Positions 1-64,000 of a DNA stretch of 64,000 nucleotides are shown one piece after another; within the stretch, counting starts at the first letter, position 1; every line of letters begins with the position of its first letter. Made by a program: the position numbers and the translations under genes. The stretch comes from a virus: the IMG/VR virus record IMGVR_UViG_3300024259_002152, positions 124,001 to 188,000 of that record. One strand, written 5' to 3'. The notes beneath the pieces were generated by a model that saw only the letters and a list, made by a program, of their open reading frames with translations, was not told the DNA's origin and searched no databases.

Positions 1-297
1 AATGAGGCAAAAGATGAAACTTTACTTTTGGTTAGTGGAGGCAAGGGGGGAGATAAAGAGTATATTAAAAAACTTTCTAATGCTATTATGCAAGTATATG
101 CAAAGCACTCAGCAGTAAAGTTGAGGTGTGTAGGAGCAGCTTCTCTTAATAATGGTATTAAATCTTTTATTATTGCCAAGGGAGAAGCAAAAAAGAATGG
201 GGATAATCTATGGATGAGTCCTAGTTTTACAACTGTTGATTTTAATGGGGAAGAAAAAACAGGTATTCTGTTAGAGGTCTTATCAAAAGAGGAATAA
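1..297 (+). CDS. SpoVS-like (Alba-type) nucleic-acid-binding protein, 5' partial
   Basis: The reading frame is open from the first base of the window, so the N-terminus is missing; a TTG at 28 is an internal codon rather than a convincing start. The visible part resembles stage V sporulation protein S: a segment reading VGAASLNNGIKSFIIAKG, then a strand-rich end with DFNGEEKTGILLEV, matches the family pattern of 'GAGALNQAVKA.AIARG' followed by 'I.GEERTAI'. SpoVS proteins are about 86 residues, have an Alba-like fold and are thought to bind nucleic acid. In a phage-like context a regulatory or DNA-coating role is inferred. It lies 16 nt upstream of a Gp157-like gene, probably in one operon. 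Confidence 0.7.
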   Translation, partial: NEAKDETLLLVSGGKGGDKEYIKKLSNAIMQVYAKHSAVKLRCVGAASLNNGIKSFIIAKGEAKKNGDNLWMSPSFTTVDFNGEEKTGILLEVLSKEE

Positions 298-313
298 TTT
301 ATGAGGTGTTAAA

Positions 314-976
314 ATGTCAGAATTTGAAAATGTTTTTAAGCGTAAAGAGCTGCACGATATGTTTGCAGCGGGAGAAATTCGTCCCCTGGACGATTTATAC
401 CTATTAGAAGATGTAGCTTTAACTATCAAAGAGCTTGAGAAGCAAAAAGATTTTTATAAAGATTATAAGAAGAAAAAATCTCAAGATGTTAGTGATGCTG
501 TTAAAGTTATTGAGAATAAGGTTGCCTTTTATAAATCTATTATGGTATCTACTCTTGAAAGTAATAATGAGAAAAGTGTTAAATTTCCTGGATCTTGTGC
601 TGTTTCTTCGAGAAATCAGAAAGCTAAATGGGTTGTTAATGATGAAGAAGAATTTATAGCTGTTTTGAAAGAAGCTCAAAAAGCAGGAGAAGATGTTGAT
701 GACGTTCTTGAGGAAGTTGTTCAATATAATATTAGAAAAAGAGAAGCTAGTAAGCTGATTGCGATATGGGAGCAAAGTGGCAAATTAGAAGATTTTCTAA
801 AAAAGGCCAAAAAGAGTAATGATGATATTATAGTGAAAGAGTCTGAGAAAAAAACAGTTTCCATTAAATTTTTGGAAGTAGTAGATGAAGGTATGGACGA
901 TAGTGCAGAGGATGTTGATATTCCTGTAAAAGAAGGGGCATCTTCTGATAACATGGGAGACTATGATAGTCTTTGA
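314..976 (+). CDS. Siphovirus Gp157-like protein (possible nuclease-inhibitor type)
   Basis: 220 residues. The first 100 are charged and helical with likely coiled coil (LTIKELEKQKDFYKDYKKKK). A beta-type segment follows (KSVKFPGSCAVSSRNQKAKW, then a VVNDEEEF helix start), the arrangement of phage Gp157/Gam-like proteins that sit beside single-strand annealing and recombination genes. The C-terminal 40 residues are acidic and probably disordered. Gp157 has been linked to phage resistance and nuclease inhibition, but the biochemical role is not settled. The start has an AGGTG Shine-Dalgarno 6 nt upstream. The family call rests on layout and the central motif, so it is moderate. Confidence 0.5.
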   Translation: MSEFENVFKRKELHDMFAAGEIRPLDDLYLLEDVALTIKELEKQKDFYKDYKKKKSQDVSDAVKVIENKVAFYKSIMVSTLESNNEKSVKFPGSCAVSSRNQKAKWVVNDEEEFIAVLKEAQKAGEDVDDVLEEVVQYNIRKREASKLIAIWEQSGKLEDFLKKAKKSNDDIIVKESEKKTVSIKFLEVVDEGMDDSAEDVDIPVKEGASSDNMGDYDSL

Positions 977-981
977 TAATT

Positions 982-1743
982 ATGAAAGATTTTGAATTTT
1001 ATAAACTGATTCGTCTTTCCGGTAATAACGAGAAGATAGTAAAATCATTCCCTGAATTACACAATCTTTATCATAAGATTCCTGATACGAAGGGGTGTAT
1101 GGAAAATATAAACGCCGAAGGAGGAAGCTGTAATGCTTGGTGTTGTAAGATCCAAACACCCCAACTTTTATATTCAGAGTTTCTTTTGCTCTGGCATTTT
1201 ATATCTAAGAATTGGACTGATGAGCATATATGTGATTTATTTGAGAAATGTATGCTCAATGCTGTTAATCCTGTTCCTTCAAAAGGTTGTGTGTTTTTTG
1301 ATGAAGACACATGTATGTGTAGGATTCATAAAGTAAGACCTTATAATTGTCGAATTTATGGGATTACTTCTAATGAAGAATTTGAGCCAAGATATCAACG
1401 TTTAAAAGAAGAATATAAAACTATTATAGGAGCGGTTGTTAAGCCACAATGCCTTTTGGTATCTACTGTCAATGGTAGTGATATAACTAAAGATAATACT
1501 GATAAATGGTGGGAAAAACTTGCTCAAATAGAAAAATCCATTGGTATTCCTAAAGAGATGATCACAGATTCTATTGGGGGTAGTTATCGAACTCCTCATG
1601 ATCATGTTCTGCTTTATAATATGCCTGAGAATGTTCTTAATGCTTTGGCAGGTATAAAAAAGTATGATGATGAATTTGATAAGAAAAAAATGATTATAGA
1701 ATTAGTGAGGGTAATTAAAGATGTCTTCAGTAGTAAAGGCTAA
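982..1743 (+). CDS. YkgJ-family-like cysteine cluster (zinc/iron-chelating) protein
   Basis: A cysteine-rich N-terminal half carries CNAWCC at about residues 49-54, then GCVFFDEDTCMCRIHKVRP and YNCRIYG near 105-125. This spacing (CxxxCC ... C....C..Y..RP..CR.y) is the signature of the YkgJ/'Fe-S oxidoreductase-like' family, whose cysteines are predicted to hold a metal or Fe-S cluster; no reaction is established. ATG 982 is preferred; a TTG nine bases upstream would overlap the previous stop. The C-terminal 100 residues lack recognisable motifs. The 3' end overlaps the next gene by 23 nt, indicating one transcript. Confidence 0.6.
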   Translation: MKDFEFYKLIRLSGNNEKIVKSFPELHNLYHKIPDTKGCMENINAEGGSCNAWCCKIQTPQLLYSEFLLLWHFISKNWTDEHICDLFEKCMLNAVNPVPSKGCVFFDEDTCMCRIHKVRPYNCRIYGITSNEEFEPRYQRLKEEYKTIIGAVVKPQCLLVSTVNGSDITKDNTDKWWEKLAQIEKSIGIPKEMITDSIGGSYRTPHDHVLLYNMPENVLNALAGIKKYDDEFDKKKMIIELVRVIKDVFSSKG

Positions 1744-2080
1744 AATATTAAATATAACATATGATAGAGAGAATAATCTTTTTCAATTATCATTGAGAGA
1801 TGTAAAAGAACATAAACATATCAATATAGCAGTTAAAGGGACAGATTGGGGAGTGACCCAAGACATCCCAGATGAGATTATAGAAGAATTTTGTAAGAAT
1901 ATGATAGGGCAAGAAAAGAATCTTCATGTAGAAACAGAACAAGCTTCTTTAAGAGACGCGGAAAAAGATGATAAGGGGATAGTCTCTCAGGAGGAAATCA
2001 ATCGTGTTCATGATAATCTAAGTAATTATCCAATTGATGAAGTTATGAATGTTTTACATAGAGACATAGATGAAAATTAG
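1721..2080 (+). CDS. Hypothetical protein, 119 aa
   Basis: I do not recognise this protein. The first 70 residues look beta-rich (VVKAKILNITYDRENNLFQL, then a HINIAVKGTDWG segment), followed by an acidic helical tail. The ATG has a GAGGG Shine-Dalgarno site nine bases upstream, inside the preceding gene, and the gene's end overlaps the glutaredoxin-like gene by 11 nt, so the two are probably translationally coupled. No membrane segment or cysteine motif is present. Confidence 0.6.
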   Translation: MSSVVKAKILNITYDRENNLFQLSLRDVKEHKHINIAVKGTDWGVTQDIPDEIIEEFCKNMIGQEKNLHVETEQASLRDAEKDDKGIVSQEEINRVHDNLSNYPIDEVMNVLHRDIDEN

Positions 2081-2339
2081 ATTTTTTGGAAGTTCGGAAT
2101 GTTTAGATTGTTTAGAAGTGTTTGTTCTTCTAGAAAAATTTCAAATTGATTATGATTATTATGATGGACAGGATATCGAAAATGAGGAAGTTTATAATAT
2201 GTGTGAAGAGCACGATGTGGAAGAACTGCCTCACTTACAATTCTTAGATGATAATGAAAATATAGTTACGGAGCATATCGGAGCAATGACTGAAGAAGAA
2301 CTCACAACATATCTTAAAGATAATTTTCTAAATTATTGA
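2070..2339 (+). CDS. Glutaredoxin/thioredoxin-fold protein
   Basis: 89 residues with the thioredoxin-fold layout: strand KIRFFGS, redox motif CLDC at about 11-14, helix, a second strand (DYDYYDGQDI), a helix, then EELPHLQFLD with the cis-proline expected to face the active site. Size and layout fit phage glutaredoxins, which supply electrons to ribonucleotide reductase; no reductase gene is in the window, so the partner is unknown. A likely promoter begins over its stop codon (2336), so it appears to close the first operon. Confidence 0.75.
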   Translation: MKIRFFGSSECLDCLEVFVLLEKFQIDYDYYDGQDIENEEVYNMCEEHDVEELPHLQFLDDNENIVTEHIGAMTEEELTTYLKDNFLNY

Positions 2340-2364
2340 AAAGTGATTGTCATTGCGTTATAAG
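2336..2364 (+). promoter_or_regulatory. Candidate sigma70-type promoter
   Basis: TTGAAA (2336-2341), a 17-nt spacer and TATAAG (2359-2364), in one of the few gaps (2340-2413) of the region. The -35 box is followed by AGTGA, resembling the two other candidate promoters at 23929 and 25344. It would serve the nuclease/methylase/helicase genes downstream. Confidence 0.5.
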
Positions 2365-2413
2365 TAGGGGGTATTATAGTATTTATATGAAAGGTGACGA
2401 GATGGAGTAAGAT

Positions 2414-3109
2414 ATGAATAAAATAGTTAAATTAAGTAAAGAAGAAACTTTAAGATGTAAAGAAATTGCTTTGAAAGAGGGTAGGGATAAATCGGTTCAA
2501 TGGTCTGAGAATGAATTTAGAAAAGGGTTTTTAGGTCGTGCTGCAACTTTTCTGGGGATAGTTGGAGAATATTCTGTAGATAAAACTTTTTTCAATCAAG
2601 GGGTGGATGAGTCAGTTAGTGTGACTGGGGATGGGGGAAAAGATTTTAATGTTCACGGTATAAAAATAGATGTAAAGTGTCAAATAACCGAATCGAGTTC
2701 TGCTATTGAAAAAGGTTATTTGGGAGGTTTTTATACCATGGCTGTTGATAAAAATAGTAACGATAAAGATCTTAAATATGATATGATATTTTTTACTACC
2801 GTACATGCTCTTCTCTGGAGGGGACGAATTCTTACAGATTTGCAAAGCAAGAGGAATCTTTGTTCTTCAGATAAGAGCCTGAGTTCTCCAGAGCGTTGGA
2901 TGGAAATTGAGGGTATAGCTATAGAGTTATGTGGTTATATCTGGAAAGATGATATATTAAGAAATAAAGATCAAAGAAAAGATAGAACGCTTATGCGTAG
3001 TAATGGGGGTAATAATTATAATTATTATATTTGTAGAGATGAATTGATTTTGCCTCGATCTCGTGATGATTTTAATGAAACCTTAAAGAAAAGGGATGTT
3101 TCAAATTAA
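2414..3109 (+). CDS. PD-(D/E)XK-type nuclease-like protein
   Basis: 231 residues. The segment from about 55 to 95 reads GEYSVDKTFF ... GGKDFNVHGIKIDVKC, matching the E ... D ... (D/E)xK core of PD-(D/E)XK nucleases: a conserved Glu, an Asp in the GGKDF turn, and DVK as the metal-binding strand. A putative DNA adenine methylase starts 2 nt downstream, so the pair could be a restriction-modification unit or a phage host-DNA degradation enzyme with self-protection; this pairing is inferred. Codon use resembles the neighbours. Without a search, other functions of this fold (recombination exonuclease, resolvase) cannot be excluded. Confidence 0.5.
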   Translation: MNKIVKLSKEETLRCKEIALKEGRDKSVQWSENEFRKGFLGRAATFLGIVGEYSVDKTFFNQGVDESVSVTGDGGKDFNVHGIKIDVKCQITESSSAIEKGYLGGFYTMAVDKNSNDKDLKYDMIFFTTVHALLWRGRILTDLQSKRNLCSSDKSLSSPERWMEIEGIAIELCGYIWKDDILRNKDQRKDRTLMRSNGGNNYNYYICRDELILPRSRDDFNETLKKRDVSN

Positions 3110-3111
3110 AT

Positions 3112-3981
3112 ATGTTTAGATATCCAGGCGGAAAATCAAAGTTAAAGAAGAAAATATCATCAATTATTAAATTATATTATCGAAATAATAATTGTTGTTA
3201 TGTAGAGCCTTTTGTAGGAGGAGGTTCCATATGGAGAGAGTTGATTAATAATGTGGAATCAGTAGCTATAAATGATTATGATATAGGTATCGCTGCTTTT
3301 TGGCATTCTCTTATTAACAGTCCAGATGAATTATGTAACTTTGTTAATGATTTTAATCCTACAATTGAAGATTTTTATAATTTTAAAAATATATTTTTAG
3401 ATGACAGTTTAAGAAAATATATTTTAAAGGACCATAAATATTCTTTAGTTGAAGTGGGCTTTATGAAGATGGCTTTGCATCAGATTTCATTTTCAGGTCT
3501 TGGCACTAGATCGGGAGGACCTCTTGGAGGGGCTTTTCAAAAATCAAAATATAAAATTGGTTGTAGATGGAACAGTAAAAATATAGAAAATAGGATATGG
3601 AAATTACATAACGATTTAAGAAGAATTAATATTATTGGTAAAACTTGTTTTTATGATGATTGTTTTATTTTTATGAAAAATATGTTAGATAAATTTAAAC
3701 ATAGTTTTTTGTATTTAGACCCGCCTTATTATCAAAAAGGACCAGAATTATATCAATTTTATTTTAATGATGATCAGCATAAGAAAATGGCAGAATTGCT
3801 TCAGGAAGTAAATTGTCCATGGTTATTATCATATGATTGTTGTGAAGAAATAAGGGAAATGTATAAATGGGCTGTTATATTGGAGATAGATGTAAAATGC
3901 ACTATTAATACCAAAAATAGGTCAGTTAGTAAACGAGAGTTTTTAATAATTGATAAGAAGTATAAATATTTGTTAGAATAG
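3112..3981 (+). CDS. dam: DNA adenine methylase (D12 class, Dam-like)
   Basis: 289 residues with the D12-class N6-adenine methyltransferase order: RYPGGKSKL at the N-terminus (AdoMet-binding), EPFVGGGS at about 34-41 (motif I), NDYD at about 55, and the catalytic DPPYY at about 204-208, followed by FYFNDDQHKKMAELL as usual after DPPY. Transfers methyl from S-adenosylmethionine to adenine N6; the target could be GATC but is not readable from sequence. Phages use such enzymes to protect their DNA from host restriction. It directly follows the nuclease-like gene, separated by 2 nt. Confidence 0.9.
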   Translation: MFRYPGGKSKLKKKISSIIKLYYRNNNCCYVEPFVGGGSIWRELINNVESVAINDYDIGIAAFWHSLINSPDELCNFVNDFNPTIEDFYNFKNIFLDDSLRKYILKDHKYSLVEVGFMKMALHQISFSGLGTRSGGPLGGAFQKSKYKIGCRWNSKNIENRIWKLHNDLRRINIIGKTCFYDDCFIFMKNMLDKFKHSFLYLDPPYYQKGPELYQFYFNDDQHKKMAELLQEVNCPWLLSYDCCEEIREMYKWAVILEIDVKCTINTKNRSVSKREFLIIDKKYKYLLE

Positions 3982-3990
3982 AGGTAGTTT

Positions 3991-6972
3991 ATGACATTTG
4001 GTTTAAATAAGTATCAACAAGAAGCAGTTCATCATAAAGATGGTCCTTGTCTAGTCACATCATGCCCAGGCTCGGGCAAAACTTTTACTCTAGTAGAAAG
4101 AATTGTCCGTCTAATTCAGAATGGAGTCAGACCTAAGAATATCTTATGTCTAACTTTTACGAATAAGGCAGCAAATGAGATGAGGGAGAGAGTTTGTAAA
4201 AGACTTAATATAGATAAATTAGATTTCTTTATGGGAACCTTCCATTCTCTTTGCGCTAAGATGATAAGAAAGATTGGACCTACTAAAGGTCTAAAAGCTA
4301 ATTTTAGTATTATAGATGATAGGGATCAAATCGATCTAATCATGCAGATATCTAGAAAGCTCGAAATAAGTATAGAAAAGGGAGATGGTTTTAAAATAGC
4401 AAATCGGCTTAATTTTTTTCGGGACCAGATGGAAGAATTTGAGTGGGTAGAAAATAGTCTTCAATCAGAACCTCTTATTGATATAGCAAAGCAATATCTA
4501 AAACATTGTAAAAAAAATAGTTTGTTGGATTTTAGTGCTCTTATATATGAAAATATTAAGTTGATAGAATCGGATGAAGAGCTTAAGAGAAAAATACAAA
4601 ATACTTTCAAGTATATTATGGTGGATGAGACTCAGGACACCAATAAGTCACAATTCTATTTGGTTAATCTTCTCGGCGGAAAATGGAAGAATATTATGTT
4701 GATAGGCGATATTGATCAATGTGTTGTTGAACATCAAAATATTTTAATGTCAGACGGTAAAACTCTCAAAATAGAGGACATTGAAGAAGGTGATGAAATA
4801 AAATGTGCAGGCGGATCAAAAAATACATTAGCTACAGGAAAGGTAAAAAGAGTCTATAAAAAAAAGGTCGATAACTATGATATTGTTCAGATAAAAACGG
4901 TAACAGGACGTGAAGTCAAATTTACAAAAGAACATATTGTTTTTGCAGACTATACCAAGGAATCTACTGCAAAGATAATAGTCTATTTAATGTATGATTC
5001 TAGCTTGGGGTATAGAATTGGGGTGACGAATACTCGTAGAAAGTATGGAGAACACGGAATGGGTGTTGGAGCCAGACTGGGGCAAGAAAGGGCTGAGTGT
5101 TTATGGATTTTGAAAGCGGTAGACTCAATAGACGATGGTAAATATTGGGAGCAATTTTATTCTGTTAAATATGGTATTCCTACATGGTGTTTTTATAATA
5201 ATAAATATAGAGATTTAGATTATTCCCAAAATAGTATAAAAAAGTTATTTAGAGAAATAGATACTTCAGTAAATGCTAAAAGATTAATGCATGATACATT
5301 TTTATTCGAAGATAGACCTCACTATATCCCTAAATGCATGTGCAAAAAAAAGAGAAGAAATTTTACTATAAATATGTGTGCTGATAGCAGGGGGAAGATA
5401 TCTCATAGATATATGATTTCTGGGTCCGACGATTCAGATAGAGATGCTTTGAAAAAAATTGGGCTAAATGTTAGGGACGCGGGAAAAGGGAAAAGAGGAT
5501 GGCGAGTAGATTCTGTCTTGAGAGAAATGAAAGATATAAATAGTATCCTACAAAAAGTAAGATCTATTATGAGCGTTAATCTTATTGAGAAAGCTAAGTT
5601 TTCAAATGTTTCTTTAAAAATGATGCCATCGTCTCACTTAAGAGAGGGGATGAAAATATTTATATGCAATGATGATAAAATAGAAATGGACGAAATAAAA
5701 GAAGTTTGTTTTTTGAAATATAGCGGCAATTTATATGACATAGATGTAGAGGAATATCATAATTTTATAACGAACGGAATTGTTAGTCATAATTCGATAT
5801 ACGGCTGGCGCGGGGCAAGATATCAAAACATTCAAGATTTTATGAACAATTATTCTGATTGTAAAGTAATTTCTTTGTCAAAGAATTATAGATCTACACC
5901 TCAAATTGTTTCGGTGGCAAGTAGGTTAATTAAATTTAATAGTAGTCATATAGGAACTGCTTTTGAGACGGACAATAAAGATGGTGACAAGGTTAAATGT
6001 TTTTCTTTTAACGATCAATATGCAGAGGCCAACTGGGTTGGTAAAACAGCTAAAAGATTTATAGAAGATGGGGGATGGGACCCATCCGACATGGCTGTTC
6101 TTTATAGAGCTAATAAAATGTCAGAACCTGTCGAACAGGCATTAGTTAATAATGCTATTCCTTATGAGGTTATAGGAGCATGGAATTTTTATGATCGTAA
6201 GGAAATAAGAGATTGTCTTGCCATGTTGAAACTATTGGCTAACCCAAGTGATGGCATAGCCTTTGGGAGAGTTTGTTCTTTTGTAGAGGGTATGGGGGCT
6301 ATTACTGTTGGTAGAATTGAGAATATAGCACAAGAGCAGAATATAGGTATTCCTCAAGCTTGTAAAATAATAGGAGAAAAAGCAAACGGTATTAAGATAT
6401 CTAGGGCTTGTGATAAACTTTATAGTATTTATCATCGCAAATGGGACCATACTAGACCCTCTAGTTGTTTGTCCCAATTGATTGATAAATTTAATTATGA
6501 TAAGCATCTATTAAGTAAGTTTAATGATACGGCAAATGAGAGGAAAGACAATGTTAGTCAGATTGTTGCTTCTGCTGGAGAATGTAATGGAGAAGAAAAT
6601 GGGGTGAGTAAGTATTTGCAACAGGTTTCTCTTATTACGAATGCTGATAAAGATGATAAAGATGATAAAATGCCATTAATGAGTATGCATGCGGCAAAAG
6701 GATTAGAATTTCCTATCGTATTTATGATAGGTGTCGAAGAAGATTTACTACCTCACAAAAATGCTATATCAGAAGATCCTTATGCGGGATTAGAAGAAGA
6801 ACGAAGATTGTGCTATGTGGGCATGACGAGAGCTAAAAAGGCTTTACTTTTAAGTTGGTGCCAGCGTAGACGTAGGTTTGGCAGACATGGAGATGTATCT
6901 TTTAATAGGTGCAGACCAAGTAGATTTTTGTGTGAATCTGGGATATTACGGAAGGGTCAAGATGAAAATTGA
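3991..6972 (+). CDS. UvrD/PcrA-type superfamily 1 DNA helicase with in-frame intein
   Basis: 993 residues including a 358-residue intein (residues 244-601); the spliced product would be 635 residues, near the usual UvrD/Rep size. Q-motif NKYQQEAV at 6-13, Walker A CPGSGKT at 25-31, motif Ia LTFTNKAA near 55, motif II VDETQD at 211-216, and motif III GDIDQ+SIYGWRGA interrupted exactly between Gln and Ser. Downstream: SLSKNYRSTPQIV (motif IV), MSMHAAKGLEF (motif V) and YVGMTRAKK (motif VI). It should be a 3'-5' ATP-driven helicase for phage replication or repair. Its end overlaps the CYTH gene by 11 nt. Confidence 0.92.
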   Translation: MTFGLNKYQQEAVHHKDGPCLVTSCPGSGKTFTLVERIVRLIQNGVRPKNILCLTFTNKAANEMRERVCKRLNIDKLDFFMGTFHSLCAKMIRKIGPTKGLKANFSIIDDRDQIDLIMQISRKLEISIEKGDGFKIANRLNFFRDQMEEFEWVENSLQSEPLIDIAKQYLKHCKKNSLLDFSALIYENIKLIESDEELKRKIQNTFKYIMVDETQDTNKSQFYLVNLLGGKWKNIMLIGDIDQCVVEHQNILMSDGKTLKIEDIEEGDEIKCAGGSKNTLATGKVKRVYKKKVDNYDIVQIKTVTGREVKFTKEHIVFADYTKESTAKIIVYLMYDSSLGYRIGVTNTRRKYGEHGMGVGARLGQERAECLWILKAVDSIDDGKYWEQFYSVKYGIPTWCFYNNKYRDLDYSQNSIKKLFREIDTSVNAKRLMHDTFLFEDRPHYIPKCMCKKKRRNFTINMCADSRGKISHRYMISGSDDSDRDALKKIGLNVRDAGKGKRGWRVDSVLREMKDINSILQKVRSIMSVNLIEKAKFSNVSLKMMPSSHLREGMKIFICNDDKIEMDEIKEVCFLKYSGNLYDIDVEEYHNFITNGIVSHNSIYGWRGARYQNIQDFMNNYSDCKVISLSKNYRSTPQIVSVASRLIKFNSSHIGTAFETDNKDGDKVKCFSFNDQYAEANWVGKTAKRFIEDGGWDPSDMAVLYRANKMSEPVEQALVNNAIPYEVIGAWNFYDRKEIRDCLAMLKLLANPSDGIAFGRVCSFVEGMGAITVGRIENIAQEQNIGIPQACKIIGEKANGIKISRACDKLYSIYHRKWDHTRPSSCLSQLIDKFNYDKHLLSKFNDTANERKDNVSQIVASAGECNGEENGVSKYLQQVSLITNADKDDKDDKMPLMSMHAAKGLEFPIVFMIGVEEDLLPHKNAISEDPYAGLEEERRLCYVGMTRAKKALLLSWCQRRRRFGRHGDVSFNRCRPSRFLCESGILRKGQDEN
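4720..5793 (+). mobile_element. Intein (358 aa) with a GIY-YIG-like homing endonuclease domain
   Basis: Begins with the nucleophile Cys244 and ends with His600-Asn601, followed by Ser602 as the +1 extein residue: a complete splice-site set. Block A is CVVEHQNILMSDGKTL, block B includes GREVKFTKEH, and the C-terminal blocks are GNLYDIDVEEYHNF and NGIVSHN. The central part starts VYLMYDSSLGYRIGV (331-345), resembling a degenerate GIY-YIG pair, with GARLGQERAE and WEQFYS giving a plausible catalytic Arg and Glu387. No LAGLIDADG motif is seen. Insertion lies in the most conserved helicase motif, as is typical of inteins. Confidence 0.9.
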
Positions 6973-7456
6973 GATAGAAAGAAAATTTCTATTAAAAGAT
7001 CGTTTTCCATATTGGAGTTATGAGAATAGTATTTATTATTCTAAGGAAAATATTAGACAGGGATATTTTCAAAATAGTAACATACGAGTAAGAATTATTG
7101 ATGAAGAGAAAGCGTTTTTAACTATAAAAGGAGACAGGGAATATATATCTAGAGACGAGTTTGAATATGAAATACCTATTCATGATGCTTATGTTATAAT
7201 CTCGTTGTTTTGTCCAAATTCTATATTAAAAACAAGATATATGTGCAAGGAGAATGGACTTATATGGGAAATAGATATTTTTCATGAACTTAATGAGGGA
7301 TTGGAGATTGCAGAAGCTGAATTAGAATCGGAAGATCAAAAAATTATCCTTCCGTCGTGGATTGGTAAAGAAGTAACAGATGATGATAGATATTATAATC
7401 ATTATCTATGTGAGAACCCTTATAGAATATGGTGTTTAGGAGATAGATATGGATAG
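6962..7456 (+). CDS. CYTH-domain protein (triphosphate tunnel metalloenzyme)
   Basis: Starting at ATG 6962 gives a 164-residue protein beginning MKIEIERKFLL, the EIERK signature (ExExK) of CYTH/adenylate cyclase class IV/thiamine-triphosphatase enzymes, which bind inorganic or organic triphosphates in an eight-stranded tunnel. NIRVRII, AFLTIKGD and DEFEYEIP supply the expected Arg/Lys/Glu-rich strands, and WEIDIFHELNEGLEIAEAEL is the usual second half (the family's 'G...vE.E'). Substrate cannot be read; tripolyphosphatase is common for short bacterial members. It overlaps the helicase stop and the ACP start, so it is coupled to both. Confidence 0.85.
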   Translation: MKIEIERKFLLKDRFPYWSYENSIYYSKENIRQGYFQNSNIRVRIIDEEKAFLTIKGDREYISRDEFEYEIPIHDAYVIISLFCPNSILKTRYMCKENGLIWEIDIFHELNEGLEIAEAELESEDQKIILPSWIGKEVTDDDRYYNHYLCENPYRIWCLGDRYG

Positions 7457-7703
7457 ATTAGAAATTGAGGACAAAGCAAAGAAATCTATTGTAGAGGTAT
7501 TAAGAGTGGATGTTGATTCCATTGCTGACGACTCTCGTTTGGGAATTGATCTTAATGCTGATAGTTTGGATTTAATTGAGCTTATTATGCAAATAGAAGA
7601 TGATTTCGACATTGAGATTCCTGATGAGGAAGCAGAGTCTATTCTTACGTTTAAATCTTTAGTAGATGTTGTGGAAAAAAAATTAGAGAATGAGTCTAGC
7701 TAA
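7449..7703 (+). CDS. acpP: Acyl carrier protein
   Basis: 84 residues, the normal ACP length. NADSLDLIELIMQIEDDF (about 37-54) contains the DSL motif whose Ser is modified by 4'-phosphopantetheine, followed by the acidic recognition helix and EIPDEEAE. It would carry acyl groups as thioesters, relying on host holo-ACP synthase; no fatty-acid or polyketide enzyme is in the window, so it may feed or divert a host acylation pathway, or lipid modification of glycans. It overlaps the CYTH gene by 8 nt and the following gene by 14 nt. Confidence 0.9.
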   Translation: MDRLEIEDKAKKSIVEVLRVDVDSIADDSRLGIDLNADSLDLIELIMQIEDDFDIEIPDEEAESILTFKSLVDVVEKKLENESS

Positions 7704-8091
7704 ATATATTCCTTTAAGAGAAGCTTCTGTACAATACGGCAATAAAGATATGCCAGTAGTGGCTATTAAGGGATTTACTATAGATATATCACGTTTAACT
7801 GCTTCTTACGAGATATGGTTGAATGTTAATGATGCTTCTGGGATAGTCGCCGCTTCTGATAATGTTGTAACTAATGCTATTAGTATGGTTTCTACAGATA
7901 TGAATGAAGCAGCAACTTTTATCATAGATGGAGTATTAGTTTCTTGCTTTATAAAACACTATATTTATCATTCTATCAAACATGCTTATTTGGTTAAAAT
8001 AGAATTTTTATTAGATAAAAACGAAGTCAAATCCTATATGTTTGAAGAAGAGAATGGGGAACAGACTCGTTTTGATATATTGGATTTATAG
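7690..8091 (+). CDS. Unknown protein with C-terminal RF(D/E)ILDL tag
   Basis: 133 residues with no recognised family. The body is beta-rich (VVAIKGFTIDISRLTASYEI, ATFIIDGVLVSCFIKHYIYH), suggestive of a small domain that may assemble with the two similar-sized proteins encoded just downstream. The last seven residues are RFDILDL (8068-8088), the first of eight related C-termini within 13 kb. The start lies within the end of the ACP gene, so translation is probably coupled. No signal peptide or membrane helix. Confidence 0.7.
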   Translation: MSLAKYIPLREASVQYGNKDMPVVAIKGFTIDISRLTASYEIWLNVNDASGIVAASDNVVTNAISMVSTDMNEAATFIIDGVLVSCFIKHYIYHSIKHAYLVKIEFLLDKNEVKSYMFEEENGEQTRFDILDL

Positions 8092-8100
8092 GAGATAAAA

Positions 8101-8454
8101 ATGAGCGGAGATTGCAAACAAATTGTGATTGATGACTCGGTGGCTGACAAAGAATCTATTTATAAGATATTATCGGAATTTGCTCGTGACGAAAAAGTTT
8201 CAGTTTTCAAAGTGGGAGACACTTCTACTGCAAATATGAAAAAAATGAATGAATCATGTATAAGATATCGGGAGGAAGTCCACAAATTGGCAGAAAGAAC
8301 CAAAAGATTAGCAAAGGAAGAAAAAAGACGGAAAAAAGAGTTATCCAGGCTTAGAGAGGAAGAGAAAGAACTTGTTAAAAAATTATCAGATATGGAAAAA
8401 GAAATAAATTTTAGAGTAATAAATGATAATCGTGCTAATTGGTTGGATTTATGA
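8101..8454 (+). CDS. Coiled-coil protein with divergent C-terminal tag
   Basis: 117 residues. Residues about 40-105 form a long charged heptad-like helix (KLAERTKRLAKEEKRRKKEL and following), typical of a coiled coil. The C-terminus is RANWLDL, which keeps the R and the final L-D-L of the R-F-E-I-L-D-L tag on its neighbours; I treat it as a diverged version. The stop is part of ATGATG, so the next gene starts inside it. Function unknown; the order 'globular, coiled-coil, globular, globular' with shared tags suggests a complex or shared destination. Confidence 0.65.
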   Translation: MSGDCKQIVIDDSVADKESIYKILSEFARDEKVSVFKVGDTSTANMKKMNESCIRYREEVHKLAERTKRLAKEEKRRKKELSRLREEEKELVKKLSDMEKEINFRVINDNRANWLDL

Positions 8455-8918
8455 TGGACCTATTACAAGTTATAATTCCTGATGTTTCGAATTTTTATAT
8501 CCTATTAAAAAACGGAGAAAGAATACCTATATATCGATATTCAAAAATTGATATTAATTTTTGTGAGAGGACTGTCTTTAAAAATGGTGCTAGTCAGAAA
8601 GTTCAATCTCCTCTTATTACTTATAAAATTGAATTAGATAAAGATTCTAAAGAAAAATTAAAAACATTGTTTTCTAATTATTCTTGTTCTTCGACTTTAC
8701 ATACAAGAAGAGCAAAAATCAAAGTGGGTAAGTATGGATATATATTTGATGTAGATATATCGGCAAGACCTGACATGGGAGATTCTTATCTTTTGAAAAG
8801 AGGATATAGAGAAAGTATTGAAATATCCTTAAAGCTAGAGAATACAGATATATCTTTATTCGATGATGCAGAAGAAGCTTATGAAAAATATAGTCGTTTT
8901 GAAATATTGGACTTATAA
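8451..8918 (+). CDS. Unknown beta-rich protein with C-terminal RFEILDL tag
   Basis: About 155 residues. The start is ATG 8451 or 8454 in ATGATG overlapping the previous stop; a TTG at 8439 in frame is less likely. The body alternates short strands (FYILLKNGERIPIYRYSKID; AKIKVGKYGYIFDVDISA), without a recognised domain. It ends SRFEILDL (tag codons 8895-8915). The stop TAA and the next ATG overlap as TAATG. Its neighbours of similar length, also tagged, are probably functionally linked. Confidence 0.65.
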   Translation: MMDLLQVIIPDVSNFYILLKNGERIPIYRYSKIDINFCERTVFKNGASQKVQSPLITYKIELDKDSKEKLKTLFSNYSCSSTLHTRRAKIKVGKYGYIFDVDISARPDMGDSYLLKRGYRESIEISLKLENTDISLFDDAEEAYEKYSRFEILDL

Positions 8919-9367
8919 TGGCATACGGCAGCGTCACGACACTTTTAGGTGATAATTTTTCTATTTATTATGGTGATTGCGAAATTATTACAAATTTTTG
9001 TATTGACCATATGGAATTTGATGGTCATTCTCACTCTGGCAATGTTATATATAATTTTACAGCAGATTGCACTGATGTCCAATTTAATGGATGGCAAGAG
9101 GATTTTTCGAGACCTTATTCTGGTGGCGTAAATGTTGTAGCAAAAAATGGTGAAGATGTAGAAATCCCTATTTGTATGACCTCTTATGAGGTGCATCAAA
9201 ACGATATCGATATTACTAGCATTGATGGACAGCATTCTGTTCTTCCTGGAGAAAGACGTATAACTGTTTGTGGTTATATTGATTCTGGAGATTTTTCTGA
9301 TGTTGAGAGGAAAGAGACAAAAGAAGAAACATCGATTTGTAGTCGTTTTGAAATATTAGATTTATGA
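8918..9367 (+). CDS. Unknown beta-rich protein with C-terminal RFEILDL tag
   Basis: 149 residues. Many beta-prone stretches (NFSIYYGDCEIITNFCIDHM, NVIYNFTADCTDVQFNGW, ERRITVCGYIDSG) suggest a beta-sandwich or small jelly-roll domain, with no family recognised. A short charged linker (about 132-141, rich in Glu/Lys) leads to SRFEILDL (tag codons 9344-9364), so the tag is likely flexible and exposed. The stop TGA lies in ATGA, which also starts the downstream DUF115-like gene. Confidence 0.65.
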   Translation: MAYGSVTTLLGDNFSIYYGDCEIITNFCIDHMEFDGHSHSGNVIYNFTADCTDVQFNGWQEDFSRPYSGGVNVVAKNGEDVEIPICMTSYEVHQNDIDITSIDGQHSVLPGERRITVCGYIDSGDFSDVERKETKEETSICSRFEILDL

Positions 9368-10077
9368 ATAACACTTACACTCAATTAGTTAATAAGCATA
9401 TAGGGAAATTATGCATAATATTAGGAGCAGGACCATCTTTACATGATTTGTGTATATCTCCTTATTTTAAAGAAATATTAAATTATGTTGTTATTTCTAT
9501 TAATTCGGCATTTATGCCTTTGGCAGAATTTGATCTTGACCCAGAGAAACATTATTGGGTGTCCAATGACGTATTGTGCCGTAGATGGACCTATTGGAAA
9601 GATGTTGAGAAATCTAATTGCACAAAAGTAGTTCGTGATAGTTGGCTAAAATATAGAGAACAAATGAGCAATACTTTGTTTTTTTCTCCACGTCCTACTT
9701 CAGAAGATATAGTTAATCCCAAAGATGTTGGACTTTGTTATTGCTCTTCTGGACCTACATCACTAGATTTAGCTCTTCAAATGGGCTGTAAATTAATTTT
9801 TCTTTTCGGAATAGATCATAATGATAATGATAGGAAACATCATTTTTGGCAGTCGTTATATGATAGAAAAAATAGACCAACTGCTAATGCTAATATTTAT
9901 GATTCTTGGAAAAAACAAAATAGGGTTTTTGAATTTAATGATAAATCTTATAAAGCATTAAAGAAATTTGCTGATATAAAAAAAGCAGAGATATATAATT
10001 GTAGTAATATTACTAAAGTTACTGCTTTTGATAGAATATCGATAGACTATGCTTTTAAATTAATAGGGAAAAAATGA
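9364..10077 (+). CDS. DUF115/GT42-like glycosyltransferase-fold protein
   Basis: 237 residues. IILGAGPSLHDL near the N-terminus is the glycine-rich 'GxGPSL' nucleotide-binding motif shared by DUF115 (Maf-type) proteins and GT42 sialyltransferases. The second hallmark is GPTSLDLALQMGCKLIFLFG, followed by IDHND, matching the 'S.....A..lG...I.l.G.D' segment of those families. A donor such as a CMP-nonulosonate is inferred only. It is one of five such proteins in the window and most like the one at 16130. It overlaps the preceding tagged gene by ATGA and the next gene by 4 nt. Confidence 0.65.
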   Translation: MNNTYTQLVNKHIGKLCIILGAGPSLHDLCISPYFKEILNYVVISINSAFMPLAEFDLDPEKHYWVSNDVLCRRWTYWKDVEKSNCTKVVRDSWLKYREQMSNTLFFSPRPTSEDIVNPKDVGLCYCSSGPTSLDLALQMGCKLIFLFGIDHNDNDRKHHFWQSLYDRKNRPTANANIYDSWKKQNRVFEFNDKSYKALKKFADIKKAEIYNCSNITKVTAFDRISIDYAFKLIGKK

Positions 10078-10526
10078 AAACTTCATATTATTACGAAAAG
10101 GCAAAAGACCTAAATGCCGTGTCTATAGCAGCTAAAGCTCCATCATGGTATAAGGGAAGAGAGTATAAAAAACTTGCTCCTAAATATTGGTTTTTTAAGA
10201 AATATAAAAAGGATGAAGATGAAGATTTTTATACAGAGCATTACTATAAAGAAGTGTTGGACAAGTTAGATCCAGCAGAGGTGTATAAAGAACTAGGGAA
10301 AGATGCTATTCTTCTTTGCTGGGAAGCTCCAGATAAATTCTGCCATAGACATATTGTTGCAGAATGGCTGGCGTATAGATTAGGAGTAAAAGTGGAGGAG
10401 TATAAGAGTATAGATGATATTATTGATGAATGGCATAAAGGGGATAGTGATCTTGAGTTGCACGAGTATTTAGGAATGAGTTTAGAAGAATATGGTAAGT
10501 TTGTAAAGGGAGAATACAATGAATAA
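10074..10526 (+). CDS. DUF488 family protein
   Basis: 150 residues. The diagnostic segment is ILLCWEAPDKFCHRHIVAEW (about 82-101), matching the DUF488 pattern 'lLCye....CHR..va.wl', whose Cys and His residues are conserved. The N-terminal SIAAKAPSWYKGREYKKLAP also fits family members, which are found widely in bacteria and phages with no established activity. An acidic stretch DEDEDF sits mid-protein. A 17-codon frame with its own Shine-Dalgarno overlaps its end and the next gene's start. Confidence 0.75.
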   Translation: MKTSYYYEKAKDLNAVSIAAKAPSWYKGREYKKLAPKYWFFKKYKKDEDEDFYTEHYYKEVLDKLDPAEVYKELGKDAILLCWEAPDKFCHRHIVAEWLAYRLGVKVEEYKSIDDIIDEWHKGDSDLELHEYLGMSLEEYGKFVKGEYNE

Positions 10527-10547
10527 AAAGATGATAGGAGTAGTATC

Positions 10548-10928
10548 GTGGAAACAGATTCTGATAGATTAAAAAAAATGCAGACAAAAGTGGTTGAGCT
10601 TAAGAAAAAGCTACAAAAGAAACAGACTATTCGAGAATATCTAGAAGATATTCCAAAGAGTTGTTATAAATTAGGTGCTGTTGTAAGATTTTTAAATAAT
10701 TGTAAAAAGAAATATAAAAAGTATAAGTCTTTTGATGTTTATGGATCTCAAAATTATGATGGATCGAGTGGTATCAGAATTTATGGACTAAGATTTGAGA
10801 CGGAAAAAGAATATACACAAAGAACGGGAAAAACTAAATATCAGAGACAAAAAGATGCATTGGCTGACAGGAAAATGGAAAAAGAGAAATTAAGAGAGTT
10901 GATGATAAAATATCCTGAAGGAGTTTGA
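10548..10928 (+). CDS. Hypothetical basic protein, 126 aa, GTG start
   Basis: Unrecognised. GTG 10548 is supported by AGGAG (10536-10540) seven bases upstream. The N-terminus is a Lys-rich helix (LKKMQTKVVELKKKLQKKQ), then a compact middle part (FLNNCKKKYKKYKSFDVYGS) and a second basic helix. The overall strong positive charge suggests nucleic-acid contact, which is only an inference. No cysteine cluster, signal peptide or membrane helix. Confidence 0.6.
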   Translation: METDSDRLKKMQTKVVELKKKLQKKQTIREYLEDIPKSCYKLGAVVRFLNNCKKKYKKYKSFDVYGSQNYDGSSGIRIYGLRFETEKEYTQRTGKTKYQRQKDALADRKMEKEKLRELMIKYPEGV

Positions 10929-10941
10929 TAAGGGGAATAAT

Positions 10942-11277
10942 ATGATATATTCCGTTGATAAAACATTTTTTCTTTCTACGGAAGATAGATATCCTATCTC
11001 TCCTTTTAAATATGAAAAGAAAATAAGTAAAGACAAAGGATATATAATAGATAAAGATGGTATTATATGGATATTAACACATATGGTATTAGATGATAAG
11101 GATTATGGACAATGTTATTATGATGGTTGTTTAAGAGAATGTGTTACTTATATCGTTATGTATGACGGTTATTATAATTATCTAAATGTGAGATCACACA
11201 TAAAAGAGCATCTTGCTCCTAAAGAGAAATTTTATAACGAATTTTTAGGCCAATATGATAATGTTGGAAAATTATAA
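10942..11277 (+). CDS. Hypothetical protein, 111 aa
   Basis: Unrecognised. Tyrosine-rich and probably beta-rich (GYIIDKDGIIWILTHMV, ECVTYIVMYDGYYNYL), of a size and composition common among small early phage proteins. An AAGGGG Shine-Dalgarno site precedes the ATG. It is followed after 15 nt by another gene of the same size, but the two show no obvious similarity to each other. Confidence 0.6.
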   Translation: MIYSVDKTFFLSTEDRYPISPFKYEKKISKDKGYIIDKDGIIWILTHMVLDDKDYGQCYYDGCLRECVTYIVMYDGYYNYLNVRSHIKEHLAPKEKFYNEFLGQYDNVGKL

Positions 11278-11292
11278 GATAAGGAGATTTTC

Positions 11293-11631
11293 ATGGAAGT
11301 AGGATTTGTTTTCAAAGCAAATGATAGGTTATTTATTTCAGAATATTTGGGTAATAATAATTTTTCGGATGGTTATCCAATTAGTAATAATGAACCGTAT
11401 GAAGAACTAGGGGAAAATCAATTAGCTTTTGTTGAGATTGTTAAATACCCAACGGAAGATGGAGATATTGTATTTGAATTAAAAGATCATGGTTTTTATA
11501 CTATTGATAATGACTTTAGAGAGGGTGTAAAGGGCTATGAAATTTTGTTGGAGGTAGAGTGCAGAAGTAAATTATGTGAGATTGTAGAAGAATTAACAAA
11601 TAATGCTCTTCAAGATATTAGAAGAAATTAA
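11293..11631 (+). CDS. Hypothetical protein, 112 aa
   Basis: Unrecognised acidic protein with strand-rich N-terminal part (VGFVFKANDRLFISEYLG) and a helical C-terminus (CRSKLCEIVEELTNNALQDI). Strong Shine-Dalgarno AAGGAG upstream of the ATG. It sits in a run of well-spaced small genes (10.5-11.6 kb) each with its own ribosome site, unlike the overlapping tagged genes upstream. Confidence 0.6.
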   Translation: MEVGFVFKANDRLFISEYLGNNNFSDGYPISNNEPYEELGENQLAFVEIVKYPTEDGDIVFELKDHGFYTIDNDFREGVKGYEILLEVECRSKLCEIVEELTNNALQDIRRN

Positions 11632-11649
11632 GAAATAAGGAGAAATAAT

Positions 11650-12681
11650 ATGAATGTAGTTTTAGTCATACCAACTGGTATTGGTTGCGAAATCGGCGGC
11701 GACGCAGGAGATGCTCAACCAGCAGCTAGATTAATAGGATCTTGTTGTGATAAATTGATTCTTCATCCAAACGTTGTCAATGCGTCGGACATCAATGAGA
11801 TGCCTCCTAATGCGTGGTATGTTGAGGGGTCCATCCTAGATAGGTTCCTAGAGGGTCGTATCATTTTGAAAAAACCTTATAGTAATAAGATTTTAGTGGT
11901 AGTAAATGCTCCAGCCGATTATCAATCTATTAATGCCGTTTCTGCCGCAAGGGCTTCTTTAGGTATAGATGCAGAGATAGTTGAATTAGAGACTCCTTTA
12001 GAACTTATTGCCAGAATGGAAAATGGTTTGGCTACGGGAGATGTTCATGGTTGGGAAGCACTAATTAGACAGGTTCAGGATTATGAGTTTGATGCTTTAG
12101 CTATTGCTACTCCTATTACTATTTCTGAAGATGATCTTATATACTATTTTAGAGAAGGTGGAGTAAATCCTGTAGGAGGGGTTGAAGCTGTGGCTTCTAA
12201 AATAATTGCTGATAGGATAAATAAGCCAGTGGCTCACGGTCCTGTTGATTATAGTATGAAAGAATTTCGGGAAGTAGTTGATCCAAGAAAAGCAGTTGAA
12301 ATAATTACAGAGAATTATATTCATTGTATATTGAAAGGACTTCATCAAGCTCCAAGAATAGTTGATGTAGGGTGGGGAGTTCGAGGTGTCCCAGAATTTT
12401 CTGTAAATTGGCTGACTCTTCCTGACATAGATGTTATGATAAGTCCTATGGGATGTTTTGGTCCTCCTCATAGGGCTTGTTTAGCCAGTAATATACCTAT
12501 CATAGTAGTTCGGGAGAACACGACTGTTTTGAATGATTTTGAGGATGGAGATGAGAGATTTATATTTGTTGATAATTATATTGAAGCAGCAGGTATGATT
12601 ATGAGTATGAGAGCAGGAGTTCATCCTCCTACTGTTAGAAGACCGTTAGAATATACGAAAGTTACAAAAAATAGGTTTTGA
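11650..12681 (+). CDS. DUF3326 family protein
   Basis: 343 residues, the usual length of DUF3326 proteins, known chiefly from cyanobacteria and plants with unassigned function. The N-terminus VVLVIPTGIGCEIGGDAGDA closely fits the family pattern 'viPTGiGc.iGG.aGDA', and HPNVVNASDINEMP, YVEGSILDRFLEG, GGVEA and PMGCFGPPHRACLASNIPI follow in the expected order. No catalytic role should be assumed. Its presence in a phage-like gene array is unusual and suggests capture of a metabolic gene. AAGGAG ribosome site upstream; it ends 3 nt before the repeat-protein gene. Confidence 0.75.
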   Translation: MNVVLVIPTGIGCEIGGDAGDAQPAARLIGSCCDKLILHPNVVNASDINEMPPNAWYVEGSILDRFLEGRIILKKPYSNKILVVVNAPADYQSINAVSAARASLGIDAEIVELETPLELIARMENGLATGDVHGWEALIRQVQDYEFDALAIATPITISEDDLIYYFREGGVNPVGGVEAVASKIIADRINKPVAHGPVDYSMKEFREVVDPRKAVEIITENYIHCILKGLHQAPRIVDVGWGVRGVPEFSVNWLTLPDIDVMISPMGCFGPPHRACLASNIPIIVVRENTTVLNDFEDGDERFIFVDNYIEAAGMIMSMRAGVHPPTVRRPLEYTKVTKNRF

Positions 12682-12684
12682 CAG

Positions 12685-13800
12685 ATGGACAAAAAAGAAT
12701 TTTGTAAAAAATGTAATATTTCTTTGAAAGAACTAGAAGAATATATATCAGGAAAAATGATTTTTCATGATGTCGATTTTCGAGACTTATTACTAGTTAA
12801 AAATCAGACAGAAGAGATATGTTTAGAAGCAGTTAAGCAAAATGGCTATGCTTTGCATTATGTTGAAGATCAAACAGAACAAATCTGTTTAGAAGCAGTC
12901 AAACAAAATGGTTTGGTTTTAGAATATGTTGAAGATCAAACAGAACAAATTTGTTTAGAAGCGGTTAGACAAAACAGTTGTGTTTTGGAGTTTGTTGAAA
13001 AACAAACAGAACGAATTTGTTTAGAGGCAGTGAAAAAAGGAGGTTTTGCTGTAAAGCATGTTAGAAATCAAACAGAACAAATTTGTTTAGAAGCGGTCAG
13101 GCAAACTGGTCTGGCTTTGGAGTTTGTTGAAGATAGAACAGAATACGTATGTCTAGAAGCAATTAAGCAAACTAGTAATGCTTTGAGATACATTGAAGAT
13201 CAAACAGAAGAGATATGTTTTAAGGCGATTAGGAAAAATGGTCGTGCTATTCAATATGTTAAGAATCAAACAGAACAAATTTGTATAGAAGCAGTCAAAC
13301 AAAATGGAGGTGCTTTGCAATTTATTAAAAAACAGACAGAACAAATATGTTTAGAAGCTGTTAAACAAAATGGTTATGTTTTGCGTTATGTTAAAAATCA
13401 AACAGATGAAATCCGTTTAGAGGCAGTCAAACAATATGGTTTATCTTTGCAATTTGTTGAAAATAAGACAGAAAAAATATGTATAGAAGCAATAAGACAA
13501 ACTGGGACTGCCTTATTGTTTGTCGAGAATCAGACCGAACAAATGTGTTTAGAGGCAGTTAAACAAAATAGTTATGTTGTGAGATATGTCAAAAATCAAA
13601 AAGAAAAAATATGTGAGTTATTGTCAAAAAAACATCCTATTTTTATCCAGTACTCAGATAATTTTGATCTTGATCATATAGTTGAGCTAATAGGTAAAAA
13701 TAGGAAAGTGCTTAATTTTGTAGATTGGGATAGAGTTAATTTTGATAAAACAAAGAAAAGAAAGAAAATTAACAATAGGTTTGAAATATTAGATTTATGA
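12685..13800 (+). CDS. DUF4116-like 22-residue repeat protein with C-terminal RFEILDL tag
   Basis: 371 residues. Residues 41-304 are twelve tandem 22-residue units of the form QTEQICLEAVKQNGxALxYV, with a thirteenth degenerate unit, resembling DUF4116 repeats (alpha-helical, each a pair of short helices). A short non-repeat N-terminal cap of 40 residues precedes them. After the array comes a 45-residue basic region (KKRKKINN) and the tag RFEILDL (13777-13797). The array should form a solenoid, i.e. a binding scaffold; the ligand is unknown. Its stop forms ATGA with the next gene, which also carries the tag. Confidence 0.8.
   Translation: MDKKEFCKKCNISLKELEEYISGKMIFHDVDFRDLLLVKNQTEEICLEAVKQNGYALHYVEDQTEQICLEAVKQNGLVLEYVEDQTEQICLEAVRQNSCVLEFVEKQTERICLEAVKKGGFAVKHVRNQTEQICLEAVRQTGLALEFVEDRTEYVCLEAIKQTSNALRYIEDQTEEICFKAIRKNGRAIQYVKNQTEQICIEAVKQNGGALQFIKKQTEQICLEAVKQNGYVLRYVKNQTDEIRLEAVKQYGLSLQFVENKTEKICIEAIRQTGTALLFVENQTEQMCLEAVKQNSYVVRYVKNQKEKICELLSKKHPIFIQYSDNFDLDHIVELIGKNRKVLNFVDWDRVNFDKTKKRKKINNRFEILDL
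12805..13662 (+). repeat. Tandem 66-bp coding repeats (12 full plus 1 degenerate)
   Basis: In-frame units of 66 bp encode 22 residues each. Nucleotide identity between neighbouring units is partial, with many synonymous changes (CAA/CAG, GAA/GAG, TTA/ATA), so the array is not recent slippage. Conserved residues are the Thr-Glu, Ile-Cys-Leu-Glu-Ala-Val and the Gln-Asn/Thr-Gly turn. Confidence 0.9.
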
Positions 13801-14096
13801 AATACGGAATAGGCAACAAGGTAAGGATTAAAACATGGGACCAGATGGAGGAAGAATTTGGACTGATTAATGAAACCTATATAAAAATTGATCCATGTTT
13901 TTGTCGTTTTATGGAAAAAGAGATTAATGGATTAAACAATGGCAGAATTGTAACAATTAAAGATACTAAAGGACCAAAATGGTATAAGTTAGAAGAAATA
14001 GGTTATATCTGTGTTGATGATATGATCGAATGTCTAGCAGAAGATTATGTGGAACCAATACCTATTGGGAATAGGTTTGAAATATTAGATTTGTAA
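13797..14096 (+). CDS. Small SH3-like protein with C-terminal RFEILDL tag
   Basis: 99 residues. The N-terminus KYGIGNKVRIKTWDQMEEEF and the later GRIVTIKDTKGPKWYKLEEI match a widespread type of small phage/bacterial protein beginning 'G.KVrI.sW.qM..EfG', probably an SH3-like barrel; function unknown. A Pro-rich linker (VEPIPIGN) leads into RFEILDL (14073-14093), very similar to the linker-plus-tag of the protein at 14883. Overlaps the repeat-protein gene by ATGA. Confidence 0.7.
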   Translation: MKYGIGNKVRIKTWDQMEEEFGLINETYIKIDPCFCRFMEKEINGLNNGRIVTIKDTKGPKWYKLEEIGYICVDDMIECLAEDYVEPIPIGNRFEILDL

Positions 14097-14111
14097 GAAA
14101 GGAAAAATAAA

Positions 14112-14579
14112 ATGGCAATTAATTCAGAATTATTATTATTTATAGAACCAAAAGAAAAACCTTCTAACATTCCTATTATTGACGAGTTGACTAAAAAGAT
14201 GTCGGCTTCGTTGAGGAAAGCTAAAAAGGGAACTATACGTAGGTATAGTGTAATGGGTCAGGGGTATGAGTTTAATGAGGGAGATGGATGGTGTGGTTGG
14301 CATAATTGCTCATGTGGAGCAAATGCAGGAGGGCATGACTTTTTATTGTCTAATGGAGAGATGACTAACGCAAATTGTATTCATTATTTAGCATATCATA
14401 GAAAAGAAATATCACAAGAGCAATTAGATAGAGTTGCTAATTTAGGTGATGGTCAAGAAACTCCTGATAGTTATGAGTTAGAAAGAGGTAGAGAAGAATG
14501 GGTTAAACTCATGAATCCTGGCAGATCGAAAAAAGCCATGACTAGACAAGAATATTTAGATGGAATAAAACAAATATGA
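14112..14579 (+). CDS. Hypothetical Cys/His-containing protein, 155 aa
   Basis: Unrecognised. A central segment reads WCGWHNCSCGANAGGHDFLL followed by TNANCIHYLAYHR, with five cysteines and four histidines suited to a zinc site. The N-terminal 50 residues are charged and helical; the C-terminus is basic. The start has an AAAGGA site, and the end overlaps the deoxyribosyltransferase-like gene by 4 nt, suggesting coupled expression. Confidence 0.6.
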   Translation: MAINSELLLFIEPKEKPSNIPIIDELTKKMSASLRKAKKGTIRRYSVMGQGYEFNEGDGWCGWHNCSCGANAGGHDFLLSNGEMTNANCIHYLAYHRKEISQEQLDRVANLGDGQETPDSYELERGREEWVKLMNPGRSKKAMTRQEYLDGIKQI

Positions 14580-14878
14580 AAGACAATAAAATTATTTGTT
14601 TATGTGGTTCTACAAAATTTAAGAAAGAATTTGAAGAAGCGACATGGGAGCAATCGTTAAAAGAGAAAATAGTTTTATCGGTTTGTTGTTTTACTCATCA
14701 TGATAATCTTAAATGGTCTGATGAGCAACTATTACTATTCCATGATCTGCATAAGAGGAAGATAGAGATGGCAGATGAGATATTAGTTGTGAATGTTGGT
14801 GGATATATAGGAAAGACTACAAAGGAAGAGATAAAATATGCCGAATCATTAGGAAAAACGGTTATATATCAATATTAG
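14576..14878 (+). CDS. Nucleoside 2-deoxyribosyltransferase-like (Rossmann) protein
   Basis: 100 residues. ICLCGSTKF at the N-terminus (motif CGS.kf) and later MADEILVVNVGGYIGKTTKE then IKYAESLGKTVIY match short nucleoside 2-deoxyribosyltransferase-like/DUF4406-type proteins, in which the 'D.i.v.N.g.yiG..t..Ei.yA..lgk.v' segment closes the fold. They act on nucleoside N-glycosidic bonds; substrate here unknown. Immediately after (and overlapping) its stop, the DNA reads I-L-D-L-stop in another frame (14872-14886), a possible frameshifted remnant of the RFEILDL tag. Confidence 0.7.
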   Translation: MKDNKIICLCGSTKFKKEFEEATWEQSLKEKIVLSVCCFTHHDNLKWSDEQLLLFHDLHKRKIEMADEILVVNVGGYIGKTTKEEIKYAESLGKTVIYQY

Positions 14879-14882
14879 ATTT

Positions 14883-15143
14883 ATGAGCAAATGGATATCA
14901 ATAAATAAAGAACTTCCTCCTTTGAATACATCAGTAGAGATTATATATAATGATCGAATATCTCATGCTAAATTATTTAAGAATAAGAAAGGAATAGTAA
15001 TGTGGAAAGTATCAAATACTTCCTTAAGCGATCCAAGAAGTCTTTATTATAATATTAAATTTGAGCAAAAAGAAGTTCATTTTTGGAGAGAAGAAGAGAT
15101 ATTTGAACCAATTGGGAATAGATTCGAAATATTAGATTTGTAG
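14883..15143 (+). CDS. DUF551-like small protein with C-terminal RFEILDL tag
   Basis: 86 residues. KWISINKELPPLNTSVEIIY is the beginning typical of DUF551 and related phage proteins ('W.s..e.lP......V.v.y'), and HFWREEEIF the usual close, followed by EPIGN and the tag RFEILDL (15120-15140). The tag is therefore an addition after an otherwise complete small domain. The ATG lies inside a tag-like sequence after the previous gene. The gene is followed by a strong terminator, so it ends the transcription unit. Confidence 0.7.
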   Translation: MSKWISINKELPPLNTSVEIIYNDRISHAKLFKNKKGIVMWKVSNTSLSDPRSLYYNIKFEQKEVHFWREEEIFEPIGNRFEILDL

Positions 15144-15164
15144 TTTTTTGAGAAATAGTAAAAA

Positions 15165-15203
15165 GTGGATAATGCAATATTTTTTGCACTGTCCATTTTT
15201 TTT
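15165..15203 (+). terminator. Rho-independent terminator
   Basis: A 13-nt arm (15165-15177) pairs with 15184-15196 (two G-U pairs, one mismatch) around the 6-nt loop TATTTT, followed directly by a run of eight T. It ends the unit that began upstream with the tagged genes. Confidence 0.85.
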
Positions 15204-15282
15204 GAGAAAAAAGGAGGATTTTGAAGCGTAATATAATAATTAGTATTACAGACTTACAAAATTGCACGATTACGGAAAAAAG

Positions 15283-15798
15283 ATGGCTAAAGATATAATA
15301 GGATTTTACGAGGGTAGAGCTAGGAACCAAGAGGGATATACTATTGACGATATAAGTGGATTTACTGATGCAGGATTGGAGAAAAATCATTGTTATATAC
15401 AGTGGATATTTCCTTTGCCAGAAAAAAGTAAAGCAGTTCCTACTTCTCCTATATTAAGACAAGGAGATATAGACGAATTTAATCGTCGTCCTGATTTACA
15501 GAAGAAGATGAGAACTATGTTTGAAATTATGCTTATGTTCTATGGTCTTAATATTTACGAACATAAAGTAAGAACTTCTTTTGAGCATTGGCATTATAGA
15601 TATCCTGTGTGGTTAACTCCTCGTAATCATAATTTTTTAAGAATAAGTAGAATAATTAGATCTGCGAAGTTATTAGGGTTAAAGGGAGAGGCGCAAATGT
15701 TTTATGATTTTTTGTGCAATATTTATAAAGATAATAAAGGGACCATAGGTCCTGTTACAAAACAATTTTGGGACGAGGCCATAACTAAAGATTTTTAA
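15283..15798 (+). CDS. Opioid growth factor receptor (OGFr)-domain-like protein
   Basis: From ATG 15283 the protein has 171 residues. IIGFYEGRARNQEGYTIDDI, LEKNHCYIQWIFPLPE and later YGLNIY, HWHYRYPVW follow the OGFr conserved region ('i..FY.g...n..G.t..di......Le..HdyIQWlFPl'), known in bacteria and fungi without assigned function. The start is uncertain: an in-frame TTG at 15262 has no ribosome site, whereas a perfect AAGGAGG at 15211 serves a short 25-codon frame (TTG 15221) overlapping in another frame, so a leader peptide or a -1 shift at the A6 run is possible. Confidence 0.7.
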   Translation: MAKDIIGFYEGRARNQEGYTIDDISGFTDAGLEKNHCYIQWIFPLPEKSKAVPTSPILRQGDIDEFNRRPDLQKKMRTMFEIMLMFYGLNIYEHKVRTSFEHWHYRYPVWLTPRNHNFLRISRIIRSAKLLGLKGEAQMFYDFLCNIYKDNKGTIGPVTKQFWDEAITKDF

Positions 15799-15812
15799 AT
15801 AGGAGAAAGATA

Positions 15813-16127
15813 ATGACAAAAAGAAAGAAAAATGAAAATATAGTAGATCTTAGAAAGAGAGCATCAGATCAAGAGATTATGGACATCTCTCCTGATCCTA
15901 TAATTTGTGATACAGATAATAGTGATGCTAATATTATTCTAGAAACAAGATTAAACGGTTATAGACAAGATAATACTAGGGTATTTTCTATGAGAATGAA
16001 TGAAGATTTATTGACACATATTAAGCAAATAGCGAGAAAAAAGTCTGTCGAATTAAAAAGAGATGTTCCTTATCAATTTCTTATGATCCAAGCTATTGAA
16101 GAGAAATATCCTCTTTCCGAGGAATAA
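15813..16127 (+). CDS. Putative ribbon-helix-helix-like protein, 104 aa
   Basis: The second half reads TRVFSMRMNEDLLTHIKQIA, a strand followed by a helix like ribbon-helix-helix (CopG/Arc) DNA-binding proteins ('fsiRl...l...ik..A'), then DVPYQFLMIQAIEEKY as a second helix. The first 50 residues are acidic and probably flexible. A transcriptional regulator or an antitoxin-like role is possible; no toxin partner is seen. Good Shine-Dalgarno (AGGAGA). It ends 2 nt before the next gene. Confidence 0.5.
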   Translation: MTKRKKNENIVDLRKRASDQEIMDISPDPIICDTDNSDANIILETRLNGYRQDNTRVFSMRMNEDLLTHIKQIARKKSVELKRDVPYQFLMIQAIEEKYPLSEE

Positions 16128-16129
16128 TA

Positions 16130-16849
16130 ATGCAAGTAAGTGATTTTAGAGATAAAAATAAAGGGGAGATAACTTTTTTATTAGGAAGTGGTCCTTCTCT
16201 TCATGATGTAAATATAGATATTATAAAGAATTATTTATGTATAGCAGTTAATTCAAGTATAGATAAATATTCTGATTGTGATTTTTTTATATCTGATGAC
16301 TCTGACATAAAAAGTTGGAATTACTATGACGTTATTAAAAAATCTCCATGTGTCAAATTTTTCTACGAGAAGAAATTTAAGAATATAGTTAGTGATTGGA
16401 AAAATATTATTTTATATGATCACAAGAGTTGGTATTCACCAGAAAACAACAGTTATTATTTGGACGGATTGAGACTTACTAAAGATGAACCGATAATAGG
16501 GGCAAGAATCTCTATGGGCTCCGCTTTGCATATTGCCTATATCCTAGGTTGTAATCCTATCGTATTGATTGGGAATGACGCGAGGGTAGTAGATGGTAAA
16601 AGATATTATTGGCAATTTCCTGGCGAGAAAAAACAATATCGCATAAAAGGTAGAAAATTTACTCGTCAAACTCAACAAATAGGTTTCGATGAAAAAGCTT
16701 ATAGAAAATATTGGGAGAGTTTTGCAGAAGTAAATAAAGATATTATAGGAAAAGAAATTAACATTATAGATGCTTCTAATAGTAGTTTAGATTGTTTTCC
16801 GAAGATGACTATTGAGGAAGTATTAGAAAAGGAGAATAAAAATGAGTAA
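16130..16849 (+). CDS. DUF115/GT42-like glycosyltransferase-fold protein
   Basis: 239 residues. ITFLLGSGPSLHDV (about 12-25) is the Gly-rich motif; ISMGSALHIAYILGCNPIVL followed by IGND is the second hallmark. The layout parallels the protein at 9364, including the LGxGPSLHD sequence, so the two are paralogues. It precedes the two Lys-tailed genes and a CMP-nonulosonate synthetase, so a link to nonulosonate transfer is plausible but inferred. The end overlaps the next start by 8 nt. Confidence 0.65.
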   Translation: MQVSDFRDKNKGEITFLLGSGPSLHDVNIDIIKNYLCIAVNSSIDKYSDCDFFISDDSDIKSWNYYDVIKKSPCVKFFYEKKFKNIVSDWKNIILYDHKSWYSPENNSYYLDGLRLTKDEPIIGARISMGSALHIAYILGCNPIVLIGNDARVVDGKRYYWQFPGEKKQYRIKGRKFTRQTQQIGFDEKAYRKYWESFAEVNKDIIGKEINIIDASNSSLDCFPKMTIEEVLEKENKNE

Positions 16850-17456
16850 AGATAAAGGTATTGTGATGGCTAACGGGGTGGTCCTGAAGGATGGTTTAAA
16901 TAGATTTAAAGCTGATAGGGGGATAGTGTCACAATCTATGTCTCGTATTGCTAAAATATCAAAGGGTTTATATTCTGGGATTCTAAATTCAGATCCTGAT
17001 TTTGTTGAATTTCAGGAAGAAGCTATGGAAGGTGTTATAACAAAAGAAATTGATAAACTTTGTGATAAAGTGGTTTTAGGAGCAGAAAATCAATTGCAGA
17101 AAATATCTGCGCAAATGGTGGCCGATAGGGCAGCAAATTATCGATATTCGGGTAGTGAGAGTCGTCACTCCAATGTTGAAGAGATAGATTTATCTAAAGG
17201 TGAAGATCCAATTAGAGTTAGAGCACGGAAACCAGAAGAGAAAAAAGTTGTTATAAAAGCACAAGATTTAATCAAAGATGAAAGTAACAGGCGTGCCTGT
17301 CTAAATAAAGAAGAATTAGAGAATATAAAAGAAGTTAATAAAGATGTTAAGAAGATATCTGATCTGAGAGATAAAATATTTAAGAAAATTTCAAAAAAGA
17401 AAACGAAAAAATCTGTTAAAAAAGTAATAAGAAAAAAAGGAGTAAATAAAAAATGA
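16842..17456 (+). CDS. Unknown protein with Lys-rich tail, paralogue of next gene
   Basis: 204 residues. The first 100 are helical (GLYSGILNSDPDFVEFQEEA and AENQLQKISAQMVADRAANY). The last 35 are highly basic with KKISKKKTKKSVKKVIRKKG, similar to histone-H1-like tails. It aligns with the next protein: 'ISKGLYSGILNSDPDF' versus 'MTEGLTTGTMSSDKEY' and similar following helices, so the pair arose by duplication. The tail suggests DNA or RNA binding, or neutralisation of DNA charge; this is inference. AAGGAG ribosome site. Confidence 0.65.
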   Translation: MSKDKGIVMANGVVLKDGLNRFKADRGIVSQSMSRIAKISKGLYSGILNSDPDFVEFQEEAMEGVITKEIDKLCDKVVLGAENQLQKISAQMVADRAANYRYSGSESRHSNVEEIDLSKGEDPIRVRARKPEEKKVVIKAQDLIKDESNRRACLNKEELENIKEVNKDVKKISDLRDKIFKKISKKKTKKSVKKVIRKKGVNKK

Positions 17457-18019
17457 AAGAAAAAACAATTATAATTAAAGATGGTGTAAAATTAGATTTA
17501 TCAACTCTTAGCGAAGAGTGGATAGATGAAGAGATATTGGGAAAAGAAATGCAATATATATCTAGAATGACAGAAGGATTAACAACAGGAACCATGTCTA
17601 GTGATAAGGAATATATCCTTTTAAAAAATAAGGTTGTTGATGAAATGATCAAAAATAAAGTTGTATCCCTAAAAAAGGAATTATGTGAGGCAGCGAAGAA
17701 AAAAACTGACATTTATGACCAAGCGGATATGATTCAGGCGCAAGCCCTCCAGAGGATTCAGGATAATGCAAGAGCAGTAGCTAGAGAGAATGATAGGGAG
17801 ATGCCTATAGATAAATTAAAGGATATCGTAACAAAATACAACCTAAAAGATCCTGCCCTTGATTGCATAGCTGATCATCCCAACATCGAGAAAGTAGCAG
17901 GAAAGGTGCAGAAAAAGACGATAAAAAAGAAGAAAGTTAAGAAAAAAATACTTAAGAAAAAAATAGCTAGGAAAAAAATAGTTAAGAAAAAGGTTACTAA
18001 GAAACGTGATAGGCGATAA
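17453..18019 (+). CDS. Unknown protein with Lys-rich tail, paralogue of previous gene
   Basis: 188 residues. It begins KTIIIKDGVKLDLSTL, comparable with the upstream paralogue's IVMANGVVLKDGL, and shares the GLxxGxxxSD motif. The last 35 residues are mainly Lys/Arg with short hydrophobic spacing (KKKILKKKIARKKIVKKKVT). The tail is encoded by imperfect AAGAAAAAA-type repeats, a sequence prone to slippage, so tail length may vary between relatives. It overlaps the previous gene by ATGA and the following synthetase by 14 nt. Confidence 0.65.
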   Translation: MKEKTIIIKDGVKLDLSTLSEEWIDEEILGKEMQYISRMTEGLTTGTMSSDKEYILLKNKVVDEMIKNKVVSLKKELCEAAKKKTDIYDQADMIQAQALQRIQDNARAVARENDREMPIDKLKDIVTKYNLKDPALDCIADHPNIEKVAGKVQKKTIKKKKVKKKILKKKIARKKIVKKKVTKKRDRR

Positions 18020-18737
18020 AAAGATATTAACTATAGTTACGGCTCGTGGTGGGTCGAAAGGAATTCCAGGGAAAAATTACCGAGATTTATGTGGATATCC
18101 TTTATTCATGTGGTCCATGTTGGCTTCTTTAGAATCAAAATATATTGATGCTACTATTTTATCTTCTAATTGTGATGAGTGTTTGAGAATTTGTGAGCAA
18201 TGTGCAGGAGAGGTAGATAAAGATAAGACATATGGTTGGATTGTAAGACCAGACGAATATGCTACAGATCTTTCTAAGAATGAAGATGCTCTTATTCATG
18301 CTCTGAAATTTCTTAATGAAGAATATGATGTTGTTATAAATTTACAACCTACCTCTCCTTGCAGATTGGATGGATTGTTAGATAGAAGTATCGAAGCATA
18401 TTATAAAGGAGGATATGACAGTTTATTGACCGCTGGTAAAGATACTCCTTTTATATGGCAAAAAATAGATGAAAAATGGGAATATACTGTTGATAAGAAT
18501 CCTTCTTGTGAAAGGAAGATGAGGCAAGAGTTCGATGAAAATGAATTTATCTTTCATGACAACGGCAACATTTACCTAGTAGAAAGTGAAATTTTACTTG
18601 ACACAGAATGTAGAATAGGGTATAACCCATGTGTTGTAGAGACAAGTGGTATAAATAATATCCAAATTGACCAAGAGTTTGATTTTCTTTTAATCTCTAA
18701 ACTATTGGAATCAATGAAGTTAGAAAGACCAATATGA
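18006..18737 (+). CDS. neuA: CMP-nonulosonate (N-acylneuraminate) cytidylyltransferase
   Basis: 243 residues, near the size of single-domain NeuA/PtmB. TIVTARGGSKGIPGKNYRDL at the N-terminus is the nucleotide-binding P-loop-like signature of CMP-sialic acid synthetases (ARgGSKgip.KN). NLQPTSPCR corresponds to the conserved QPTSPLR, and FIFHDNGNIYLVE to the 'i..nGaiYi' region. It couples CTP to a nine-carbon acid. The start is GTG 18006 inside the previous gene. It is one of three such genes in the window (others at 44877 and 63239). Confidence 0.88.
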   Translation: MIGDKKILTIVTARGGSKGIPGKNYRDLCGYPLFMWSMLASLESKYIDATILSSNCDECLRICEQCAGEVDKDKTYGWIVRPDEYATDLSKNEDALIHALKFLNEEYDVVINLQPTSPCRLDGLLDRSIEAYYKGGYDSLLTAGKDTPFIWQKIDEKWEYTVDKNPSCERKMRQEFDENEFIFHDNGNIYLVESEILLDTECRIGYNPCVVETSGINNIQIDQEFDFLLISKLLESMKLERPI

Positions 18738-18762
18738 TGAAAATAAAGGAATTGATTATCTT

Positions 18763-18791
18763 TTTACAGAACGTTATTGTAGTTTTGTAAA
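18763..18791 (+). promoter_or_regulatory. Hairpin abutting the ribosome site of the homing endonuclease gene
   Basis: Arms 18763-18772 and 18782-18791 (10 bp, one G-U) with a 9-nt loop; the 3' arm ends in the AAA of AAAGGAG, the Shine-Dalgarno of the gene at 18802. There is no T-run, so it looks like a translation-control structure rather than a terminator. Confidence 0.4.
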
Positions 18792-18801
18792 GGAGATAAA
18801 T

Positions 18802-19725
18802 ATGAATAAATATTTTTGGACAGAAGAGGAGATAAATGTTGTTAGAAATACGGATTTAACTTTATCTGAAATGATGGGATTACTTCCTAATAGAACTTAT
18901 TCTGGCATTAGAGGGCAAATTAAAAAACAAGGGATATCATTAAGTAAAGAATCTATTTCAAAGGCACACACCTTGGGCCATCTAGGTATTAAAGAAGCTG
19001 ATATTGATAAAATCTTAGCAGATTCTAATTTTTTAGATATAATAAATGGTAATCTGTTGGGCGATGCATGGATAGATAAGTCTCATAACTTTGGATTGGC
19101 GAATATTAGTAAAGAATTTGTAGAACATGTTAATGTAGAACTTAATCGAATTTTTAAAAGTAATTCTAAAGTTTGTGTTAAATTGTCAAATGAGGGAAAG
19201 ATAAATGGGAAAAGATTCAAGAGAAAAAAACAATATTATATGAGTAAATCTTGTAAGCCAATTTTTCGTAATTTGTATTATCAATGGTATGAGAATGGGG
19301 AGAAAATAGTTCCAGACGAATTAGATCTTACTCCCATGTGCTGTTATTTTTGGTATATAGGAGATGGTTGTATAAATTGTAAAGAGAAAAGACAAAGCGC
19401 TTCAATATCTCTTTCCACAAATGCTTTCTCTAAAAGATGTGTGGAGAAGCTTCTTAATAAAATGCAGGATAAAATTAATGGATTTAATGCGTCTGTCCAT
19501 TTTTTGAAAGATAAACCAGTTATTTTTATTAGCGGTCGATTTGTTTTGAAATTTCTAGATTATATCGGTGATGGATTTTTAAAATCATTTTCTTATAAGT
19601 GGAATTTAAATGGTTATTCTGAACAAAAGACCGTCTGTAAGGTTTGTAATAAGGAATTTGTCCACTACGGTTTTAAGAAAAATTATAGAACTCAATGCAG
19701 TGTTTGTAGAAAGAAATTAAAATGA
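18802..19725 (+). CDS. Free-standing LAGLIDADG-type homing endonuclease
   Basis: 307 residues. N-terminal 50 residues (FWTEEEINVVRNTDLTLSEM) resemble a Myb/SANT-like helix-turn-helix. The first LAGLIDADG-like motif is INGNLLGDAWI (81-91), the second YFWYIGDGC (182-190), each with the acidic residue expected to bind metal. A C-terminal zinc ribbon has cysteines 279, 282, 299 and 302. Such genes are selfish invaders inserted between phage genes; the likely target is an allele lacking it between the NeuA and MBL genes. It carries a good AAAGGAG site partly covered by a hairpin, and overlaps the next start by ATGA. Confidence 0.82.
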   Translation: MNKYFWTEEEINVVRNTDLTLSEMMGLLPNRTYSGIRGQIKKQGISLSKESISKAHTLGHLGIKEADIDKILADSNFLDIINGNLLGDAWIDKSHNFGLANISKEFVEHVNVELNRIFKSNSKVCVKLSNEGKINGKRFKRKKQYYMSKSCKPIFRNLYYQWYENGEKIVPDELDLTPMCCYFWYIGDGCINCKEKRQSASISLSTNAFSKRCVEKLLNKMQDKINGFNASVHFLKDKPVIFISGRFVLKFLDYIGDGFLKSFSYKWNLNGYSEQKTVCKVCNKEFVHYGFKKNYRTQCSVCRKKLK

Positions 19726-20498
19726 ATTTGATTTTTTTGGGAGTTGCTTCTGCATTAAGCAATGGTTATAACTCCAATATATTAATAGAAGATAAAAAAA
19801 ATGCAATGCTTTTTGATTGTGGAGAAGATATAAAACACTCGCTTAGGGCAGCAGGAAGAAAGGTAGAAGAATTAAATTCGGTATATATATCACATTTGCA
19901 CTCTGATCATTGCTATGGGTTGAGTTGGCTCGGATATTACTCATATTTTATTTTGAAGAGAAAAATTAATCTTTATATCCATGAAAGTTTGGTTAATGAG
20001 CTTTGGTGTATGTTGTCACCAGCTATGAATAAACTTCAAGGCGGTTGTAACTTCGAGACTCTTGCAACGTATTTTAATGTTCGTTCTATTCCTGATGATG
20101 ATCCTATTTTTTCATTTGGGACGGCGGAAATGGAGTTAATTAAAAATAAACATATTAGTTCGTTTGTTGGTAATATGTATAGTTATGGTTTGCTGATTAA
20201 AGATGATAGTTATAAAAAGGGAATATATATATCTGCTGATACTATGTTTATTCCTCCAGGCACCATTTGGAATGAAAAAATAGATTTTGTTTTTCAAGAT
20301 GTTGATGTTTTTAATTTAGGAGGTGTTCATTGTAATTATAACGTATTAAAAGAGATGCCTCTTTATTATAAAGAACGGATATGGCTTTACCACTATACTG
20401 ATCTTTCTAAATATGATGGGAAGTATGGAGAGATGCCTGATGCTGTTGCAGATGGATTTGCAGGTTTTGTTAAAGAGGGGCAAGTGTTTGAGTTTTAA
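19722..20498 (+). CDS. Metallo-beta-lactamase-fold hydrolase (RNase Z-like)
   Basis: 258 residues. ISHLHSDHCYGL at about 56-67 is the HxHxDH metal site; MLFDCGED upstream and YISADTMF (about 168-175, carrying the later metal Asp) and the closing YHYTDL supply the other ligands. The N-terminus LIFLGVASALSNGYNSNIL matches RNase Z/arylsulfatase-type members (lGtG.a....nts.ll). Substrate may be RNA 3' ends, a phosphodiester or another ester and cannot be decided. It starts within the homing endonuclease stop codon. Confidence 0.82.
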   Translation: MNLIFLGVASALSNGYNSNILIEDKKNAMLFDCGEDIKHSLRAAGRKVEELNSVYISHLHSDHCYGLSWLGYYSYFILKRKINLYIHESLVNELWCMLSPAMNKLQGGCNFETLATYFNVRSIPDDDPIFSFGTAEMELIKNKHISSFVGNMYSYGLLIKDDSYKKGIYISADTMFIPPGTIWNEKIDFVFQDVDVFNLGGVHCNYNVLKEMPLYYKERIWLYHYTDLSKYDGKYGEMPDAVADGFAGFVKEGQVFEF

Positions 20499-20515
20499 TA
20501 TTATGAGAAATTTAT

Positions 20516-20803
20516 ATGGCAAAAGAATTAACCTCATCAGAGATAGAAGAATTGGATAGTTTAATAGAATGGGGCGGTGAATTTGGCGTAGGGTCCCCAG
20601 GATATGTGGAAACTCCCATTCATCCAAAAAGTGAGGTTGTTTCTAGTAATAATAATTTGGTTCATCCTTTTTCTGATGACGGAGTTGATGAAAGATGTTT
20701 AGAATATTGGGAAAAGATGGAATATAGAAAAAGGCCAAGAAAATTCAGAAATAAAATAGAGAATAATAAGATAAAAACCAGAATTGAAATTTTAGACTTA
20801 TAG
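20516..20803 (+). CDS. Unknown protein with C-terminal RIEILDL tag
   Basis: 95 residues, acidic at the N-terminus (LTSSEIEELDSLIEWGGEFG), with a Lys/Arg-rich stretch (YRKRPRKFRNKIENNKIK) before the tag RIEILDL (20780-20800). No domain recognised; it looks largely disordered, which makes the conserved C-terminus the most informative part. It lies 5 kb from the other tagged genes, past the terminator at 15165, showing that the tag is not confined to one transcript. Confidence 0.6.
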   Translation: MAKELTSSEIEELDSLIEWGGEFGVGSPGYVETPIHPKSEVVSSNNNLVHPFSDDGVDERCLEYWEKMEYRKRPRKFRNKIENNKIKTRIEILDL

Positions 20804-20816
20804 AGAGGTAGAAACA

Positions 20817-21110
20817 ATGAAAGGTTATGATGTATTTTTTACTGATCCAGACTCTGTTGATGAGATGAAATGTAGAGTATGTGGAACGTTTTGCGATGTG
20901 AAACGTGGAGAAAATGGTTCAACTGGATGGGCTCAAGCCATGGCGAACGGCAAAACTTTGCATGATTATTTTTATTGTCCATACAAAGAAGAAAAATGGC
21001 ACGAACAGGCATTTAGACTTGTCCAAGATATTGAAAAGTGTTATAGTCCATCTTTGAAAAAGATAATGGAAGAGGATTTAAAGAAAATGATTGAAGATAA
21101 AGGAAAATAA
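20817..21110 (+). CDS. Hypothetical small zinc-ribbon-like protein
   Basis: 97 residues. MKCRVCGTFCDVKRGENGST contains CxxC plus a third Cys, and FYCPYKEEKWHEQ offers further ligands, so a zinc site is likely. The middle GWAQAMANGKTLHDYFYCPY is characteristic but not a family I can name. GAGAGG Shine-Dalgarno upstream. It ends 1 nt before the NADAR gene. Confidence 0.6.
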   Translation: MKGYDVFFTDPDSVDEMKCRVCGTFCDVKRGENGSTGWAQAMANGKTLHDYFYCPYKEEKWHEQAFRLVQDIEKCYSPSLKKIMEEDLKKMIEDKGK

Positions 21111-21111
21111 A

Positions 21112-21654
21112 ATGAAAACAAAAAGTTATTACGAAACAGATACCCACGTATATTTCTATGGTTCGTGTTATTCTCAATGGGCCATGAGAAGTTTTGAATT
21201 AGATGGTAATCTTTTTAATTGCTGTGAGCAGTATATGATGTATAGAAAAGCTAAACTTTTTGGAGATCATGAATCTGCTAAAAAGATTTGGAGTTCTGGA
21301 GATCCTGCTGAGCAAAAAGCATTGGGAAGAAAAGTTAAAAATTTCGATAAAGATAAGTGGGAAGAAATAGCTAGAGATGTTGTTTATAAAGCTAATTATG
21401 CTAAATTTACTCAGAATGAAGATTGTAAACAACAGCTATTAGAAACAAAACATAAAATTATTGTTGAAGCCAGTCCTACAGATTGTATCTGGGGAGTGGG
21501 TTTATGGGCTACAGACTGTAAAATATTAGATTCCAAGAATTGGAGAGGAACTAATTGGTTAGGAGAAGCCATAATGAAAGTTAGAAAAGCATTGCAGGAT
21601 ATAGATAAACAATCAAACCAAAGTTATGCCAACATAGGATGGGATAGCATGTAA
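21112..21654 (+). CDS. NADAR-domain protein (YbiA-like N-glycosidase)
   Basis: 180 residues from ATG 21112. Family features: the early aromatic segment VYFYGSCYSQWAMRSFELDG, then NCCEQYMMYRKAKLFGD (the conserved 'EqymM..KA..F.D'), ALGRKVKNFDKDKWEEI (the 'LGR.V..fd...W'), and TDCIWGVGL with NWRGTNWLGE (the 'D.iWGiGl.......W.G.N.LG' close). NADAR proteins cleave N-glycosidic bonds, e.g. in riboflavin intermediates, and some remove ADP-ribose from guanine in DNA as antitoxins of DarT. A counter-defence role here is inferred. Confidence 0.88.
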   Translation: MKTKSYYETDTHVYFYGSCYSQWAMRSFELDGNLFNCCEQYMMYRKAKLFGDHESAKKIWSSGDPAEQKALGRKVKNFDKDKWEEIARDVVYKANYAKFTQNEDCKQQLLETKHKIIVEASPTDCIWGVGLWATDCKILDSKNWRGTNWLGEAIMKVRKALQDIDKQSNQSYANIGWDSM

Positions 21655-21667
21655 AGGAGAAATAAGA

Positions 21668-21913
21668 ATGCCAGAAGAGAATAAAGAGAAAAAGGTTGGA
21701 GTAGAGATTCATGGTCCTAATATTTTGCACGGCAAGAGGGCAAGATTAGTCAGAGGAGAACAAGAGGTTATTGGAGTTTTGTTAGCTAATGATAGTCAAG
21801 TTAATTCTGATAAATTCGCTTTTCAATTTGTTAATAAGCATGGAGTGAAAAGTATTAGTCAAGTGACTAAGGATGAGTTACAAAATATTGATGAGTATTT
21901 GATTGATTATTAA
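21668..21913 (+). CDS. Hypothetical protein, 81 aa
   Basis: Unrecognised. After a charged start (PEENKEKK) the sequence alternates short strands (KRARLVRGEQEVIGVLLAN; FAFQFVNKHGVKS), suggesting a small SH3- or OB-like barrel. Strong AAAGGAG ribosome site. Followed after 1 nt by the receiver-like gene. Confidence 0.55.
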   Translation: MPEENKEKKVGVEIHGPNILHGKRARLVRGEQEVIGVLLANDSQVNSDKFAFQFVNKHGVKSISQVTKDELQNIDEYLIDY

Positions 21914-21914
21914 A

Positions 21915-22298
21915 ATGGATAAAGGTGTTCTAGATATTTTCATATTAGAAGATGCTCCTGAAAGAATCAAGTGGTTTCAGCAGACCTTTGGCGATTGTAA
22001 TATAGTTTATACAAAGGATGTTGAAACAGCTTGTGATGAATTGAGGACTAAGGATTATGATCTTATATTTTTAGATAGAGATCTTGGTCATCCTAAAGAG
22101 AATGGGGAAGATGTTGCTTGGGTGATGAAAGAGGAGCAATTAGCTAGAAATGCCTGTATAGTTATCCACACGGTTAATCCTCGCGGACAAAGAAATATAA
22201 AAAAATATTTAGAACAATATCATAGAGATGTTCATCTTATTGATTTTACTTTGCTACGCAAGATGAAAAGATCTGACTTTCAGATGTCAGATTTTTAA
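21915..22298 (+). CDS. Receiver-like protein (cyclic-phosphate-processing receiver type)
   Basis: 127 residues from ATG 21915. DIFILEDAPERIKWFQQTF opens a response-regulator-like fold: acidic pair ED, then LIFLDRDLGHP with the phospho-acceptor-like Asp, and CIVIHTVNPRGQRNI for the later strand. The replacement of the usual Lys/Thr region by HTVNPRG and the DxDLG pattern fit the stand-alone 'cyclic-phosphate processing receiver' family often found near RNA-end-processing genes. No histidine kinase or output domain is present. The last codons form the stem of a probable terminator. Confidence 0.65.
   Translation: MDKGVLDIFILEDAPERIKWFQQTFGDCNIVYTKDVETACDELRTKDYDLIFLDRDLGHPKENGEDVAWVMKEEQLARNACIVIHTVNPRGQRNIKKYLEQYHRDVHLIDFTLLRKMKRSDFQMSDF
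22271..22296 (+). terminator. Probable rho-independent terminator
   Basis: ATCTGAC (22271-22277) pairs with GTCAGAT (22286-22292) followed by a T-run to 22296; it overlaps the 3' end of the receiver-like gene. Confidence 0.55.
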
Positions 22299-22337
22299 TT
22301 TATTGTAAACATATTTTTCAAATAAAAGAAGGTTTTT

Positions 22338-22386
22338 AAATCTTTATTTTGTATTTATATATTAAATACGAGATAAAGATTTTTTT
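22338..22386 (+). terminator. Long hairpin with T-run (terminator or regulatory structure)
   Basis: Outer arms of 10 nt (22338-22347 and 22373-22382), a 3x3 internal loop, inner arms of 7 nt (22351-22357 and 22363-22369) and a 5-nt loop, ending in a run of T to 22386. It lies 15 nt before the ribbon-helix-helix gene, so it could terminate upstream transcription or act as a binding site or attenuator for that small regulator. Confidence 0.65.
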
Positions 22387-22400
22387 ATTGGAGAATAAGA

Positions 22401-22556
22401 GTGAAAAAACCCATTAATATGAAGATGGATGTGGAGATTGTTAAGAAATGTAAAAAAATAGCTAAAGAGAATAAGAAGACATTTACTCAGTTGGTTACCG
22501 ATGTTTTATTTGAATATATTAAGAATTATAAAAAGGAGAGTTCAAATGGAATATAA
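22401..22556 (+). CDS. Small ribbon-helix-helix DNA-binding protein (51 aa)
   Basis: GTG 22401 with GGAG nine bases upstream opens 51 codons. The protein begins KKPINMKMDVEIVKKCKKIA and continues KENKKTFTQLVTDVLFEYIK: a strand (INMKMD), helix A and helix B, the exact layout of Arc/MetJ/CopG-type ribbon-helix-helix repressors ('i.ikld.e....k..A...g.t.s.lv...l..yi'). It probably dimerises and binds DNA, with the hairpin just upstream as a candidate operator. Its end overlaps the NeuB start by 11 nt, so it may regulate its own operon. Confidence 0.75.
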   Translation: MKKPINMKMDVEIVKKCKKIAKENKKTFTQLVTDVLFEYIKNYKKESSNGI

Positions 22557-23409
22557 GAAATGTAAAGTTGTTAGTGAGTTATGTTGTAATCATGGGGGAG
22601 ACATTGATATGGCAAAAGAAATGATAATATCATCCAAATTGTGCGGGGCAGATTATGTCAAGTTCCAAAAGAGAAATCCTATTAAGGCGGTGCCTATAAA
22701 AATGCATAATCAGTCTCATCCATGTCCTATACATTCATTTGGAGAAACTTATTTAGAGCATAGGAAAAATTTAGAATTTACAATAGATCAGCATAGGCAT
22801 TTAAAAAGATATTGTGAAGAAGTTGGTATAGGGTATTCTTCTTCTGTATGGGATGAAGATTCTGCATTTGATATTATATCTTTAAATCCTGATTTTATAA
22901 AAGTTCCTTCTGCAATGAATGAAAATTATTTTTTATTGGATACTATTTTTAATAACTACAAAAGAGATGTTCATGTATCACTAGGCATGATAGGGAAAAA
23001 AGAGAAAGAAGAGTTATTCGAGTATCTTAAAGATAAAAAAAATAGGGTGGTAATATATCAAACTACTTCTTCTTATCCTGTTAAATTTGAAGAGTTGTAT
23101 TTAATGGAAATTGTCGAGTTAAAAAAGAATTTTAAAAAAGTGGGTTATAGCGGTCATCATCTTGGAATAGCAGTTGATATAAGTGCTTATACTCTTGGCG
23201 CCGAGTGGATAGAAAGGCATTTTACTTTGGATAGAACGGCAAAAGGAACTGATAATTCTGCTAGTTTAGAACTATCTGGGTTGCAAAAATTATGTAGAGA
23301 TTTAAAAGCCTGTTATAAGTCATTGGATTATAAAAAAATAGATTTTACTTTTGATGAAGAAAAAAATAGAAATAAATTAAAAATAAAAAGGGGGAGAAAT
23401 GATATCTAA
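22546..23409 (+). CDS. neuB: NeuB-family nonulosonate synthase (no SAF domain)
   Basis: 287 residues from ATG 22546 (AGGAG seven bases upstream). VVSELCCNHGGDIDMAKEMI and GADYVKFQK match the NeuB TIM barrel start ('..EiG.NH.G....a.......GAd.vKfQ'). Later YSSSVWDEDSA, FIKVPSAM, YSGHHLGIAV and LGAEWIERHFTLDRT follow the family order. NeuB condenses PEP with ManNAc or a related sugar. The C-terminal antifreeze-like SAF domain of typical NeuB (about 340 aa) is absent, so activity may differ. One of three NeuB genes; the next gene overlaps by 11 nt. Confidence 0.85.
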   Translation: MEYKKCKVVSELCCNHGGDIDMAKEMIISSKLCGADYVKFQKRNPIKAVPIKMHNQSHPCPIHSFGETYLEHRKNLEFTIDQHRHLKRYCEEVGIGYSSSVWDEDSAFDIISLNPDFIKVPSAMNENYFLLDTIFNNYKRDVHVSLGMIGKKEKEELFEYLKDKKNRVVIYQTTSSYPVKFEELYLMEIVELKKNFKKVGYSGHHLGIAVDISAYTLGAEWIERHFTLDRTAKGTDNSASLELSGLQKLCRDLKACYKSLDYKKIDFTFDEEKNRNKLKIKRGRNDI

Positions 23410-23932
23410 AGAGGCTAAGAGAGATTACGATAAAGAATATCGTAAGAAAAACAAGGAAAAGGCACAAAAGTTTCAGCAAGAATATTATCAAACGAATAAA
23501 GAAAAAATAAAGGCAAGAATTAAGAAATATAGGATAGAGCATCCAGAAAAAGAAAATAAGGATAAAAGAAAAGCTAGAAGCAAAAGATATAGAGATAATA
23601 ATCCAATAAAAAGCCGCTTGTCTGTTTGGAAAAGTCGGGGCATAAAAATAACGGTTGAAGATTACAAAAAGATTTATAAAGATCAAGAAGGGTGTTGTTA
23701 TATTTGTGGTGTTCCAGAGGAAAAATTGAAAAATAAATTATGTCTAGATCACAATCATAAAACAGGGAATCCAAGGGGTTTACTTTGTCACAAATGTAAC
23801 TCTATGATAGGTTTTATTGAAAGGGGATATGAAGTAGATTTTAGAGATCCGATACCTATATTAAAAAATGCTATTTCTTATATCTCTAACAAACTGGACG
23901 TATCGGCAAAAAAAGTGAAAAATATGATTTGA
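23399..23932 (+). CDS. Endonuclease VII-like HNH nuclease
   Basis: 177 residues. The C-terminal part has CCYICGVPEEKL, LCLDHNHKTGNPRGLLCHKC and NSMIGF: the paired CxxC zinc site and DHxHxTG core of the recombination endonuclease VII family, which resolves branched DNA during phage packaging and also occurs as free-standing homing-type nicking enzymes. The first 70 residues are a highly charged helix (YDKEYRKKNKEKAQKFQQEY), likely coiled coil and DNA contacting. Overlap with NeuB by 11 nt. Since it sits in a sugar-gene context a homing role is possible. Confidence 0.85.
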   Translation: MISKEAKRDYDKEYRKKNKEKAQKFQQEYYQTNKEKIKARIKKYRIEHPEKENKDKRKARSKRYRDNNPIKSRLSVWKSRGIKITVEDYKKIYKDQEGCCYICGVPEEKLKNKLCLDHNHKTGNPRGLLCHKCNSMIGFIERGYEVDFRDPIPILKNAISYISNKLDVSAKKVKNMI

Positions 23933-23956
23933 AAGTGAATGTGGATGTAGTATAAT
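23929..23956 (+). promoter_or_regulatory. Candidate sigma70-type promoter
   Basis: TTGAAA (23929-23934), 16-nt spacer, TATAAT (23951-23956), at the end of the endonuclease gene and 54 nt before the phosphatase start. The -35 box extends as TTGAAAGTGAA, identical to the promoter at 25344. Confidence 0.7.
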
Positions 23957-24010
23957 AGACCAAGTAGATAGTGAAGATTGATATAACTACTTATTTTATA
24001 TGGATTTAGG

Positions 24011-24595
24011 ATGAAATTTAGTGATATAAAAGTTGTCGTAACTGATGTAGACGGCTGTTTAACAGATGGTCATTATGTTATAACTTCGGCATTTGAGGAT
24101 GCGAACTCTCTAATGCAGAGAATCCCCTATGTATCGAAATCTTTTCATACGAGGGATTTTGATGGTCTTGAAAGAACGATGAAGACAGGTATTAGAGTGA
24201 TCATTATAAGTCAATCAAAGGATTCAGTTATTGCTGAACAAATTAATAGATTGACTATGAGGTCAGATTCTTTTTGGAGTGATTGTTATAAGAATGGTTT
24301 TTTACGACTATTAAGAGGAGTAGAGGATAAGAAGCAAGAGTTAGATAAATATTTGGCTGAAGAAAAAATATCTTGGGATAATGTTGCTTATTTCGGTGAT
24401 GCAGAAAATGATTTGGAGAGTATAGAGCAGTCATTATATGCGGGTTGTCCTAATGATGCTGTCGATATTATTAAGAAAAATTGTAATTATTGGTCTTCAT
24501 CTCCAGGGGGCAGAGGAGTGGTTTATGATTTTTGTATGTTTATATTAAGACAAATAGAAACGGAGCGGAGTAAGAATGAAAATTTTAGAGCCTAA
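24011..24595 (+). CDS. HAD phosphatase, KdsC-like
   Basis: 194 residues. VVVTDVDGCLTDG (9-21) is HAD motif I with the nucleophile Asp and the acid/base Asp; the 'DVDGcLTDG' form is diagnostic of KdsC/8-phosphatase-type and sialate-9-phosphatase-like members. IRVIIISQSKDSV is motif II and YFGDAENDLES motif IV, with GCPNDAVDIIK typical of KdsC. Together with NeuB it could remove phosphate from a nonulosonate phosphate. It begins 54 nt after a strong promoter; it overlaps the following gene by 20 nt. Confidence 0.85.
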   Translation: MKFSDIKVVVTDVDGCLTDGHYVITSAFEDANSLMQRIPYVSKSFHTRDFDGLERTMKTGIRVIIISQSKDSVIAEQINRLTMRSDSFWSDCYKNGFLRLLRGVEDKKQELDKYLAEEKISWDNVAYFGDAENDLESIEQSLYAGCPNDAVDIIKKNCNYWSSSPGGRGVVYDFCMFILRQIETERSKNENFRA

Positions 24596-24926
24596 TGTTG
24601 GAGAGACACATGTTCTTATTGCGGAGCAACATACTTATATTTGTGCTACAGATACAAAACAAAAGTTATTTTTGAAAGAGATTAAGGTTGGTCCAGGTCA
24701 GCACACATGGGAATGGATATCATTACGAACAGATCGTTTTGTTGATATAAGTGGTATTGAAGATCGTTATTGTTCTTTTGACAATGCTATTAATAGAGCG
24801 GTCAATGATCTTTATCGAACAGTTTATGAATTTGAAAGTCCTGAGGAGATGATTGCTCATTGGGATGATATAAAATATGTCGATAAGATTACGACAGTTT
24901 ATACTAGCGAAAATAAAAAGGAATAG
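24576..24926 (+). CDS. Hypothetical protein, 116 aa
   Basis: Unrecognised. Probable beta-rich start (GETHVLIAEQHTYICATD) and acidic helical end (EFESPEEMIAHWDDI). GGAG ribosome site seven bases upstream within the phosphatase gene. It lies between the phosphatase and the first Ycf35-like gene, sharing the promoter at 23929. Confidence 0.6.
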   Translation: MKILEPNVGETHVLIAEQHTYICATDTKQKLFLKEIKVGPGQHTWEWISLRTDRFVDISGIEDRYCSFDNAINRAVNDLYRTVYEFESPEEMIAHWDDIKYVDKITTVYTSENKKE

Positions 24927-24927
24927 A

Positions 24928-25329
24928 ATGTCCGAATTTCATATCATAGAAGTGGTATTTAAAGATCAGCCTGTCCTAATCCAAACTTTGAGAGAAATGG
25001 GTTATGAGCCTGAGGTCCATGAGAAAGCTAAGAATCTATTTGGGTATCAGGGAGATAAAAGAGAGCAAAAAGCACATATTATCATTCCTCGCAAACAGGT
25101 TGGAGGAGCTAGTAATGATGTGGGTTTTGAGAGAGTAAAGAAAGGTTTTGTTCTTCATGCTTCTGCTTTTGACTCTGCTTGGAGAACAGGAAAAAAGTTA
25201 AAAACTTTGAATAAAAGGTATACGGAAAATAAATTAAGGAAAGAGGTTTCTAAGTCTGTGAATTTGAACGTAGTAAATAGAACAGAACGTGAAGACGGAA
25301 GAATAGAAATTCAACTTAGAATGAGTTAA
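24928..25329 (+). CDS. DUF1257/Ycf35-like protein, copy 1
   Basis: 133 residues from ATG 24928. FHIIEVVFKDQPVLIQTLRE, MGYEPEVHE, GYQGDKREQKAHIII, DVGFERVKKGFVLHAS and the close DGRIEIQLR follow the DUF1257 layout seen in Ycf35 of cyanobacteria and plastids ('hfs.i.t.i.d...L..aL.dLG......gy.G....a..vi....DiGf....g.y.lvaD'). Function of the family is not established. A second copy follows at 25428 behind its own promoter. No ATP-binding or redox motif. Confidence 0.65.
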   Translation: MSEFHIIEVVFKDQPVLIQTLREMGYEPEVHEKAKNLFGYQGDKREQKAHIIIPRKQVGGASNDVGFERVKKGFVLHASAFDSAWRTGKKLKTLNKRYTENKLRKEVSKSVNLNVVNRTEREDGRIEIQLRMS

Positions 25330-25343
25330 ATAGTGAATTTCTC

Positions 25344-25371
25344 TTGAAAGTGAAAGACGAACGTTTATAAT
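25344..25371 (+). promoter_or_regulatory. Candidate sigma70-type promoter
   Basis: TTGAAA (25344-25349), 16-nt spacer, TATAAT (25366-25371), between the two Ycf35-like genes. It shares the 11-nt TTGAAAGTGAA with the promoter at 23929. Confidence 0.75.
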
Positions 25372-25427
25372 ATATGAGTTGTTTGAAAAATAATTAAGGT
25401 CTAGTTCAAAGAAAAGAGAGGTGTATT

Positions 25428-25817
25428 ATCTCAGCATACCACGTAATAGAAGTAAATTTTAAGGATGAGCCTTTGTTAGTTCAATCTTTAAAAGATTTGG
25501 GTTATAACCCAACTGTGCATCAAGAGGGTGTTCAACTTAGTAATAGTTATAGTAAAAGCAAATCTAATGTCCATCTTGTTGTTCCTAAGGAGCAGTTTAA
25601 TGGATCTTATGGGGATTTGGGTTTTGAGAGAACTAAGAAAGGGTTTGTAATGCATGCAGATCATATAGATATCTCAAGATTTAATCTAAAAGGTCTTAAT
25701 AAAACATATGCTGAAAACAAGTTAAAAAGATATGTTGGTAGCACAACGCAGTGTTCCATTCTTTCTCGCAGAGAAAATAAAAATGGGCAAATTGAAATTC
25801 AATTGAGAGTGCAATAA
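25428..25817 (+). CDS. DUF1257/Ycf35-like protein, copy 2, apparent non-ATG start
   Basis: Homology with copy 1 begins at the ATC codon 25428: S-A-Y-H-V-I-E-V-N-F-K-D here against S-E-F-H-I-I-E-V-V-F-K-D there, but no ATG, GTG or TTG precedes this in frame (a stop lies at 25395). GAGAGG sits six bases before ATC, the right place for a ribosome site, so initiation at ATC (or the adjacent ATT 25425) is likely; the first TTG, 25473, would delete the first strand. The remainder (LKDLGYNPTVHQ, DLGFERTKKGFVMHAD, NGQIEIQLRV) is intact. A decayed start is the alternative. Confidence 0.65.
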   Translation: MSAYHVIEVNFKDEPLLVQSLKDLGYNPTVHQEGVQLSNSYSKSKSNVHLVVPKEQFNGSYGDLGFERTKKGFVMHADHIDISRFNLKGLNKTYAENKLKRYVGSTTQCSILSRRENKNGQIEIQLRVQ

Positions 25818-25852
25818 AAGTTATCAATTATTACAATTCATAAGGTAGAGAT

Positions 25853-26536
25853 ATGACCAAACTTAAGGGTAAGGCAAAAGCTAGGGCCAGTAGAAAAAAT
25901 AAAAACAAGCAGAAGGACGCCTTCTTTTTGAGAAGAAAAATGTTATTAGGAGAAATCAAGAAATATGATGATCCTGCGCTCTCGGTCAAATGCGAAATAG
26001 TTCCTGAGGGAGAAGATGTAAAAGATATTTTTAAGAAGATGGCGCAAGTTATGAATGCTGCCAAGAACGGGGTGGGTATTGCAGCATCTCAGATTGGAGA
26101 ATCTAAAAAACTGATTGTTATTAAGTCCGATTCTGATTCTCATCAAATCACCTATATGATTAATCCTGAGATTATATCAAAAAGTGACCAAATAAAATTG
26201 GGTAGAGAAGGATGTTTGTCTTATCCAGAAACATATGCTTTTATAGAGAGATTTGCGTGGGTGGAAATTTCTTATTTTGATCAGAATTGGAAAGAACATA
26301 CTACTAAGTATAAAGAAGGTGATATACTTGGTATTGTTGCCCAGCATGAGATAGAGCATCTTGAGTATGGCCATTGTCAAATTTATGAGTGGTGGAAAGA
26401 TCCAGAAGGTAAGAAAAAAGAGCTAGAAGCAAAATTTAAAAAACCGGAAGAGAAAGAAGAGCAAAGTTCTGGTTATGAGATAGTAGAATCCGAAGATTAT
26501 AAAAGAGAACAAGAAGAACAAAAAGTAGAAAAATAA
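25853..26536 (+). CDS. def: Peptide deformylase
   Basis: 227 residues. The three deformylase motifs are present in order: GVGIAASQ (motif 1, GxGxAAxQ), EGCLSYP (motif 2, EGCLS, with the metal-binding Cys), and QHEIEHLEYG (motif 3, HExxH). It would remove the formyl group from N-terminal Met of new proteins; phage-borne forms are known in marine phages. It differs from short phage forms in a 30-residue Lys/Arg-rich N-terminal extension and an acidic/basic C-terminal tail. No secretion signal. The next gene starts 3 nt later. Confidence 0.93.
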   Translation: MTKLKGKAKARASRKNKNKQKDAFFLRRKMLLGEIKKYDDPALSVKCEIVPEGEDVKDIFKKMAQVMNAAKNGVGIAASQIGESKKLIVIKSDSDSHQITYMINPEIISKSDQIKLGREGCLSYPETYAFIERFAWVEISYFDQNWKEHTTKYKEGDILGIVAQHEIEHLEYGHCQIYEWWKDPEGKKKELEAKFKKPEEKEEQSSGYEIVESEDYKREQEEQKVEK

Positions 26537-26539
26537 TCT

Positions 26540-27388
26540 ATGAGTTTTCAAGTATTTGAGCAAACAGCAGATGCAGGTGTGCTGAGATGCTTATTGTGTC
26601 CTCACTTCTGCTATCTGGAAGAGGGAGACTTTGGTAAGTGCCGTGTTCGTCAGAATAATGGAGATGGGATTGTTCATATCAAACCAGGGGCCGTTAGTTG
26701 CCTAGCTGTAGAACCTATCGAGAAAAAACCATTTCGACATTTTCTCCCTAATACCAGAACTCTTACGGTCGGTGGGTTTGGATGTAATTTAAATTGTGAA
26801 TGGTGTGAGAATAACACTATTAGTCAAGTCCCTATAGATTCGGAAGCAAGAGTTTTAACGCCTCAAAAAATTACAGAGATAGCGATTGAAAATAGTTGTC
26901 AATCTGTCAACATGTCTTATAATGAGCCTATTATTTCTTATGAATATTTGATGGATCTGGCAGATAGATGTCATGAGTATGATTTAAAATTTGCCTTAAA
27001 AACAAATGGATTTATTAATAAAGAGCCGTGGAGGGAGATTTGCTCGAAAACAGATGCGATCAATATAGATTGGAAAGGATGGACTCGTGCTTTTTTATCT
27101 ATTACTGGAGCAACTGCATTTGTGGCGAGGGATATAGTAAGAGAGGCATATGATTCTGGCACTCATATAGAGGTTAGTATTCCTTTATATTATTCTTCAG
27201 ATGAGATAGAGGATCAGATCCGCAAAGTGGGGAAATTTTTATCTTCTATTGACAAGAGTATTCCTTGTCACTTATTAAGAATATCTCCTTCATATCATTA
27301 TGAACACTTCATTTCTAATTCTGATGATATAGAAAGAGCAAGAGAGATGATGGCAACATATATGAATAATATATATATTGTCATTTAG
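26540..27388 (+). CDS. Radical SAM enzyme, AmmeMemoRadiSam/PflA-like
   Basis: 282 residues. N-terminal CLLCPHFCYLEEGDFGKCRV is the Cys-rich region typical of AMMECR1-associated radical SAM enzymes. The [4Fe-4S] motif is GFGCNLNCEWCEN (CxxxCxxC). NMSYNEPIISYEYLMDL and FALKTNGFINKEPW follow, as in that family, and IPLYYSSDEIEDQI near the C-terminus. It should cleave S-adenosylmethionine to a 5'-deoxyadenosyl radical; the substrate is unknown and no AMMECR1 or Memo partner is visible. The gene starts 3 nt after the deformylase. Confidence 0.85.
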   Translation: MSFQVFEQTADAGVLRCLLCPHFCYLEEGDFGKCRVRQNNGDGIVHIKPGAVSCLAVEPIEKKPFRHFLPNTRTLTVGGFGCNLNCEWCENNTISQVPIDSEARVLTPQKITEIAIENSCQSVNMSYNEPIISYEYLMDLADRCHEYDLKFALKTNGFINKEPWREICSKTDAINIDWKGWTRAFLSITGATAFVARDIVREAYDSGTHIEVSIPLYYSSDEIEDQIRKVGKFLSSIDKSIPCHLLRISPSYHYEHFISNSDDIERAREMMATYMNNIYIVI

Positions 27389-27473
27389 TTCATTTCTAAT
27401 AGATTCATTTCTAAAGATAAGTTGTTTTTATTTCGATATATTTGATGACTAATATATCAGATAGGAATGGTTT

Positions 27474-29423
27474 ATGTTTCATATCGTGCATCTCGTGGAT
27501 AATCTTGGCATTGGTGGCGCCCAATCTATGATGTTTGAATTGTATCAAGCCCTCGCGAATTATTATCCACAATATCCTCAAAGTATTTTTTATACGCAAA
27601 ATAATAGAACAGATGATAAATTCATATCTTCTTATGGGGTTCCTTGTAGATATGCTAAAAATAATGATTGGATATTAAAAAAGATCAATAAAAGAGGTAA
27701 TGTTGTTGTTATTTATCATAAATTAGCTAGTTCTCATTATAAGATATTAGATTTAATTAAAAGTAGAACAAGCGCTAAAGTCGTGGTTATTAATCATACT
27801 CTTTATAAATCATCTTCATGGGCAAGGGTTAAAAGTATTGATATTATGGTGGCAGTTAGTAATCATATGTTGCAGGCTATGCAGCATTGGTATCCTAAGC
27901 TTAATAAAGTATGTATTCATAATTCAGTAGGATCTTATAAATACGACGCTATAGCTCCTAGAAAAGCTAATAAAAAAGGTATTTTATTAACAGGTCGAGT
28001 AAATAGGATATGTCAGTGGAAGCATCCAACTGATTGGGCCAATTGGTGTAAAGATATTAAATTAGAAAAAGCAATGGTTCATGAATATATAGGAAATTCT
28101 GTTGGAAGAAGTAGAAATAATGTTAGAGGGCAAAAAAGCAAAGGAAGAAATGTAGTAAATATGATGGGGGGTATTAGTGATTTTACTACAAAAATTTCTA
28201 TTATGAAAGACTGGGATGTATTTCTATATGAAACAAATAAGGACGAAGGGATAAGTATGGCTATCTTAGAGTCTTTGGCATGTGGTGTTCCAGTTGTTTG
28301 TAGTGACCATTTTGGGAATAAAGAGATTATAGAAGATGGTGTGAATGGGTATGTTTTTAAAAACAGAAAACATGCTGCAAAGATTTTGAATCGTTTAGTG
28401 AAAAATCCAGAAGAATTAAGTAAACTTAAAACGACTACTAAGATTCATTTTAAGGAGAAGTTGGATTCTCAATATATGGCATGTAAATATATTAAAGTTA
28501 TGGAGGAGGTTATGGGAAATAACCCGGATAAGATAAAAGAACCAAAACAAAATGTAGAAATAATTGATAGATTTAAGGATGAAGCAAATTTAATTGAATC
28601 GGAGCCTTCTCGAAAAGAAGTTAGTGTAGAATTGGCAAAAATCCCGGAACCTAGTAGAAAATTTTCTATTTTAACATCTAGTTTTGATAAGGGAGAATTT
28701 TTATATGATTGGTCGAATTCTATTTTGGCCCAGAAATATAGACCATTAGAAGTAGTTTTTGCTAACGACTGTTCGACAGATAATACATTGGAGATGGTAG
28801 AGGGCTTTAAAAAACAATTTTTAGATAGTGGTATCGAATTTGTGCTAGTTAATAACGACAGTAGATTACATTGCGGTTCTTCATATAATGATTTGATCAA
28901 ATATGCCACAGGTTCTTATTTCGGAGTGCTAGATGCTGATGATATGTTGGTAGATGATTCAGTTGAATATGTGATGAAGAAATATGATGAATATAACAAT
29001 GTTACGTGGATATACACTCAATTTGATATTTGCGATATGAATATGAAATCTAGGAAAAGGGGATTTTGCTGTTGTCCTAAAAAAGGTGAAAGTTTATTAG
29101 ATTTGGGGAATAGAAGGGTTCACGGTTTTGGTCATTGGAGAACATTTTGTTATAGATTTCCAAGAATAAATAAAATATTTGGTAAAAAACTAAAATGTGG
29201 CGTGGATAAATTTATGGGATATAGACTAGAAGAGTTTGGTCAGGGGATGTTCGTTGATAGAGTGTGCTATAAATATAGACAACATCCTGTAGGTTCTCCT
29301 AAATCTGTTTCTTCAACAAAAGAGGCCATTAATGTGTGGGGAGATATCAAGAGAAAAGCAAGTTCTCGTAGGAAAAGATATAATTTAAAAACATCTCCAA
29401 TAATTAATTGTAAGAATATATAA
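27474..29423 (+). CDS. Bifunctional glycosyltransferase: GT4-type plus GT2-type domains
   Basis: 649 residues. Residues 1-340 are a GT-B (GT4) domain: N-terminal VDNLGIGGAQSMMFELYQAL, C-terminal ISMAILESLACGVPVVCSDH, whose E-x7-E donor-sugar site is typical. A 50-residue charged linker leads to a GT2 (GT-A) domain from about 398: FSILTSSFDKGEFLYDW, NDCSTDNT, and DADDML as the DxD metal site. The GT2 half is paralogous to the next gene. It likely adds two sugars in sequence. It opens the long glycan operon after an 85-nt gap containing a thrice-repeated TTCATTTCTAA. Confidence 0.88.
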   Translation: MFHIVHLVDNLGIGGAQSMMFELYQALANYYPQYPQSIFYTQNNRTDDKFISSYGVPCRYAKNNDWILKKINKRGNVVVIYHKLASSHYKILDLIKSRTSAKVVVINHTLYKSSSWARVKSIDIMVAVSNHMLQAMQHWYPKLNKVCIHNSVGSYKYDAIAPRKANKKGILLTGRVNRICQWKHPTDWANWCKDIKLEKAMVHEYIGNSVGRSRNNVRGQKSKGRNVVNMMGGISDFTTKISIMKDWDVFLYETNKDEGISMAILESLACGVPVVCSDHFGNKEIIEDGVNGYVFKNRKHAAKILNRLVKNPEELSKLKTTTKIHFKEKLDSQYMACKYIKVMEEVMGNNPDKIKEPKQNVEIIDRFKDEANLIESEPSRKEVSVELAKIPEPSRKFSILTSSFDKGEFLYDWSNSILAQKYRPLEVVFANDCSTDNTLEMVEGFKKQFLDSGIEFVLVNNDSRLHCGSSYNDLIKYATGSYFGVLDADDMLVDDSVEYVMKKYDEYNNVTWIYTQFDICDMNMKSRKRGFCCCPKKGESLLDLGNRRVHGFGHWRTFCYRFPRINKIFGKKLKCGVDKFMGYRLEEFGQGMFVDRVCYKYRQHPVGSPKSVSSTKEAINVWGDIKRKASSRRKRYNLKTSPIINCKNI

Positions 29424-29424
29424 T

Positions 29425-30186
29425 ATGAACGATAAATTTACTATTTTAACATCTTCATTTAATAAATATTCCTATCTTAAGGATTGGTCTAAATCTATCA
29501 TTGCCCAAAAGTATAGACCTTTAGAAGTTGTTATGGTGGATGATTGTTCTGATGATGGTACTAGAAAGCTGGTTAAAAGATTTAGAAAAAGATTTGCGGA
29601 GAATAATATATCTTTTAATTATATTAGAAATAAGAAAAGATTGCATTGTAGTAGTTCTTATAGGAGAGCAATAGAGAATGCTACAGGTGATTTTATGGGG
29701 GTATTAGATGCGGATGATATGCTATCAGATGATGCAGTAGAATACATAATGGGCAAATATAATCGGTATAAAGATATTGCGTGGATATATACCCAATTCT
29801 CTATTAATGATGTTAAAATGAATTATATTAAAGATGGTTTTTGTAGAATGCCTACACCGTGGGGTTCTATGTTGGATTCAGGAGAAAAAAGAAAACAGGT
29901 TTATTCTCATTGGAGAACATTCTCTAAACGTTGTACTGATTTGAGTAATTTATTGCCTGAAGGACTGAGGTGCGCAGTTGATAAGTATATGGGTTATAGG
30001 CTAGAGGAGTTAGGTAATGGGATGTTTATCAATAGGGTTTGTTATAAATATAGGCAAGGTGTTAACAGGGGGATAGTTGCTAAAGAAAGCACAAAAGATA
30101 CGTGGAAGAAGTTGGTTCGAGGGTTAGTAGAGAATAGAAAAAAGCATAATATAAAACCATATCCCATTATAGAAGGTGAAATATGA
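29425..30186 (+). CDS. Family 2 glycosyltransferase (GT-A), paralogue of previous C-terminal domain
   Basis: 253 residues. FTILTSSFNKYSYLKDWSKS, IIAQKYRPLEVVMVDDCSDD and GVLDADDML (DxD) match the GT2 fold and repeat the preceding protein's second domain almost segment for segment, including the later AVDKYMGYRLEELGNGMF. A tandem duplication explains this. Single-domain, cytoplasmic, no membrane helix. Starts 1 nt after the previous stop. Confidence 0.87.
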   Translation: MNDKFTILTSSFNKYSYLKDWSKSIIAQKYRPLEVVMVDDCSDDGTRKLVKRFRKRFAENNISFNYIRNKKRLHCSSSYRRAIENATGDFMGVLDADDMLSDDAVEYIMGKYNRYKDIAWIYTQFSINDVKMNYIKDGFCRMPTPWGSMLDSGEKRKQVYSHWRTFSKRCTDLSNLLPEGLRCAVDKYMGYRLEELGNGMFINRVCYKYRQGVNRGIVAKESTKDTWKKLVRGLVENRKKHNIKPYPIIEGEI

Positions 30187-30851
30187 TAGAAAGAACGAAG
30201 AAACAATGGCATCGTTATTTTATAGAAGAAATTTCTAACATAGTTTGTGAGCACGTGCATTTAGGTAATGATGTTTTTGTTGAATGCGGAGTTAAGCAGG
30301 GGTCTTCATCTGTAAGAATGGCCCAGAGATTGAATATTGATGGTTATTTGTTTGACACCTGGCATGGTTTTCCTGATTTTTCTGATTTTGATTTTAATTC
30401 TGAAATAGATAGGGGCAAAATGAAACGTAGAGTGGAGATGGCTAATGATACCTACGATGATTGTATTCGCAATTTAACTAAAAAAGGAGTTATAAAATTC
30501 TGCACTTTAGTTAGAGGAGACATTCTAAAAACTGTTCCAGAATTTATTAAAGATCTAAATGATTTTGATATAGCGATGATGCATATAGATACCGATTTGT
30601 ATATGCCAGCTAAAATTTCATTAGAACAATTTTGGCCATATGTAAAAGATTCTGGGGTTGTATTTTTTCATGATTATGGAGATAAAAAATGGAGAGGGAT
30701 TAAGAGGGTTGTCGATAAATTAGTTGATATAGATAATAATTTATATTTTTATCAGTTTGATGAAGGCAAATTATTTTCAGCATGCGTCGTAAAGATTAAA
30801 AACGAAGAAAGTTTGAATATTTTTAACAAAATAAAATGTTTGGATAATTAA
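30183..30851 (+). CDS. TylF/macrocin O-methyltransferase-like enzyme
   Basis: 222 residues. VFVECGVKQGSSSVRMAQRL is the AdoMet-binding segment with the 'E.Gv..G.s...ma' form of TylF-type methyltransferases, followed by GYLFDTWHGFPDFSDFDF ('..fDtf.G.p......D') and MHIDTDLYMPAKISLEQFW ('.idtDlY.pt...le'). Transfers methyl groups to sugar hydroxyls in family members. It overlaps the upstream glycosyltransferase by 4 nt, so methylation of the glycan being built is a reasonable inference. Confidence 0.85.
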   Translation: MIERTKKQWHRYFIEEISNIVCEHVHLGNDVFVECGVKQGSSSVRMAQRLNIDGYLFDTWHGFPDFSDFDFNSEIDRGKMKRRVEMANDTYDDCIRNLTKKGVIKFCTLVRGDILKTVPEFIKDLNDFDIAMMHIDTDLYMPAKISLEQFWPYVKDSGVVFFHDYGDKKWRGIKRVVDKLVDIDNNLYFYQFDEGKLFSACVVKIKNEESLNIFNKIKCLDN

Positions 30852-30858
30852 GAAATAT

Positions 30859-31803
30859 ATGAAACTTCTTATAGTAATGAAAAAATTCAGTGGCGGACCT
30901 AAGATATTTAGACAAAGATTGTCTGATGTTCTTGAAAAAGAATCTAAAGAAATGGGAATAGAAATAGTTCATGATCCCAAGGGTAAGTTTGATATAGAAT
31001 TGGCATTTGTAAGAAATTTAATGCAACATAGAAAACCTGTGATTTTAAGAGTGGATGGATGCTATATAGGAGGAGGGTATGAAGGTAAAAATCATCTTTA
31101 CAAAGAGGCCGCTAAAAATGCCAAATTTGTAATTTATCAGTCTGAGTTTTCCCGTAGAATGTGCGAAAGTATATGGCGTATTCAGAGGCCAAATACTATT
31201 ATTCATAATGGGATTAATTTTGACGAATTAAAGGGAATAGAAAAAGATTCATCTATTCCAGGGGGTTCTTTTGTTGCTTCTGCTATATGGAGAAAGAATA
31301 AGAGACCAGTTTCTATGATTCAGGGTTTTATAGATGCAGGCATAAAAAATAATTTCTATATTATTGGAGACACGTACGGCATTCCAGATAAGTATCTTAA
31401 TAGATTTAGAAAACATAAAAATATTCATTTTTTAGGTCCTTGTGATTTTAATAGGTCCATTTCTATTTTTAAAGCATGTGATTATCAATTACATCTTTCT
31501 CAAATAGAGTCTTGTCCGAATGCTGTTATTGAGGGATTGGCTTGTGGGCTTAAGATTTTATATAGCAATTTACAGGGAACAAAAGAAATTGTACCGTCTG
31601 AAGATGGGGTAATGATCAAAACTGATAAGTGGAAATTTCAACCAACAGGTCTTGGTCAGCATGATAGAATAACGTCTGGATTAGTAGCTGATGGCATACG
31701 TAGACTAATGGCGTTACGAAGCGAGAAGAAAACATATCGTCCAGAAATAGATATTCACAATGTTGCTAAACAATATATAAAGGTGATAAAAGAGCATGCC
31801 TAA
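30859..31803 (+). CDS. Family 4 glycosyltransferase (GT-B)
   Basis: 314 residues. The N-terminal half includes ILRVDGCYIGGGYEGKN, VIYQSEFSRRMCE and TIIHNGINFDEL; the C-terminal half has VASAIWRKNKRPVSMIQGFI and SCPNAVIEGLACGLKILYSN, the GT4 donor-binding loop (E.l.cG.). Same subfamily as the protein at 39235, which shares the RVDG and NG motifs. It presumably uses a nucleotide sugar. The end overlaps the following GT2 gene by 8 nt. Confidence 0.85.
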   Translation: MKLLIVMKKFSGGPKIFRQRLSDVLEKESKEMGIEIVHDPKGKFDIELAFVRNLMQHRKPVILRVDGCYIGGGYEGKNHLYKEAAKNAKFVIYQSEFSRRMCESIWRIQRPNTIIHNGINFDELKGIEKDSSIPGGSFVASAIWRKNKRPVSMIQGFIDAGIKNNFYIIGDTYGIPDKYLNRFRKHKNIHFLGPCDFNRSISIFKACDYQLHLSQIESCPNAVIEGLACGLKILYSNLQGTKEIVPSEDGVMIKTDKWKFQPTGLGQHDRITSGLVADGIRRLMALRSEKKTYRPEIDIHNVAKQYIKVIKEHA

Positions 31804-32527
31804 AGTATCGGTAATAACGACCTTATATAACTACAGGGATTATATCGTTGATTGTATCGAATCATTTTTGACTCAGGATTTTAAAGATTCTGAAATGATT
31901 ATAGTCGATGATAATTCTACTGATAAACCCTACCCCAGTATTAAAAAATATATATCTGATAGAGTTAAGTATATCAAATTAGATAAAAATAAAGGATATT
32001 CTCATGCTAAAAATGTGGGTATAAAAGCTGCTGATTCTGATGTTCTTGTGATGCTAGATGCTGACGATATGAATGTGAAAAATGGTATATCATTGAGATA
32101 CCAGAAGATACAGGAGGGTTTTGATTTCGTTCATGGTCCAGTTCTGGATTTTACTGTAAAAAGAGGGGAGACAAGGACAAAAGAATCAAGATTGTGGCCC
32201 AAATGGAAAAAGAGCAAACAGAATGCTTCTTGTTATAAATTGGTTCATGCTCAGAGCGCCATGCTAAGAAAAGATATCCATAAGAAGATAGGGTTATACG
32301 ATGAGTCTTTAAGAAGTAAAAGTGATAGAGAAATGTTCGCTAGAATATTTTTTCATAATTTTAAGACAACTTATGTGGAAGATTATGTTAGTTTGTATCG
32401 TAGGCACAATAGGCAAATGCATAGATCTCCAGAAAAGTTAAGAATAAATAATAAGTTACAGAAACACGTCTTAGCATTAATAGAGAAAAGAAAAACTAAT
32501 TTATCAGGCGTTGAGATGTTAAAATAG
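31796..32527 (+). CDS. Family 2 glycosyltransferase (GT-A)
   Basis: 243 residues. VSVITTLYNYRDYIVDCIES is the GT2 N-terminal strand-helix; IIVDDNSTDKPY the first Asp pair; KGYSHAKNVGIKAADSDVLV and MLDADDMN the DxD site. MLRKDIHKKIGLYDESLRSK (acceptor-side loop, 'fr.el....G.yde.l....D') completes the family pattern. Cytoplasmic. Shares a transcript with the overlapping GT4 gene upstream. Confidence 0.9.
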   Translation: MPKVSVITTLYNYRDYIVDCIESFLTQDFKDSEMIIVDDNSTDKPYPSIKKYISDRVKYIKLDKNKGYSHAKNVGIKAADSDVLVMLDADDMNVKNGISLRYQKIQEGFDFVHGPVLDFTVKRGETRTKESRLWPKWKKSKQNASCYKLVHAQSAMLRKDIHKKIGLYDESLRSKSDREMFARIFFHNFKTTYVEDYVSLYRRHNRQMHRSPEKLRINNKLQKHVLALIEKRKTNLSGVEMLK

Positions 32528-32534
32528 GATAAAT

Positions 32535-32888
32535 ATGGATAAGCAGGGAAAAATATGGGGTTTTACTTCTGAGATATTTGGTAAGAATAACGTAGAAGTT
32601 TATAGGATAGTTGGGAACTCTAATTGTTATTGTTCTAAACATAAGCACAACCACAAATATAATATGTTTTTTATTGAGAGTGGGAAAATAAAAGTTGAAA
32701 GATGGAAAAACGATTATGATCTTATAGATGAGACGATTTTGCAAGAAGGTCAAACATGTGTGGTTCCTCCTGGAGAATATCATAGATTTTCTATTATTGA
32801 CAGTTGCGTGGTTTATGAATTTTATTGGGTGGAAATAGATTCTAAAGATATTGTTAGGGAAAATGTTGGAGGAATAGAAAGTGAATAA
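32535..32888 (+). CDS. Cupin-fold sugar-isomerase-like protein
   Basis: 117 residues. [20 protein letters not shown] gives the first cupin motif (H.H...n.fyv..G), and [18 protein letters not shown] the second (PG..H.f), so metal ligands His, His, Glu-like and His are present. The layout resembles small cupins such as D-lyxose or mannose-6-phosphate isomerase-like proteins. Just upstream of Gmd, it could help supply or check a mannose-type precursor, but the reaction is not shown. The next gene starts within its last codons. Confidence 0.75.
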
Positions 32889-33876
32889 AAAAGCATTTAT
32901 TACTGGTATTACTGGACAGGACGGTTCTTATTTGGCGGAGTTGTTATTAAATAAGGGGTATACGGTTTATGGTATTATTCGCCCTAGTTCTACTTTTAGT
33001 ACAGGGCGTATTGATCATATTGTAGGAAATGATAATTTAAGTTTGATATATGGAGATTTGACAGATGATGGAAAGTTATTTTCCATTTTAAGTGACATTA
33101 AACCAGATGAAGTTTATAACTTGGGTGCTCAAAGTCATGTCAGAGTTAGTTTTGATATGCCTGTGTATACTGTTGATACTGATGCCCTTGGAACATTGAG
33201 AGTCCTTGAAGCTGTGAGGTTAATGGACAATAAACCTAAGTTTTATCAGGCGTCTAGTAGCGAGATGTATGGCAACATAGTAGAAACTCCTCAAAATGAA
33301 AAAACTCCATTTTATCCAAGAAGTCCATATGGTTGTGCAAAAGTATATAGTTTTTGGCAAACAATTAATTATCGAGAAGCTTATTATATTTTTGCTTGTA
33401 ATGGTATATTATTTAATCATGAATCACCAAGAAGGGGGGAAACATTTGTTACTCGTAAAATAACCAGGGCAGCTACGAGAATAAAGTTAGGGTTGCAAAA
33501 AGATCTTTACCTGGGCAATCTTGACGCCAAACGCGACTGGGGTTTTGCAGGTGATTATGTTGAAGCAATGTGGCTGATGCTGCAGCAGGATGAGTCGGAT
33601 GACTATGTTGTAGCAACAGGAGAGACTCATTCTGTAAGGGAATTTTTGGACGAGGTGTTTGAATATCTTGATTTGGATTGGCAAGAATATGTAAAGATAG
33701 ATGAAAGATTTTATAGGCCTACAGAAGTCGATATATTATTGGGGGATCCTTCCAAAGCGAAAGATGTTTTAAAATGGGAACCCAAAGTTTCATTTAAGGA
33801 ATTGTCTAAAATGATGATAAATAGTGATATGAAATTAGCCAAAGAAGAAAAGTTATATAAGGATAATATCGCATAA
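32881..33876 (+). CDS. gmd: GDP-mannose 4,6-dehydratase
   Basis: 331 residues, normal length. [20 protein letters not shown] (GxxGxxG, NAD(P) binding), [32 protein letters not shown] and YGCAKVYSF (YxxxK) with [18 protein letters not shown] are all diagnostic of Gmd. It converts GDP-D-mannose to GDP-4-keto-6-deoxy-mannose, the first step of GDP-L-fucose synthesis. GTG start with GGAGG upstream. The next gene, one nucleotide overlapped, completes the pathway. One substitution: the usual YAVAK is YGCAK. Confidence 0.95.
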
Positions 33877-34832
33877 TGAAAACTGGCTATTTTGATAATA
33901 AAAGAGTAGTTGTAACAGGAGGAAATGGTTTTCTGGGAAAATGTGTTGTAAGGAATATAAGGGATTATGCTCTTTCTGATGATAATATATTTACTGTTTC
34001 TAGTAAAGATTATGATTTAGTAAAAGAAGAAAATGTAATTCGAATGTATGAAGATTTACGTCCAGATGTTGTGATTCATTTAGCGGCTGAGGTTGGGGGC
34101 ATAGGAGCTAATATGGATAATCCTGGGCGGTTTTTTTATTCAAATATGGCAATGGGGCTACATTTGATAGAACAAGCTCGTTTGTTTAATTTGGAAAAGT
34201 TTGTGCAGATTGGCACTATATGTGCATATCCAAAGTTTGCTTCGATACCCTTTAGAGAGGAAGATCTTTGGGGTGGATATCCTGAGGAAACAAATGCTCC
34301 TTATGGAATAGCAAAAAAATCTCTTTTGACAATGTTGCAAGCATATCGAGATCAATATGGGTTAAATGGTATTTTTTTATTACCAGTTAATCTATATGGT
34401 CCAGGAGATAATTTTGATATCAATAGTAGTCATGTCATACCGGCTTTGATTAAAAAAATTGTTGAAGCTATCGATATTAATAAAAAATCAATTGAGTGTT
34501 GGGGAACAGGAGAAGCGTCAAGAGAATTTTTATATGTAGAAGATGCAGCAAGAGCAGTTGTCAAAGCAACTGAAAAATACAATGACCCGGAGCCTGTTAA
34601 TATCGGAGCTGGTTTCGAAATTACAATTAAAGATTTGGTGGAAAAAATAGCTAGGTTGTGTGGGTTTTCGGGCGATATTATATGGGACTTAAGTAAACCT
34701 GATGGTCAGCCTCGTAGATGTTTAAATGTGGATAAAGCAAAAAATTATTTTGATTTTCAGGCCGAGATAGAGTTTCAAGATGGATTGAAAAGAACAATAG
34801 ATTGGTATGTAAAGGAAAATAAAAAACAATGA
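33876..34832 (+). CDS. fcl: GDP-L-fucose synthase
   Basis: 318 residues, family-typical. [15 protein letters not shown] (GxxGxxG) at the N-terminus, [20 protein letters not shown] as in Fcl/Wca[21 protein letters not shown] (YxxxK) and LYGPGDNFD. It performs the 3,5-epimerisation and 4-reduction that turns the Gmd product into GDP-L-fucose. It follows gmd directly and its stop overlaps the next gene, so the two enzymes are co-made. GDP-fucose is probably used by the two fucosyltransferase-like proteins at 45576 and 46452. Confidence 0.94.
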
Positions 34833-35584
34833 AAAAAGTTATTTTGATCCAAAGTCCAGCGTTTTTATTTGAAGTTGTCCCGATGTTTTATAAAGAAGCG
34901 AAGAAATTGGGCTTCTTTGATAAATTTTATGTGGTTACTGATTATAAAAAGCATGTTAATATGGGGGAAGATTTCAAATTGATAAAATTAGATAAGGATT
35001 TGCAATTTTCTTCTAATATTTTATATGCTTTAGACTTTGTGGAAGAAGATATTTTTACTTTGTGTTGCGAAGACCATATCTTCACTGATCAGAATGATGT
35101 AGATAAATGGAATAAACATTTTGATTATTTTCTTTCTTATCCAGAAATGGGGTTTTTGAGATTATCTAATACTAAGAAGAAAGTTCTCCCAGAGATAGGA
35201 TGTGAAAACGATGCCATATTCCCTATTTCAACAAAATATAGGTATTATATATCTTTGCAAGTAGCTTTTTGGAGGAAAGAGTATTTAAGATTAGCATTAC
35301 ATCCTGGATTAGATGCTGCTGATTTTGAAAGAAAAGGAGCTAAAAAGACTAGGAGAGGAGTTAGAGATAAAGGGACATCGATGAAATCTTATAGCGTTAA
35401 GAGTTGTGTAGCTCGTAGAACTAATTTTTATAAAGATGGCAAATACTACAGAAGGCAATTTGTAGATTATGCTTTGGACAATAATATGGAATTTAATATG
35501 GAGAAAAAAATAAAAAATAAGCAAGGTATTATGTCCTGTCAAGAATATATAGAAAGGTTCAAGAATAATGAACATACCTCCTGA
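34829..35584 (+). CDS. Unknown protein of the glycan cluster (possible glycosyltransferase)
   Basis: 251 residues. [20 protein letters not shown] begins with a Rossmann-like strand and helix. [20 protein letters not shown] contains an acidic CEDH where many GT-A enzymes have DxD, followed by [20 protein letters not shown]. The last third is basic. These features suggest a nucleotide-sugar enzyme, but I cannot name a family. It overlaps fcl by 4 nt and the following gene by 17 nt. Confidence 0.5.
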
Positions 35585-36569
35585 TAAGTATAAAAGACTC
35601 CTTGCGATAGATAATAAAAATCATATAGTATCTATTCCTAATAGGGTGATGAGAAAGCAGAGGTGGAAGAAAGAGCAGGATGAGAAATTGACACCTAATT
35701 CCATTTGCATAGTATGTAATTTTTCATATTATTACAAGGATAGGGGTTGGTCTGATAATATTGGAGCTATTTGTCATCCTTTTAGAGAGTATAATATTCC
35801 TACTGGTGATAAAAAATTACATTTATTCTCAGAGTCCGATCTCTGCGACAGTTTATGGATGCCAGAAATATCGTTATTGCAAGATAGGTCCAATTATGAA
35901 TATGATTTTTTCTGCTTCACTATAGATAGCAGTCAGGGGGTAAAATGTAAAGGAGCATATGCTCTTCCTTTAATAGTAGAAGTATCTCAAGAATTAAATA
36001 TGAGAGGTTTGATATTAGATTATTATCCTCGTTTTCCGAGACCTCGTTGCGATTCTGGTGGTAACTGGGATGTGCAAATTAGCGAGGTTCGTTCTTCTTT
36101 GAAGGGGCGTAGTAATATAGTCATAAAAAGGGGTTGGTTTGATCAAGTGAAAATCAGCAAATTAATGAATAAGTGTAAATTTGTTATTTTTCCCAATACA
36201 AGAGATGCTAGTCCTAGAACAATACCAGAGACACTATTAAGAGGTAAATCATTAATGATGAATAAAAATATCTTAGGTGGGTGGAAATATATTAATGATA
36301 CGAATGGAATGTTATATGATGGTGCTTTTTCTATGGAGGAATTGAAAAAGGATAGACAATATTATTACGATGAGATTAAAAGATCATTAATAGAAATGAG
36401 AAATAGGAAGTTTGATGCTAAATCTATTAAGAGTAATTATATGGAAAAATACGGGTTCATTAATACCACAAAAAGATTAGCGTCTATTATTAATAAAATA
36501 GAAGGTCATAAAAAATATAGAAATGTTGTTTATACCGATTTTAATAAATATTTGATGTCTATTTTATAA
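35568..36569 (+). CDS. GT-B-type glycosyltransferase-like protein
   Basis: 333 residues. The C-terminal half reads KFVIFPNTRDASPRTIPETL then LRGKSLMMNKNILGGWKYIN, the donor-binding region of GT4-like enzymes with PET in place of E-x7-E. The N-terminal half (SICIVCNFSYYYKDRGWSDN, EYDFFCFTIDSSQGVKCKGA) is Rossmann-like. Similarity to GT4 is partial, so the activity is inferred. Overlaps the previous gene by 17 nt. Confidence 0.6.
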   Translation: MNIPPDKYKRLLAIDNKNHIVSIPNRVMRKQRWKKEQDEKLTPNSICIVCNFSYYYKDRGWSDNIGAICHPFREYNIPTGDKKLHLFSESDLCDSLWMPEISLLQDRSNYEYDFFCFTIDSSQGVKCKGAYALPLIVEVSQELNMRGLILDYYPRFPRPRCDSGGNWDVQISEVRSSLKGRSNIVIKRGWFDQVKISKLMNKCKFVIFPNTRDASPRTIPETLLRGKSLMMNKNILGGWKYINDTNGMLYDGAFSMEELKKDRQYYYDEIKRSLIEMRNRKFDAKSIKSNYMEKYGFINTTKRLASIINKIEGHKKYRNVVYTDFNKYLMSIL

Positions 36570-36580
36570 GGATCAGAACA

Positions 36581-37078
36581 ATGGGAAAAGGTTTTTTAAT
36601 GTGCAATGAAATCCATGAATGGATTGAATCTAATCTTCCGAAAGGTAGTGCTATACTAGAATTAGGAAGCGGGAAGGGAACGGCAAGGATGGTTAAAAAT
36701 TATACCGTTTACTCTGTAGAGCATAGTCAGAAATGGATGAACAGATATGGATCTAATTATATTTATGCTCCTATAAAAAATGGATGGTATGATATAGGAG
36801 CCGTTAAGAGGGGCATACCAGAGCATTATGATTTATTATTAGTTGATGGTCCTCCTAGAAAAATAGATGGTGAAAAAATCGGCAGGATGCCTCTAGCTGA
36901 TCATCTGGATTTATTTGATACTGATGTAACTATTATCGTAGATGATTCGGATAGAGGAAGAGAGATGAAACTGTTGAAGCAGATGGTAGAGAAGATGGGT
37001 AGAGATTATAAAAATTATAGAGGTAGAGATCATAGGGGGAAGAGTACTATATTTGCAATTTTTGATAAGGTAGAATGA
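36581..37078 (+). CDS. Class I SAM-dependent methyltransferase-like protein
   Basis: 165 residues. SAILELGSGKGTARMV is AdoMet motif I; VYSVEHSQKWMNRYG contains the acidic residue at the end of strand 2 (E), and YDLLLVDGPPRKIDG the post-motif VDGPP found in FkbM/TylF-like small-molecule methyltransferases. The protein is shorter than full-length members. Substrate probably a sugar in the cluster. Overlaps the next gene by 4 nt. Confidence 0.75.
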   Translation: MGKGFLMCNEIHEWIESNLPKGSAILELGSGKGTARMVKNYTVYSVEHSQKWMNRYGSNYIYAPIKNGWYDIGAVKRGIPEHYDLLLVDGPPRKIDGEKIGRMPLADHLDLFDTDVTIIVDDSDRGREMKLLKQMVEKMGRDYKNYRGRDHRGKSTIFAIFDKVE

Positions 37079-37884
37079 TTATGGGATATGATTTATTATT
37101 TGAAGATTTAATTGATCTTTGTTCAAAGAAAATATTGGCTAAAGTTCCTAAATCTTCCGGCAATATAAAGGGAGCTTTTAATGGAGGGGATTATCTTGGA
37201 AGACCAGGGAAAGATATATTTTTTGCTTTACCTAAACTGAGCGAAAATCAATTTAATAGGGTGGTTGAGCAATTGAGTTTGCAATTTCCTCATGATCCAC
37301 CTAATAATCATGTGGGTTATGCTGGTTGCATTAGGTATATATATGGTCAGTTCGAAAAACAGGGAATATTACGTTCTGAAGAAGATCTTAAAAGGATGAG
37401 TGGAGAAGATATCGATTGGAATTTGCCTAGAAAATTTATGTATTCTTTAAGGGATAGATTTGAAGAACAAAAAAATTATTACGGGTTGTGCTTATTTTAT
37501 GAGATGGAAGCACATAGGTTGGGAGATGAGGCATTCCTTAATAACAATGCGGGCAAAAAAACTGAGATGGAATCATATTATCTCAAATCGGTGGAAAATG
37601 CTTATAAATGCAATAGTTTAAAGCAAATGTTCACTCCACAATTCTGGTGTTTTAAATATTATGCTCGAATAGGAGATCACGATAGGGCTTTGAAATATGT
37701 TTTAAAAACGTTAGAGCAAATGGAAAAACATTGCCCCAGTTCTAAACAGGGATACCTTGTTAAAGCAATGGAGTGTGCTGGATATATGATAAAAAATCAC
37801 CCCAAGAAATGGAAAGAAACATTATCATATTATAAAAAAAACGGAAAAAATGATTGCATAAGGAAAATGGTTAGAAAGTGTTAG
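37075..37884 (+). CDS. Unknown helical-repeat protein of the glycan cluster
   Basis: 269 residues. The second half is helical in TPR-like steps (YYLKSVENAYKCNSLKQMFT, YYARIGDHDRALKYVLKTLE), also found in glycosyltransferase-associated proteins; the first half contains LYGQF/FPHDPPNNHVGYAGC with conserved-looking aromatic and His residues. No catalytic motif known to me. Start ATG 37075 (ATGATTATG) overlaps the methyltransferase stop. It overlaps the next gene by 7 nt. Confidence 0.55.
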   Translation: MIMGYDLLFEDLIDLCSKKILAKVPKSSGNIKGAFNGGDYLGRPGKDIFFALPKLSENQFNRVVEQLSLQFPHDPPNNHVGYAGCIRYIYGQFEKQGILRSEEDLKRMSGEDIDWNLPRKFMYSLRDRFEEQKNYYGLCLFYEMEAHRLGDEAFLNNNAGKKTEMESYYLKSVENAYKCNSLKQMFTPQFWCFKYYARIGDHDRALKYVLKTLEQMEKHCPSSKQGYLVKAMECAGYMIKNHPKKWKETLSYYKKNGKNDCIRKMVRKC

Positions 37885-38555
37885 ATATTACAATTACTGC
37901 TACAGTGAGGCCCGATCTTTTTCATCAAACTCTTAAATCTTTTACTGATAAATTATTTATTAATAGGAAAGAATATAGGATTGTTGTGAATATAGATCCC
38001 ATAGGAGAAGATGTTGATCCTATGAGGATGGTAGAAGTGGCTAGGCAGTTTTTTGATAATGTTCTATTCAACATTCCTGATGAGCCTAATTTTGCTAAAG
38101 CCGTTAAGTGGTGTTGGGAAAATATAGAGTCAAAGTTCGTTTTTCATCTTGAAGACGATTGGGTCATTTGTAAAAAAGTAAATATTAATAGTATGATTGA
38201 GTTATTAAACGAAAATCAAACGTTATCTTCTTTAAGATTGTCTAGAAAGAGGCTAACTCCAGAATGTAATTTTTATGGATTTCGTATTAGGAAAAAAGTT
38301 GGTTTAAACCCGACACTATGGAGATCAGAAATTTTAAGGGACATATCTCAAGGAATGAATGATAGAGATAATCCAGAAAAACAATTAAAAACCTTATATA
38401 GAAAAAGAAAAGAAGATGGTTTTATGAGCGGGGTGTATTTTGAGAAAGATATAGTGGGTAAATATGTTAAAGACATAGGTGGTCGCTCATGGATGGAAAA
38501 TAGTAATCTTCATAAAAGAAAGGGTTCTAATTTTGTTACATGGGGTAGACTTTAA
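37878..38555 (+). CDS. GT-A-type glycosyltransferase-like protein, tandem copy 1
   Basis: 225 residues, GTG start. LDITITATVRPDLFHQTLKS opens a GT2-like fold; VNIDPIGEDVDP, NFAKAVKWCWENIESKFVFH, and HLEDDWVI (a DxD-like site, EDDW) follow. The C-terminal NPTLWRSEIL is an acceptor-side loop. It is a clear duplicate of the next gene (TATxRPxL, DPIGED, PNFAxAVKWCW shared). Likely transfers a sugar; donor unknown. Cytoplasmic. Confidence 0.8.
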   Translation: MLDITITATVRPDLFHQTLKSFTDKLFINRKEYRIVVNIDPIGEDVDPMRMVEVARQFFDNVLFNIPDEPNFAKAVKWCWENIESKFVFHLEDDWVICKKVNINSMIELLNENQTLSSLRLSRKRLTPECNFYGFRIRKKVGLNPTLWRSEILRDISQGMNDRDNPEKQLKTLYRKRKEDGFMSGVYFEKDIVGKYVKDIGGRSWMENSNLHKRKGSNFVTWGRL

Positions 38556-38557
38556 AA

Positions 38558-39232
38558 ATGTTAGACATTACAACCACGGCAACAATACGACCTAGCTTAT
38601 TATGTAAAACTTTGGAGTCTTTTACTAAAAATTTATTGGTTAATCAAAAAGATTATCGTTTAATTTTGAATGTAGATCCTATAGGCGAGGATATAGATCC
38701 TATGGAAGTAGTTAATGTAGGTAGGAGCTTCTTTGATAATGTAGTATATAATATATCTAATAAACCTAATTTTGCACAAGCAGTTAAATGGTGTTGGCAA
38801 ACAACTGATTCTGAATTAATTTTTCACATGGAGGACGATTGGACATTGTCCAGGAAAATACTAATTGATGATATGGTATCAACAATAAACAAAAATAATA
38901 ATATGATGTCATTAAGATTGCCCCAATTAAGTCTTAAAAAAGTAAATAAAGAAGATGAAAGAAATAATTTTATAAAACATCATAAGTTACTATTAAATCC
39001 GACTCTATTTAAGGGGGGTTTTATTAGAGATATGGCTAGTAAAATGAATATTTTGGACAATCCAGAAAAACAAATCCGAAGAAAGTTTAAATTATCGGAA
39101 AACAAATTTGCTGGAATATATTGTGGTCTTGGTAATGGAGAGTATATTAAACATACAGGAAGACAATGGCAAAAAAGAAGTAATTACCACAAAGTGAAGG
39201 GGTCTAACTTTATCACCTGGGAGAGAAGATAA
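38558..39232 (+). CDS. GT-A-type glycosyltransferase-like protein, tandem copy 2
   Basis: 224 residues, starts 2 nt after copy 1. LDITTTATIRPSLLCKTLES, NVDPIGEDIDP, NFAQAVKWCWQTTDSELIFH and HMEDDWTL match copy 1 residue for residue in the core, while the variable acceptor part differs (positions 130-200). This divergence suggests that each copy uses a different acceptor. Both end with a shared GSNF(V/I)TWxR. Confidence 0.8.
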   Translation: MLDITTTATIRPSLLCKTLESFTKNLLVNQKDYRLILNVDPIGEDIDPMEVVNVGRSFFDNVVYNISNKPNFAQAVKWCWQTTDSELIFHMEDDWTLSRKILIDDMVSTINKNNNMMSLRLPQLSLKKVNKEDERNNFIKHHKLLLNPTLFKGGFIRDMASKMNILDNPEKQIRRKFKLSENKFAGIYCGLGNGEYIKHTGRQWQKRSNYHKVKGSNFITWERR

Positions 39233-39234
39233 AT

Positions 39235-40149
39235 ATGAAAGTGTGTATTCCTGAACGTTTGAATGATCGAAGCGGGAAACATAAGTTTCTGAAAAGACTT
39301 GTAAAATGTTTTAATGATAATAACATAAAAATTGTTGATAATGATGCAGATATATTATTGCATATAGGCAGAAACATCAAAGGCATTAGTGCGAAAAAAA
39401 CTATCATGAGAGTAGATGGTTTAATTCTTAATAAATCCAAGCCATATGAAAAAAACAATAGAAAAATTGTTAAATACATTGATAGGAGTGATGCTCTAAT
39501 ATATCAGGGAGATTTTTGCAAAAATGCTTATCAAAAATTTTTGGGAGTCAATAAGAAATATACGTGTATTCAAAACGGAGCAGAACCTAATGATTTTTTA
39601 GATAGAGAGATAAAGAATTATTATTTTACTTATTGTCATTGGAGACCTCATAAAAGACTTAAAAATATATGTGACGGATTTATAAAGGCCTGTGAGAATG
39701 GATTAGATTCTATGTTGTTTGTTGCAGGGGACATAGATGGAGGAGGAATTGTTCGGCATCCTAATGTGAAATGGCTAAGGAAGATTTCTTCAGATGCTAT
39801 TAAAGAGTATCTAGCACATGCTATTTCTACTATTCATTTAGCATGGTTAGATTGGTGCCCTAATGCTATGGTGGAATCTATCGTGGCTGGATGCCCTATT
39901 GTATATTCTGATTCGGGAGGCTCTGCTGAAGTTGGCAGGTTCGGGGGGGTACCGATTAAAGATGTTCAATGGGATTATAAGCCTACTTTTCTTTATGATC
40001 CTCCACAGCTTGATTTAAAAGAAATTTCAGATGCTTTGTTTTATGTTAAAAATAATTCTGTAAAAACTGATGGAAGAGAATTAGATATCAAATATATAGC
40101 AAAACAGTATATCAAATTCTTTGAAGAGGTTTTGTCATGTCCGAGATAA
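39235..40149 (+). CDS. Family 4 glycosyltransferase (GT-B)
   Basis: 304 residues. TIMRVDGLILNKSKPYEKNN, ALIYQGDFCKNAYQKFLG and TCIQNGAEPNDF, and later CPNAMVESIVAGCPIVYSDS as the donor loop, parallel the enzyme at 30859 (same RVDG and NG motifs), so they are paralogues. The GT4 N-terminus is short, as if lacking the usual GG motif. The end overlaps the next gene by 13 nt. Confidence 0.85.
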   Translation: MKVCIPERLNDRSGKHKFLKRLVKCFNDNNIKIVDNDADILLHIGRNIKGISAKKTIMRVDGLILNKSKPYEKNNRKIVKYIDRSDALIYQGDFCKNAYQKFLGVNKKYTCIQNGAEPNDFLDREIKNYYFTYCHWRPHKRLKNICDGFIKACENGLDSMLFVAGDIDGGGIVRHPNVKWLRKISSDAIKEYLAHAISTIHLAWLDWCPNAMVESIVAGCPIVYSDSGGSAEVGRFGGVPIKDVQWDYKPTFLYDPPQLDLKEISDALFYVKNNSVKTDGRELDIKYIAKQYIKFFEEVLSCPR

Positions 40150-40616
40150 TAACCATACCAATAGATCTATTATTTTTTCCTTACAAACCTGATTTGGTGG
40201 ATTATTATCAAAAGTATTGGAGGAAAGATGGCAACTATTTATGGATGGGGAATCATCCACTAACCCTTTTTGCGGAAGATTATATAAAATATGGTAAGAA
40301 AGTATTGGAGAATTTAGATAGTCATATATTCATCAAATATGAATATGATAGATATTCTGAAGCTCCAACAGTTAAAAATGATACTCACAAATACAATGCT
40401 TCTCGAAGAATTATAGATATGGTTGATTCTGTAAAAAAATATGGATATTGTCAAAACAAGTATGACAAATCTAAACATCTAATAAGAGTTATTAGAAATG
40501 TCGATAAAAAATATATGATAAATAAAGAAGTATATGTTTTAAAAAGTAAAAAGCACAGGGCGTCAGCCTGTTGCGTATTAGGCATTAGAAACATAAAAGT
40601 TAAGGTTATTAATTAA
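40137..40616 (+). CDS. ParB-fold-like small protein of the glycan cluster
   Basis: 159 residues. The C-terminus KSKKHRASACCVLGIRNIKV resembles the ParB/sulfiredoxin-fold core 'dG.HR..a....G...i.v', where HR contacts nucleotide or sugar in relatives. The N-terminal part (IDLLFFPYKPDLVDYYQKYW) is unknown. Similar short proteins sit at 55308 and 58002, each next to glycosyltransferase genes, which suggests a role in sugar synthesis rather than DNA segregation. Confidence in the fold is modest. Confidence 0.45.
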   Translation: MSEIITIPIDLLFFPYKPDLVDYYQKYWRKDGNYLWMGNHPLTLFAEDYIKYGKKVLENLDSHIFIKYEYDRYSEAPTVKNDTHKYNASRRIIDMVDSVKKYGYCQNKYDKSKHLIRVIRNVDKKYMINKEVYVLKSKKHRASACCVLGIRNIKVKVIN

Positions 40617-40617
40617 A

Positions 40618-41742
40618 ATGAAAAATATTTTGTTGATTACTACCGTGTATAGAGTTGGAGAAAAAATATATCCTATTATTCCTAAATTATCAGAGAAATA
40701 TAATGTTCATGTTCTCAATATGTATCAAATGAGTAATAAAACACCATGGGTTAATATGGATGATCCTCGTATAGGTTTTTATGACATGTGTGAGAAATAT
40801 TGTTCTCATATCGTGCATGGGCCACAGTATTTCCACGCCGCCGACAAAGATGCAGAGGTGAATTATAGATTTGTTAAGAAAATAGACAAATACTTACAAA
40901 GAGATTATTATGATTTGGTTATTTGGGATAATAATATTACTATCAAGGGTGGTCAATTGAATGAGATATATAAATGGTTTAAGGAACAAGATATTATTAA
41001 TGTAGGTTGTCCTCATGGAAATAAGGAGATTAAAGCTTATAGGATTCATAAAAGATTAAACAGACTTTACGATTATTCTTTTGTTTTTGGGAAAAAAGAA
41101 AAGAAAGCATTAGAATCTATTTCTAAAGGGAAATTAACAAATAAGCTTTTTACGGGAGGCATTCCAGATAACGATAAATTAAAAGGATATAGCAGGGGGA
41201 ATAAATATATTCTTATTATACCTAATTTTACAGATCCTGCTTTAATTGGTGGACAGACTTCTCATTTTAAGATATTTACGAAACAGATTTTTGATGAATT
41301 AAAAATTCATGAACTAAGTAAGGATTATAGTTGTGATATTATAATTAAGGAAAAATTGAAACTATTTTATTCAACTACACTTTTAAAAGATTCTCTTAAA
41401 TCATATGAAAATGTTCATTGTATAGATTATCACGAGGATCATAATCAGCTTATTGCTGATGCTATATGTGTAATAGGCGCTTCATCTACATTGAATTTTA
41501 AATCTATTCAAATGGGAATACCAAGTATTTTGTTAAAAGGATATGGGGTGAGTGGTAATTTTTCGAACTATCAGGGGATGATTGGTAGTGATCCTATAAA
41601 AATGAGAGAATCTATTGAAAAACAAGAAAAAGATGGTAAAGATATTAATTTTATTACCGATACACTAGAAGGCGGTTTAGATTTTAATTCTACTGATGTA
41701 TATGTAGATAGAATAGATAAAATAATTGGAGAGGTTAAATGA
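40618..41742 (+). CDS. GT-B-type (CDP-glycerol-transferase-like) glycan enzyme
   Basis: 374 residues. NILLITTVYRVGEKIYPIIP, NVGCPHGNKEIKAYRIHKRL (a GH.H-like region), and late NQLIADAICVIGASSTLNFK (the '.aDv.i...St...e' nucleotide-binding region) resemble polysaccharide-chain transferases such as CDP-glycerophosphotransferases and polysialyltransferases. A role in adding a phospho-sugar or long chain is inferred. The stop overlaps the next start (ATGA). Confidence 0.6.
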   Translation: MKNILLITTVYRVGEKIYPIIPKLSEKYNVHVLNMYQMSNKTPWVNMDDPRIGFYDMCEKYCSHIVHGPQYFHAADKDAEVNYRFVKKIDKYLQRDYYDLVIWDNNITIKGGQLNEIYKWFKEQDIINVGCPHGNKEIKAYRIHKRLNRLYDYSFVFGKKEKKALESISKGKLTNKLFTGGIPDNDKLKGYSRGNKYILIIPNFTDPALIGGQTSHFKIFTKQIFDELKIHELSKDYSCDIIIKEKLKLFYSTTLLKDSLKSYENVHCIDYHEDHNQLIADAICVIGASSTLNFKSIQMGIPSILLKGYGVSGNFSNYQGMIGSDPIKMRESIEKQEKDGKDINFITDTLEGGLDFNSTDVYVDRIDKIIGEVK

Positions 41743-42275
41743 TTTTAAAATTACATTTGGGTTGTGGAGAGAAGCATATTGATGGATATATTAATATTGA
41801 TATAAGGCCAATGGAAGAAGTGGATAAGGTGGATAATATAAAATATTTGCGTTCTTTTAAGCCCAATACGGTGGATGTTATTTATTCTTGTTCTGTTTTG
41901 GAGCATTTTATTAGATGGGAGTACAAAAATGCATTAAGAAGATGGTATGAATTATTGAAGCCAGGGGGGAAGCTAAGGATAGGAGTGCCAGATTTTGAGT
42001 CAATTGTAAAATATTATCAACATAATAAAGATCTGGATTCAATTCTTGGTCTTTTATATGGGGGTCAGGACTATGAGCAGAATTTTCATCATATGTGTTG
42101 GGATTTTCGTAGTTTGCAAAAAGATTTATATGAAATTGGTTTTAAGGACATTCATAGATATAACTGGAGAGATACAGAGCATTCCCATATTGACGATTTT
42201 AGTCAGTCTTATTTGCCTCATATGGATAAAGAGCAGGGAAGGTTAATGCATCTTAATGTGGAGGCAGTTAAATGA
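41739..42275 (+). CDS. Class I SAM-dependent methyltransferase
   Basis: 178 residues. LKLHLGCGEKHIDGYINIDI is motif I in the 'LhLGCG....GyiNiD' form; NTVDVIYSCSVLEHF with RRWYELLKPGGKLRIGVPDF are the motif for strand 4 and the KPGG strand 5. This form is frequent in polysaccharide clusters, where it methylates sugars or acts on small substrates. Overlaps both neighbours by 4 nt. Confidence 0.88.
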   Translation: MILKLHLGCGEKHIDGYINIDIRPMEEVDKVDNIKYLRSFKPNTVDVIYSCSVLEHFIRWEYKNALRRWYELLKPGGKLRIGVPDFESIVKYYQHNKDLDSILGLLYGGQDYEQNFHHMCWDFRSLQKDLYEIGFKDIHRYNWRDTEHSHIDDFSQSYLPHMDKEQGRLMHLNVEAVK

Positions 42276-43261
42276 ATCATAAAATAGGTATTCTATTGAC
42301 AAGTAGAAATAATTATGATTTTATGGGGAAAAAATGGTGCAAACAGACTTTAGAAGAATCTGATGGTAATATATTTCCAGTGTTGAATATAGATGAAGAT
42401 TCTTCGGCGGAAGAAAAACAAAAAGGAAGAGAATTATGTGATAAATATAACAACATGACTTATATGGATAGAGAAGAACCAGGGATGCATTATAACATTG
42501 ATTCAGCTATAAGATTTTTTGGGGATGATGTAAAATATATAGTATGGTTTCAGCATGATTGCTGGCCTCTTCAAAAAGATTTTTTTCACATATTTAATAG
42601 TATTGTAGAGAATGGTAAGTTAGATAATTTTGGGACAATTGGATTTAATAGTTTAGCTCAAAATATATTCAAAAGAGATAATCAGCACGAGGAGATAATA
42701 AAAGAATTTAGAGAAGGTAAAATGCCGTTGGGAGTATTGTCAAGAAGTGTTTTAGAAAGTGCAGGAGCAAGAGATCTTTATTATTGTGGAAAGAAGGTGA
42801 AAAATAGGATAGGTCATCCAGTTGGTAAAGATAAATTTTCAAAACCATGTGCGATAGCGGTGCCTGTCTGGTATGCTATAGCTGTAAATGTATCTCTGTT
42901 TAAAAAGGAAATAGATTTAGATAGAGATATGCGTTTTTTTAGATCTTGGGATGATATAGCTTTTCAGTTTTTGAATAAAAATATATATAACATAGTTTTG
43001 CCTGATTTATATATAGAACATAGACCTGATCTAAAAAAGCTTTTTGGATTGCCTGCTTTGTCTGTAAAAAGAGTAAAAAAAGATGATACTTATCACTCGG
43101 CAGTTGGGGTTGGTCCTGAAGCATGGATTAAATATTGGGGATGGGACTTTGAGCATCCCTCAACTTTCGAAAAAGTTAAAGACAAATATAAAGATACATT
43201 GTTGTATAAATTTTATAAATATGATTACACAAAAGGACCATTAAGGAGCTTTGAAATATAA
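42272..43261 (+). CDS. GT-A-type glycosyltransferase-like protein
   Basis: 329 residues. IGILLTSRNNYDFMGKKWCK and VLNIDEDSSAEEKQKGRELC are the first nucleotide-binding strands of a GT2-like fold; YIVWFQHDCWPLQKDFFHIF gives a modified DxD (QHDCW). The C-terminal 100 residues (RSWDDIAFQFLNKNIYNIVL, IEHRPD) agree with an inverting GT-A enzyme. Donor and acceptor unknown. It ends one nucleotide into the next gene. Confidence 0.7.
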   Translation: MNHKIGILLTSRNNYDFMGKKWCKQTLEESDGNIFPVLNIDEDSSAEEKQKGRELCDKYNNMTYMDREEPGMHYNIDSAIRFFGDDVKYIVWFQHDCWPLQKDFFHIFNSIVENGKLDNFGTIGFNSLAQNIFKRDNQHEEIIKEFREGKMPLGVLSRSVLESAGARDLYYCGKKVKNRIGHPVGKDKFSKPCAIAVPVWYAIAVNVSLFKKEIDLDRDMRFFRSWDDIAFQFLNKNIYNIVLPDLYIEHRPDLKKLFGLPALSVKRVKKDDTYHSAVGVGPEAWIKYWGWDFEHPSTFEKVKDKYKDTLLYKFYKYDYTKGPLRSFEI

Positions 43262-44223
43262 TGACTAACTTATCAAGAAAAATTATTTGTATAACACCCA
43301 TTAAACATATAGAGGGGGCAATAGAAGCTCTTCAAAAATGTGGAGAAGTTATTTATGATCCGTATATTGCCAAAACAGATCTTAAAAATAGAATAATTTA
43401 CCATGAAATAGATACCATATTTTCGAATCCATGTAAACAAACTTTTAAGATTGATGAAGAGTTGTTAGCAGGAACAAACGTGGATACTATTTGTACTGCT
43501 TCTACGGGAACAGATCATATAGCTATGGATTATTGCAAGATTAATAACATAGAAGTTTTATGTTTGGCCAAGGATTATGAAATACTTGAGACTATTACTT
43601 CTACAGCAGAGATGGCGTTTACATTAATGCTTGCTTTAATTAGAAATCTACCTAAAGCTGTTGAGGGGGTTAGTAGATATGAATGGGACTACGAGAAATA
43701 TAGAAGTAGACAATTAGATCATCTTAGAGTCGGTATCATTGGATATGGTCGATTAGGAGAGATTTATGCAAAATTCTGTGATCCTTTTTTCGCGGATGTG
43801 ATAGTAACTGATCCTTATAAGGATGTGGGTAATAGGTATCTTCAGGTAGAGTTAGATGAATTATTATATCAATCTGATGTTATTGCTCTTCATATTCACT
43901 TGAATAAAGAAACATATCATATGATAAATGAAGAAGCTATTAACAAAATGAAAGATGGTGCTTATTTAGTTAATACGTCTAGGGGAGATATTGTGGATGA
44001 GAAAGCGGTTATAGCAGCAATAAGAAGAGGCAAAATAAAGGGGTATGCTGCTGATGTTATATCTGGTGAATATCAAGACGATGTTAGCGAAAGCGCGATG
44101 ATTAATGCTATGAATGAAGGTTTGAATATTGTTATTAGTCCTCATATTTCTGGGACAACCAAAGAAGCACAGAAAATAGCATATTTATATGCCATATCTA
44201 AATTGGCAAGGGAGGATGATTAA
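43261..44223 (+). CDS. D-isomer-specific 2-hydroxyacid dehydrogenase
   Basis: 320 residues. VGIIGYGRLGEIYAKF (GxGxxG), the NAD domain's HIHLNKETYHMINEEAINKM, then AYLVNTSRGDIVDEKAVIAA and ISPHISGTTKEA, which carry the active-site Arg/Glu/His set of the SerA/PdxB/phosphoglycerate dehydrogenase family (here H in ISPHISG). It oxidises or reduces a 2-hydroxyacid with NAD; in this cluster it may supply a lactyl-, glyceryl- or ribose-derived substituent, or serve as a sugar-precursor enzyme. It shares ATG with the next gene's junction (TAATG). Confidence 0.88.
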   Translation: MTNLSRKIICITPIKHIEGAIEALQKCGEVIYDPYIAKTDLKNRIIYHEIDTIFSNPCKQTFKIDEELLAGTNVDTICTASTGTDHIAMDYCKINNIEVLCLAKDYEILETITSTAEMAFTLMLALIRNLPKAVEGVSRYEWDYEKYRSRQLDHLRVGIIGYGRLGEIYAKFCDPFFADVIVTDPYKDVGNRYLQVELDELLYQSDVIALHIHLNKETYHMINEEAINKMKDGAYLVNTSRGDIVDEKAVIAAIRRGKIKGYAADVISGEYQDDVSESAMINAMNEGLNIVISPHISGTTKEAQKIAYLYAISKLAREDD

Positions 44224-44864
44224 TGATTGTTTATCCTTCTTATGAGTGGTCAAAGAGAATGGTTCATAAATCTAATAAAGATTTGAAGAGGACTGTTTTT
44301 AAATATTGCAAATATAATCCTAAAGTTATTTTTGATGTGGGAGCTAATATTGGTGTTTATTCTTTTTTGTTTTCTATGAGGTATAAAGATGCAAAAATAT
44401 ATTCGTTTGAGCCAGTTGTTGAGAATTTTAATTATTTAGTTCAAAATATAGAAGCTAATAATCTTAAAAATGTCATTCCGTATAATTTTGGTTTTTATAA
44501 AGAAGAGAAAATAATGGAATTAGGAGTTCCTGTATACGATAAAGATGATCCTAGAGGAGGGACTTATACCCTTTTCAGCCAGGGGGAGTTAACCAATAAA
44601 GTTGTTGCGAAATTTAAGATTTTAGATGATTTTATTTTGCAAAACAATATTACAGAAATAGATATCTTAAAAGTAGATGTTGAAGGATCAGAAAGAAATA
44701 TGTTTGAGAGAGGTATAAATGCGTTAAAAATAACAAAAATGTTGCATATCGAATTCTGGAAACAAAATAAAGAACATAAAGATATTATGATAAATTTTTT
44801 GGAAAAACTTGGTTTTAAATCCATAAGGCGTAATCATCAAAATTTCTTATTTAAAAAATATTAG
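44223..44864 (+). CDS. FkbM-family methyltransferase, copy 1
   Basis: 213 residues. KVIFDVGANIGVYSFLFSMR and IYSFEPVVENFNYLVQNIEA are the DvGAniG and sFEP.....L signatures of FkbM O-methyltransferases; DILKVDVEGSERNMFERGIN is the third (D.ek.DvEG.E...l.G). Methylates a sugar hydroxyl in known members. It follows the dehydrogenase by 0 nt. A second FkbM gene is at 52962. Confidence 0.92.
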   Translation: MIVYPSYEWSKRMVHKSNKDLKRTVFKYCKYNPKVIFDVGANIGVYSFLFSMRYKDAKIYSFEPVVENFNYLVQNIEANNLKNVIPYNFGFYKEEKIMELGVPVYDKDDPRGGTYTLFSQGELTNKVVAKFKILDDFILQNNITEIDILKVDVEGSERNMFERGINALKITKMLHIEFWKQNKEHKDIMINFLEKLGFKSIRRNHQNFLFKKY

Positions 44865-44876
44865 GGAGAATAAAGA

Positions 44877-45566
44877 ATGATTCATAATAAAAAAATATTG
44901 GCTGTCACTTTAGCAAGGGGCGGGTCTACAACGATAAAAAAGAAAAATATTGTGGATATATGTGGTAAACCATTATTGCAATATACGACTGAAGAAGTTA
45001 AGAAAAGTAGATATATTGATAGGTATATGGTTTCTACGGATGATGATGACATTAAAAAAGTATGTAATAATGTTGATGTTGAATATTATAATAGATCTGC
45101 CGAGTTTGCCCAATCAACCTCCAAAAGCGCTGATGCTCTAATAGAGGTTATAAATGATATTGAAGAAGATTTTGATTATATTGTAGATGTGATGTGTACT
45201 AATCCCCTTAAAACAGTTGAGGATATAGATGAATGTATAGAAAAATTAGATAGTACCGATGCTGATTCTGTCGTGTCTGTTGTAAGAATATGGGATCATC
45301 ACCCATCAAGAGCAAAATACATTGAGAATGATTTGCTAAAAGATTTTTATTCAGAGCCCACAGAAAGTAGGAGGCAAGATTTAACACCTCCTGCTTATGT
45401 GAGGAATGGTTCTATTTATATCACATCTATAGATAGGTTATTAAAGTATCGAGATAGGTTAACTGGGGTTCTTAGACCATATGTTATGCCAGAAGATAGA
45501 ACTATAAATATAGATGAATATACCGATCTATTGATGGCCAGAATAATATTAGACAAAAAGGATTAG
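44877..45566 (+). CDS. neuA: CMP-N-acylneuraminate cytidylyltransferase-like enzyme
   Basis: 229 residues. ILAVTLARGGSTTIKKKNIV is a variant of the NeuA P-loop region (ArgGSkgip.KN) in which the glycine-proline part is replaced by TTIKK; the CTP-binding RGGS remains. DICGKPLLQYTTEEVKKSRY, YMVSTDDDDI and VMCTNPLKTVEDIDECI follow, and AYVRNGSIYITSID supplies the final 'nG.iYi' strand. Probably activates a nonulosonate. AGGGAG ribosome site. Confidence 0.85.
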   Translation: MIHNKKILAVTLARGGSTTIKKKNIVDICGKPLLQYTTEEVKKSRYIDRYMVSTDDDDIKKVCNNVDVEYYNRSAEFAQSTSKSADALIEVINDIEEDFDYIVDVMCTNPLKTVEDIDECIEKLDSTDADSVVSVVRIWDHHPSRAKYIENDLLKDFYSEPTESRRQDLTPPAYVRNGSIYITSIDRLLKYRDRLTGVLRPYVMPEDRTINIDEYTDLLMARIILDKKD

Positions 45567-45575
45567 AAAATATTA

Positions 45576-46451
45576 ATGAAAAAATTTAGAATAATTAAAT
45601 CAAGAGATAAGGGCGTGTTTTCTAATTTTTTACAGGTTCTTCAATGTTTGTATATATCGGAATTAGATGGAAGAATACCAATTGTGGACTGGGATATTAT
45701 ATGGCATGCTCAAAAAGAACCTCATAATGGATCTACAAACGTTTGGGAATATTATTTTGAACCAGTTTCTTCTTATTCTATTGATGATGTCAATCCAGAT
45801 AAAGATAGCGTAAAAATAGCTAATAAATATAGGAAGAAGGGCAAAAATATACGAGGGTGGGATAGAAGCTGTTGGACTTATAAAGTAAAACCTCCTAAGA
45901 GATGCTTAAATAATCCTAGTAGAGCATGTAGAGAGGCTATTAATCGTATCATTGTTAAATATATTAGAATAAAAAAACCTATTTTGAATAAGATAGATGA
46001 ATTTTATGTTAAAAATTTAGAAGGATTCGATTTGTTAGGGGTTCACATACGCGCTGCTACTGGATGGGGTCATCAGAGAAATCTGTTATTTGATGATTAT
46101 GTAAAACCTATGAAAAAATATTTGTTACAACATGATAATTCAAGGATTTTTTTGGCTACTGATTATGCTCCTTGTCTCAAATACATGCGAGATATTTTTG
46201 GCGACAAACTGGTGAATTATGATTGTCATATATCTGAAAATGGTTATTTAACAGTAACTGGTTCCTCTTCTATCTTAGAAAAAAAAACAGGGGGAGCATT
46301 AATCGGAGAAGAAGCTATAATTGATGCTATGTTGTTATCCAAATGTCATAAACTAGTACATGGAATGTCTAATGTGAGCGCTTCGGTAATGTATTTAAAT
46401 AAAGATATAGAAAATGAATATATTCCAGTGCGCAAACAGCGAGAGTGTTAA
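45576..46451 (+). CDS. Fucosyltransferase-like protein (NodZ/FUT8-type), tandem copy 1
   Basis: 291 residues. LLGVHIRAATGWGHQRNLLF contains the H-x-R motif of fucosyltransferases that bind GDP-fucose (GT11/GT23/GT65-68), followed by IFLATDYAPCLKYMRDIFGD and a final GEEAIIDAMLLSKCHKLVHG then MSNVSASVMYLN, as in NodZ and FUT8. IPIVDWDIIWHAQKE at the N-terminus is shared with copy 2. Uses GDP-L-fucose supplied by Gmd/Fcl upstream. The exact GT family is inferred from motif order. Confidence 0.75.
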   Translation: MKKFRIIKSRDKGVFSNFLQVLQCLYISELDGRIPIVDWDIIWHAQKEPHNGSTNVWEYYFEPVSSYSIDDVNPDKDSVKIANKYRKKGKNIRGWDRSCWTYKVKPPKRCLNNPSRACREAINRIIVKYIRIKKPILNKIDEFYVKNLEGFDLLGVHIRAATGWGHQRNLLFDDYVKPMKKYLLQHDNSRIFLATDYAPCLKYMRDIFGDKLVNYDCHISENGYLTVTGSSSILEKKTGGALIGEEAIIDAMLLSKCHKLVHGMSNVSASVMYLNKDIENEYIPVRKQREC

Positions 46452-47318
46452 ATGAGCATAAAAAAAATTACAATAATTAAATCTAGAAATTTTGGTCTTT
46501 TTTCTAATTTTCTTCATACTCTTCAATATTTATATCTATCTGAAGTGGAGGATAGAATACCAATTGTGGACTGGGATATTGTATGGTATTCTCAAGAGAA
46601 GGGTTATAATGGCTCTAAAAATGTTTGGGAATATTATTTTGAACCAGTTTCTCCTTTCAGTTTAAAAGATATAGATAGAGATAAAGATGATGTAAAAGAA
46701 GTAAAGAAATACATAAAGGGAAGAAAATTACATTCCGAGCCAGATGGTTGTTGGGATTATATATCTTCTCCTCCAGAAATTTGTCTTAGTAATCCTAGTC
46801 CCGAAGCAAGGGCATTTATGCATTCTCTGATTAAAAAATATGTGGCTATTAAGTCCCCTATACAGAGCAAAATAGATTCTTTCTATGAGAAGAATATGAA
46901 GAATAATCAAGTAATTGGTGCTCACGTTAGGGCGTGTAGAGATAATAGAGGAGGGCATAGAGATATTCCGTTAGGTAAATATACTAAAAATATCGATAAA
47001 TATCTTTCTAATAATCCAAGTGCAAAAGTTCTGATAACCACTGATTATAAGCCATTTGTAGATCATTTTGCAAAAAAGTATAGGGATCGAATTATCTATT
47101 ATAATAGTCAACGGTCTGTCAATGGTTTTAGTCCTACATGCGGATTCAAAAGAAATCTTACTAGGAACAAAGGAGGGCCTAAAGTGGGAGAAGAAGTTTT
47201 GATAGAGTGTATTCTTTTATCAAAATGTGATCGTGTTCTTCATAGTTCTTCCAATGTTTCTAGTGCATGCATGTATTTTAATCCTAATTTTTCTCATAAG
47301 TATTTTGAACATGAGTGA
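46452..47318 (+). CDS. Fucosyltransferase-like protein (NodZ/FUT8-type), tandem copy 2
   Basis: 288 residues, starting immediately after copy 1. RIPIVDWDIVWYSQEKGYNG and NVWEYYFEPVSPFSLKDID match copy 1 (IPIVDWDIIWHAQKE; NVWEYYFEPVSSYSIDDVN). VIGAHVRACRDNRGGHRDIP gives the HxR motif in the variant AHVRACRDN, and GEEVLIECILLSKCDRVLHS the C-terminal region. The two copies are roughly half identical by eye, so they may attach fucose to different acceptors. Copy 2 overlaps the next gene. Confidence 0.75.
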   Translation: MSIKKITIIKSRNFGLFSNFLHTLQYLYLSEVEDRIPIVDWDIVWYSQEKGYNGSKNVWEYYFEPVSPFSLKDIDRDKDDVKEVKKYIKGRKLHSEPDGCWDYISSPPEICLSNPSPEARAFMHSLIKKYVAIKSPIQSKIDSFYEKNMKNNQVIGAHVRACRDNRGGHRDIPLGKYTKNIDKYLSNNPSAKVLITTDYKPFVDHFAKKYRDRIIYYNSQRSVNGFSPTCGFKRNLTRNKGGPKVGEEVLIECILLSKCDRVLHSSSNVSSACMYFNPNFSHKYFEHE

Positions 47319-48000
47319 AATGGATAATATAAGAGATATAATTAAAGATCCATATTCGAATATTAGTATAAGTTTATTAATATCTTCTAAGAATTATGAT
47401 GACTTTTTAAAATTATACAATAATTTATTGTTATCATCAAGCGGAATTGAATCTATTGAAATACTGGTTAAGATTGATGAATTAGATAAAAGATATTTTG
47501 ATTTATTAAATGATGGTCCTTGCAAATTTAAGGTGTTAAATTATCCTCCTTATCATAGAAGGTATTCGGGTCATATTTTTTTTAATGATTTGTGTAAAAT
47601 ATCTCATGGCAAATTAATATGGCCTCTTTATGAAGATTGTGAGATTATTAGGGGAGATTGGTATAGTTGTTTGATGCAACTTGTCGATGATAATTTATAT
47701 AAGGATAATATTTTTAACATAGCTATTCCTATGGATAACGGAAAAGGATTTAAACAAATATGTGGAGCTAATATTGTAAGTAAAGAGTGGTTTGATTTTT
47801 TTGGAATTATATCTCCTTTTCCTAATTTGGACAGGTGGCTATCAGAATTATCAAGAAAAATAGGTAGATATGTGGGGATAAGTGAAGATAAATTATTGTC
47901 TCATTTTCCAAAAGGGCATAGAACGTTAAGTAAAAAACAAAGAAAAGAGTTATTTTATCCTCAGCTCGAAAAATATATAAAACATTTTAATGAAAGGTAG
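47311..48000 (+). CDS. GT-A-type glycosyltransferase-like protein
   Basis: From ATG 47311 there are 229 residues (ATG 47320 is an alternative; in-frame codons upstream encode no family motif). SNISISLLISSKNYDDFLKL and IEILVKIDELDKRYFDLLND are the first strands, and KLIWPLYEDCEIIRGDWYSC supplies an EDCE acidic site similar to DxD. ICGANIVSKEWFDFFGIISP is the acceptor-side loop. Donor unknown. It overlaps the preceding fucosyltransferase gene by 8 nt. Confidence 0.65.
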   Translation: MSEMDNIRDIIKDPYSNISISLLISSKNYDDFLKLYNNLLLSSSGIESIEILVKIDELDKRYFDLLNDGPCKFKVLNYPPYHRRYSGHIFFNDLCKISHGKLIWPLYEDCEIIRGDWYSCLMQLVDDNLYKDNIFNIAIPMDNGKGFKQICGANIVSKEWFDFFGIISPFPNLDRWLSELSRKIGRYVGISEDKLLSHFPKGHRTLSKKQRKELFYPQLEKYIKHFNER

Positions 48001-48005
48001 TTGCG

Positions 48006-48797
48006 ATGCATAAAACTAAATTAATAGCAGAACTAGGGTGGAATTGGATAGGGGACGTCTCTCTTGCAAAAGAGATGGTATCAGCAGCTAAAGAATCTGG
48101 TGCTGATTATGCTAAATTTCAAACTTGGAATGCCGAAAGATTGATTCCAGGGCCTTGGGACACGGATGGTAGGAGATCAGTATACAAAACAGCAGAATTG
48201 ACAAGAGAAAAACATCAGATCCTGAAAGATTATTGTGATTCTGTAGGAATTAAGTTTCTTACTGCTTGTTATTGCGCTAAAGACGTGGATCTTGTTTTAG
48301 AATTTTGTGATGAAGTTAAAATACCTAGTCCAGAATCAGAATGTGATCTATTAATGGAGCAGGTTATAGAAAAATTTAATCATGTTTATTTGGCTGTTGG
48401 AGCTTCTAATGTAGAAGAATATGCTAGATGGGCGCTTAAGAAGAATGTGACTTTGTTGCATTGTGTCTCCTCTTATCCTTGTAGTTTAGAGAATATAAAT
48501 TTGCCTAAAATGAAATTTTTACAAACCATAACATCTAGAGTTGGTTATAGTGGTCATTTATTGGGCATTCATGATGCTATTGCTGCTATTTGTATGGGAG
48601 CCACTGTCGTTGAAAAACATTTTACTATTGATACTAATCTCCCAGGAAAAGATAATCAACTATCTATTTTACCTCATGAGCTTAAAGAAATCAGAAATTT
48701 TGTTGATAGTTATGAAAAAATGACTATTGATAGGGGGCTGTCAATACAAGAATGTGAGGGGTATTATAGAAAATATCATAAAGGAAGATGGGGATAG
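48006..48797 (+). CDS. neuB: NeuB-family nonulosonate synthase (no SAF domain)
   Basis: 263 residues. LIAELGWNWIGDVSLAKEMV and GADYAKFQTW open the barrel; the NHxG of typical NeuB is replaced by NWIG, so the His contact is lost or changed. HIRLKFLTACY-type region, LAVGASNVEEYA, LLHCVSSYPC, VGYSGHLLGIHDAIAAICMG and ATVVEKHFTIDTN follow. The C-terminal SAF domain is absent. It probably condenses PEP with a hexosamine-derived aldose; whether activity survives the NWIG change is unclear. It overlaps the next gene by 10 nt. Confidence 0.8.
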   Translation: MHKTKLIAELGWNWIGDVSLAKEMVSAAKESGADYAKFQTWNAERLIPGPWDTDGRRSVYKTAELTREKHQILKDYCDSVGIKFLTACYCAKDVDLVLEFCDEVKIPSPESECDLLMEQVIEKFNHVYLAVGASNVEEYARWALKKNVTLLHCVSSYPCSLENINLPKMKFLQTITSRVGYSGHLLGIHDAIAAICMGATVVEKHFTIDTNLPGKDNQLSILPHELKEIRNFVDSYEKMTIDRGLSIQECEGYYRKYHKGRWG

Positions 48798-49444
48798 TGA
48801 ACAATAGAACGTTAATAGTTATTTTGACATGGAATAGGTTAAATGTCACTAAAGATACTCTTAAAACCTTATTTCATCATAATGGAAAAGACATAGATCT
48901 TTTATTTATAGATAATGGCTCTACAGATGGAACTGTTGAGTATTTGGAGGGTAAGGGATTTGAAGTTATAAAGAATAAGACTAATAAGGGGATATTTAGA
49001 GCATCGACAAAAGCGTGGGAAGAAGGAGTAAGAAAAGGATATGATTATATTCTAAATTTACAAAACGATTTTCCATGCGTAAGACCTATGCCTTTTAAAG
49101 ATTTAGAAGTCTATATGGATAATAATAAAGATGTTGGTTTTATAAGGTTGAATAAGAAAAAAGATAAGAAAAAGAATATCGTTACAGGGCAACCAATAAC
49201 GTATGAAAAGGCAGAGATAATTGGTTCTTACACTTTATCTAAGAATAACTATCATGCTGGTTTTAATCCTGCTTTAATAAGATCTACTATTATATGCGAT
49301 TTTATCAAATATGATGGGGACAACCCGAGAGAACGTATTTTAATGAACAATTTTAAAGAAATTGGACTAAAATGTTCTAAATTAATGCCAGAAGTATTTG
49401 ATACTTTAAAACAAAATCATAGAGTGGAGGGATGGAAGCATTAA
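48788..49444 (+). CDS. Family 2 glycosyltransferase (GT-A)
   Basis: 218 residues from ATG 48788 (GTG 48797 possible). TLIVILTWNRLNVTKDTLKT opens the GT2 fold, LLFIDNGSTDGTVEYL the first Asp pair, NKTNKGIFRASTKAWEEGV the helix with conserved N, and YILNLQNDFPCVRP a variant of the DxD (NLQNDF). RSTIICDFIKYDGDN near the end is the acceptor side. Cytoplasmic. Confidence 0.87.
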   Translation: MGIVNNRTLIVILTWNRLNVTKDTLKTLFHHNGKDIDLLFIDNGSTDGTVEYLEGKGFEVIKNKTNKGIFRASTKAWEEGVRKGYDYILNLQNDFPCVRPMPFKDLEVYMDNNKDVGFIRLNKKKDKKKNIVTGQPITYEKAEIIGSYTLSKNNYHAGFNPALIRSTIICDFIKYDGDNPRERILMNNFKEIGLKCSKLMPEVFDTLKQNHRVEGWKH

Positions 49445-50190
49445 TGGGTATTATATCTGAACAGGAATTTAATAAAAGAAGTAAAACTGATACGGCTGTA
49501 ATATATGGTTGTGGATATTCTCTAAATCGCATAGGGGATTTGGAGCTTCATGCATTAAGTGAGTTCGATAGCGTGGCGTTCAATTGGTTCTGTTTCTCGA
49601 AGATCCCGACTACTTATTATTTAGTCAGAGAGCAAGCCAATTTGAGCAAGAGGACTCATGGGGAAGAAACGATAAATAACTTTTATAGCATAATGAACAA
49701 ATATTATAATAATAGTTGTTTAGTCATTCATGATTTAACAAAGCATTCTCCTAATGCCTACAATTATTCTTTTTGTGAGAATAGTGAGAAATTTTTGTCT
49801 GACTATATCGTTGTGCAAGATACTAAGCTTAAGGGTAATGATCCAGGAGTAGAATTATGGAAAGATAAGAGTATTTTTGATAGTGGAATATATCATGGTA
49901 AGACCACTATGACAAATGCTCTTCATTTTGCGGTTTGGATGGGGTATAGGAGAATTATTTTTGTTGGAGTTGATTTGTATGATTCAAGATATTTTTGGTT
50001 AAAAGATAACGAAACCAGATATTCTGTAAAAGATAAAAACAAAAATATGAATTCTCAACATCAAACTGCTAAGAATACCATAACCTTAATTAAAAAAGTA
50101 AAGAAAATTTATCCTAAACTTAAGATGTACACTTATAATAAAAAATCCTTATTGTCAAAACATATGGGGGTATGGGATGGCAAAACCTAG
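49432..50190 (+). CDS. DUF115/GT42-like glycosyltransferase-fold protein
   Basis: 252 residues; ATG 49432 or 49444. AVIYGCGYSLNRIGDLELHA matches the Gly-rich start (GcGySL for GxGPSL) and TMTNALHFAVWMGYRRIIFV then GVDLYDSRYFW is the second hallmark (A..lG...I.l.G.D.y). Relative to the DUF115 proteins at 9364 and 16130 it is more divergent. A CMP-sugar or nucleotide-sugar transferase role is inferred from the company of NeuA and NeuB genes. Confidence 0.6.
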   Translation: MEALMGIISEQEFNKRSKTDTAVIYGCGYSLNRIGDLELHALSEFDSVAFNWFCFSKIPTTYYLVREQANLSKRTHGEETINNFYSIMNKYYNNSCLVIHDLTKHSPNAYNYSFCENSEKFLSDYIVVQDTKLKGNDPGVELWKDKSIFDSGIYHGKTTMTNALHFAVWMGYRRIIFVGVDLYDSRYFWLKDNETRYSVKDKNKNMNSQHQTAKNTITLIKKVKKIYPKLKMYTYNKKSLLSKHMGVWDGKT

Positions 50191-50704
50191 AAATAAAAGA
50201 TATCATTATATTCTTAGAAATCTTTTAAAGCTGAAGGTAAAATTATATTCTACTATAATTGATTGTGCTTGTGGGGACGGTTATGGCTCCAACATTCTTA
50301 TGTCTGCTAATATGAAGGTAATTGGTTATGATATATCAAAAGAATTAATCAATAGTGCTATTCATAAGGGTGTTGAAGCTAGTGAGGCGAATATATGCGA
50401 TTTGCCATGTAAGGATGGACTAGCAGATGTTTTTGTTTGTTCGGAGACTTTGGAACATTTGGGCAATATAGAATTAGAGCAGGCTGTTGGAGAGATAAAA
50501 AGATCAACCAAAAAGGACGGTATTATCTGTATTACTGTTCCATCTGATAAAACTTTATGTCTTAAGAATAAAAGTCATAAGCAGTATTTATCAGCGAAAG
50601 ATCTTAAGAGATGTTTTAATAATTGTGATGTTTTGTTGTTGGGGCAATTTTGTAAAAAACAAGATAAGTGTAATACTGTTATATTCTTTAGGAAATTAGT
50701 GTGA
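50177..50704 (+). CDS. Class I SAM-dependent methyltransferase
   Basis: 175 residues. TIIDCACGDGYGSNILM is motif I (vlD.acG.GyGs..l) typical of UbiG/UbiE-like small methyltransferases; VIGYDISKELINSA the acidic strand-2 end, LADVFVCSETLEHL the strand-4 motif and IKRSTKKDGIICITVPSD the strand 5. Overlaps the DUF115-like gene by 14 nt and the next gene by 4 nt. Confidence 0.88.
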   Translation: MAKPRNKRYHYILRNLLKLKVKLYSTIIDCACGDGYGSNILMSANMKVIGYDISKELINSAIHKGVEASEANICDLPCKDGLADVFVCSETLEHLGNIELEQAVGEIKRSTKKDGIICITVPSDKTLCLKNKSHKQYLSAKDLKRCFNNCDVLLLGQFCKKQDKCNTVIFFRKLV

Positions 50705-51570
50705 ATATTCTTATTGTTACCGATAAAAAAGGGAGAATTCAGTATAATAGAGCCCGAATATTAAAAGATAGGATTAAAGATCATTTAATAGGTATTGTTA
50801 CTCTCAAAGATGATAATATTAATTGGGACCAATATGATCTTATTTATTATTCTCATTTCTCCTTACACAAGAAAATGCCTGCTCCTAAAAATAAAATAAT
50901 TATCACTTCTATAACAAGTCATAAATGTCTATTAGATTTTGATCAGACATTAAAAGTGCTTAAAAAATTTCATAGAATCTCAGTCAATAATACTTTTTTA
51001 TTTGATAGATTCAAAGACTATATTAAAGATTTATATTACACCCCCAATGGTGTTGACACATCTTTTTTTACTTCTAATTATCACGATTTGAATGATAATC
51101 TTATTTTCGGGTGGGTGGGTAATATTGATAGGGCAACCAAAAGATATAATGAAATCATTGTTCCGTTAAGTGAGAGATACAATTTTGAAATTGTGGGAAC
51201 TTATAAAAAAGATAATGAGTATCAATTAAAAAACCAGCAGCAAATGAAGGAGTATTATAATAGTCTTGATTATTTTGTTGTGTCGAGCTTAACGGAAGGG
51301 ACTCCTAATCCTGCTTTGGAAGCTATGTCATGTGGTGTTCCTGTAATAACTACGAGGGTGGGTAATATGGTCGAGATTATTGAGGATGAAGTAAACGGGT
51401 TTTTTGTGGAGAATGACAAGCAATCTTTCATAGATATTATGGATAAGTTGAAAAATATATCAAAAAAGGGCTATCGAAAAATGAGAAAAAAGTTAATAAG
51501 TAAAATTGCATCATGGAATTGGTCGATAAAATATAGGGAATGGTATGATTTTATGTTAGGAGAAAAATGA
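50701..51570 (+). CDS. Family 4 glycosyltransferase (GT-B)
   Basis: 289 residues, GTG start. NTFLFDRFKDYIKDLYYTPN then GVDTSFF contains the PNGVD motif, LIFGWVGNIDRATKRYNEII the start of the C-terminal domain, and EGTPNPALEAMSCGVPVITT the E-x7-E donor loop. WNWSIKYREWYDF is the C-terminal helix crossing the domains. Closely comparable with the protein at 55804 (same YTPNGVDT). The N-terminal domain is short (no GG motif). Confidence 0.9.
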   Translation: MNILIVTDKKGRIQYNRARILKDRIKDHLIGIVTLKDDNINWDQYDLIYYSHFSLHKKMPAPKNKIIITSITSHKCLLDFDQTLKVLKKFHRISVNNTFLFDRFKDYIKDLYYTPNGVDTSFFTSNYHDLNDNLIFGWVGNIDRATKRYNEIIVPLSERYNFEIVGTYKKDNEYQLKNQQQMKEYYNSLDYFVVSSLTEGTPNPALEAMSCGVPVITTRVGNMVEIIEDEVNGFFVENDKQSFIDIMDKLKNISKKGYRKMRKKLISKIASWNWSIKYREWYDFMLGEK

Positions 51571-52271
51571 ATATAGAACTTCATAAATATAATTGTTGTG
51601 ATTTTCACAACGTTGATAGCATCGGAGTTATGTGTCGAGGGGTGTCTCTTGGAAAAATAGGCAAATATAAAGATAATTTTAAAAACGTGTTTGTGGTAGG
51701 ACAACATGTGGAGTCTTTGCAGTTGATAGGTCAACATATTAAAGGGTCTAATATGGTTAAGGTTTGGGGTGCCAATTTCCATAAGCCAGGTAAAGAGGAG
51801 AGAAAACAATGCTCCGAGTATAATATCAAAGATTTGCAAACAACTCTGAATCCGCTCATTAGTGATCGTAAAGCGTATAAATATAGAAAAATTCAAAAGA
51901 GGTATGAAGGGATTTTAGAAACGTATCCCATACCATCGAATTTAAGAGAAGAGAGAAACATTAGATTCCTAGCAAAAAGGAAACACGGGAATGGGAGAAT
52001 AACTTATCCTACTCTAGGATTATTTGCTGTAGACCTGGCAAGCGCTTATAAACCTAGGGAAATTCATATAATAGGTTTAGATTTTTATTGTACTCCTTAT
52101 TTTACTAAAGAGAAAAATAATGTTGGGATGTCAAGTAATTTGAAAAGATCTCCGAATATGATAGAATATTTTAAATTGCTGTGTAAGGAAGAAAAACATA
52201 TAAAATATTATTTATATACATGCTGCAATACGATTAAGTCGAAAGGAAATTTAGAAGTAATAGGATTATAA
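51567..52271 (+). CDS. DUF115/GT42-like glycosyltransferase-fold protein
   Basis: 234 residues. DSIGVMCRGVSLGKIGKYKD corresponds to the Gly-rich motif (CRGVSL for GxGPSL), followed by FVVGQHVESLQLIGQHIKG. The second hallmark is YPTLGLFAVDLASAYKPREI then HIIGLDFYCTPYF, which is close to GT42 sialyltransferases ('G.dFY'). This member is the best candidate for a sialyltransferase among the five. It overlaps its neighbours on the 5' side by 4 nt. Confidence 0.6.
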   Translation: MNIELHKYNCCDFHNVDSIGVMCRGVSLGKIGKYKDNFKNVFVVGQHVESLQLIGQHIKGSNMVKVWGANFHKPGKEERKQCSEYNIKDLQTTLNPLISDRKAYKYRKIQKRYEGILETYPIPSNLREERNIRFLAKRKHGNGRITYPTLGLFAVDLASAYKPREIHIIGLDFYCTPYFTKEKNNVGMSSNLKRSPNMIEYFKLLCKEEKHIKYYLYTCCNTIKSKGNLEVIGL

Positions 52272-52278
52272 TGTAAAT

Positions 52279-52962
52279 ATGATAAATCTGAAAAATATAA
52301 TAGATGTTTTTATTATAACTAATGGGCGTTCTACTTTTGAATATAGTGATCGTTCTATAAAAAGTCAGGATGGAGTAAAATTTAGAAGTATTATTATCAG
52401 AGATATGGGATGGCAGGCAGCTCATGAAAAAATGCTTGATATGAGCGAGTCTAAATTTATTCTTAGGGTTGATGATGACATGTTGCTTCATCCTTTTGCT
52501 TTGAATTTTATGTACACATGTGTTCAAAAACAAAGTGACAATATAGCATTAAGAGGATGGAGGTTGTGGGAGCCATGGAGTAATAAAGTGTGTAAGGGTA
52601 TTAAGGTTTATAATGCCAGTATAGCCAAGAAGATAGGATTTCATTTGGACCACCTAGGGAAAATAGATAAACCATTTACGGTTAATGCTAAGAAGCAGGG
52701 GTATGAAATAAAATATACTAGAGACGTTATTGCTATTCATGCTTGTGGCGACTTCAAAGAACATTTGAGATATTGGGGTATAAGGGGGGAAGCGGCTGGA
52801 GATAATTTTAAAGCAAAAAAGAAGTGGGCAAAAAAACTTATCAAAGATTTCCCTATGTCTTTACAGGAACAATATGATTTGACTGGCAATTTCTTACCTC
52901 AGTTTAACCATAATAGAGGAACGTTGTTTGGAAATTTTTTAAATAATAAGGAGAGTATATAA
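52279..52962 (+). CDS. Family 2 glycosyltransferase-like protein
   Basis: 227 residues. IIDVFIITNGRSTFEYSDRS is the first strand-helix, then IIIRDMGWQAAHEKMLDMSE and FILRVDDDMLLHPFALNFMY with a clear DDD site. NDNIALRGWRLWEPW-type loop and later IAIHACGDFKEHLRYWGIRG fit GT2-like enzymes. Donor unknown. TAA and next ATG overlap (TAATG). Confidence 0.75.
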   Translation: MINLKNIIDVFIITNGRSTFEYSDRSIKSQDGVKFRSIIIRDMGWQAAHEKMLDMSESKFILRVDDDMLLHPFALNFMYTCVQKQSDNIALRGWRLWEPWSNKVCKGIKVYNASIAKKIGFHLDHLGKIDKPFTVNAKKQGYEIKYTRDVIAIHACGDFKEHLRYWGIRGEAAGDNFKAKKKWAKKLIKDFPMSLQEQYDLTGNFLPQFNHNRGTLFGNFLNNKESI

Positions 52963-53612
52963 TGGGCCATAAAGGAGATATAATATTTCCTATTGTTAGA
53001 AAATCCAAGGTGATAGTAGATTTGGGAGCCAATAATGGTCGAGAAGCTAAGAGATTTTTAAAATTATCGCCTCAGGCGGAGATGCATATATTTGAACCGT
53101 TGCCGAGATGGTTTAGATATTTGAGTAAAAAATTTGGATCTAAATCTAATTGTTATGTCTATGATATTGCTATTTCTGATAAGGATGGAATGGCTGATTT
53201 TTATCCAGAACCGCCAGGTGGCAAACAAAATTCTTCTTCGTTAAGGGGGAAAACAACAAAATTGCATGATGTTGTATTTAAGGATTCTATTAAGGTTAAG
53301 ACACAGAGATTAGATACGTGGTATAGGCAAACTGATGCGAGTACTGTCGATTTTATATGGTCAGACATAGAGGGCTCTGAAAGAGAATTAATAAACGGAG
53401 GTATGGAAACGTTAAAAAATACTAGATATTTTTATACCGAGTATACTGAAAAAACCTATTTAGAAGGTCAAGCTCTTTTGCCAGAAATAGTTGATTTGAT
53501 TTCTCCTTATTTTGATATAGTAGAAAAATTTCCATGGTTTAATGATAAGAAAAATAAATCATGGCATTTTGGTAATATTCTATTTAAGAATAAAAAGATA
53601 AATTATGAATAA
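52962..53612 (+). CDS. FkbM-family methyltransferase, copy 2
   Basis: 216 residues. VIVDLGANNGREAKRFLKLS (D.GAn.G), MHIFEPLPRWFRYLSKKFG (FEP....), VYDIAISDKDGMADFYPEPP and VDFIWSDIEGSERELINGGM (D.eG.E...i.g) show the FkbM family. The YPEPPGGKQNSSSLRGK segment fits the subgroup acting on small glycans. It is divergent from the FkbM copy at 44223, not a recent duplicate. Overlaps the next gene by 8 nt. Confidence 0.9.
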   Translation: MGHKGDIIFPIVRKSKVIVDLGANNGREAKRFLKLSPQAEMHIFEPLPRWFRYLSKKFGSKSNCYVYDIAISDKDGMADFYPEPPGGKQNSSSLRGKTTKLHDVVFKDSIKVKTQRLDTWYRQTDASTVDFIWSDIEGSERELINGGMETLKNTRYFYTEYTEKTYLEGQALLPEIVDLISPYFDIVEKFPWFNDKKNKSWHFGNILFKNKKINYE

Positions 53613-54498
53613 GAAAATATTATTTACCATTTTAACTTGTAATAGGTTCTATTATTTTAAGAATTGTATAGAGTCAATTATCAATTGTGTTGATATGGAT
53701 AGGATAGATATATTAATATGCGATAACAATACTATAGAGTCAGGATTTGATGAATACGTTAATGATTTATGTTCTAAGCATAAAAACATTATTATGAAGA
53801 AATTTACAGATAGGACAAGAGGTGAGTTATATAGGGCTATGAACTGGGCGGTAAATTATGCTAAAAAACATAAATATGAGATATTAGATTTTATTCAAGA
53901 TGATATTCAGTATCTTTATAATATATCTTCTCATTTAGATGATATCATAGATATTTTTAATAAGCATAAAAATATAGTGCAAATTAATTGCAATTTGGCT
54001 TGGAGAAGAAAAATAAAGAAGATTGGAGAAATTAGAAATGTAGAAGCTAATGGTCATAAATATGGGATATTGCTTGAGAAAAGAACATGCGATAGTGGTT
54101 TTACTAGAACATCTATTTATGATAGCATCGGAGAATATCCTGTAGACGCTATTAGTTGGGGTATGGAGAAAAATAGATATGTTGGTAAAATAAATGGAGA
54201 GATATGGTTTGGTAAACAATGCCGCAAGAAGGGGTTTAATAGAGCATTGGCTTATCAAGCTAATTCGGGGATGATTTTTGATTGTGCTTATGTCAGAGGA
54301 GATGAAAGGTATGGAAATTATTTCCCTCCTTTGGGGGAGTTTTATTTTAAAATGCTAGGTGCTGATCATATAAGACGTATTAAGAAAAGGGCCAGAAGGA
54401 ACAAATTTTCTTATATGGAAGATTTTTGTATTCCTGATGGGTGGAAGCCAAAAACATATGGTAAGCATGGAGATATTAATATAAGGAATAAAATATAA
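53605..54498 (+). CDS. Glycosyltransferase-like protein (GT-A type)
   Basis: 297 residues. KKILFTILTCNRFYYFKNCI is a GT2-like start; ILICDNNTIESGFDEYVNDL and ILDFIQDDIQYLYNISSHLD (QDD in place of DxD) follow. The C-terminal 100 residues contain SWGMEKNRYVGKINGEIWFG, plausibly acceptor-binding. No transmembrane segment. Family assignment is by pattern; a variant GT2 is most likely. Confidence 0.7.
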   Translation: MNKKILFTILTCNRFYYFKNCIESIINCVDMDRIDILICDNNTIESGFDEYVNDLCSKHKNIIMKKFTDRTRGELYRAMNWAVNYAKKHKYEILDFIQDDIQYLYNISSHLDDIIDIFNKHKNIVQINCNLAWRRKIKKIGEIRNVEANGHKYGILLEKRTCDSGFTRTSIYDSIGEYPVDAISWGMEKNRYVGKINGEIWFGKQCRKKGFNRALAYQANSGMIFDCAYVRGDERYGNYFPPLGEFYFKMLGADHIRRIKKRARRNKFSYMEDFCIPDGWKPKTYGKHGDINIRNKI

Positions 54499-54499
54499 T

Positions 54500-55306
54500 A
54501 TGAGTAAATACTATTATTTAACTGCCGTTTCTGGCGAAGAGTTTATAAACAAATTTACTAAGTATTCTGTGAAATCTTTATTAAGAGCAGGAATTAATCC
54601 TTCTGATATATATGTGGCTGTTAATGATAAGAAGGATAAAAATCTCATTAAAAATGTTCTTCCAGAGATAAAAAATATACGCGTGATTAATGAGGATTTG
54701 AGTGCTGTTGTCTGGAAATATTCAAAAGGAAGAAGAAAATACTCTTTATTTAAAAGCGCATCTTTGTACAAAACATTTCCTGAACCCCTTGGTGATAGGT
54801 ATATGATATATTTTGATGGAGATGTGCTATGGTATAAAAATCCATCTTCTTTTTTTGACGCAAAATGTGATAAAACTTGGTTTCATCACGGCAAAGATCT
54901 GGCAGAAAGATCCAAGTTTCAAAAAAGTCAGATTGACGTTAAAGATATAGACTCTTTAAAACAATGGTGTAGTGAACCACAAGCACATCTAATGGTTAAA
55001 CATGGATGTAAGATTCTTCCAGATAGAGAAGTTGTAGCAGGTTTATACCTTCTTCATCCTAGAGACCACGCTGCTGTGCTAAAATTAACTTATGAAGGGT
55101 GTTTGGAAAATTCTACAAAATTTAAGAAACATGAGGGAGGGGGAGATCAAAAGCCAATGAATGCCGCACTGAGTATACTGGAAGTAGATTGGCATGGAGG
55201 ATCCAGATTTTTCTGTCCAGAACATAAGGAGTATTTTGACCATTACTTTGGTAAGGATAATATGAAACAACAATTTTGGGACAGATCGAAAGAGATGGGG
55301 TTGTAG
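54500..55306 (+). CDS. GT8/GT77-like glycosyltransferase
   Basis: 268 residues. YYYLTAVSGEEFINKFTKYS begins the fold, RKYSLFKSASLYKTFPEPLG leads to YMIYFDGDVLWYKNPSSFFD with the DGD metal site typical of GT8/nucleotide-diphospho-sugar enzymes. HEGGGDQKPMNAALSILEVD gives the later G..DQ..lN (GDQ) motif of these retaining enzymes. It would transfer a hexose. 1 nt gaps on both sides show an operon. Confidence 0.78.
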   Translation: MSKYYYLTAVSGEEFINKFTKYSVKSLLRAGINPSDIYVAVNDKKDKNLIKNVLPEIKNIRVINEDLSAVVWKYSKGRRKYSLFKSASLYKTFPEPLGDRYMIYFDGDVLWYKNPSSFFDAKCDKTWFHHGKDLAERSKFQKSQIDVKDIDSLKQWCSEPQAHLMVKHGCKILPDREVVAGLYLLHPRDHAAVLKLTYEGCLENSTKFKKHEGGGDQKPMNAALSILEVDWHGGSRFFCPEHKEYFDHYFGKDNMKQQFWDRSKEMGL

Positions 55307-55307
55307 T

Positions 55308-55802
55308 ATGGAAATTTTAACTCCTGTTATTGGCGTTCCAAATAGTGTTTGGAAGAAAAAAGCAATTAAATTTGTTAGAAAAAGTGAGAACATATATTAT
55401 TTAGATGTTCGTGATTTTTGTTATAAGTGTGATAGGTATATGGACTTATTGAAAATGTTCGATAATAATGATGAGAATTATAAAAAAAGCGACTATTTTG
55501 TTGATCGTTTATCAAGGGGAGGTAAATCAAAAAGACTTATTATTCGTAGGATTAATAATTATAGAAAAATGTATGAAGCTATTAAGAGTGGTGATTATGA
55601 TTGTCTAAAAACTAATTGCCCTATAGTGACTGTTGATGGCTGTCGATTAGATGGCACTCATAGATTATCAATTTTAATCTATTTGGGAATATGTAAAACA
55701 AATATTAATGTTGTCGTTTATGAGAAAATATTTTCAAATAAAAATGCAAAAACTATTAAAAGAAACAATCTAGAATATAGACAAAAAACGTATAATTTGT
55801 AA
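55308..55802 (+). CDS. ParB/sulfiredoxin-fold-like protein
   Basis: 164 residues. The C-terminus VDGCRLDGTHRLSILIYLGI matches the core 'v.dG.HRl.al..lG', and the Arg/His pair of the ParB N-terminal fold is present. The N-terminal half (AIKFVRKSENIYYLDVRDFC) is unknown. Sits between a GT8-like and a GT4 gene, as with similar proteins at 40137 and 58002. A nucleotide- or sugar-related activity is plausible but not shown. Confidence 0.5.
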   Translation: MEILTPVIGVPNSVWKKKAIKFVRKSENIYYLDVRDFCYKCDRYMDLLKMFDNNDENYKKSDYFVDRLSRGGKSKRLIIRRINNYRKMYEAIKSGDYDCLKTNCPIVTVDGCRLDGTHRLSILIYLGICKTNINVVVYEKIFSNKNAKTIKRNNLEYRQKTYNL

Positions 55803-55803
55803 A

Positions 55804-56715
55804 ATGAAAATACTAATTCTTATAGATAAAATTAATTGGGCATATCATAGTATAGCTAAATCTTTGTTGAAATATAGTAATTGTGATATTTTGGATATGG
55901 ATATTTTACCCATTAAGGCAGGAGTTAATAAGATAAAAAAAGTATATAAAAAATATGATTTTTTTTATGTTATGGGATTTCAAACTTATGAAAAAGTAGA
56001 TTTTTTACCAAAGAAAATAACTAGTGTTGGGATACACTCGTGCCAAGCTTGGGATAATAAAAAGACAAAACCAGGTAAGAAAATAATGCCTGATAAAACG
56101 GTTATTAAATTTTTAAATGGTTTTTGTAGGGTAAATGCTGTCTCTAAATATTTGTATGATATTTTTAATGAGTCAGGAGTTTCTGATCTATCTTATACTC
56201 CTAATGGTGTTGATACAAAGATTTTTCAACCATCTGATAGAAATAATCATAATGATTTTGTAGTTGGATTTTCAGGAGTTGGTAATGAATTGAAAGGCAT
56301 AGATAAATTTATAATACCATCCATAAATAATGTTAAAGCTAAGCCGTGTTTTGCTATTCGTAAAACGGATAAGTATGTTCCTCTTAAGGAGATGCCAACT
56401 TTTTACAATAAATTAGATGTTTACGTTTGCGCTTCTTCTTCTGAAGGGATGTCTTTGAGCGTTTTGGAGGCAGCATCTTGCGGGGTTCCTGTTGTTTCAA
56501 CTAGGGTTAGCGGTTGTACCGAGATAATAGAAGATGGCCAAAATGGTTTTTTTGTTGATAGAAGCGTAGAAGATATCTCTAAAAAAATATCTCTTATTAA
56601 AAATAGTGTAAATTTAAAGAATAAGATGAGTAAAAACATTAGAAATAGTATAATAGCACATCATTGCTGGAGCAAACAAATAGATAAATGGACTAAATTT
56701 TTAAGTGGAGGATAG
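55804..56715 (+). CDS. Family 4 glycosyltransferase (GT-B)
   Basis: 303 residues. NAVSKYLYDIFNESGVSDLS then YTPNGVDTKIF gives the PNGVD motif; VVGFSGVGNELKGIDKFIIP begins the C-terminal domain; SSEGMSLSVLEAASCGVPVV is the donor loop with E-x7-E. Same subfamily as 50701 (NTFLF/YTPNGVDT). Its short N-terminus lacks the usual glycine loop. One operon with neighbours, ending 3 nt before the next start. Confidence 0.9.
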   Translation: MKILILIDKINWAYHSIAKSLLKYSNCDILDMDILPIKAGVNKIKKVYKKYDFFYVMGFQTYEKVDFLPKKITSVGIHSCQAWDNKKTKPGKKIMPDKTVIKFLNGFCRVNAVSKYLYDIFNESGVSDLSYTPNGVDTKIFQPSDRNNHNDFVVGFSGVGNELKGIDKFIIPSINNVKAKPCFAIRKTDKYVPLKEMPTFYNKLDVYVCASSSEGMSLSVLEAASCGVPVVSTRVSGCTEIIEDGQNGFFVDRSVEDISKKISLIKNSVNLKNKMSKNIRNSIIAHHCWSKQIDKWTKFLSGG

Positions 56716-56718
56716 ATT

Positions 56719-57354
56719 TTGAAAGATCGTCATGTTATTATTATTGGAGCAGGACACACTATAAAACAATATAAAAATCAGATTTTAAAATACATTGAAA
56801 AGAATAGTGCTTTAACAATTGGTATTAATATGATGACATCTTTATGTGTACCTAATTATCATTTGTGGACTAATAAACAAAGATACAAGACACAATATCA
56901 TTGCATAGATAAGAAATCAAAGTTATTGTTTGGAAATAGTTTATCAGATAAACTTGTAAGAAAATACTGGGAAGGCGATTTTGAAAGAATTAATCATATT
57001 AATGATAAATCTGCTGCTATTTCATATAATAAAGGTGTTATACGCGGAAATTTTAGAACGGCTGGAATTTTAGCTATTATGATTGCCCATGTGAGAGGGG
57101 CCAATAAAATTGATGTTGTAGGAATGGATGGATTTACTTTGTATAATAAAAAGGACGTCATCAAAAAGAGAGCCAATCAACATTGTTACGGGAAGGGGCA
57201 TACTGATGATGCTAGTTGGGAAGAGTGTTTGGAAAAGGATAGGTTAGTTGATGATGGTTTACATGCTCTAAAAGATTACGGAGTTGAATTCGAGATTATT
57301 ACTCCAACCAAATTTAAAGATTTTTGTAATCTCTCTGTTTTGGATAACGTATGA
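56719..57354 (+). CDS. DUF115/GT42-like glycosyltransferase-fold protein
   Basis: 211 residues, TTG start with GGAGG nine bases upstream. VIIIGAGHTIKQYKNQILKY is a degenerate Gly-rich motif (GAGHTI), and GNFRTAGILAIMIAHVRGAN then KIDVVGMDGFTLY the second hallmark. Most divergent of the five related proteins. Cytoplasmic; donor unknown. Overlaps the following methyltransferase by 4 nt. Confidence 0.55.
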   Translation: MKDRHVIIIGAGHTIKQYKNQILKYIEKNSALTIGINMMTSLCVPNYHLWTNKQRYKTQYHCIDKKSKLLFGNSLSDKLVRKYWEGDFERINHINDKSAAISYNKGVIRGNFRTAGILAIMIAHVRGANKIDVVGMDGFTLYNKKDVIKKRANQHCYGKGHTDDASWEECLEKDRLVDDGLHALKDYGVEFEIITPTKFKDFCNLSVLDNV

Positions 57355-57992
57355 ATATAAAAGAGATTAGAGAAGGCGTTAAAAATAAGCATTGGTATTA
57401 TTATTATAATTTCGATGGAGTGGAAGTTAATAAGAAGAAACAAAAAGATAAAACTCTTGGCTTTTATAACTGGTGTAAAATTAAACCAATTATGGGTGGT
57501 TTATTTAGCCACGTTGATAACCCAAGTATTCTAGATATAGGTTGTAATATGGGTTTATACGATCACGAAATGACCAAGATGGGAGCAAGTGTGGTTGGAG
57601 TGGATTCTAATATAGAAAATATCGAATTCTATAAAAGATATGTTGTAGAGAATAAAAAGGAAGATTGGAAAGTTGTTATTAAAAATGTTGATATCTGCAA
57701 AGAGATAATTATTAATGATAATATTAATATAATTACAATGTTTTGCGTTTTATATCATTTGAGGCCTCATCAAGATAGAGTAATGAAGAATATTATTAAA
57801 GGCGCTCCTAACCATAGATTTATAGTTTTGCAAGGTAATTTACCAAGAGTGAAAAAGAAGAATCAATTTGAAGCAGGTATAGATGGTATGACAAATTTTT
57901 TACAGCATTACTCTTATTCTATTTTTAAAATATATGAATGGGATGGATATCCAAAACCGATAGTGATCGGAGAAAGATGTGTTGGTAATTAA
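57351..57992 (+). CDS. Class I SAM-dependent methyltransferase
   Basis: 213 residues. SILDIGCNMGLYDHEMTKMG is motif I; VVGVDSNIENIEFYKRYVVE the strand-2 acidic end; INIITMFCVLYHLRPHQDRV the strand-4 motif with a YHL characteristic of CmoB/DUF1698-type enzymes; and later RFIVLQGNLPRV. A small-molecule methyltransferase, probably acting on the glycan. Ribosome site weak; coupled to the upstream gene. Confidence 0.85.
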   Translation: MNIKEIREGVKNKHWYYYYNFDGVEVNKKKQKDKTLGFYNWCKIKPIMGGLFSHVDNPSILDIGCNMGLYDHEMTKMGASVVGVDSNIENIEFYKRYVVENKKEDWKVVIKNVDICKEIIINDNINIITMFCVLYHLRPHQDRVMKNIIKGAPNHRFIVLQGNLPRVKKKNQFEAGIDGMTNFLQHYSYSIFKIYEWDGYPKPIVIGERCVGN

Positions 57993-58001
57993 TTTAATAT
58001 T

Positions 58002-58592
58002 ATGTCAAAAAACAGTTTAATAAAATATATTAGAAAATATGATCTAGAATTATTGATGTTGAAAAATGTTAAATTGGAAGAAACTTGTATGCAATATAGA
58101 CCAGAATCTTTATTCTATGACCTAATGAGAGATAAAAATGGAATAATTGATTTAACTATGAAAAATTCACCCCATCGCGAATTTGCATTTTTATACTATA
58201 GAAAAGGGTTGAAATGGCTCACGAAAAATTTTAAAAATACAAAGTACTGTCAATTTAAAAGTAAAATATTAAATAGAGATATTAATGTTCCTATGAGAAA
58301 AATTAGGTTATTTGATTCTTTAAAAAAAGGATATCTCTCGAAAGGATTTGAAAAAGATTACATCGTCTTATTAGAAAGACCTTTAGTAGAAACTAGATAT
58401 GGAGTTAAATGTAGTGAGTATTCATGTCCAGAAGTTTTTATGGGCCATCATAGAATCGGAGCTTTATTGAGTTGCGGAGTTAAGAAGGCGGACGTTATTA
58501 TAGCTAGAGATATTGCTTCCGATAGTAGGCAATGTTTTGGAAAAATACATAATATTTATAAATTATTGAGTAATAATGAATCAGTTAATTAA
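58002..58592 (+). CDS. ParB-fold-like protein of the glycan cluster
   Basis: 196 residues. The C-terminus VKCSEYSCPEVFMGHHRIGA then LLSCGVKKADVIIARD matches the 'G.HR..a....G' core seen in the proteins at 40137 and 55308. The N-terminal part (SLIKYIRKYDLELLMLKNVK) is helical and unrecognised. It precedes the B12-type radical SAM gene, with which it overlaps by 17 nt, so the two may work together. Confidence 0.45.
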   Translation: MSKNSLIKYIRKYDLELLMLKNVKLEETCMQYRPESLFYDLMRDKNGIIDLTMKNSPHREFAFLYYRKGLKWLTKNFKNTKYCQFKSKILNRDINVPMRKIRLFDSLKKGYLSKGFEKDYIVLLERPLVETRYGVKCSEYSCPEVFMGHHRIGALLSCGVKKADVIIARDIASDSRQCFGKIHNIYKLLSNNESVN

Positions 58593-60144
58593 AAAATATC
58601 ATATCAAAAATGATGAATTATCTAAAAATGTTGTTATAATATGTTGCCCATGGTTGTTTCAAAATCAGGTAGAATTTAAGTCTCAGAATTTGGGTCTTGC
58701 TTATGTCGGTAATTTTATAAAAGAATGTGGACATAATATTCTCAAATATATAGATCCGATGATGTTTGGTGGAGAAGATGTTAAACAGAAGATAGAATGT
58801 AACAATTATAATATATATAGATTTGGTCATGGCGATGAATGGATTATCGATAAAATTCCAGATAATGTTGATTATATTTTTATTAATGCTCCATTTACAG
58901 ATTCTCGTTTAGCTTTATATCCTCTATGTAATAAAATTAAAAAAGTTATGCCTCATATCAGAATAGTAATAGGTGGCATATTGGCAACTTCATCTCCTCT
59001 AGAAGTTATAAGGAATTGTGGCATTGATATTGTCGTCAAAGGGGAGGGAGAAATAGCTTCTGCCAGGATATTAAGAGAAGATAATTTATCAGAAATACCA
59101 GGTATAGCATATAAGATAGGAATAGACGTAGTTGAAAATGACGGGCTGGCAGAAAAAGTTTATGATATAAATTGTCTTCCTGGTTTATCTGATGTATCGT
59201 TTATCCCTATAGGGGAATATATTAAATGGTCTCCCAGGGGCAACAGGGCGGATATTACATTGTCCTATATTACTTCTAGAGGGTGTCCTTTTAGTTGTAA
59301 TTTTTGTTCTGTTCCGACAAATAAGCAAGCGTTAAGAGAGCTTGATACCGATAGGGTTATTCATGAAATAGATTTTTTTATTGATGAATATAAAATAAAT
59401 CATTTGGAAATAGAGGATGATAATTTTACATTTAATCATGATCATTCTCGTCCTATTGTAAACCATATAGCCGAATTAAGAGAAAATGGTGTTGATATAT
59501 CTTTATCATTTCCTAATGGGGTCATGATTTATTCTTTGGATAAAGATGATATATTGGGGTTTAAGAAAGCTGGGGTTGAAATTGTTTATTTGCCAGTTGA
59601 ATCTGGTGATATTAAAAATTTGATACTCATGAATAAACCTTATGCTTTTGAGCATCTGGATAAATCGTTAGAAGTGGCTAGATGGTGTAAGGAAGTGGGC
59701 ATAGAATCAGGGGCATTTTTTATTATAGGTTATCCAGGTGGAAGAGTTAAGAGTTTTAAATATAGGGATTTTATTTTAAGTCACTATAAAAATGACATAA
59801 TTGATTATAATGATGATTCTTTATTGGTTATGGGGGAGGATCAAAAATCGTTTGAAAAAACTTTTCAATTTATGAAAAAGATAAAGGCTCAGGGAGTTTC
59901 ATTTATAACTCCTTTAATTGCAACTCCCTATCCTTCCACGAATTTGTATAATGTATGTAGTGAAAATTCTTGGTTTAGACATGAGGATGATATAAATCGT
60001 ATAGTAACTATTTCTTATCAAGATTTAAAAGAAGAATTCATTAATATCTCAACCCCATGGTGCTCAAATTCCGATATATATGATAGATGGCAGATGGTTA
60101 GAGATAATTTTGATATTAAAAACAATGTCATAAAAGAAAAATAA
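58576..60144 (+). CDS. Cobalamin-binding radical SAM enzyme
   Basis: 522 residues. An N-terminal B12-binding-like domain (about 20-170: NLGLAYVGNFIKECGHNILK, VDYIFINAPFTDSRLALYPL, IRIVIGGILATSSP, VKGEGE) precedes the radical SAM core at about 230-450 with SRGCPFSCNFCSV (CxxxCxxC), LEIEDDNFTF and GAFFIIGYPGG. This order is typical of class B (cobalamin) radical SAM methylases and rearranging enzymes. The reaction could be methylation of an unactivated carbon on a sugar. Unusual inside a phage glycan operon. It needs cobalamin and S-adenosylmethionine from the host. Confidence 0.88.
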   Translation: MNQLIKKYHIKNDELSKNVVIICCPWLFQNQVEFKSQNLGLAYVGNFIKECGHNILKYIDPMMFGGEDVKQKIECNNYNIYRFGHGDEWIIDKIPDNVDYIFINAPFTDSRLALYPLCNKIKKVMPHIRIVIGGILATSSPLEVIRNCGIDIVVKGEGEIASARILREDNLSEIPGIAYKIGIDVVENDGLAEKVYDINCLPGLSDVSFIPIGEYIKWSPRGNRADITLSYITSRGCPFSCNFCSVPTNKQALRELDTDRVIHEIDFFIDEYKINHLEIEDDNFTFNHDHSRPIVNHIAELRENGVDISLSFPNGVMIYSLDKDDILGFKKAGVEIVYLPVESGDIKNLILMNKPYAFEHLDKSLEVARWCKEVGIESGAFFIIGYPGGRVKSFKYRDFILSHYKNDIIDYNDDSLLVMGEDQKSFEKTFQFMKKIKAQGVSFITPLIATPYPSTNLYNVCSENSWFRHEDDINRIVTISYQDLKEEFINISTPWCSNSDIYDRWQMVRDNFDIKNNVIKEK

Positions 60145-60172
60145 ATTAACATATTTTGTGAAGGTCATGAAC

Positions 60173-61159
60173 ATGAATACAAAAGTTATTGCTGAGATCG
60201 GTGTTAATCATAATGGAGATTATGAGTTATCTAGAAAAATGCTTAAATCAGCCAGTGAGAGCGGTGCTAATATCGTTAAATTTCAAACCCACATAGCAGA
60301 TAAAGAAATGATAGGTGATATAGGAAAATATGCCACTATATTTCCTACCATTTACGATCATATAGATAATTTGAGTTTATCTTTTGATGAAATGAAAAAT
60401 CTCAAAACTTACTCGGATGAATTAGGAGTAGAATTTTTATCAACTCCGTTTAGCGTAGAGGCTGTAGATTGGTTAGAGGATATAGGGGTTAATGCTTATA
60501 AGATAGGATCTGGAGAAACTGATGATTTTCTTTTATTAGAAAGAATATGTAGAACTGGTAAACTTATTCTTATATCTACAGGTATGAGTTCTATGGAAGA
60601 AGTAAATAAAATGGTACATTTTTTAAATAGTATGAATGCTAATTTTATTTTAATGCAATGTACTTCTCATTATCCTGCTTCTTATGATGTTATTAATTTG
60701 AAGGTTCTTGATGTGTATAGAAAAGAATTTAATTGTAATGTAGGGTTGTCTGATCATAGTCCTAGTATTTATACCTCATTAGCTGCTGTTGCTATGGGCG
60801 CAATCGTTGTGGAAAAACACTTTACCATAGATAAAAGTTTACCTGGCACAGATCAAGAAGGATCTATTTTACCAAACGAATTAAAAGAGATGGTGAAAGC
60901 CATAAAAATAGTAGAAGAATGTATGGGCGATGGAAATAAAAATTCCGTTATTATTGATGAAAATGTTATGAAATTATTTAAACATGGAATAGTCGCTAAA
61001 AAGGATTTGGCTAAAGGGGATGTGATAGGAGTAGAGGATATAGCAAGTAAAAGGCCTTTAGTTGGAATTCCTTCATGTGAATATCAGAATGTGATAGGAA
61101 AGAGTATTAAAAATAGTATTCTAAGAGATAGTCCAATTTTATTCGAAGATATATCATAG
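60173..61159 (+). CDS. neuB: N-acylneuraminate/nonulosonate synthase (NeuB) with SAF domain
   Basis: 328 residues from ATG 60173 (AAGG eight bases upstream; GTG 60158 also in frame). VIAEIGVNHNGDYELSRKML with GANIVKFQTHIADKEMI is the canonical NeuB start (NHNG); VGLSDHSPSIYTSLAAVAMG and IVVEKHFTIDKSLPGTDQEG complete the barrel. The last 70 residues (HGIVAKKDLAKGDVIGVEDI) are the SAF/antifreeze-like domain. This is the complete one of three NeuBs and most likely active: PEP plus ManNAc (or similar) gives the nine-carbon acid. Confidence 0.95.
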   Translation: MNTKVIAEIGVNHNGDYELSRKMLKSASESGANIVKFQTHIADKEMIGDIGKYATIFPTIYDHIDNLSLSFDEMKNLKTYSDELGVEFLSTPFSVEAVDWLEDIGVNAYKIGSGETDDFLLLERICRTGKLILISTGMSSMEEVNKMVHFLNSMNANFILMQCTSHYPASYDVINLKVLDVYRKEFNCNVGLSDHSPSIYTSLAAVAMGAIVVEKHFTIDKSLPGTDQEGSILPNELKEMVKAIKIVEECMGDGNKNSVIIDENVMKLFKHGIVAKKDLAKGDVIGVEDIASKRPLVGIPSCEYQNVIGKSIKNSILRDSPILFEDIS

Positions 61160-61170
61160 GAAGGTTTGGA

Positions 61171-62115
61171 ATGGATGATTATTATTCTACATTTGATGAT
61201 AAAAGAATAACTCATATCATTGATATGATTAGAAAGATCCAGAAAATTGACACGGTAAATTTCACTGAATTAGATTTAACGAAATACAAAAAAGACATAT
61301 CGTATTTATATCCTATACATAATTTTTACAGGTTTATATACCCCATACTTCTAAGAAATAAAATGGAAGATATTGGCATAGGTGATAAAATAAAAGATCC
61401 AGTTGAGAAAATTTATGGTGAGGGGCGAGAATTTAGTATTTTTGAGTCTCATCATATAAATTTAGATACGGGTTTCTTTATTAATCAATTTATTAAGGAT
61501 AATAATGTTAAAACTATTTTAAACTGCGGCACGGGTTCGGGATCTAGCGTAGCGTATGCTCAGATGGGATTGAAAGATGTTCATGTTACAACGATTGATC
61601 ATATGCAAGAATTTTCTAGGATATCTAAATTTATAATAGATATTTTAAGAGATATTGGATTTCCTTTGGGCGATGATATTAATTATATAGATGTTGATTT
61701 ATGTGAGTTAAAAGATACAGATTGTCAACATGGGTATGAATCTTTTTTATTCACAAATAGATTTAGAAAAGTTTATAAAAAACATCATTCCCTTATATCT
61801 TATGATATAAATTTTGAAAATAAATTCGATATGATAATACTTGACGGTCCGTCGTTTTTTAGATTTCCTACTTTATTGAAAGCTGTTAATTTTTTGAATA
61901 ACGATGGTTATATTCTATTTGAATATTGCAGACAAGAAATAAGAATAATAAAAAAACTTAAGATAAATATATTGGAAGAAAAAGGGAGAAGTATGGATAA
62001 ATCAATAAAGATTAGGTCGAAGGGTGACGAGTTGGTTAGAGCTTTTACTGTTATCAGGGGAGAAGATTTTAAAAAGGTTATAGAACCATTCATAAAGGTG
62101 CGAAATGATATTTAA
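61171..62115 (+). CDS. Rossmann-fold methyltransferase-like protein
   Basis: 314 residues. VKTILNCGTGSGSSVAYAQM is a motif I-like glycine-rich loop, DVHVTTIDHMQEFSRISKFI gives the strand-2 acidic end, and KFDMIILDGPSFFRFPTLLK with AVNFLNNDGYILFEYC are strand-4/5 elements of class I methyltransferases. DGPS resembles FkbM-type active regions. The first 110 residues are an unknown domain. It sits between NeuB and NeuC, so it may modify the nonulosonate or its precursor. Overlaps NeuC by 11 nt. Confidence 0.65.
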   Translation: MDDYYSTFDDKRITHIIDMIRKIQKIDTVNFTELDLTKYKKDISYLYPIHNFYRFIYPILLRNKMEDIGIGDKIKDPVEKIYGEGREFSIFESHHINLDTGFFINQFIKDNNVKTILNCGTGSGSSVAYAQMGLKDVHVTTIDHMQEFSRISKFIIDILRDIGFPLGDDINYIDVDLCELKDTDCQHGYESFLFTNRFRKVYKKHHSLISYDINFENKFDMIILDGPSFFRFPTLLKAVNFLNNDGYILFEYCRQEIRIIKKLKINILEEKGRSMDKSIKIRSKGDELVRAFTVIRGEDFKKVIEPFIKVRNDI

Positions 62116-63238
62116 AAAAATATGTTATATTACTTCCAGCCGTTCTGATTATGCTAAAGTAAAAAATCTTCTAAAACAAATAAACGAGGACGATGAGTTT
62201 GAGCTGTACATAATAGCCACTAGCGCTCAAATTAAACAAAGATTTGGAGATGGTGTTCAAGAATTAATTGATGATGGTTTAACAATACATAAAAGAGTTG
62301 ATTGTATGGTTGAGGGAGACAATAGGCTTGCAATGTTAAAATCATCAGCCATGGAAATATATGAATTAACGAATATTATAGATGAATTAAAACCTGATCT
62401 TGGCCTAGTAGTTGGAGATCGTTTTGATATGTTGACTTCTGTATATGTTCTTTCTATGATGAATATACCAATTGCCCATATACAGGGGGGAGAAAAAACA
62501 GGAACGATAGATGATGTTATAAGGGATGTTATGACCAAATTTGCTCATATCCATTTTGTTTCAAATGAAGATGCTAGGCAAAGAGTTGAGTCTTTATCGG
62601 AAGATAGACAATACATTTATAATGTCGGTTGTCCTAGCTTTGATTATATAAAAAGTTTAGATATACCTGACGATATTGATTATAATATTTTATTGCCTTT
62701 TTGTAAAGACGATATTGATATTAGTAAAAAAGATGATTATTTTATTGTAATCGTACACCCAAACGTGGCGATAGAAGAAGATATAGATATGAAAATAATC
62801 TTAGATGCATTAGATAATTTTGAGAATAAAAAAGCTATTTTTTATCCAAATACAGATCCATTTCATCAAAAGATTATTAATGCTATTAATAGAAAACACG
62901 ATTATATGAAATTTAAACATATCTCTATGGAATGTTTTATGATGTTACTTAAACATTGCAAATGTATGATTGGTAATTCAAGTAGTGGTATCCGAGAAAC
63001 GTGTTTTTTTGGTGTTCCAACAGTTAATATAGGTAGAAGGCAAGAAGGTAGACTGAGTGGAAAGAATGTAGTTAATGTTAAATGCTCTGAGGACGACATC
63101 GTTAGTGGAATAAAATCAGTTTATAATAAAACTTTTGAGCCAGAATATCTTTATGGTAATGGGGCTTCAAGTGATAAGATTGTGGATATTTTGAAATCTT
63201 ATGATAATTTTGAATATAAAAATATATGTATTAAATAA
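62105..63238 (+). CDS. neuC: UDP-N-acetylglucosamine 2-epimerase (hydrolysing), NeuC-type
   Basis: 377 residues, family-typical. KICYITSSRSDYAKVKNLLK begins the GT-B-like fold (SRSDY as in NeuC), LGLVVGDRFDMLTSVYVLSM and IPIAHIQGGEKTGTIDDVIR then DVMTKFAHIHFVS are diagnostic (GDR, H.qGGE...). The C-terminal MIGNSSSGIRETCFFGVPTV and VNIGRRQEGR (nucleotide loop) complete it. It converts UDP-GlcNAc to ManNAc plus UDP, the entry to Neu5Ac synthesis. It follows NeuB by one gene, so the two define a minimal pathway. Confidence 0.94.
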   Translation: MIFKKICYITSSRSDYAKVKNLLKQINEDDEFELYIIATSAQIKQRFGDGVQELIDDGLTIHKRVDCMVEGDNRLAMLKSSAMEIYELTNIIDELKPDLGLVVGDRFDMLTSVYVLSMMNIPIAHIQGGEKTGTIDDVIRDVMTKFAHIHFVSNEDARQRVESLSEDRQYIYNVGCPSFDYIKSLDIPDDIDYNILLPFCKDDIDISKKDDYFIVIVHPNVAIEEDIDMKIILDALDNFENKKAIFYPNTDPFHQKIINAINRKHDYMKFKHISMECFMMLLKHCKCMIGNSSSGIRETCFFGVPTVNIGRRQEGRLSGKNVVNVKCSEDDIVSGIKSVYNKTFEPEYLYGNGASSDKIVDILKSYDNFEYKNICIK

Positions 63239-63901
63239 ATGAAAACACTGGCAATATATTTAAATGTTAGAAAAAATAGTTCTAGATGCAAAAATAAACT
63301 TCTTAAATTTTTTGCAGGAACATGTTTGTTCGATATCGCCTTAAAGAAGCTAGAACAAGTGAGGTCGGATGAAAAATTTGTTTGTGCTTATGATAGAGAG
63401 TTTTTTGAATATCAACATAATTCTTCTATTAAACATTATGTTAGAAGTAAAGAATCTGTATCTATTGATGGGCCATTAACAAAAGTATTTGAATGTTATA
63501 ATTCTTTTCAGTCTGACTATGTTATGTTTCTCAATCCTTCTCATGCCCATTTAAGAGTAGATACGATACAATCTGCTGTAGATTTTTTTAAAGCATCTAA
63601 TTATGAGTCCATGACATCTGTAGAAAAGATTAATGACTGGATATTTGATAATGATGGGAAGTTATTATATCCTTCTGATTTGGCCCATGGAGATACTAAA
63701 AGAACAGATCCTTCATATAGGGCTGCACATGCTTTTCATATATATAGTAGAAAAAGATTTATAGATAATAATGGATTGATATGGCCATGGCTGAAAAATG
63801 ATCCTCATTTATTTGAAATATCAAAGATAGAATCTTTGGATGTTGATGATGAGGTTGATTTTAAAATTAGTGAGTCTGTATACCTAGCGCATCTCGATTA
63901 A
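63239..63901 (+). CDS. CMP-nonulosonate cytidylyltransferase-like protein, divergent
   Basis: 220 residues. LAIYLNVRKNSSRCKNKLLK stands where NeuA has ARgGSkgip.KN, so the P-loop-type sequence is altered (RKNSSRCKNKLL) while the Lys-Asn-Lys end is kept. VMFLNPSHAHLRVDTIQSAV corresponds to QPTSPLR..., and AAHAFHIYSRKRF to the last 'i.n.aiyi..' region. Position after NeuC and NeuB strongly suggests CMP activation of the acid, but loss of the RGGS argues for a changed nucleotide or a dedicated partner role. Starts 0 nt after neuC. Confidence 0.65.
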   Translation: MKTLAIYLNVRKNSSRCKNKLLKFFAGTCLFDIALKKLEQVRSDEKFVCAYDREFFEYQHNSSIKHYVRSKESVSIDGPLTKVFECYNSFQSDYVMFLNPSHAHLRVDTIQSAVDFFKASNYESMTSVEKINDWIFDNDGKLLYPSDLAHGDTKRTDPSYRAAHAFHIYSRKRFIDNNGLIWPWLKNDPHLFEISKIESLDVDDEVDFKISESVYLAHLD

Positions 63902-64000
63902 GATTCCAAAACTGATCTTGTTGATATGAGTATATTTTTATATCTTTGTTTATTAAATATACCAAAATTAATTTAAGAAATTTTCTGCTTCTATTTGTTT

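Follow-up and report, generated by a model that had tools for sequence, protein, structure and literature searches.

A short peptide at or near the C-terminus of dozens of otherwise unrelated phage proteins is a candidate docking tag

The capsid targeting sequence (CTS) of phage T4 is located at the N-terminus. In the T4 internal proteins, one short peptide is common to highly diverse small phage proteins (PMC3012670). The clamp-binding C-termini of T4 are transferable between proteins (PMC2988020), and encapsulin targeting peptides are C-terminal and address cargo to a shared shell (PMC7925596). Here we describe a C-terminal tag, typically RFEILDL, for which no published description was found. 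It is carried by proteins of a virus whose whole record (G000) spans 350,866 bp and 509 genes; the window, the 64,000-nucleotide stretch that was analysed, comprises positions 124001-188000 of that record. A preliminary description of the window listed eight genes ending in this heptapeptide or in a divergent version of it. All eight C-termini are present in the sequence where that description placed them, and all eight carriers are genuine, including the divergent one, whose orthologue diverges likewise (Table 1); the list is incomplete, however, holding only 8 of about 40 carriers in the genome. The reported codon variety also holds, with Arg encoded by CGT, AGG or AGA, Phe by TTT or TTC, Leu by TTA or TTG and Asp by GAT or GAC.

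Table 1. Tagged coding sequences in the window (positions are those of the window).
CDS	Strand	Length (aa)	Tail	Tag codons	Character	Orthologues
7690..8091	+	133	RFDILDL	8068-8088		G001 tail likewise RFDILDL
8101..8454	+	117	RANWLDL (divergent)	8431-8451	coiled coil (by eye)	G001 RSNWLDL
8451..8918	+		RFEILDL	8895-8915		tag kept in G001 and G002
8918..9367	+	149	RFEILDL	9344-9364		G001 RFEILDL, overall identity 35%
12685..13800	+	371	RFEILDL	13777-13797	repeat protein; the carriers' DUF4116 match	
13797..14096	+	99	RFEILDL	14073-14093	SH3/KOW-like (by eye)	
14883..15143	+	86	RFEILDL	15120-15140	DUF551-like (by eye)	
20516..20803	+	95	RIEILDL	20780-20800	charged	

Of the 509 genes, 38-40 carry the form R[F/..][E/D]I[L/M]D[L/I], the count being 40 for motifs lying no more than 16 residues from the C-terminus; in this phage and its relatives, about one protein in thirteen is tagged. 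Shuffling gave a mean of 0.19 and a maximum of 3 in 300 shuffles, and there is a single internal match in 97,330 residues. Two related IMG/VR phages (G001 and G002) have 32/489 and 66/817 tagged genes; across the three genomes the shuffle means are 0.16-0.28, compared with these counts and 40/509 in G000. ILDL is also the commonest C-terminal tetrapeptide in a motif-free count, ending 25 genes in G000, 26 in G001 and 19 in G002. The shared tag is thus real and larger than first described, and a chance origin, which the preliminary description had named as grounds for refutation, is excluded by 40 tagged genes against a shuffle mean of 0.19.

The conserved element exceeds the seven residues first reported: position 0 is [SND] and position -2 is Ile; the motif logo gives P-I-x-[SND]-R-F-[ED]-I-L-D-[LI], about ten residues, with Arg at position 1 in 117 of 117 tags. 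Most carriers are small, otherwise unrelated proteins, and core replication and virion enzymes lack the tag. The tag closes, or nearly closes, a charged tail whose conservation is lower than its own and which is predicted as disordered in both carriers modelled (n=2); in the model of the 8451..8918 protein, residues 140-159 have pLDDT below 50. For this gene, ATG 8451 or 8454 is a likelier start than the listed TTG 8439. Strictly C-terminal placement, as originally described, is usual but does not hold throughout: all carriers have the tag at the C-terminus or within 16 residues of it, and in about 20 G002 proteins 1-16 further residues follow the motif. Because the motif often lies inside in this relative, a free C-terminus is not needed.

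Comparison of relatives indicates that the tag is selected as protein. Twelve of the 13 tagged G000 genes with a reciprocal best hit in G001 have strictly tagged partners and the thirteenth partner ends in RFDILDM, while most G002 partners lacking the strict tag retain the motif just inside the C-terminus. In 26 ortholog pairs, identity is 87% in the tag, 50% in the adjoining linker and 53% in the body, and 42% of the identical tag residues are encoded by different codons. The earlier proposal of protein-level selection rather than a DNA repeat is borne out by the 102 distinct 21-mers among 111 tags and by DNA conservation that does not continue past the stop codon. A DNA- or mRNA-level element, such as a mobile repeat or a translation-coupling signal, merely read as RFEILDL, would fit the use of TTA or TTG in 99 of 100 cases of Leu at position 5, the over-representation of TGA stops and the overlap of some tags with the next start as ATGA; set against the diversity of 21-mers, the recruitment of Arg from both codon boxes, the lack of conservation 3' of the stop and the varying motif-stop distance in G002, such an element is hardly credible. 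A DNA repeat is ruled out by the codon and flank data.

Pfam and PHROGs searches with the 117 carriers returned almost exclusively unknown families. The family of the 13797..14096 protein is tagged in each of the three large genomes and also in G003. The fold names given in the preliminary description remain mostly assignments by eye, since Foldseek found no confident fold for two carrier models, one being barrel-like without a convincing match and the other having weak tail-tube-like matches. GenBank phages yielded no match for the SSB paralogue among the carriers, a 263-aa metalloprotease-like carrier, the clamp or the Kuenenia-MAG clamp described below, and an A3 search of genome contigs returned no match. 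Of 57 loci examined from a GTDB pattern scan (56 GTDB and one viral), 27 had in-frame ends, 2 with [SND]R and none with Ile at -2; the clamp excepted, these matches are background. IMG/VR contigs G005-G008 look like chance matches, and the G002 C-terminus PFINE is no tag but belongs to a whole-length paralogue array.

Conservation in relatives, together with the exclusion of chance and of a DNA repeat, supports the original suggestion of a docking peptide for one receptor, here a putative one under protein-level selection. In its extended form the motif looks like a short helix with a cap, borne by a disordered tail. The tail would act as a tether, and the peptide may fold on binding into a short α-helix in a groove of one multivalent receptor. 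In this helix [SND] would be the N-cap and [SND]-x-x-[ED] the capping box, I4, L5 and L7 would form the hydrophobic side, and the invariant R1 and D6 would make polar contacts. Less certain than the tether and helix is that the receptor would be a hub, a phage-encoded part of the DNA-replication complex, at which any small protein gaining the peptide would be enrolled, like clients of the clamp 'tool belt'.

A candidate common docking partner probably lies in the phage DNA-replication machinery. Three findings favour a replication hub: the promoter class of tagged operons is also that of the clamp and SSB genes, an SSB paralogue is among the carriers, and a clamp encoded on a Kuenenia MAG contig has the tag at its C-terminus. 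For class B promoters nearby, tagged genes stand at 83 to 1 and other genes at 586 to 264 (Fisher p = 9e-12, which is optimistic because promoter classes cluster spatially); class B promoters also precede the clamp gene 226309 and the SSB gene 257182. The distance from a tagged gene to the nearest recognised promoter exceeds 6 kb in many cases. Promoter class is a mere proxy for timing. The Kuenenia-MAG protein is a phage-type sliding clamp, 30% identical to the G000 phage clamp along its length; it is extended by 22 residues, the last of them SRFEILDL, and its gene adjoins DnaB- and SSB-like genes. It is the only such case, and its contig may be chimeric. Since both accompany the sole tagged sliding clamp, a DnaB-type helicase and SSB are mere candidates for the receptor. 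Taken as a whole, a short linear docking peptide with one shared receptor, for which a phage-encoded replication-complex hub is the candidate, is our leading but tentative reading, at slightly below even chances. Its extension to a genome-wide 'address and plug-in' system, in which the hub organises the replication site and the ten-residue capped-helix tag enrols dozens of small proteins, is unlikely as it stands; among those enrolled would be proteins that mimic parts of the capsid, the scaffold and SSB, as well as the clamp itself in the related element.

Packaging into the virion, raised in the preliminary description, is possible but not favoured. On this account the tag would be a C-terminal counterpart of the T4 CTS, by which diverse host-takeover or anti-defence proteins are loaded into the prohead core and then injected. 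Like the T4 internal proteins (PMC3012670), the carriers are of small size, vary and represent many different folds; tagged 30146 (G000) begins with the major capsid protein N-arm, as does 508421 (G002), whose motif is followed by one residue, and the zinc ribbon of the large gene beside the major capsid gene recurs in 254996 (G000) and 166213 (G001). Carriers that contain such capsid-arm and scaffold-like pieces are explained by a capsid role no less well than by a replication hub. The association of tagged genes with the promoter class of replication genes and the tagged clamp weigh against packaging, as does a separate N-terminal motif (MNWYK in G002 and G003; MKRL in phage G, on ART-like proteins), the likelier packaging signal in these phages, and we regard a packaging role as doubtful. 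Avoidance between the N- and C-terminal motifs fell short of significance, an overlap of about 1 being expected.

The phage's own sliding clamp is a decidedly unlikely receptor, even though the clamp-binding C-termini of T4 gp43, gp55 and gp33 are both hydrophobic and acidic, come after a divergent linker, can replace one another and may also act from an internal position (PMC2988020). The tag core F-[ED]-I-L resembles the [IV]-D-[ILM]-F ending the phage's own Pol III alpha, but the polymerase, which ends in ..TIDIFG in G000 and ..TVDLFA or ..SVDMFEDLF in relatives, has Thr or Ser where all 117 tags have Arg and lacks the final D-L, and the Kuenenia-MAG element's clamp is itself tagged. The T4-type clamp put forward earlier is rejected, as a gp45-type clamp (PF02916) is absent from the G000 record, which may be incomplete, and the polymerase tail differs from the tag; the phage clamp is of the bacterial DnaN type. 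Docking to an AAA+ machine, which would turn over the carrier or receive host proteins bound to it, is a slim prospect: the genome encodes a stand-alone ClpC N-domain protein and two AAA+ ATPases, one ending in [AP][KR]DLDL in all three genomes, whereas the motif in G002, unlike ssrA-type tags, tolerates 1-16 residues after it. The same residues make the suggested degradation signal with a free C-terminus unlikely; the tag may also be a localisation signal. A host protein or structure needed by many phage proteins would suit variable, accessory carriers, typical of host-directed proteins, but it is scarcely probable as the receptor, with the tag kept among phages of 53% body identity that may differ in host.

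Earlier examples of short peptides shared between phage proteins involve a handful of carriers; the present one is borne by 6-8% of all genes. Most tagged genes of these very large phages lack any known function, and through the tag some 130 orphan proteins come to share one testable property. The receptor, once found, would give all carriers a location and a probable context, and the tag is a possible portable reagent for steering proteins to one defined location in the course of a phage infection.

Among described systems, the T4 CTS is likewise one short peptide on otherwise highly diverse small phage proteins (PMC3012670). It differs in being N-terminal, whereas the present tag is C-terminal, is found on far more proteins and has only a putative packaging role. 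The C-termini of T4 gp43, gp55 and gp33 resemble the tag in being hydrophobic-acidic, following a divergent linker and tolerating an internal position (PMC2988020), but they number three carriers rather than about 40-66, and gp45 and a matching polymerase end are absent here. The bacterial beta-clamp-binding motif QL[SD]LF shares a hydrophobic-acidic core, and the phage clamp is of the matching DnaN type; its leading Gln is replaced in the tag by the invariant Arg, and the tag adds Asp-Leu. Encapsulin peptides are C-terminal like the tag but have another sequence and fewer carriers, and no encapsulin was recognised among the genes inspected. In Bacillus phage G, with a 55% identical major capsid protein, a segment of different sequence, YWKENDRYLAK, also lies near the C-terminus of many proteins (26, of which 21 fall in one block at 352-370 kb and look largely paralogous); since this segment is at most a putative homologue of RFEILDL, intersection with phage G gave no receptor. 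If true, a plug-in replication compartment would be built in a different way from the shell of the phage nucleus.

The C-terminal tag P-I-x-[SND]-R-F-[ED]-I-L-D-[LI], of which the preliminary description listed eight examples in the window, all present at the positions given there, recurs in groups along the 350,866-bp virus record (G000), whose positions 124001-188000 form the window. Piecewise reading of the record found 38 carriers with the tag strictly at the C-terminus, every one on the + strand. Of 509 genes, 40 have the motif no more than 16 residues from the C-terminus, compared with a mean of 0.19 (maximum 3) when the last 27 residues are shuffled, and the remainder of the proteome contains one match in 97,330 residues. 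These counts use our own longest-ORF gene calls, which miss a few large genes where pieces of the record meet. Carriers are small (median 115 aa) and clustered, 20 pairs being adjacent where 3.0 would be expected. Scanning IMG/VR with the motif pattern gave matches almost only from two other large contigs, G001 (297,710 bp) and G002 (547,943 bp), together with the fragments G003 and G004. Reciprocal best hits number 230 between G000 and G001 (median identity 66%) and 273 between G000 and G002 (54%); carriers make up 32 of 489 genes in G001 and 66 of 817 in G002. When the last four residues are counted with no motif presupposed, ILDL ranks first in all three genomes.

Numbering the tag from its arginine, Arg1 and Asp6 are invariant in 117 tags, both being required or nearly so by the selection pattern. 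Position 5 is Leu or Met and position 7 Leu or Ile, while Ile4 is found in 101, Glu/Asp3 in 105 and Phe2 in 90. Conservation extends upstream to Ser/Asn/Asp at position 0 (100 tags), Ile at -2 (78) and Pro at -3 (37), and it constitutes independent evidence because these positions lay outside the selection pattern. By known helix rules, [SND]-R-F-[ED] would form a helix N-cap with a capping box. Glu, Lys, Ile and Pro are abundant in the 20 residues preceding the tag. In AlphaFold2 models of two carriers, the tails have pLDDT values below 50 (shallow alignments; mean pLDDT 68 and 70).

The suggestion that selection acts on the protein, rather than a DNA repeat being copied, is borne out. Across 26 pairs of orthologs in which both members are tagged, identity is 87% in the tag, compared with 50% in the preceding 15 residues and 53% in the body, and 42% of identical tag residues are encoded by different codons. 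Among 111 tags of the three genomes, 102 of the 21-mers are distinct, and DNA conservation does not extend beyond the stop codon. The leftover codon bias, with Leu5 almost always TTA or TTG and an excess of TGA stops, fits both a recombinational spread of 3' ends and ATGA overlaps. In about 20 further G002 proteins the motif lies 1-16 residues short of the end (e.g., RSELLDLGE, RFEILDLSYG); the tag therefore needs neither its DNA context nor a free carboxylate.

Pfam and PHROGs searches named almost nothing among the carriers. A metalloprotease-like 263-aa carrier is conserved, protein and tag, across the three genomes; others are SH3/KOW-like, DUF551 and DUF4116 proteins. Two proteins begin like the major capsid protein, itself assigned through PHROG 2522, and some carriers bear the zinc ribbon of a large protein encoded beside the capsid gene, by eye a prohead protease-scaffold protein. 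The tag is missing from the polymerase, helicase, RecA and tail proteins, and the main SSB (gene 120339) ends in DDWESNF. Inteins are apparently present in the G001 copy of Pol III alpha, and the G002 homologue of the window's UvrD-type helicase has 631 aa.

Carriers, other genes and motif regions in the virus record (G000), its relatives, a Kuenenia MAG contig (L229) and phage G
Feature	Position	Remark
Carrier groups	G000, about 10-13, 21.7, 30.1, 94.6, 106-116, 131-144, 250-255, 273, 279 kb	
SSB paralogue	G000 21748-22257	tagged
Small tagged protein	G000 30146-30370	starts with 32-residue N-arm of major capsid protein
Protein with same N-arm start	G002 508421-508639	motif one residue before end
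Carrier	G000 255294	N-terminal hydrophobic segment
Phage-type DnaN-type clamp, 444 aa	L229:13076-14410	tag at very end; CAMDDF010000006.1, 40.6-kb contig of Candidatus Kuenenia MAG
AAA+ ATPase	G000 101044-102702	ends [AP][KR]DLDL in three genomes; tag-like, not the same
Stand-alone ClpC N-domain protein	G000 311891-312496	Pfam Clp_N, E = 1e-29
Pol III alpha, two pieces	G000 112190-113605 and about 116.6-118.6 kb (657-aa ORF)	tagged genes between
UvrD-type helicase, 993 aa	window 3991-6972	apparent intein insertion, by eye
Class A sites	G000, mainly 285-350 kb	
N-terminal MNWYK[KR] or MKI[IL][KR]T	G002, e.g. 5356-9040, 114403-122138; G003 25-43 kb; G000 230652, 294445	
Phage G shared motifs	NC_023719 26-33, 99.9, 352-370 kb	MKRL genes genome-wide

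When 84,980 genomes of bacteria and archaea were scanned, the 56 matches were scattered and almost entirely background. One is a clamp on a Candidatus Kuenenia MAG contig, 30% identical over its length to the phage's own (E = 7e-73), with a C-terminal extension of 22 residues, WDDKYLSIDHDGVVSRFEILDL. After it come a DnaB gene (37%) and a pair of SSB-like genes that resemble those of the phage. Because the MAG encodes its ordinary DnaN and DnaE elsewhere, and a second clamp is absent from the 30 related genomes searched, the tagged clamp is part either of an integrated element or of a contig that is chimeric. It is a single case, picked out while going through the scan matches, but chance is very unlikely to have placed a match in this gene family.

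Strong regulatory motifs upstream of genes in G000, G001 and G002 comprise TTCCAGACAA (class A), class B and ATGTCGATATAT. The class A motif TTCCAGACA occurs in 45 upstream regions, its 8-mer TTCCAGAC 47 times against 0.1 expected; class B is AAAGTGAAA-N-TATAAT. Class B lies directly upstream of tagged genes 10587, 109749 and 272953 and their G001 orthologues, and also of the clamp (226309) and SSB (257182) genes. Of the genes lying no more than 6 kb from a site, those with the tag divide 83 B to 1 A and the others 586 B to 264 A (Fisher p = 9e-12, optimistic given clustering and position).

The pattern of tags supports the earlier reading of a docking peptide for one receptor, and the tag is very probably a portable peptide of this kind. 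For the fuller statement, our tentative first choice is that it would dock its carriers to a replication hub, a preference based on the promoter class shared with clamp and SSB genes, on the SSB paralogue and on the tagged clamp. As receptor, the clamp itself is less likely, since the C-terminus of the phage polymerase reads [TS][IV]D[ILM]F and a clamp occurs as a tag-bearing client. The main rival, a virion packaging signal, draws on the carriers with the capsid N-arm and zinc ribbon and on the T4 precedent; it is rather unlikely given that tagged genes near a promoter site are nearly all class B and that a separate N-terminal motif exists (MNWYK in G002 and G003, MKRL in phage G).

MNWYK[KR] starts 12 genes in G002 and 5 in G003 and occurs nowhere else within those proteins; MKI[IL][KR]T likewise starts unrelated proteins. 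Some of these genes lie close to the capsid gene, and both motifs are candidate capsid-targeting sequences. In phage G, about 15 proteins begin with MKRL[IMV]K, three with an ART-like HGT motif, and 26 carry a near-C-terminal YWKENDRYLAK segment. Some MKRL carriers resemble ADP-ribosyltransferases, for which packaging has been argued (PMC9503650).

The clade's major capsid protein shares 55% identity with its counterpart in Bacillus phage G, whose Pol III-encoding group is the subject of earlier work (PMC7824862). The tag pattern has no match in phage G, LR745208 or Tunturi_5. Phage G homologues of the repeat-protein carriers are untagged, so the tag is probably, judging from these sequences, an addition made within this clade. 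Open-access literature searched on the peptide letters yielded chance letter runs and no paper about such a tag, nor do the consulted passages of a jumbo-phage survey mention one. In its mode of action the tag resembles the T4 capsid targeting sequence and the T4 clamp-binding C-termini, but it differs from each in a tested defining feature, and its scale is unusual compared with known kinds of shared peptide.
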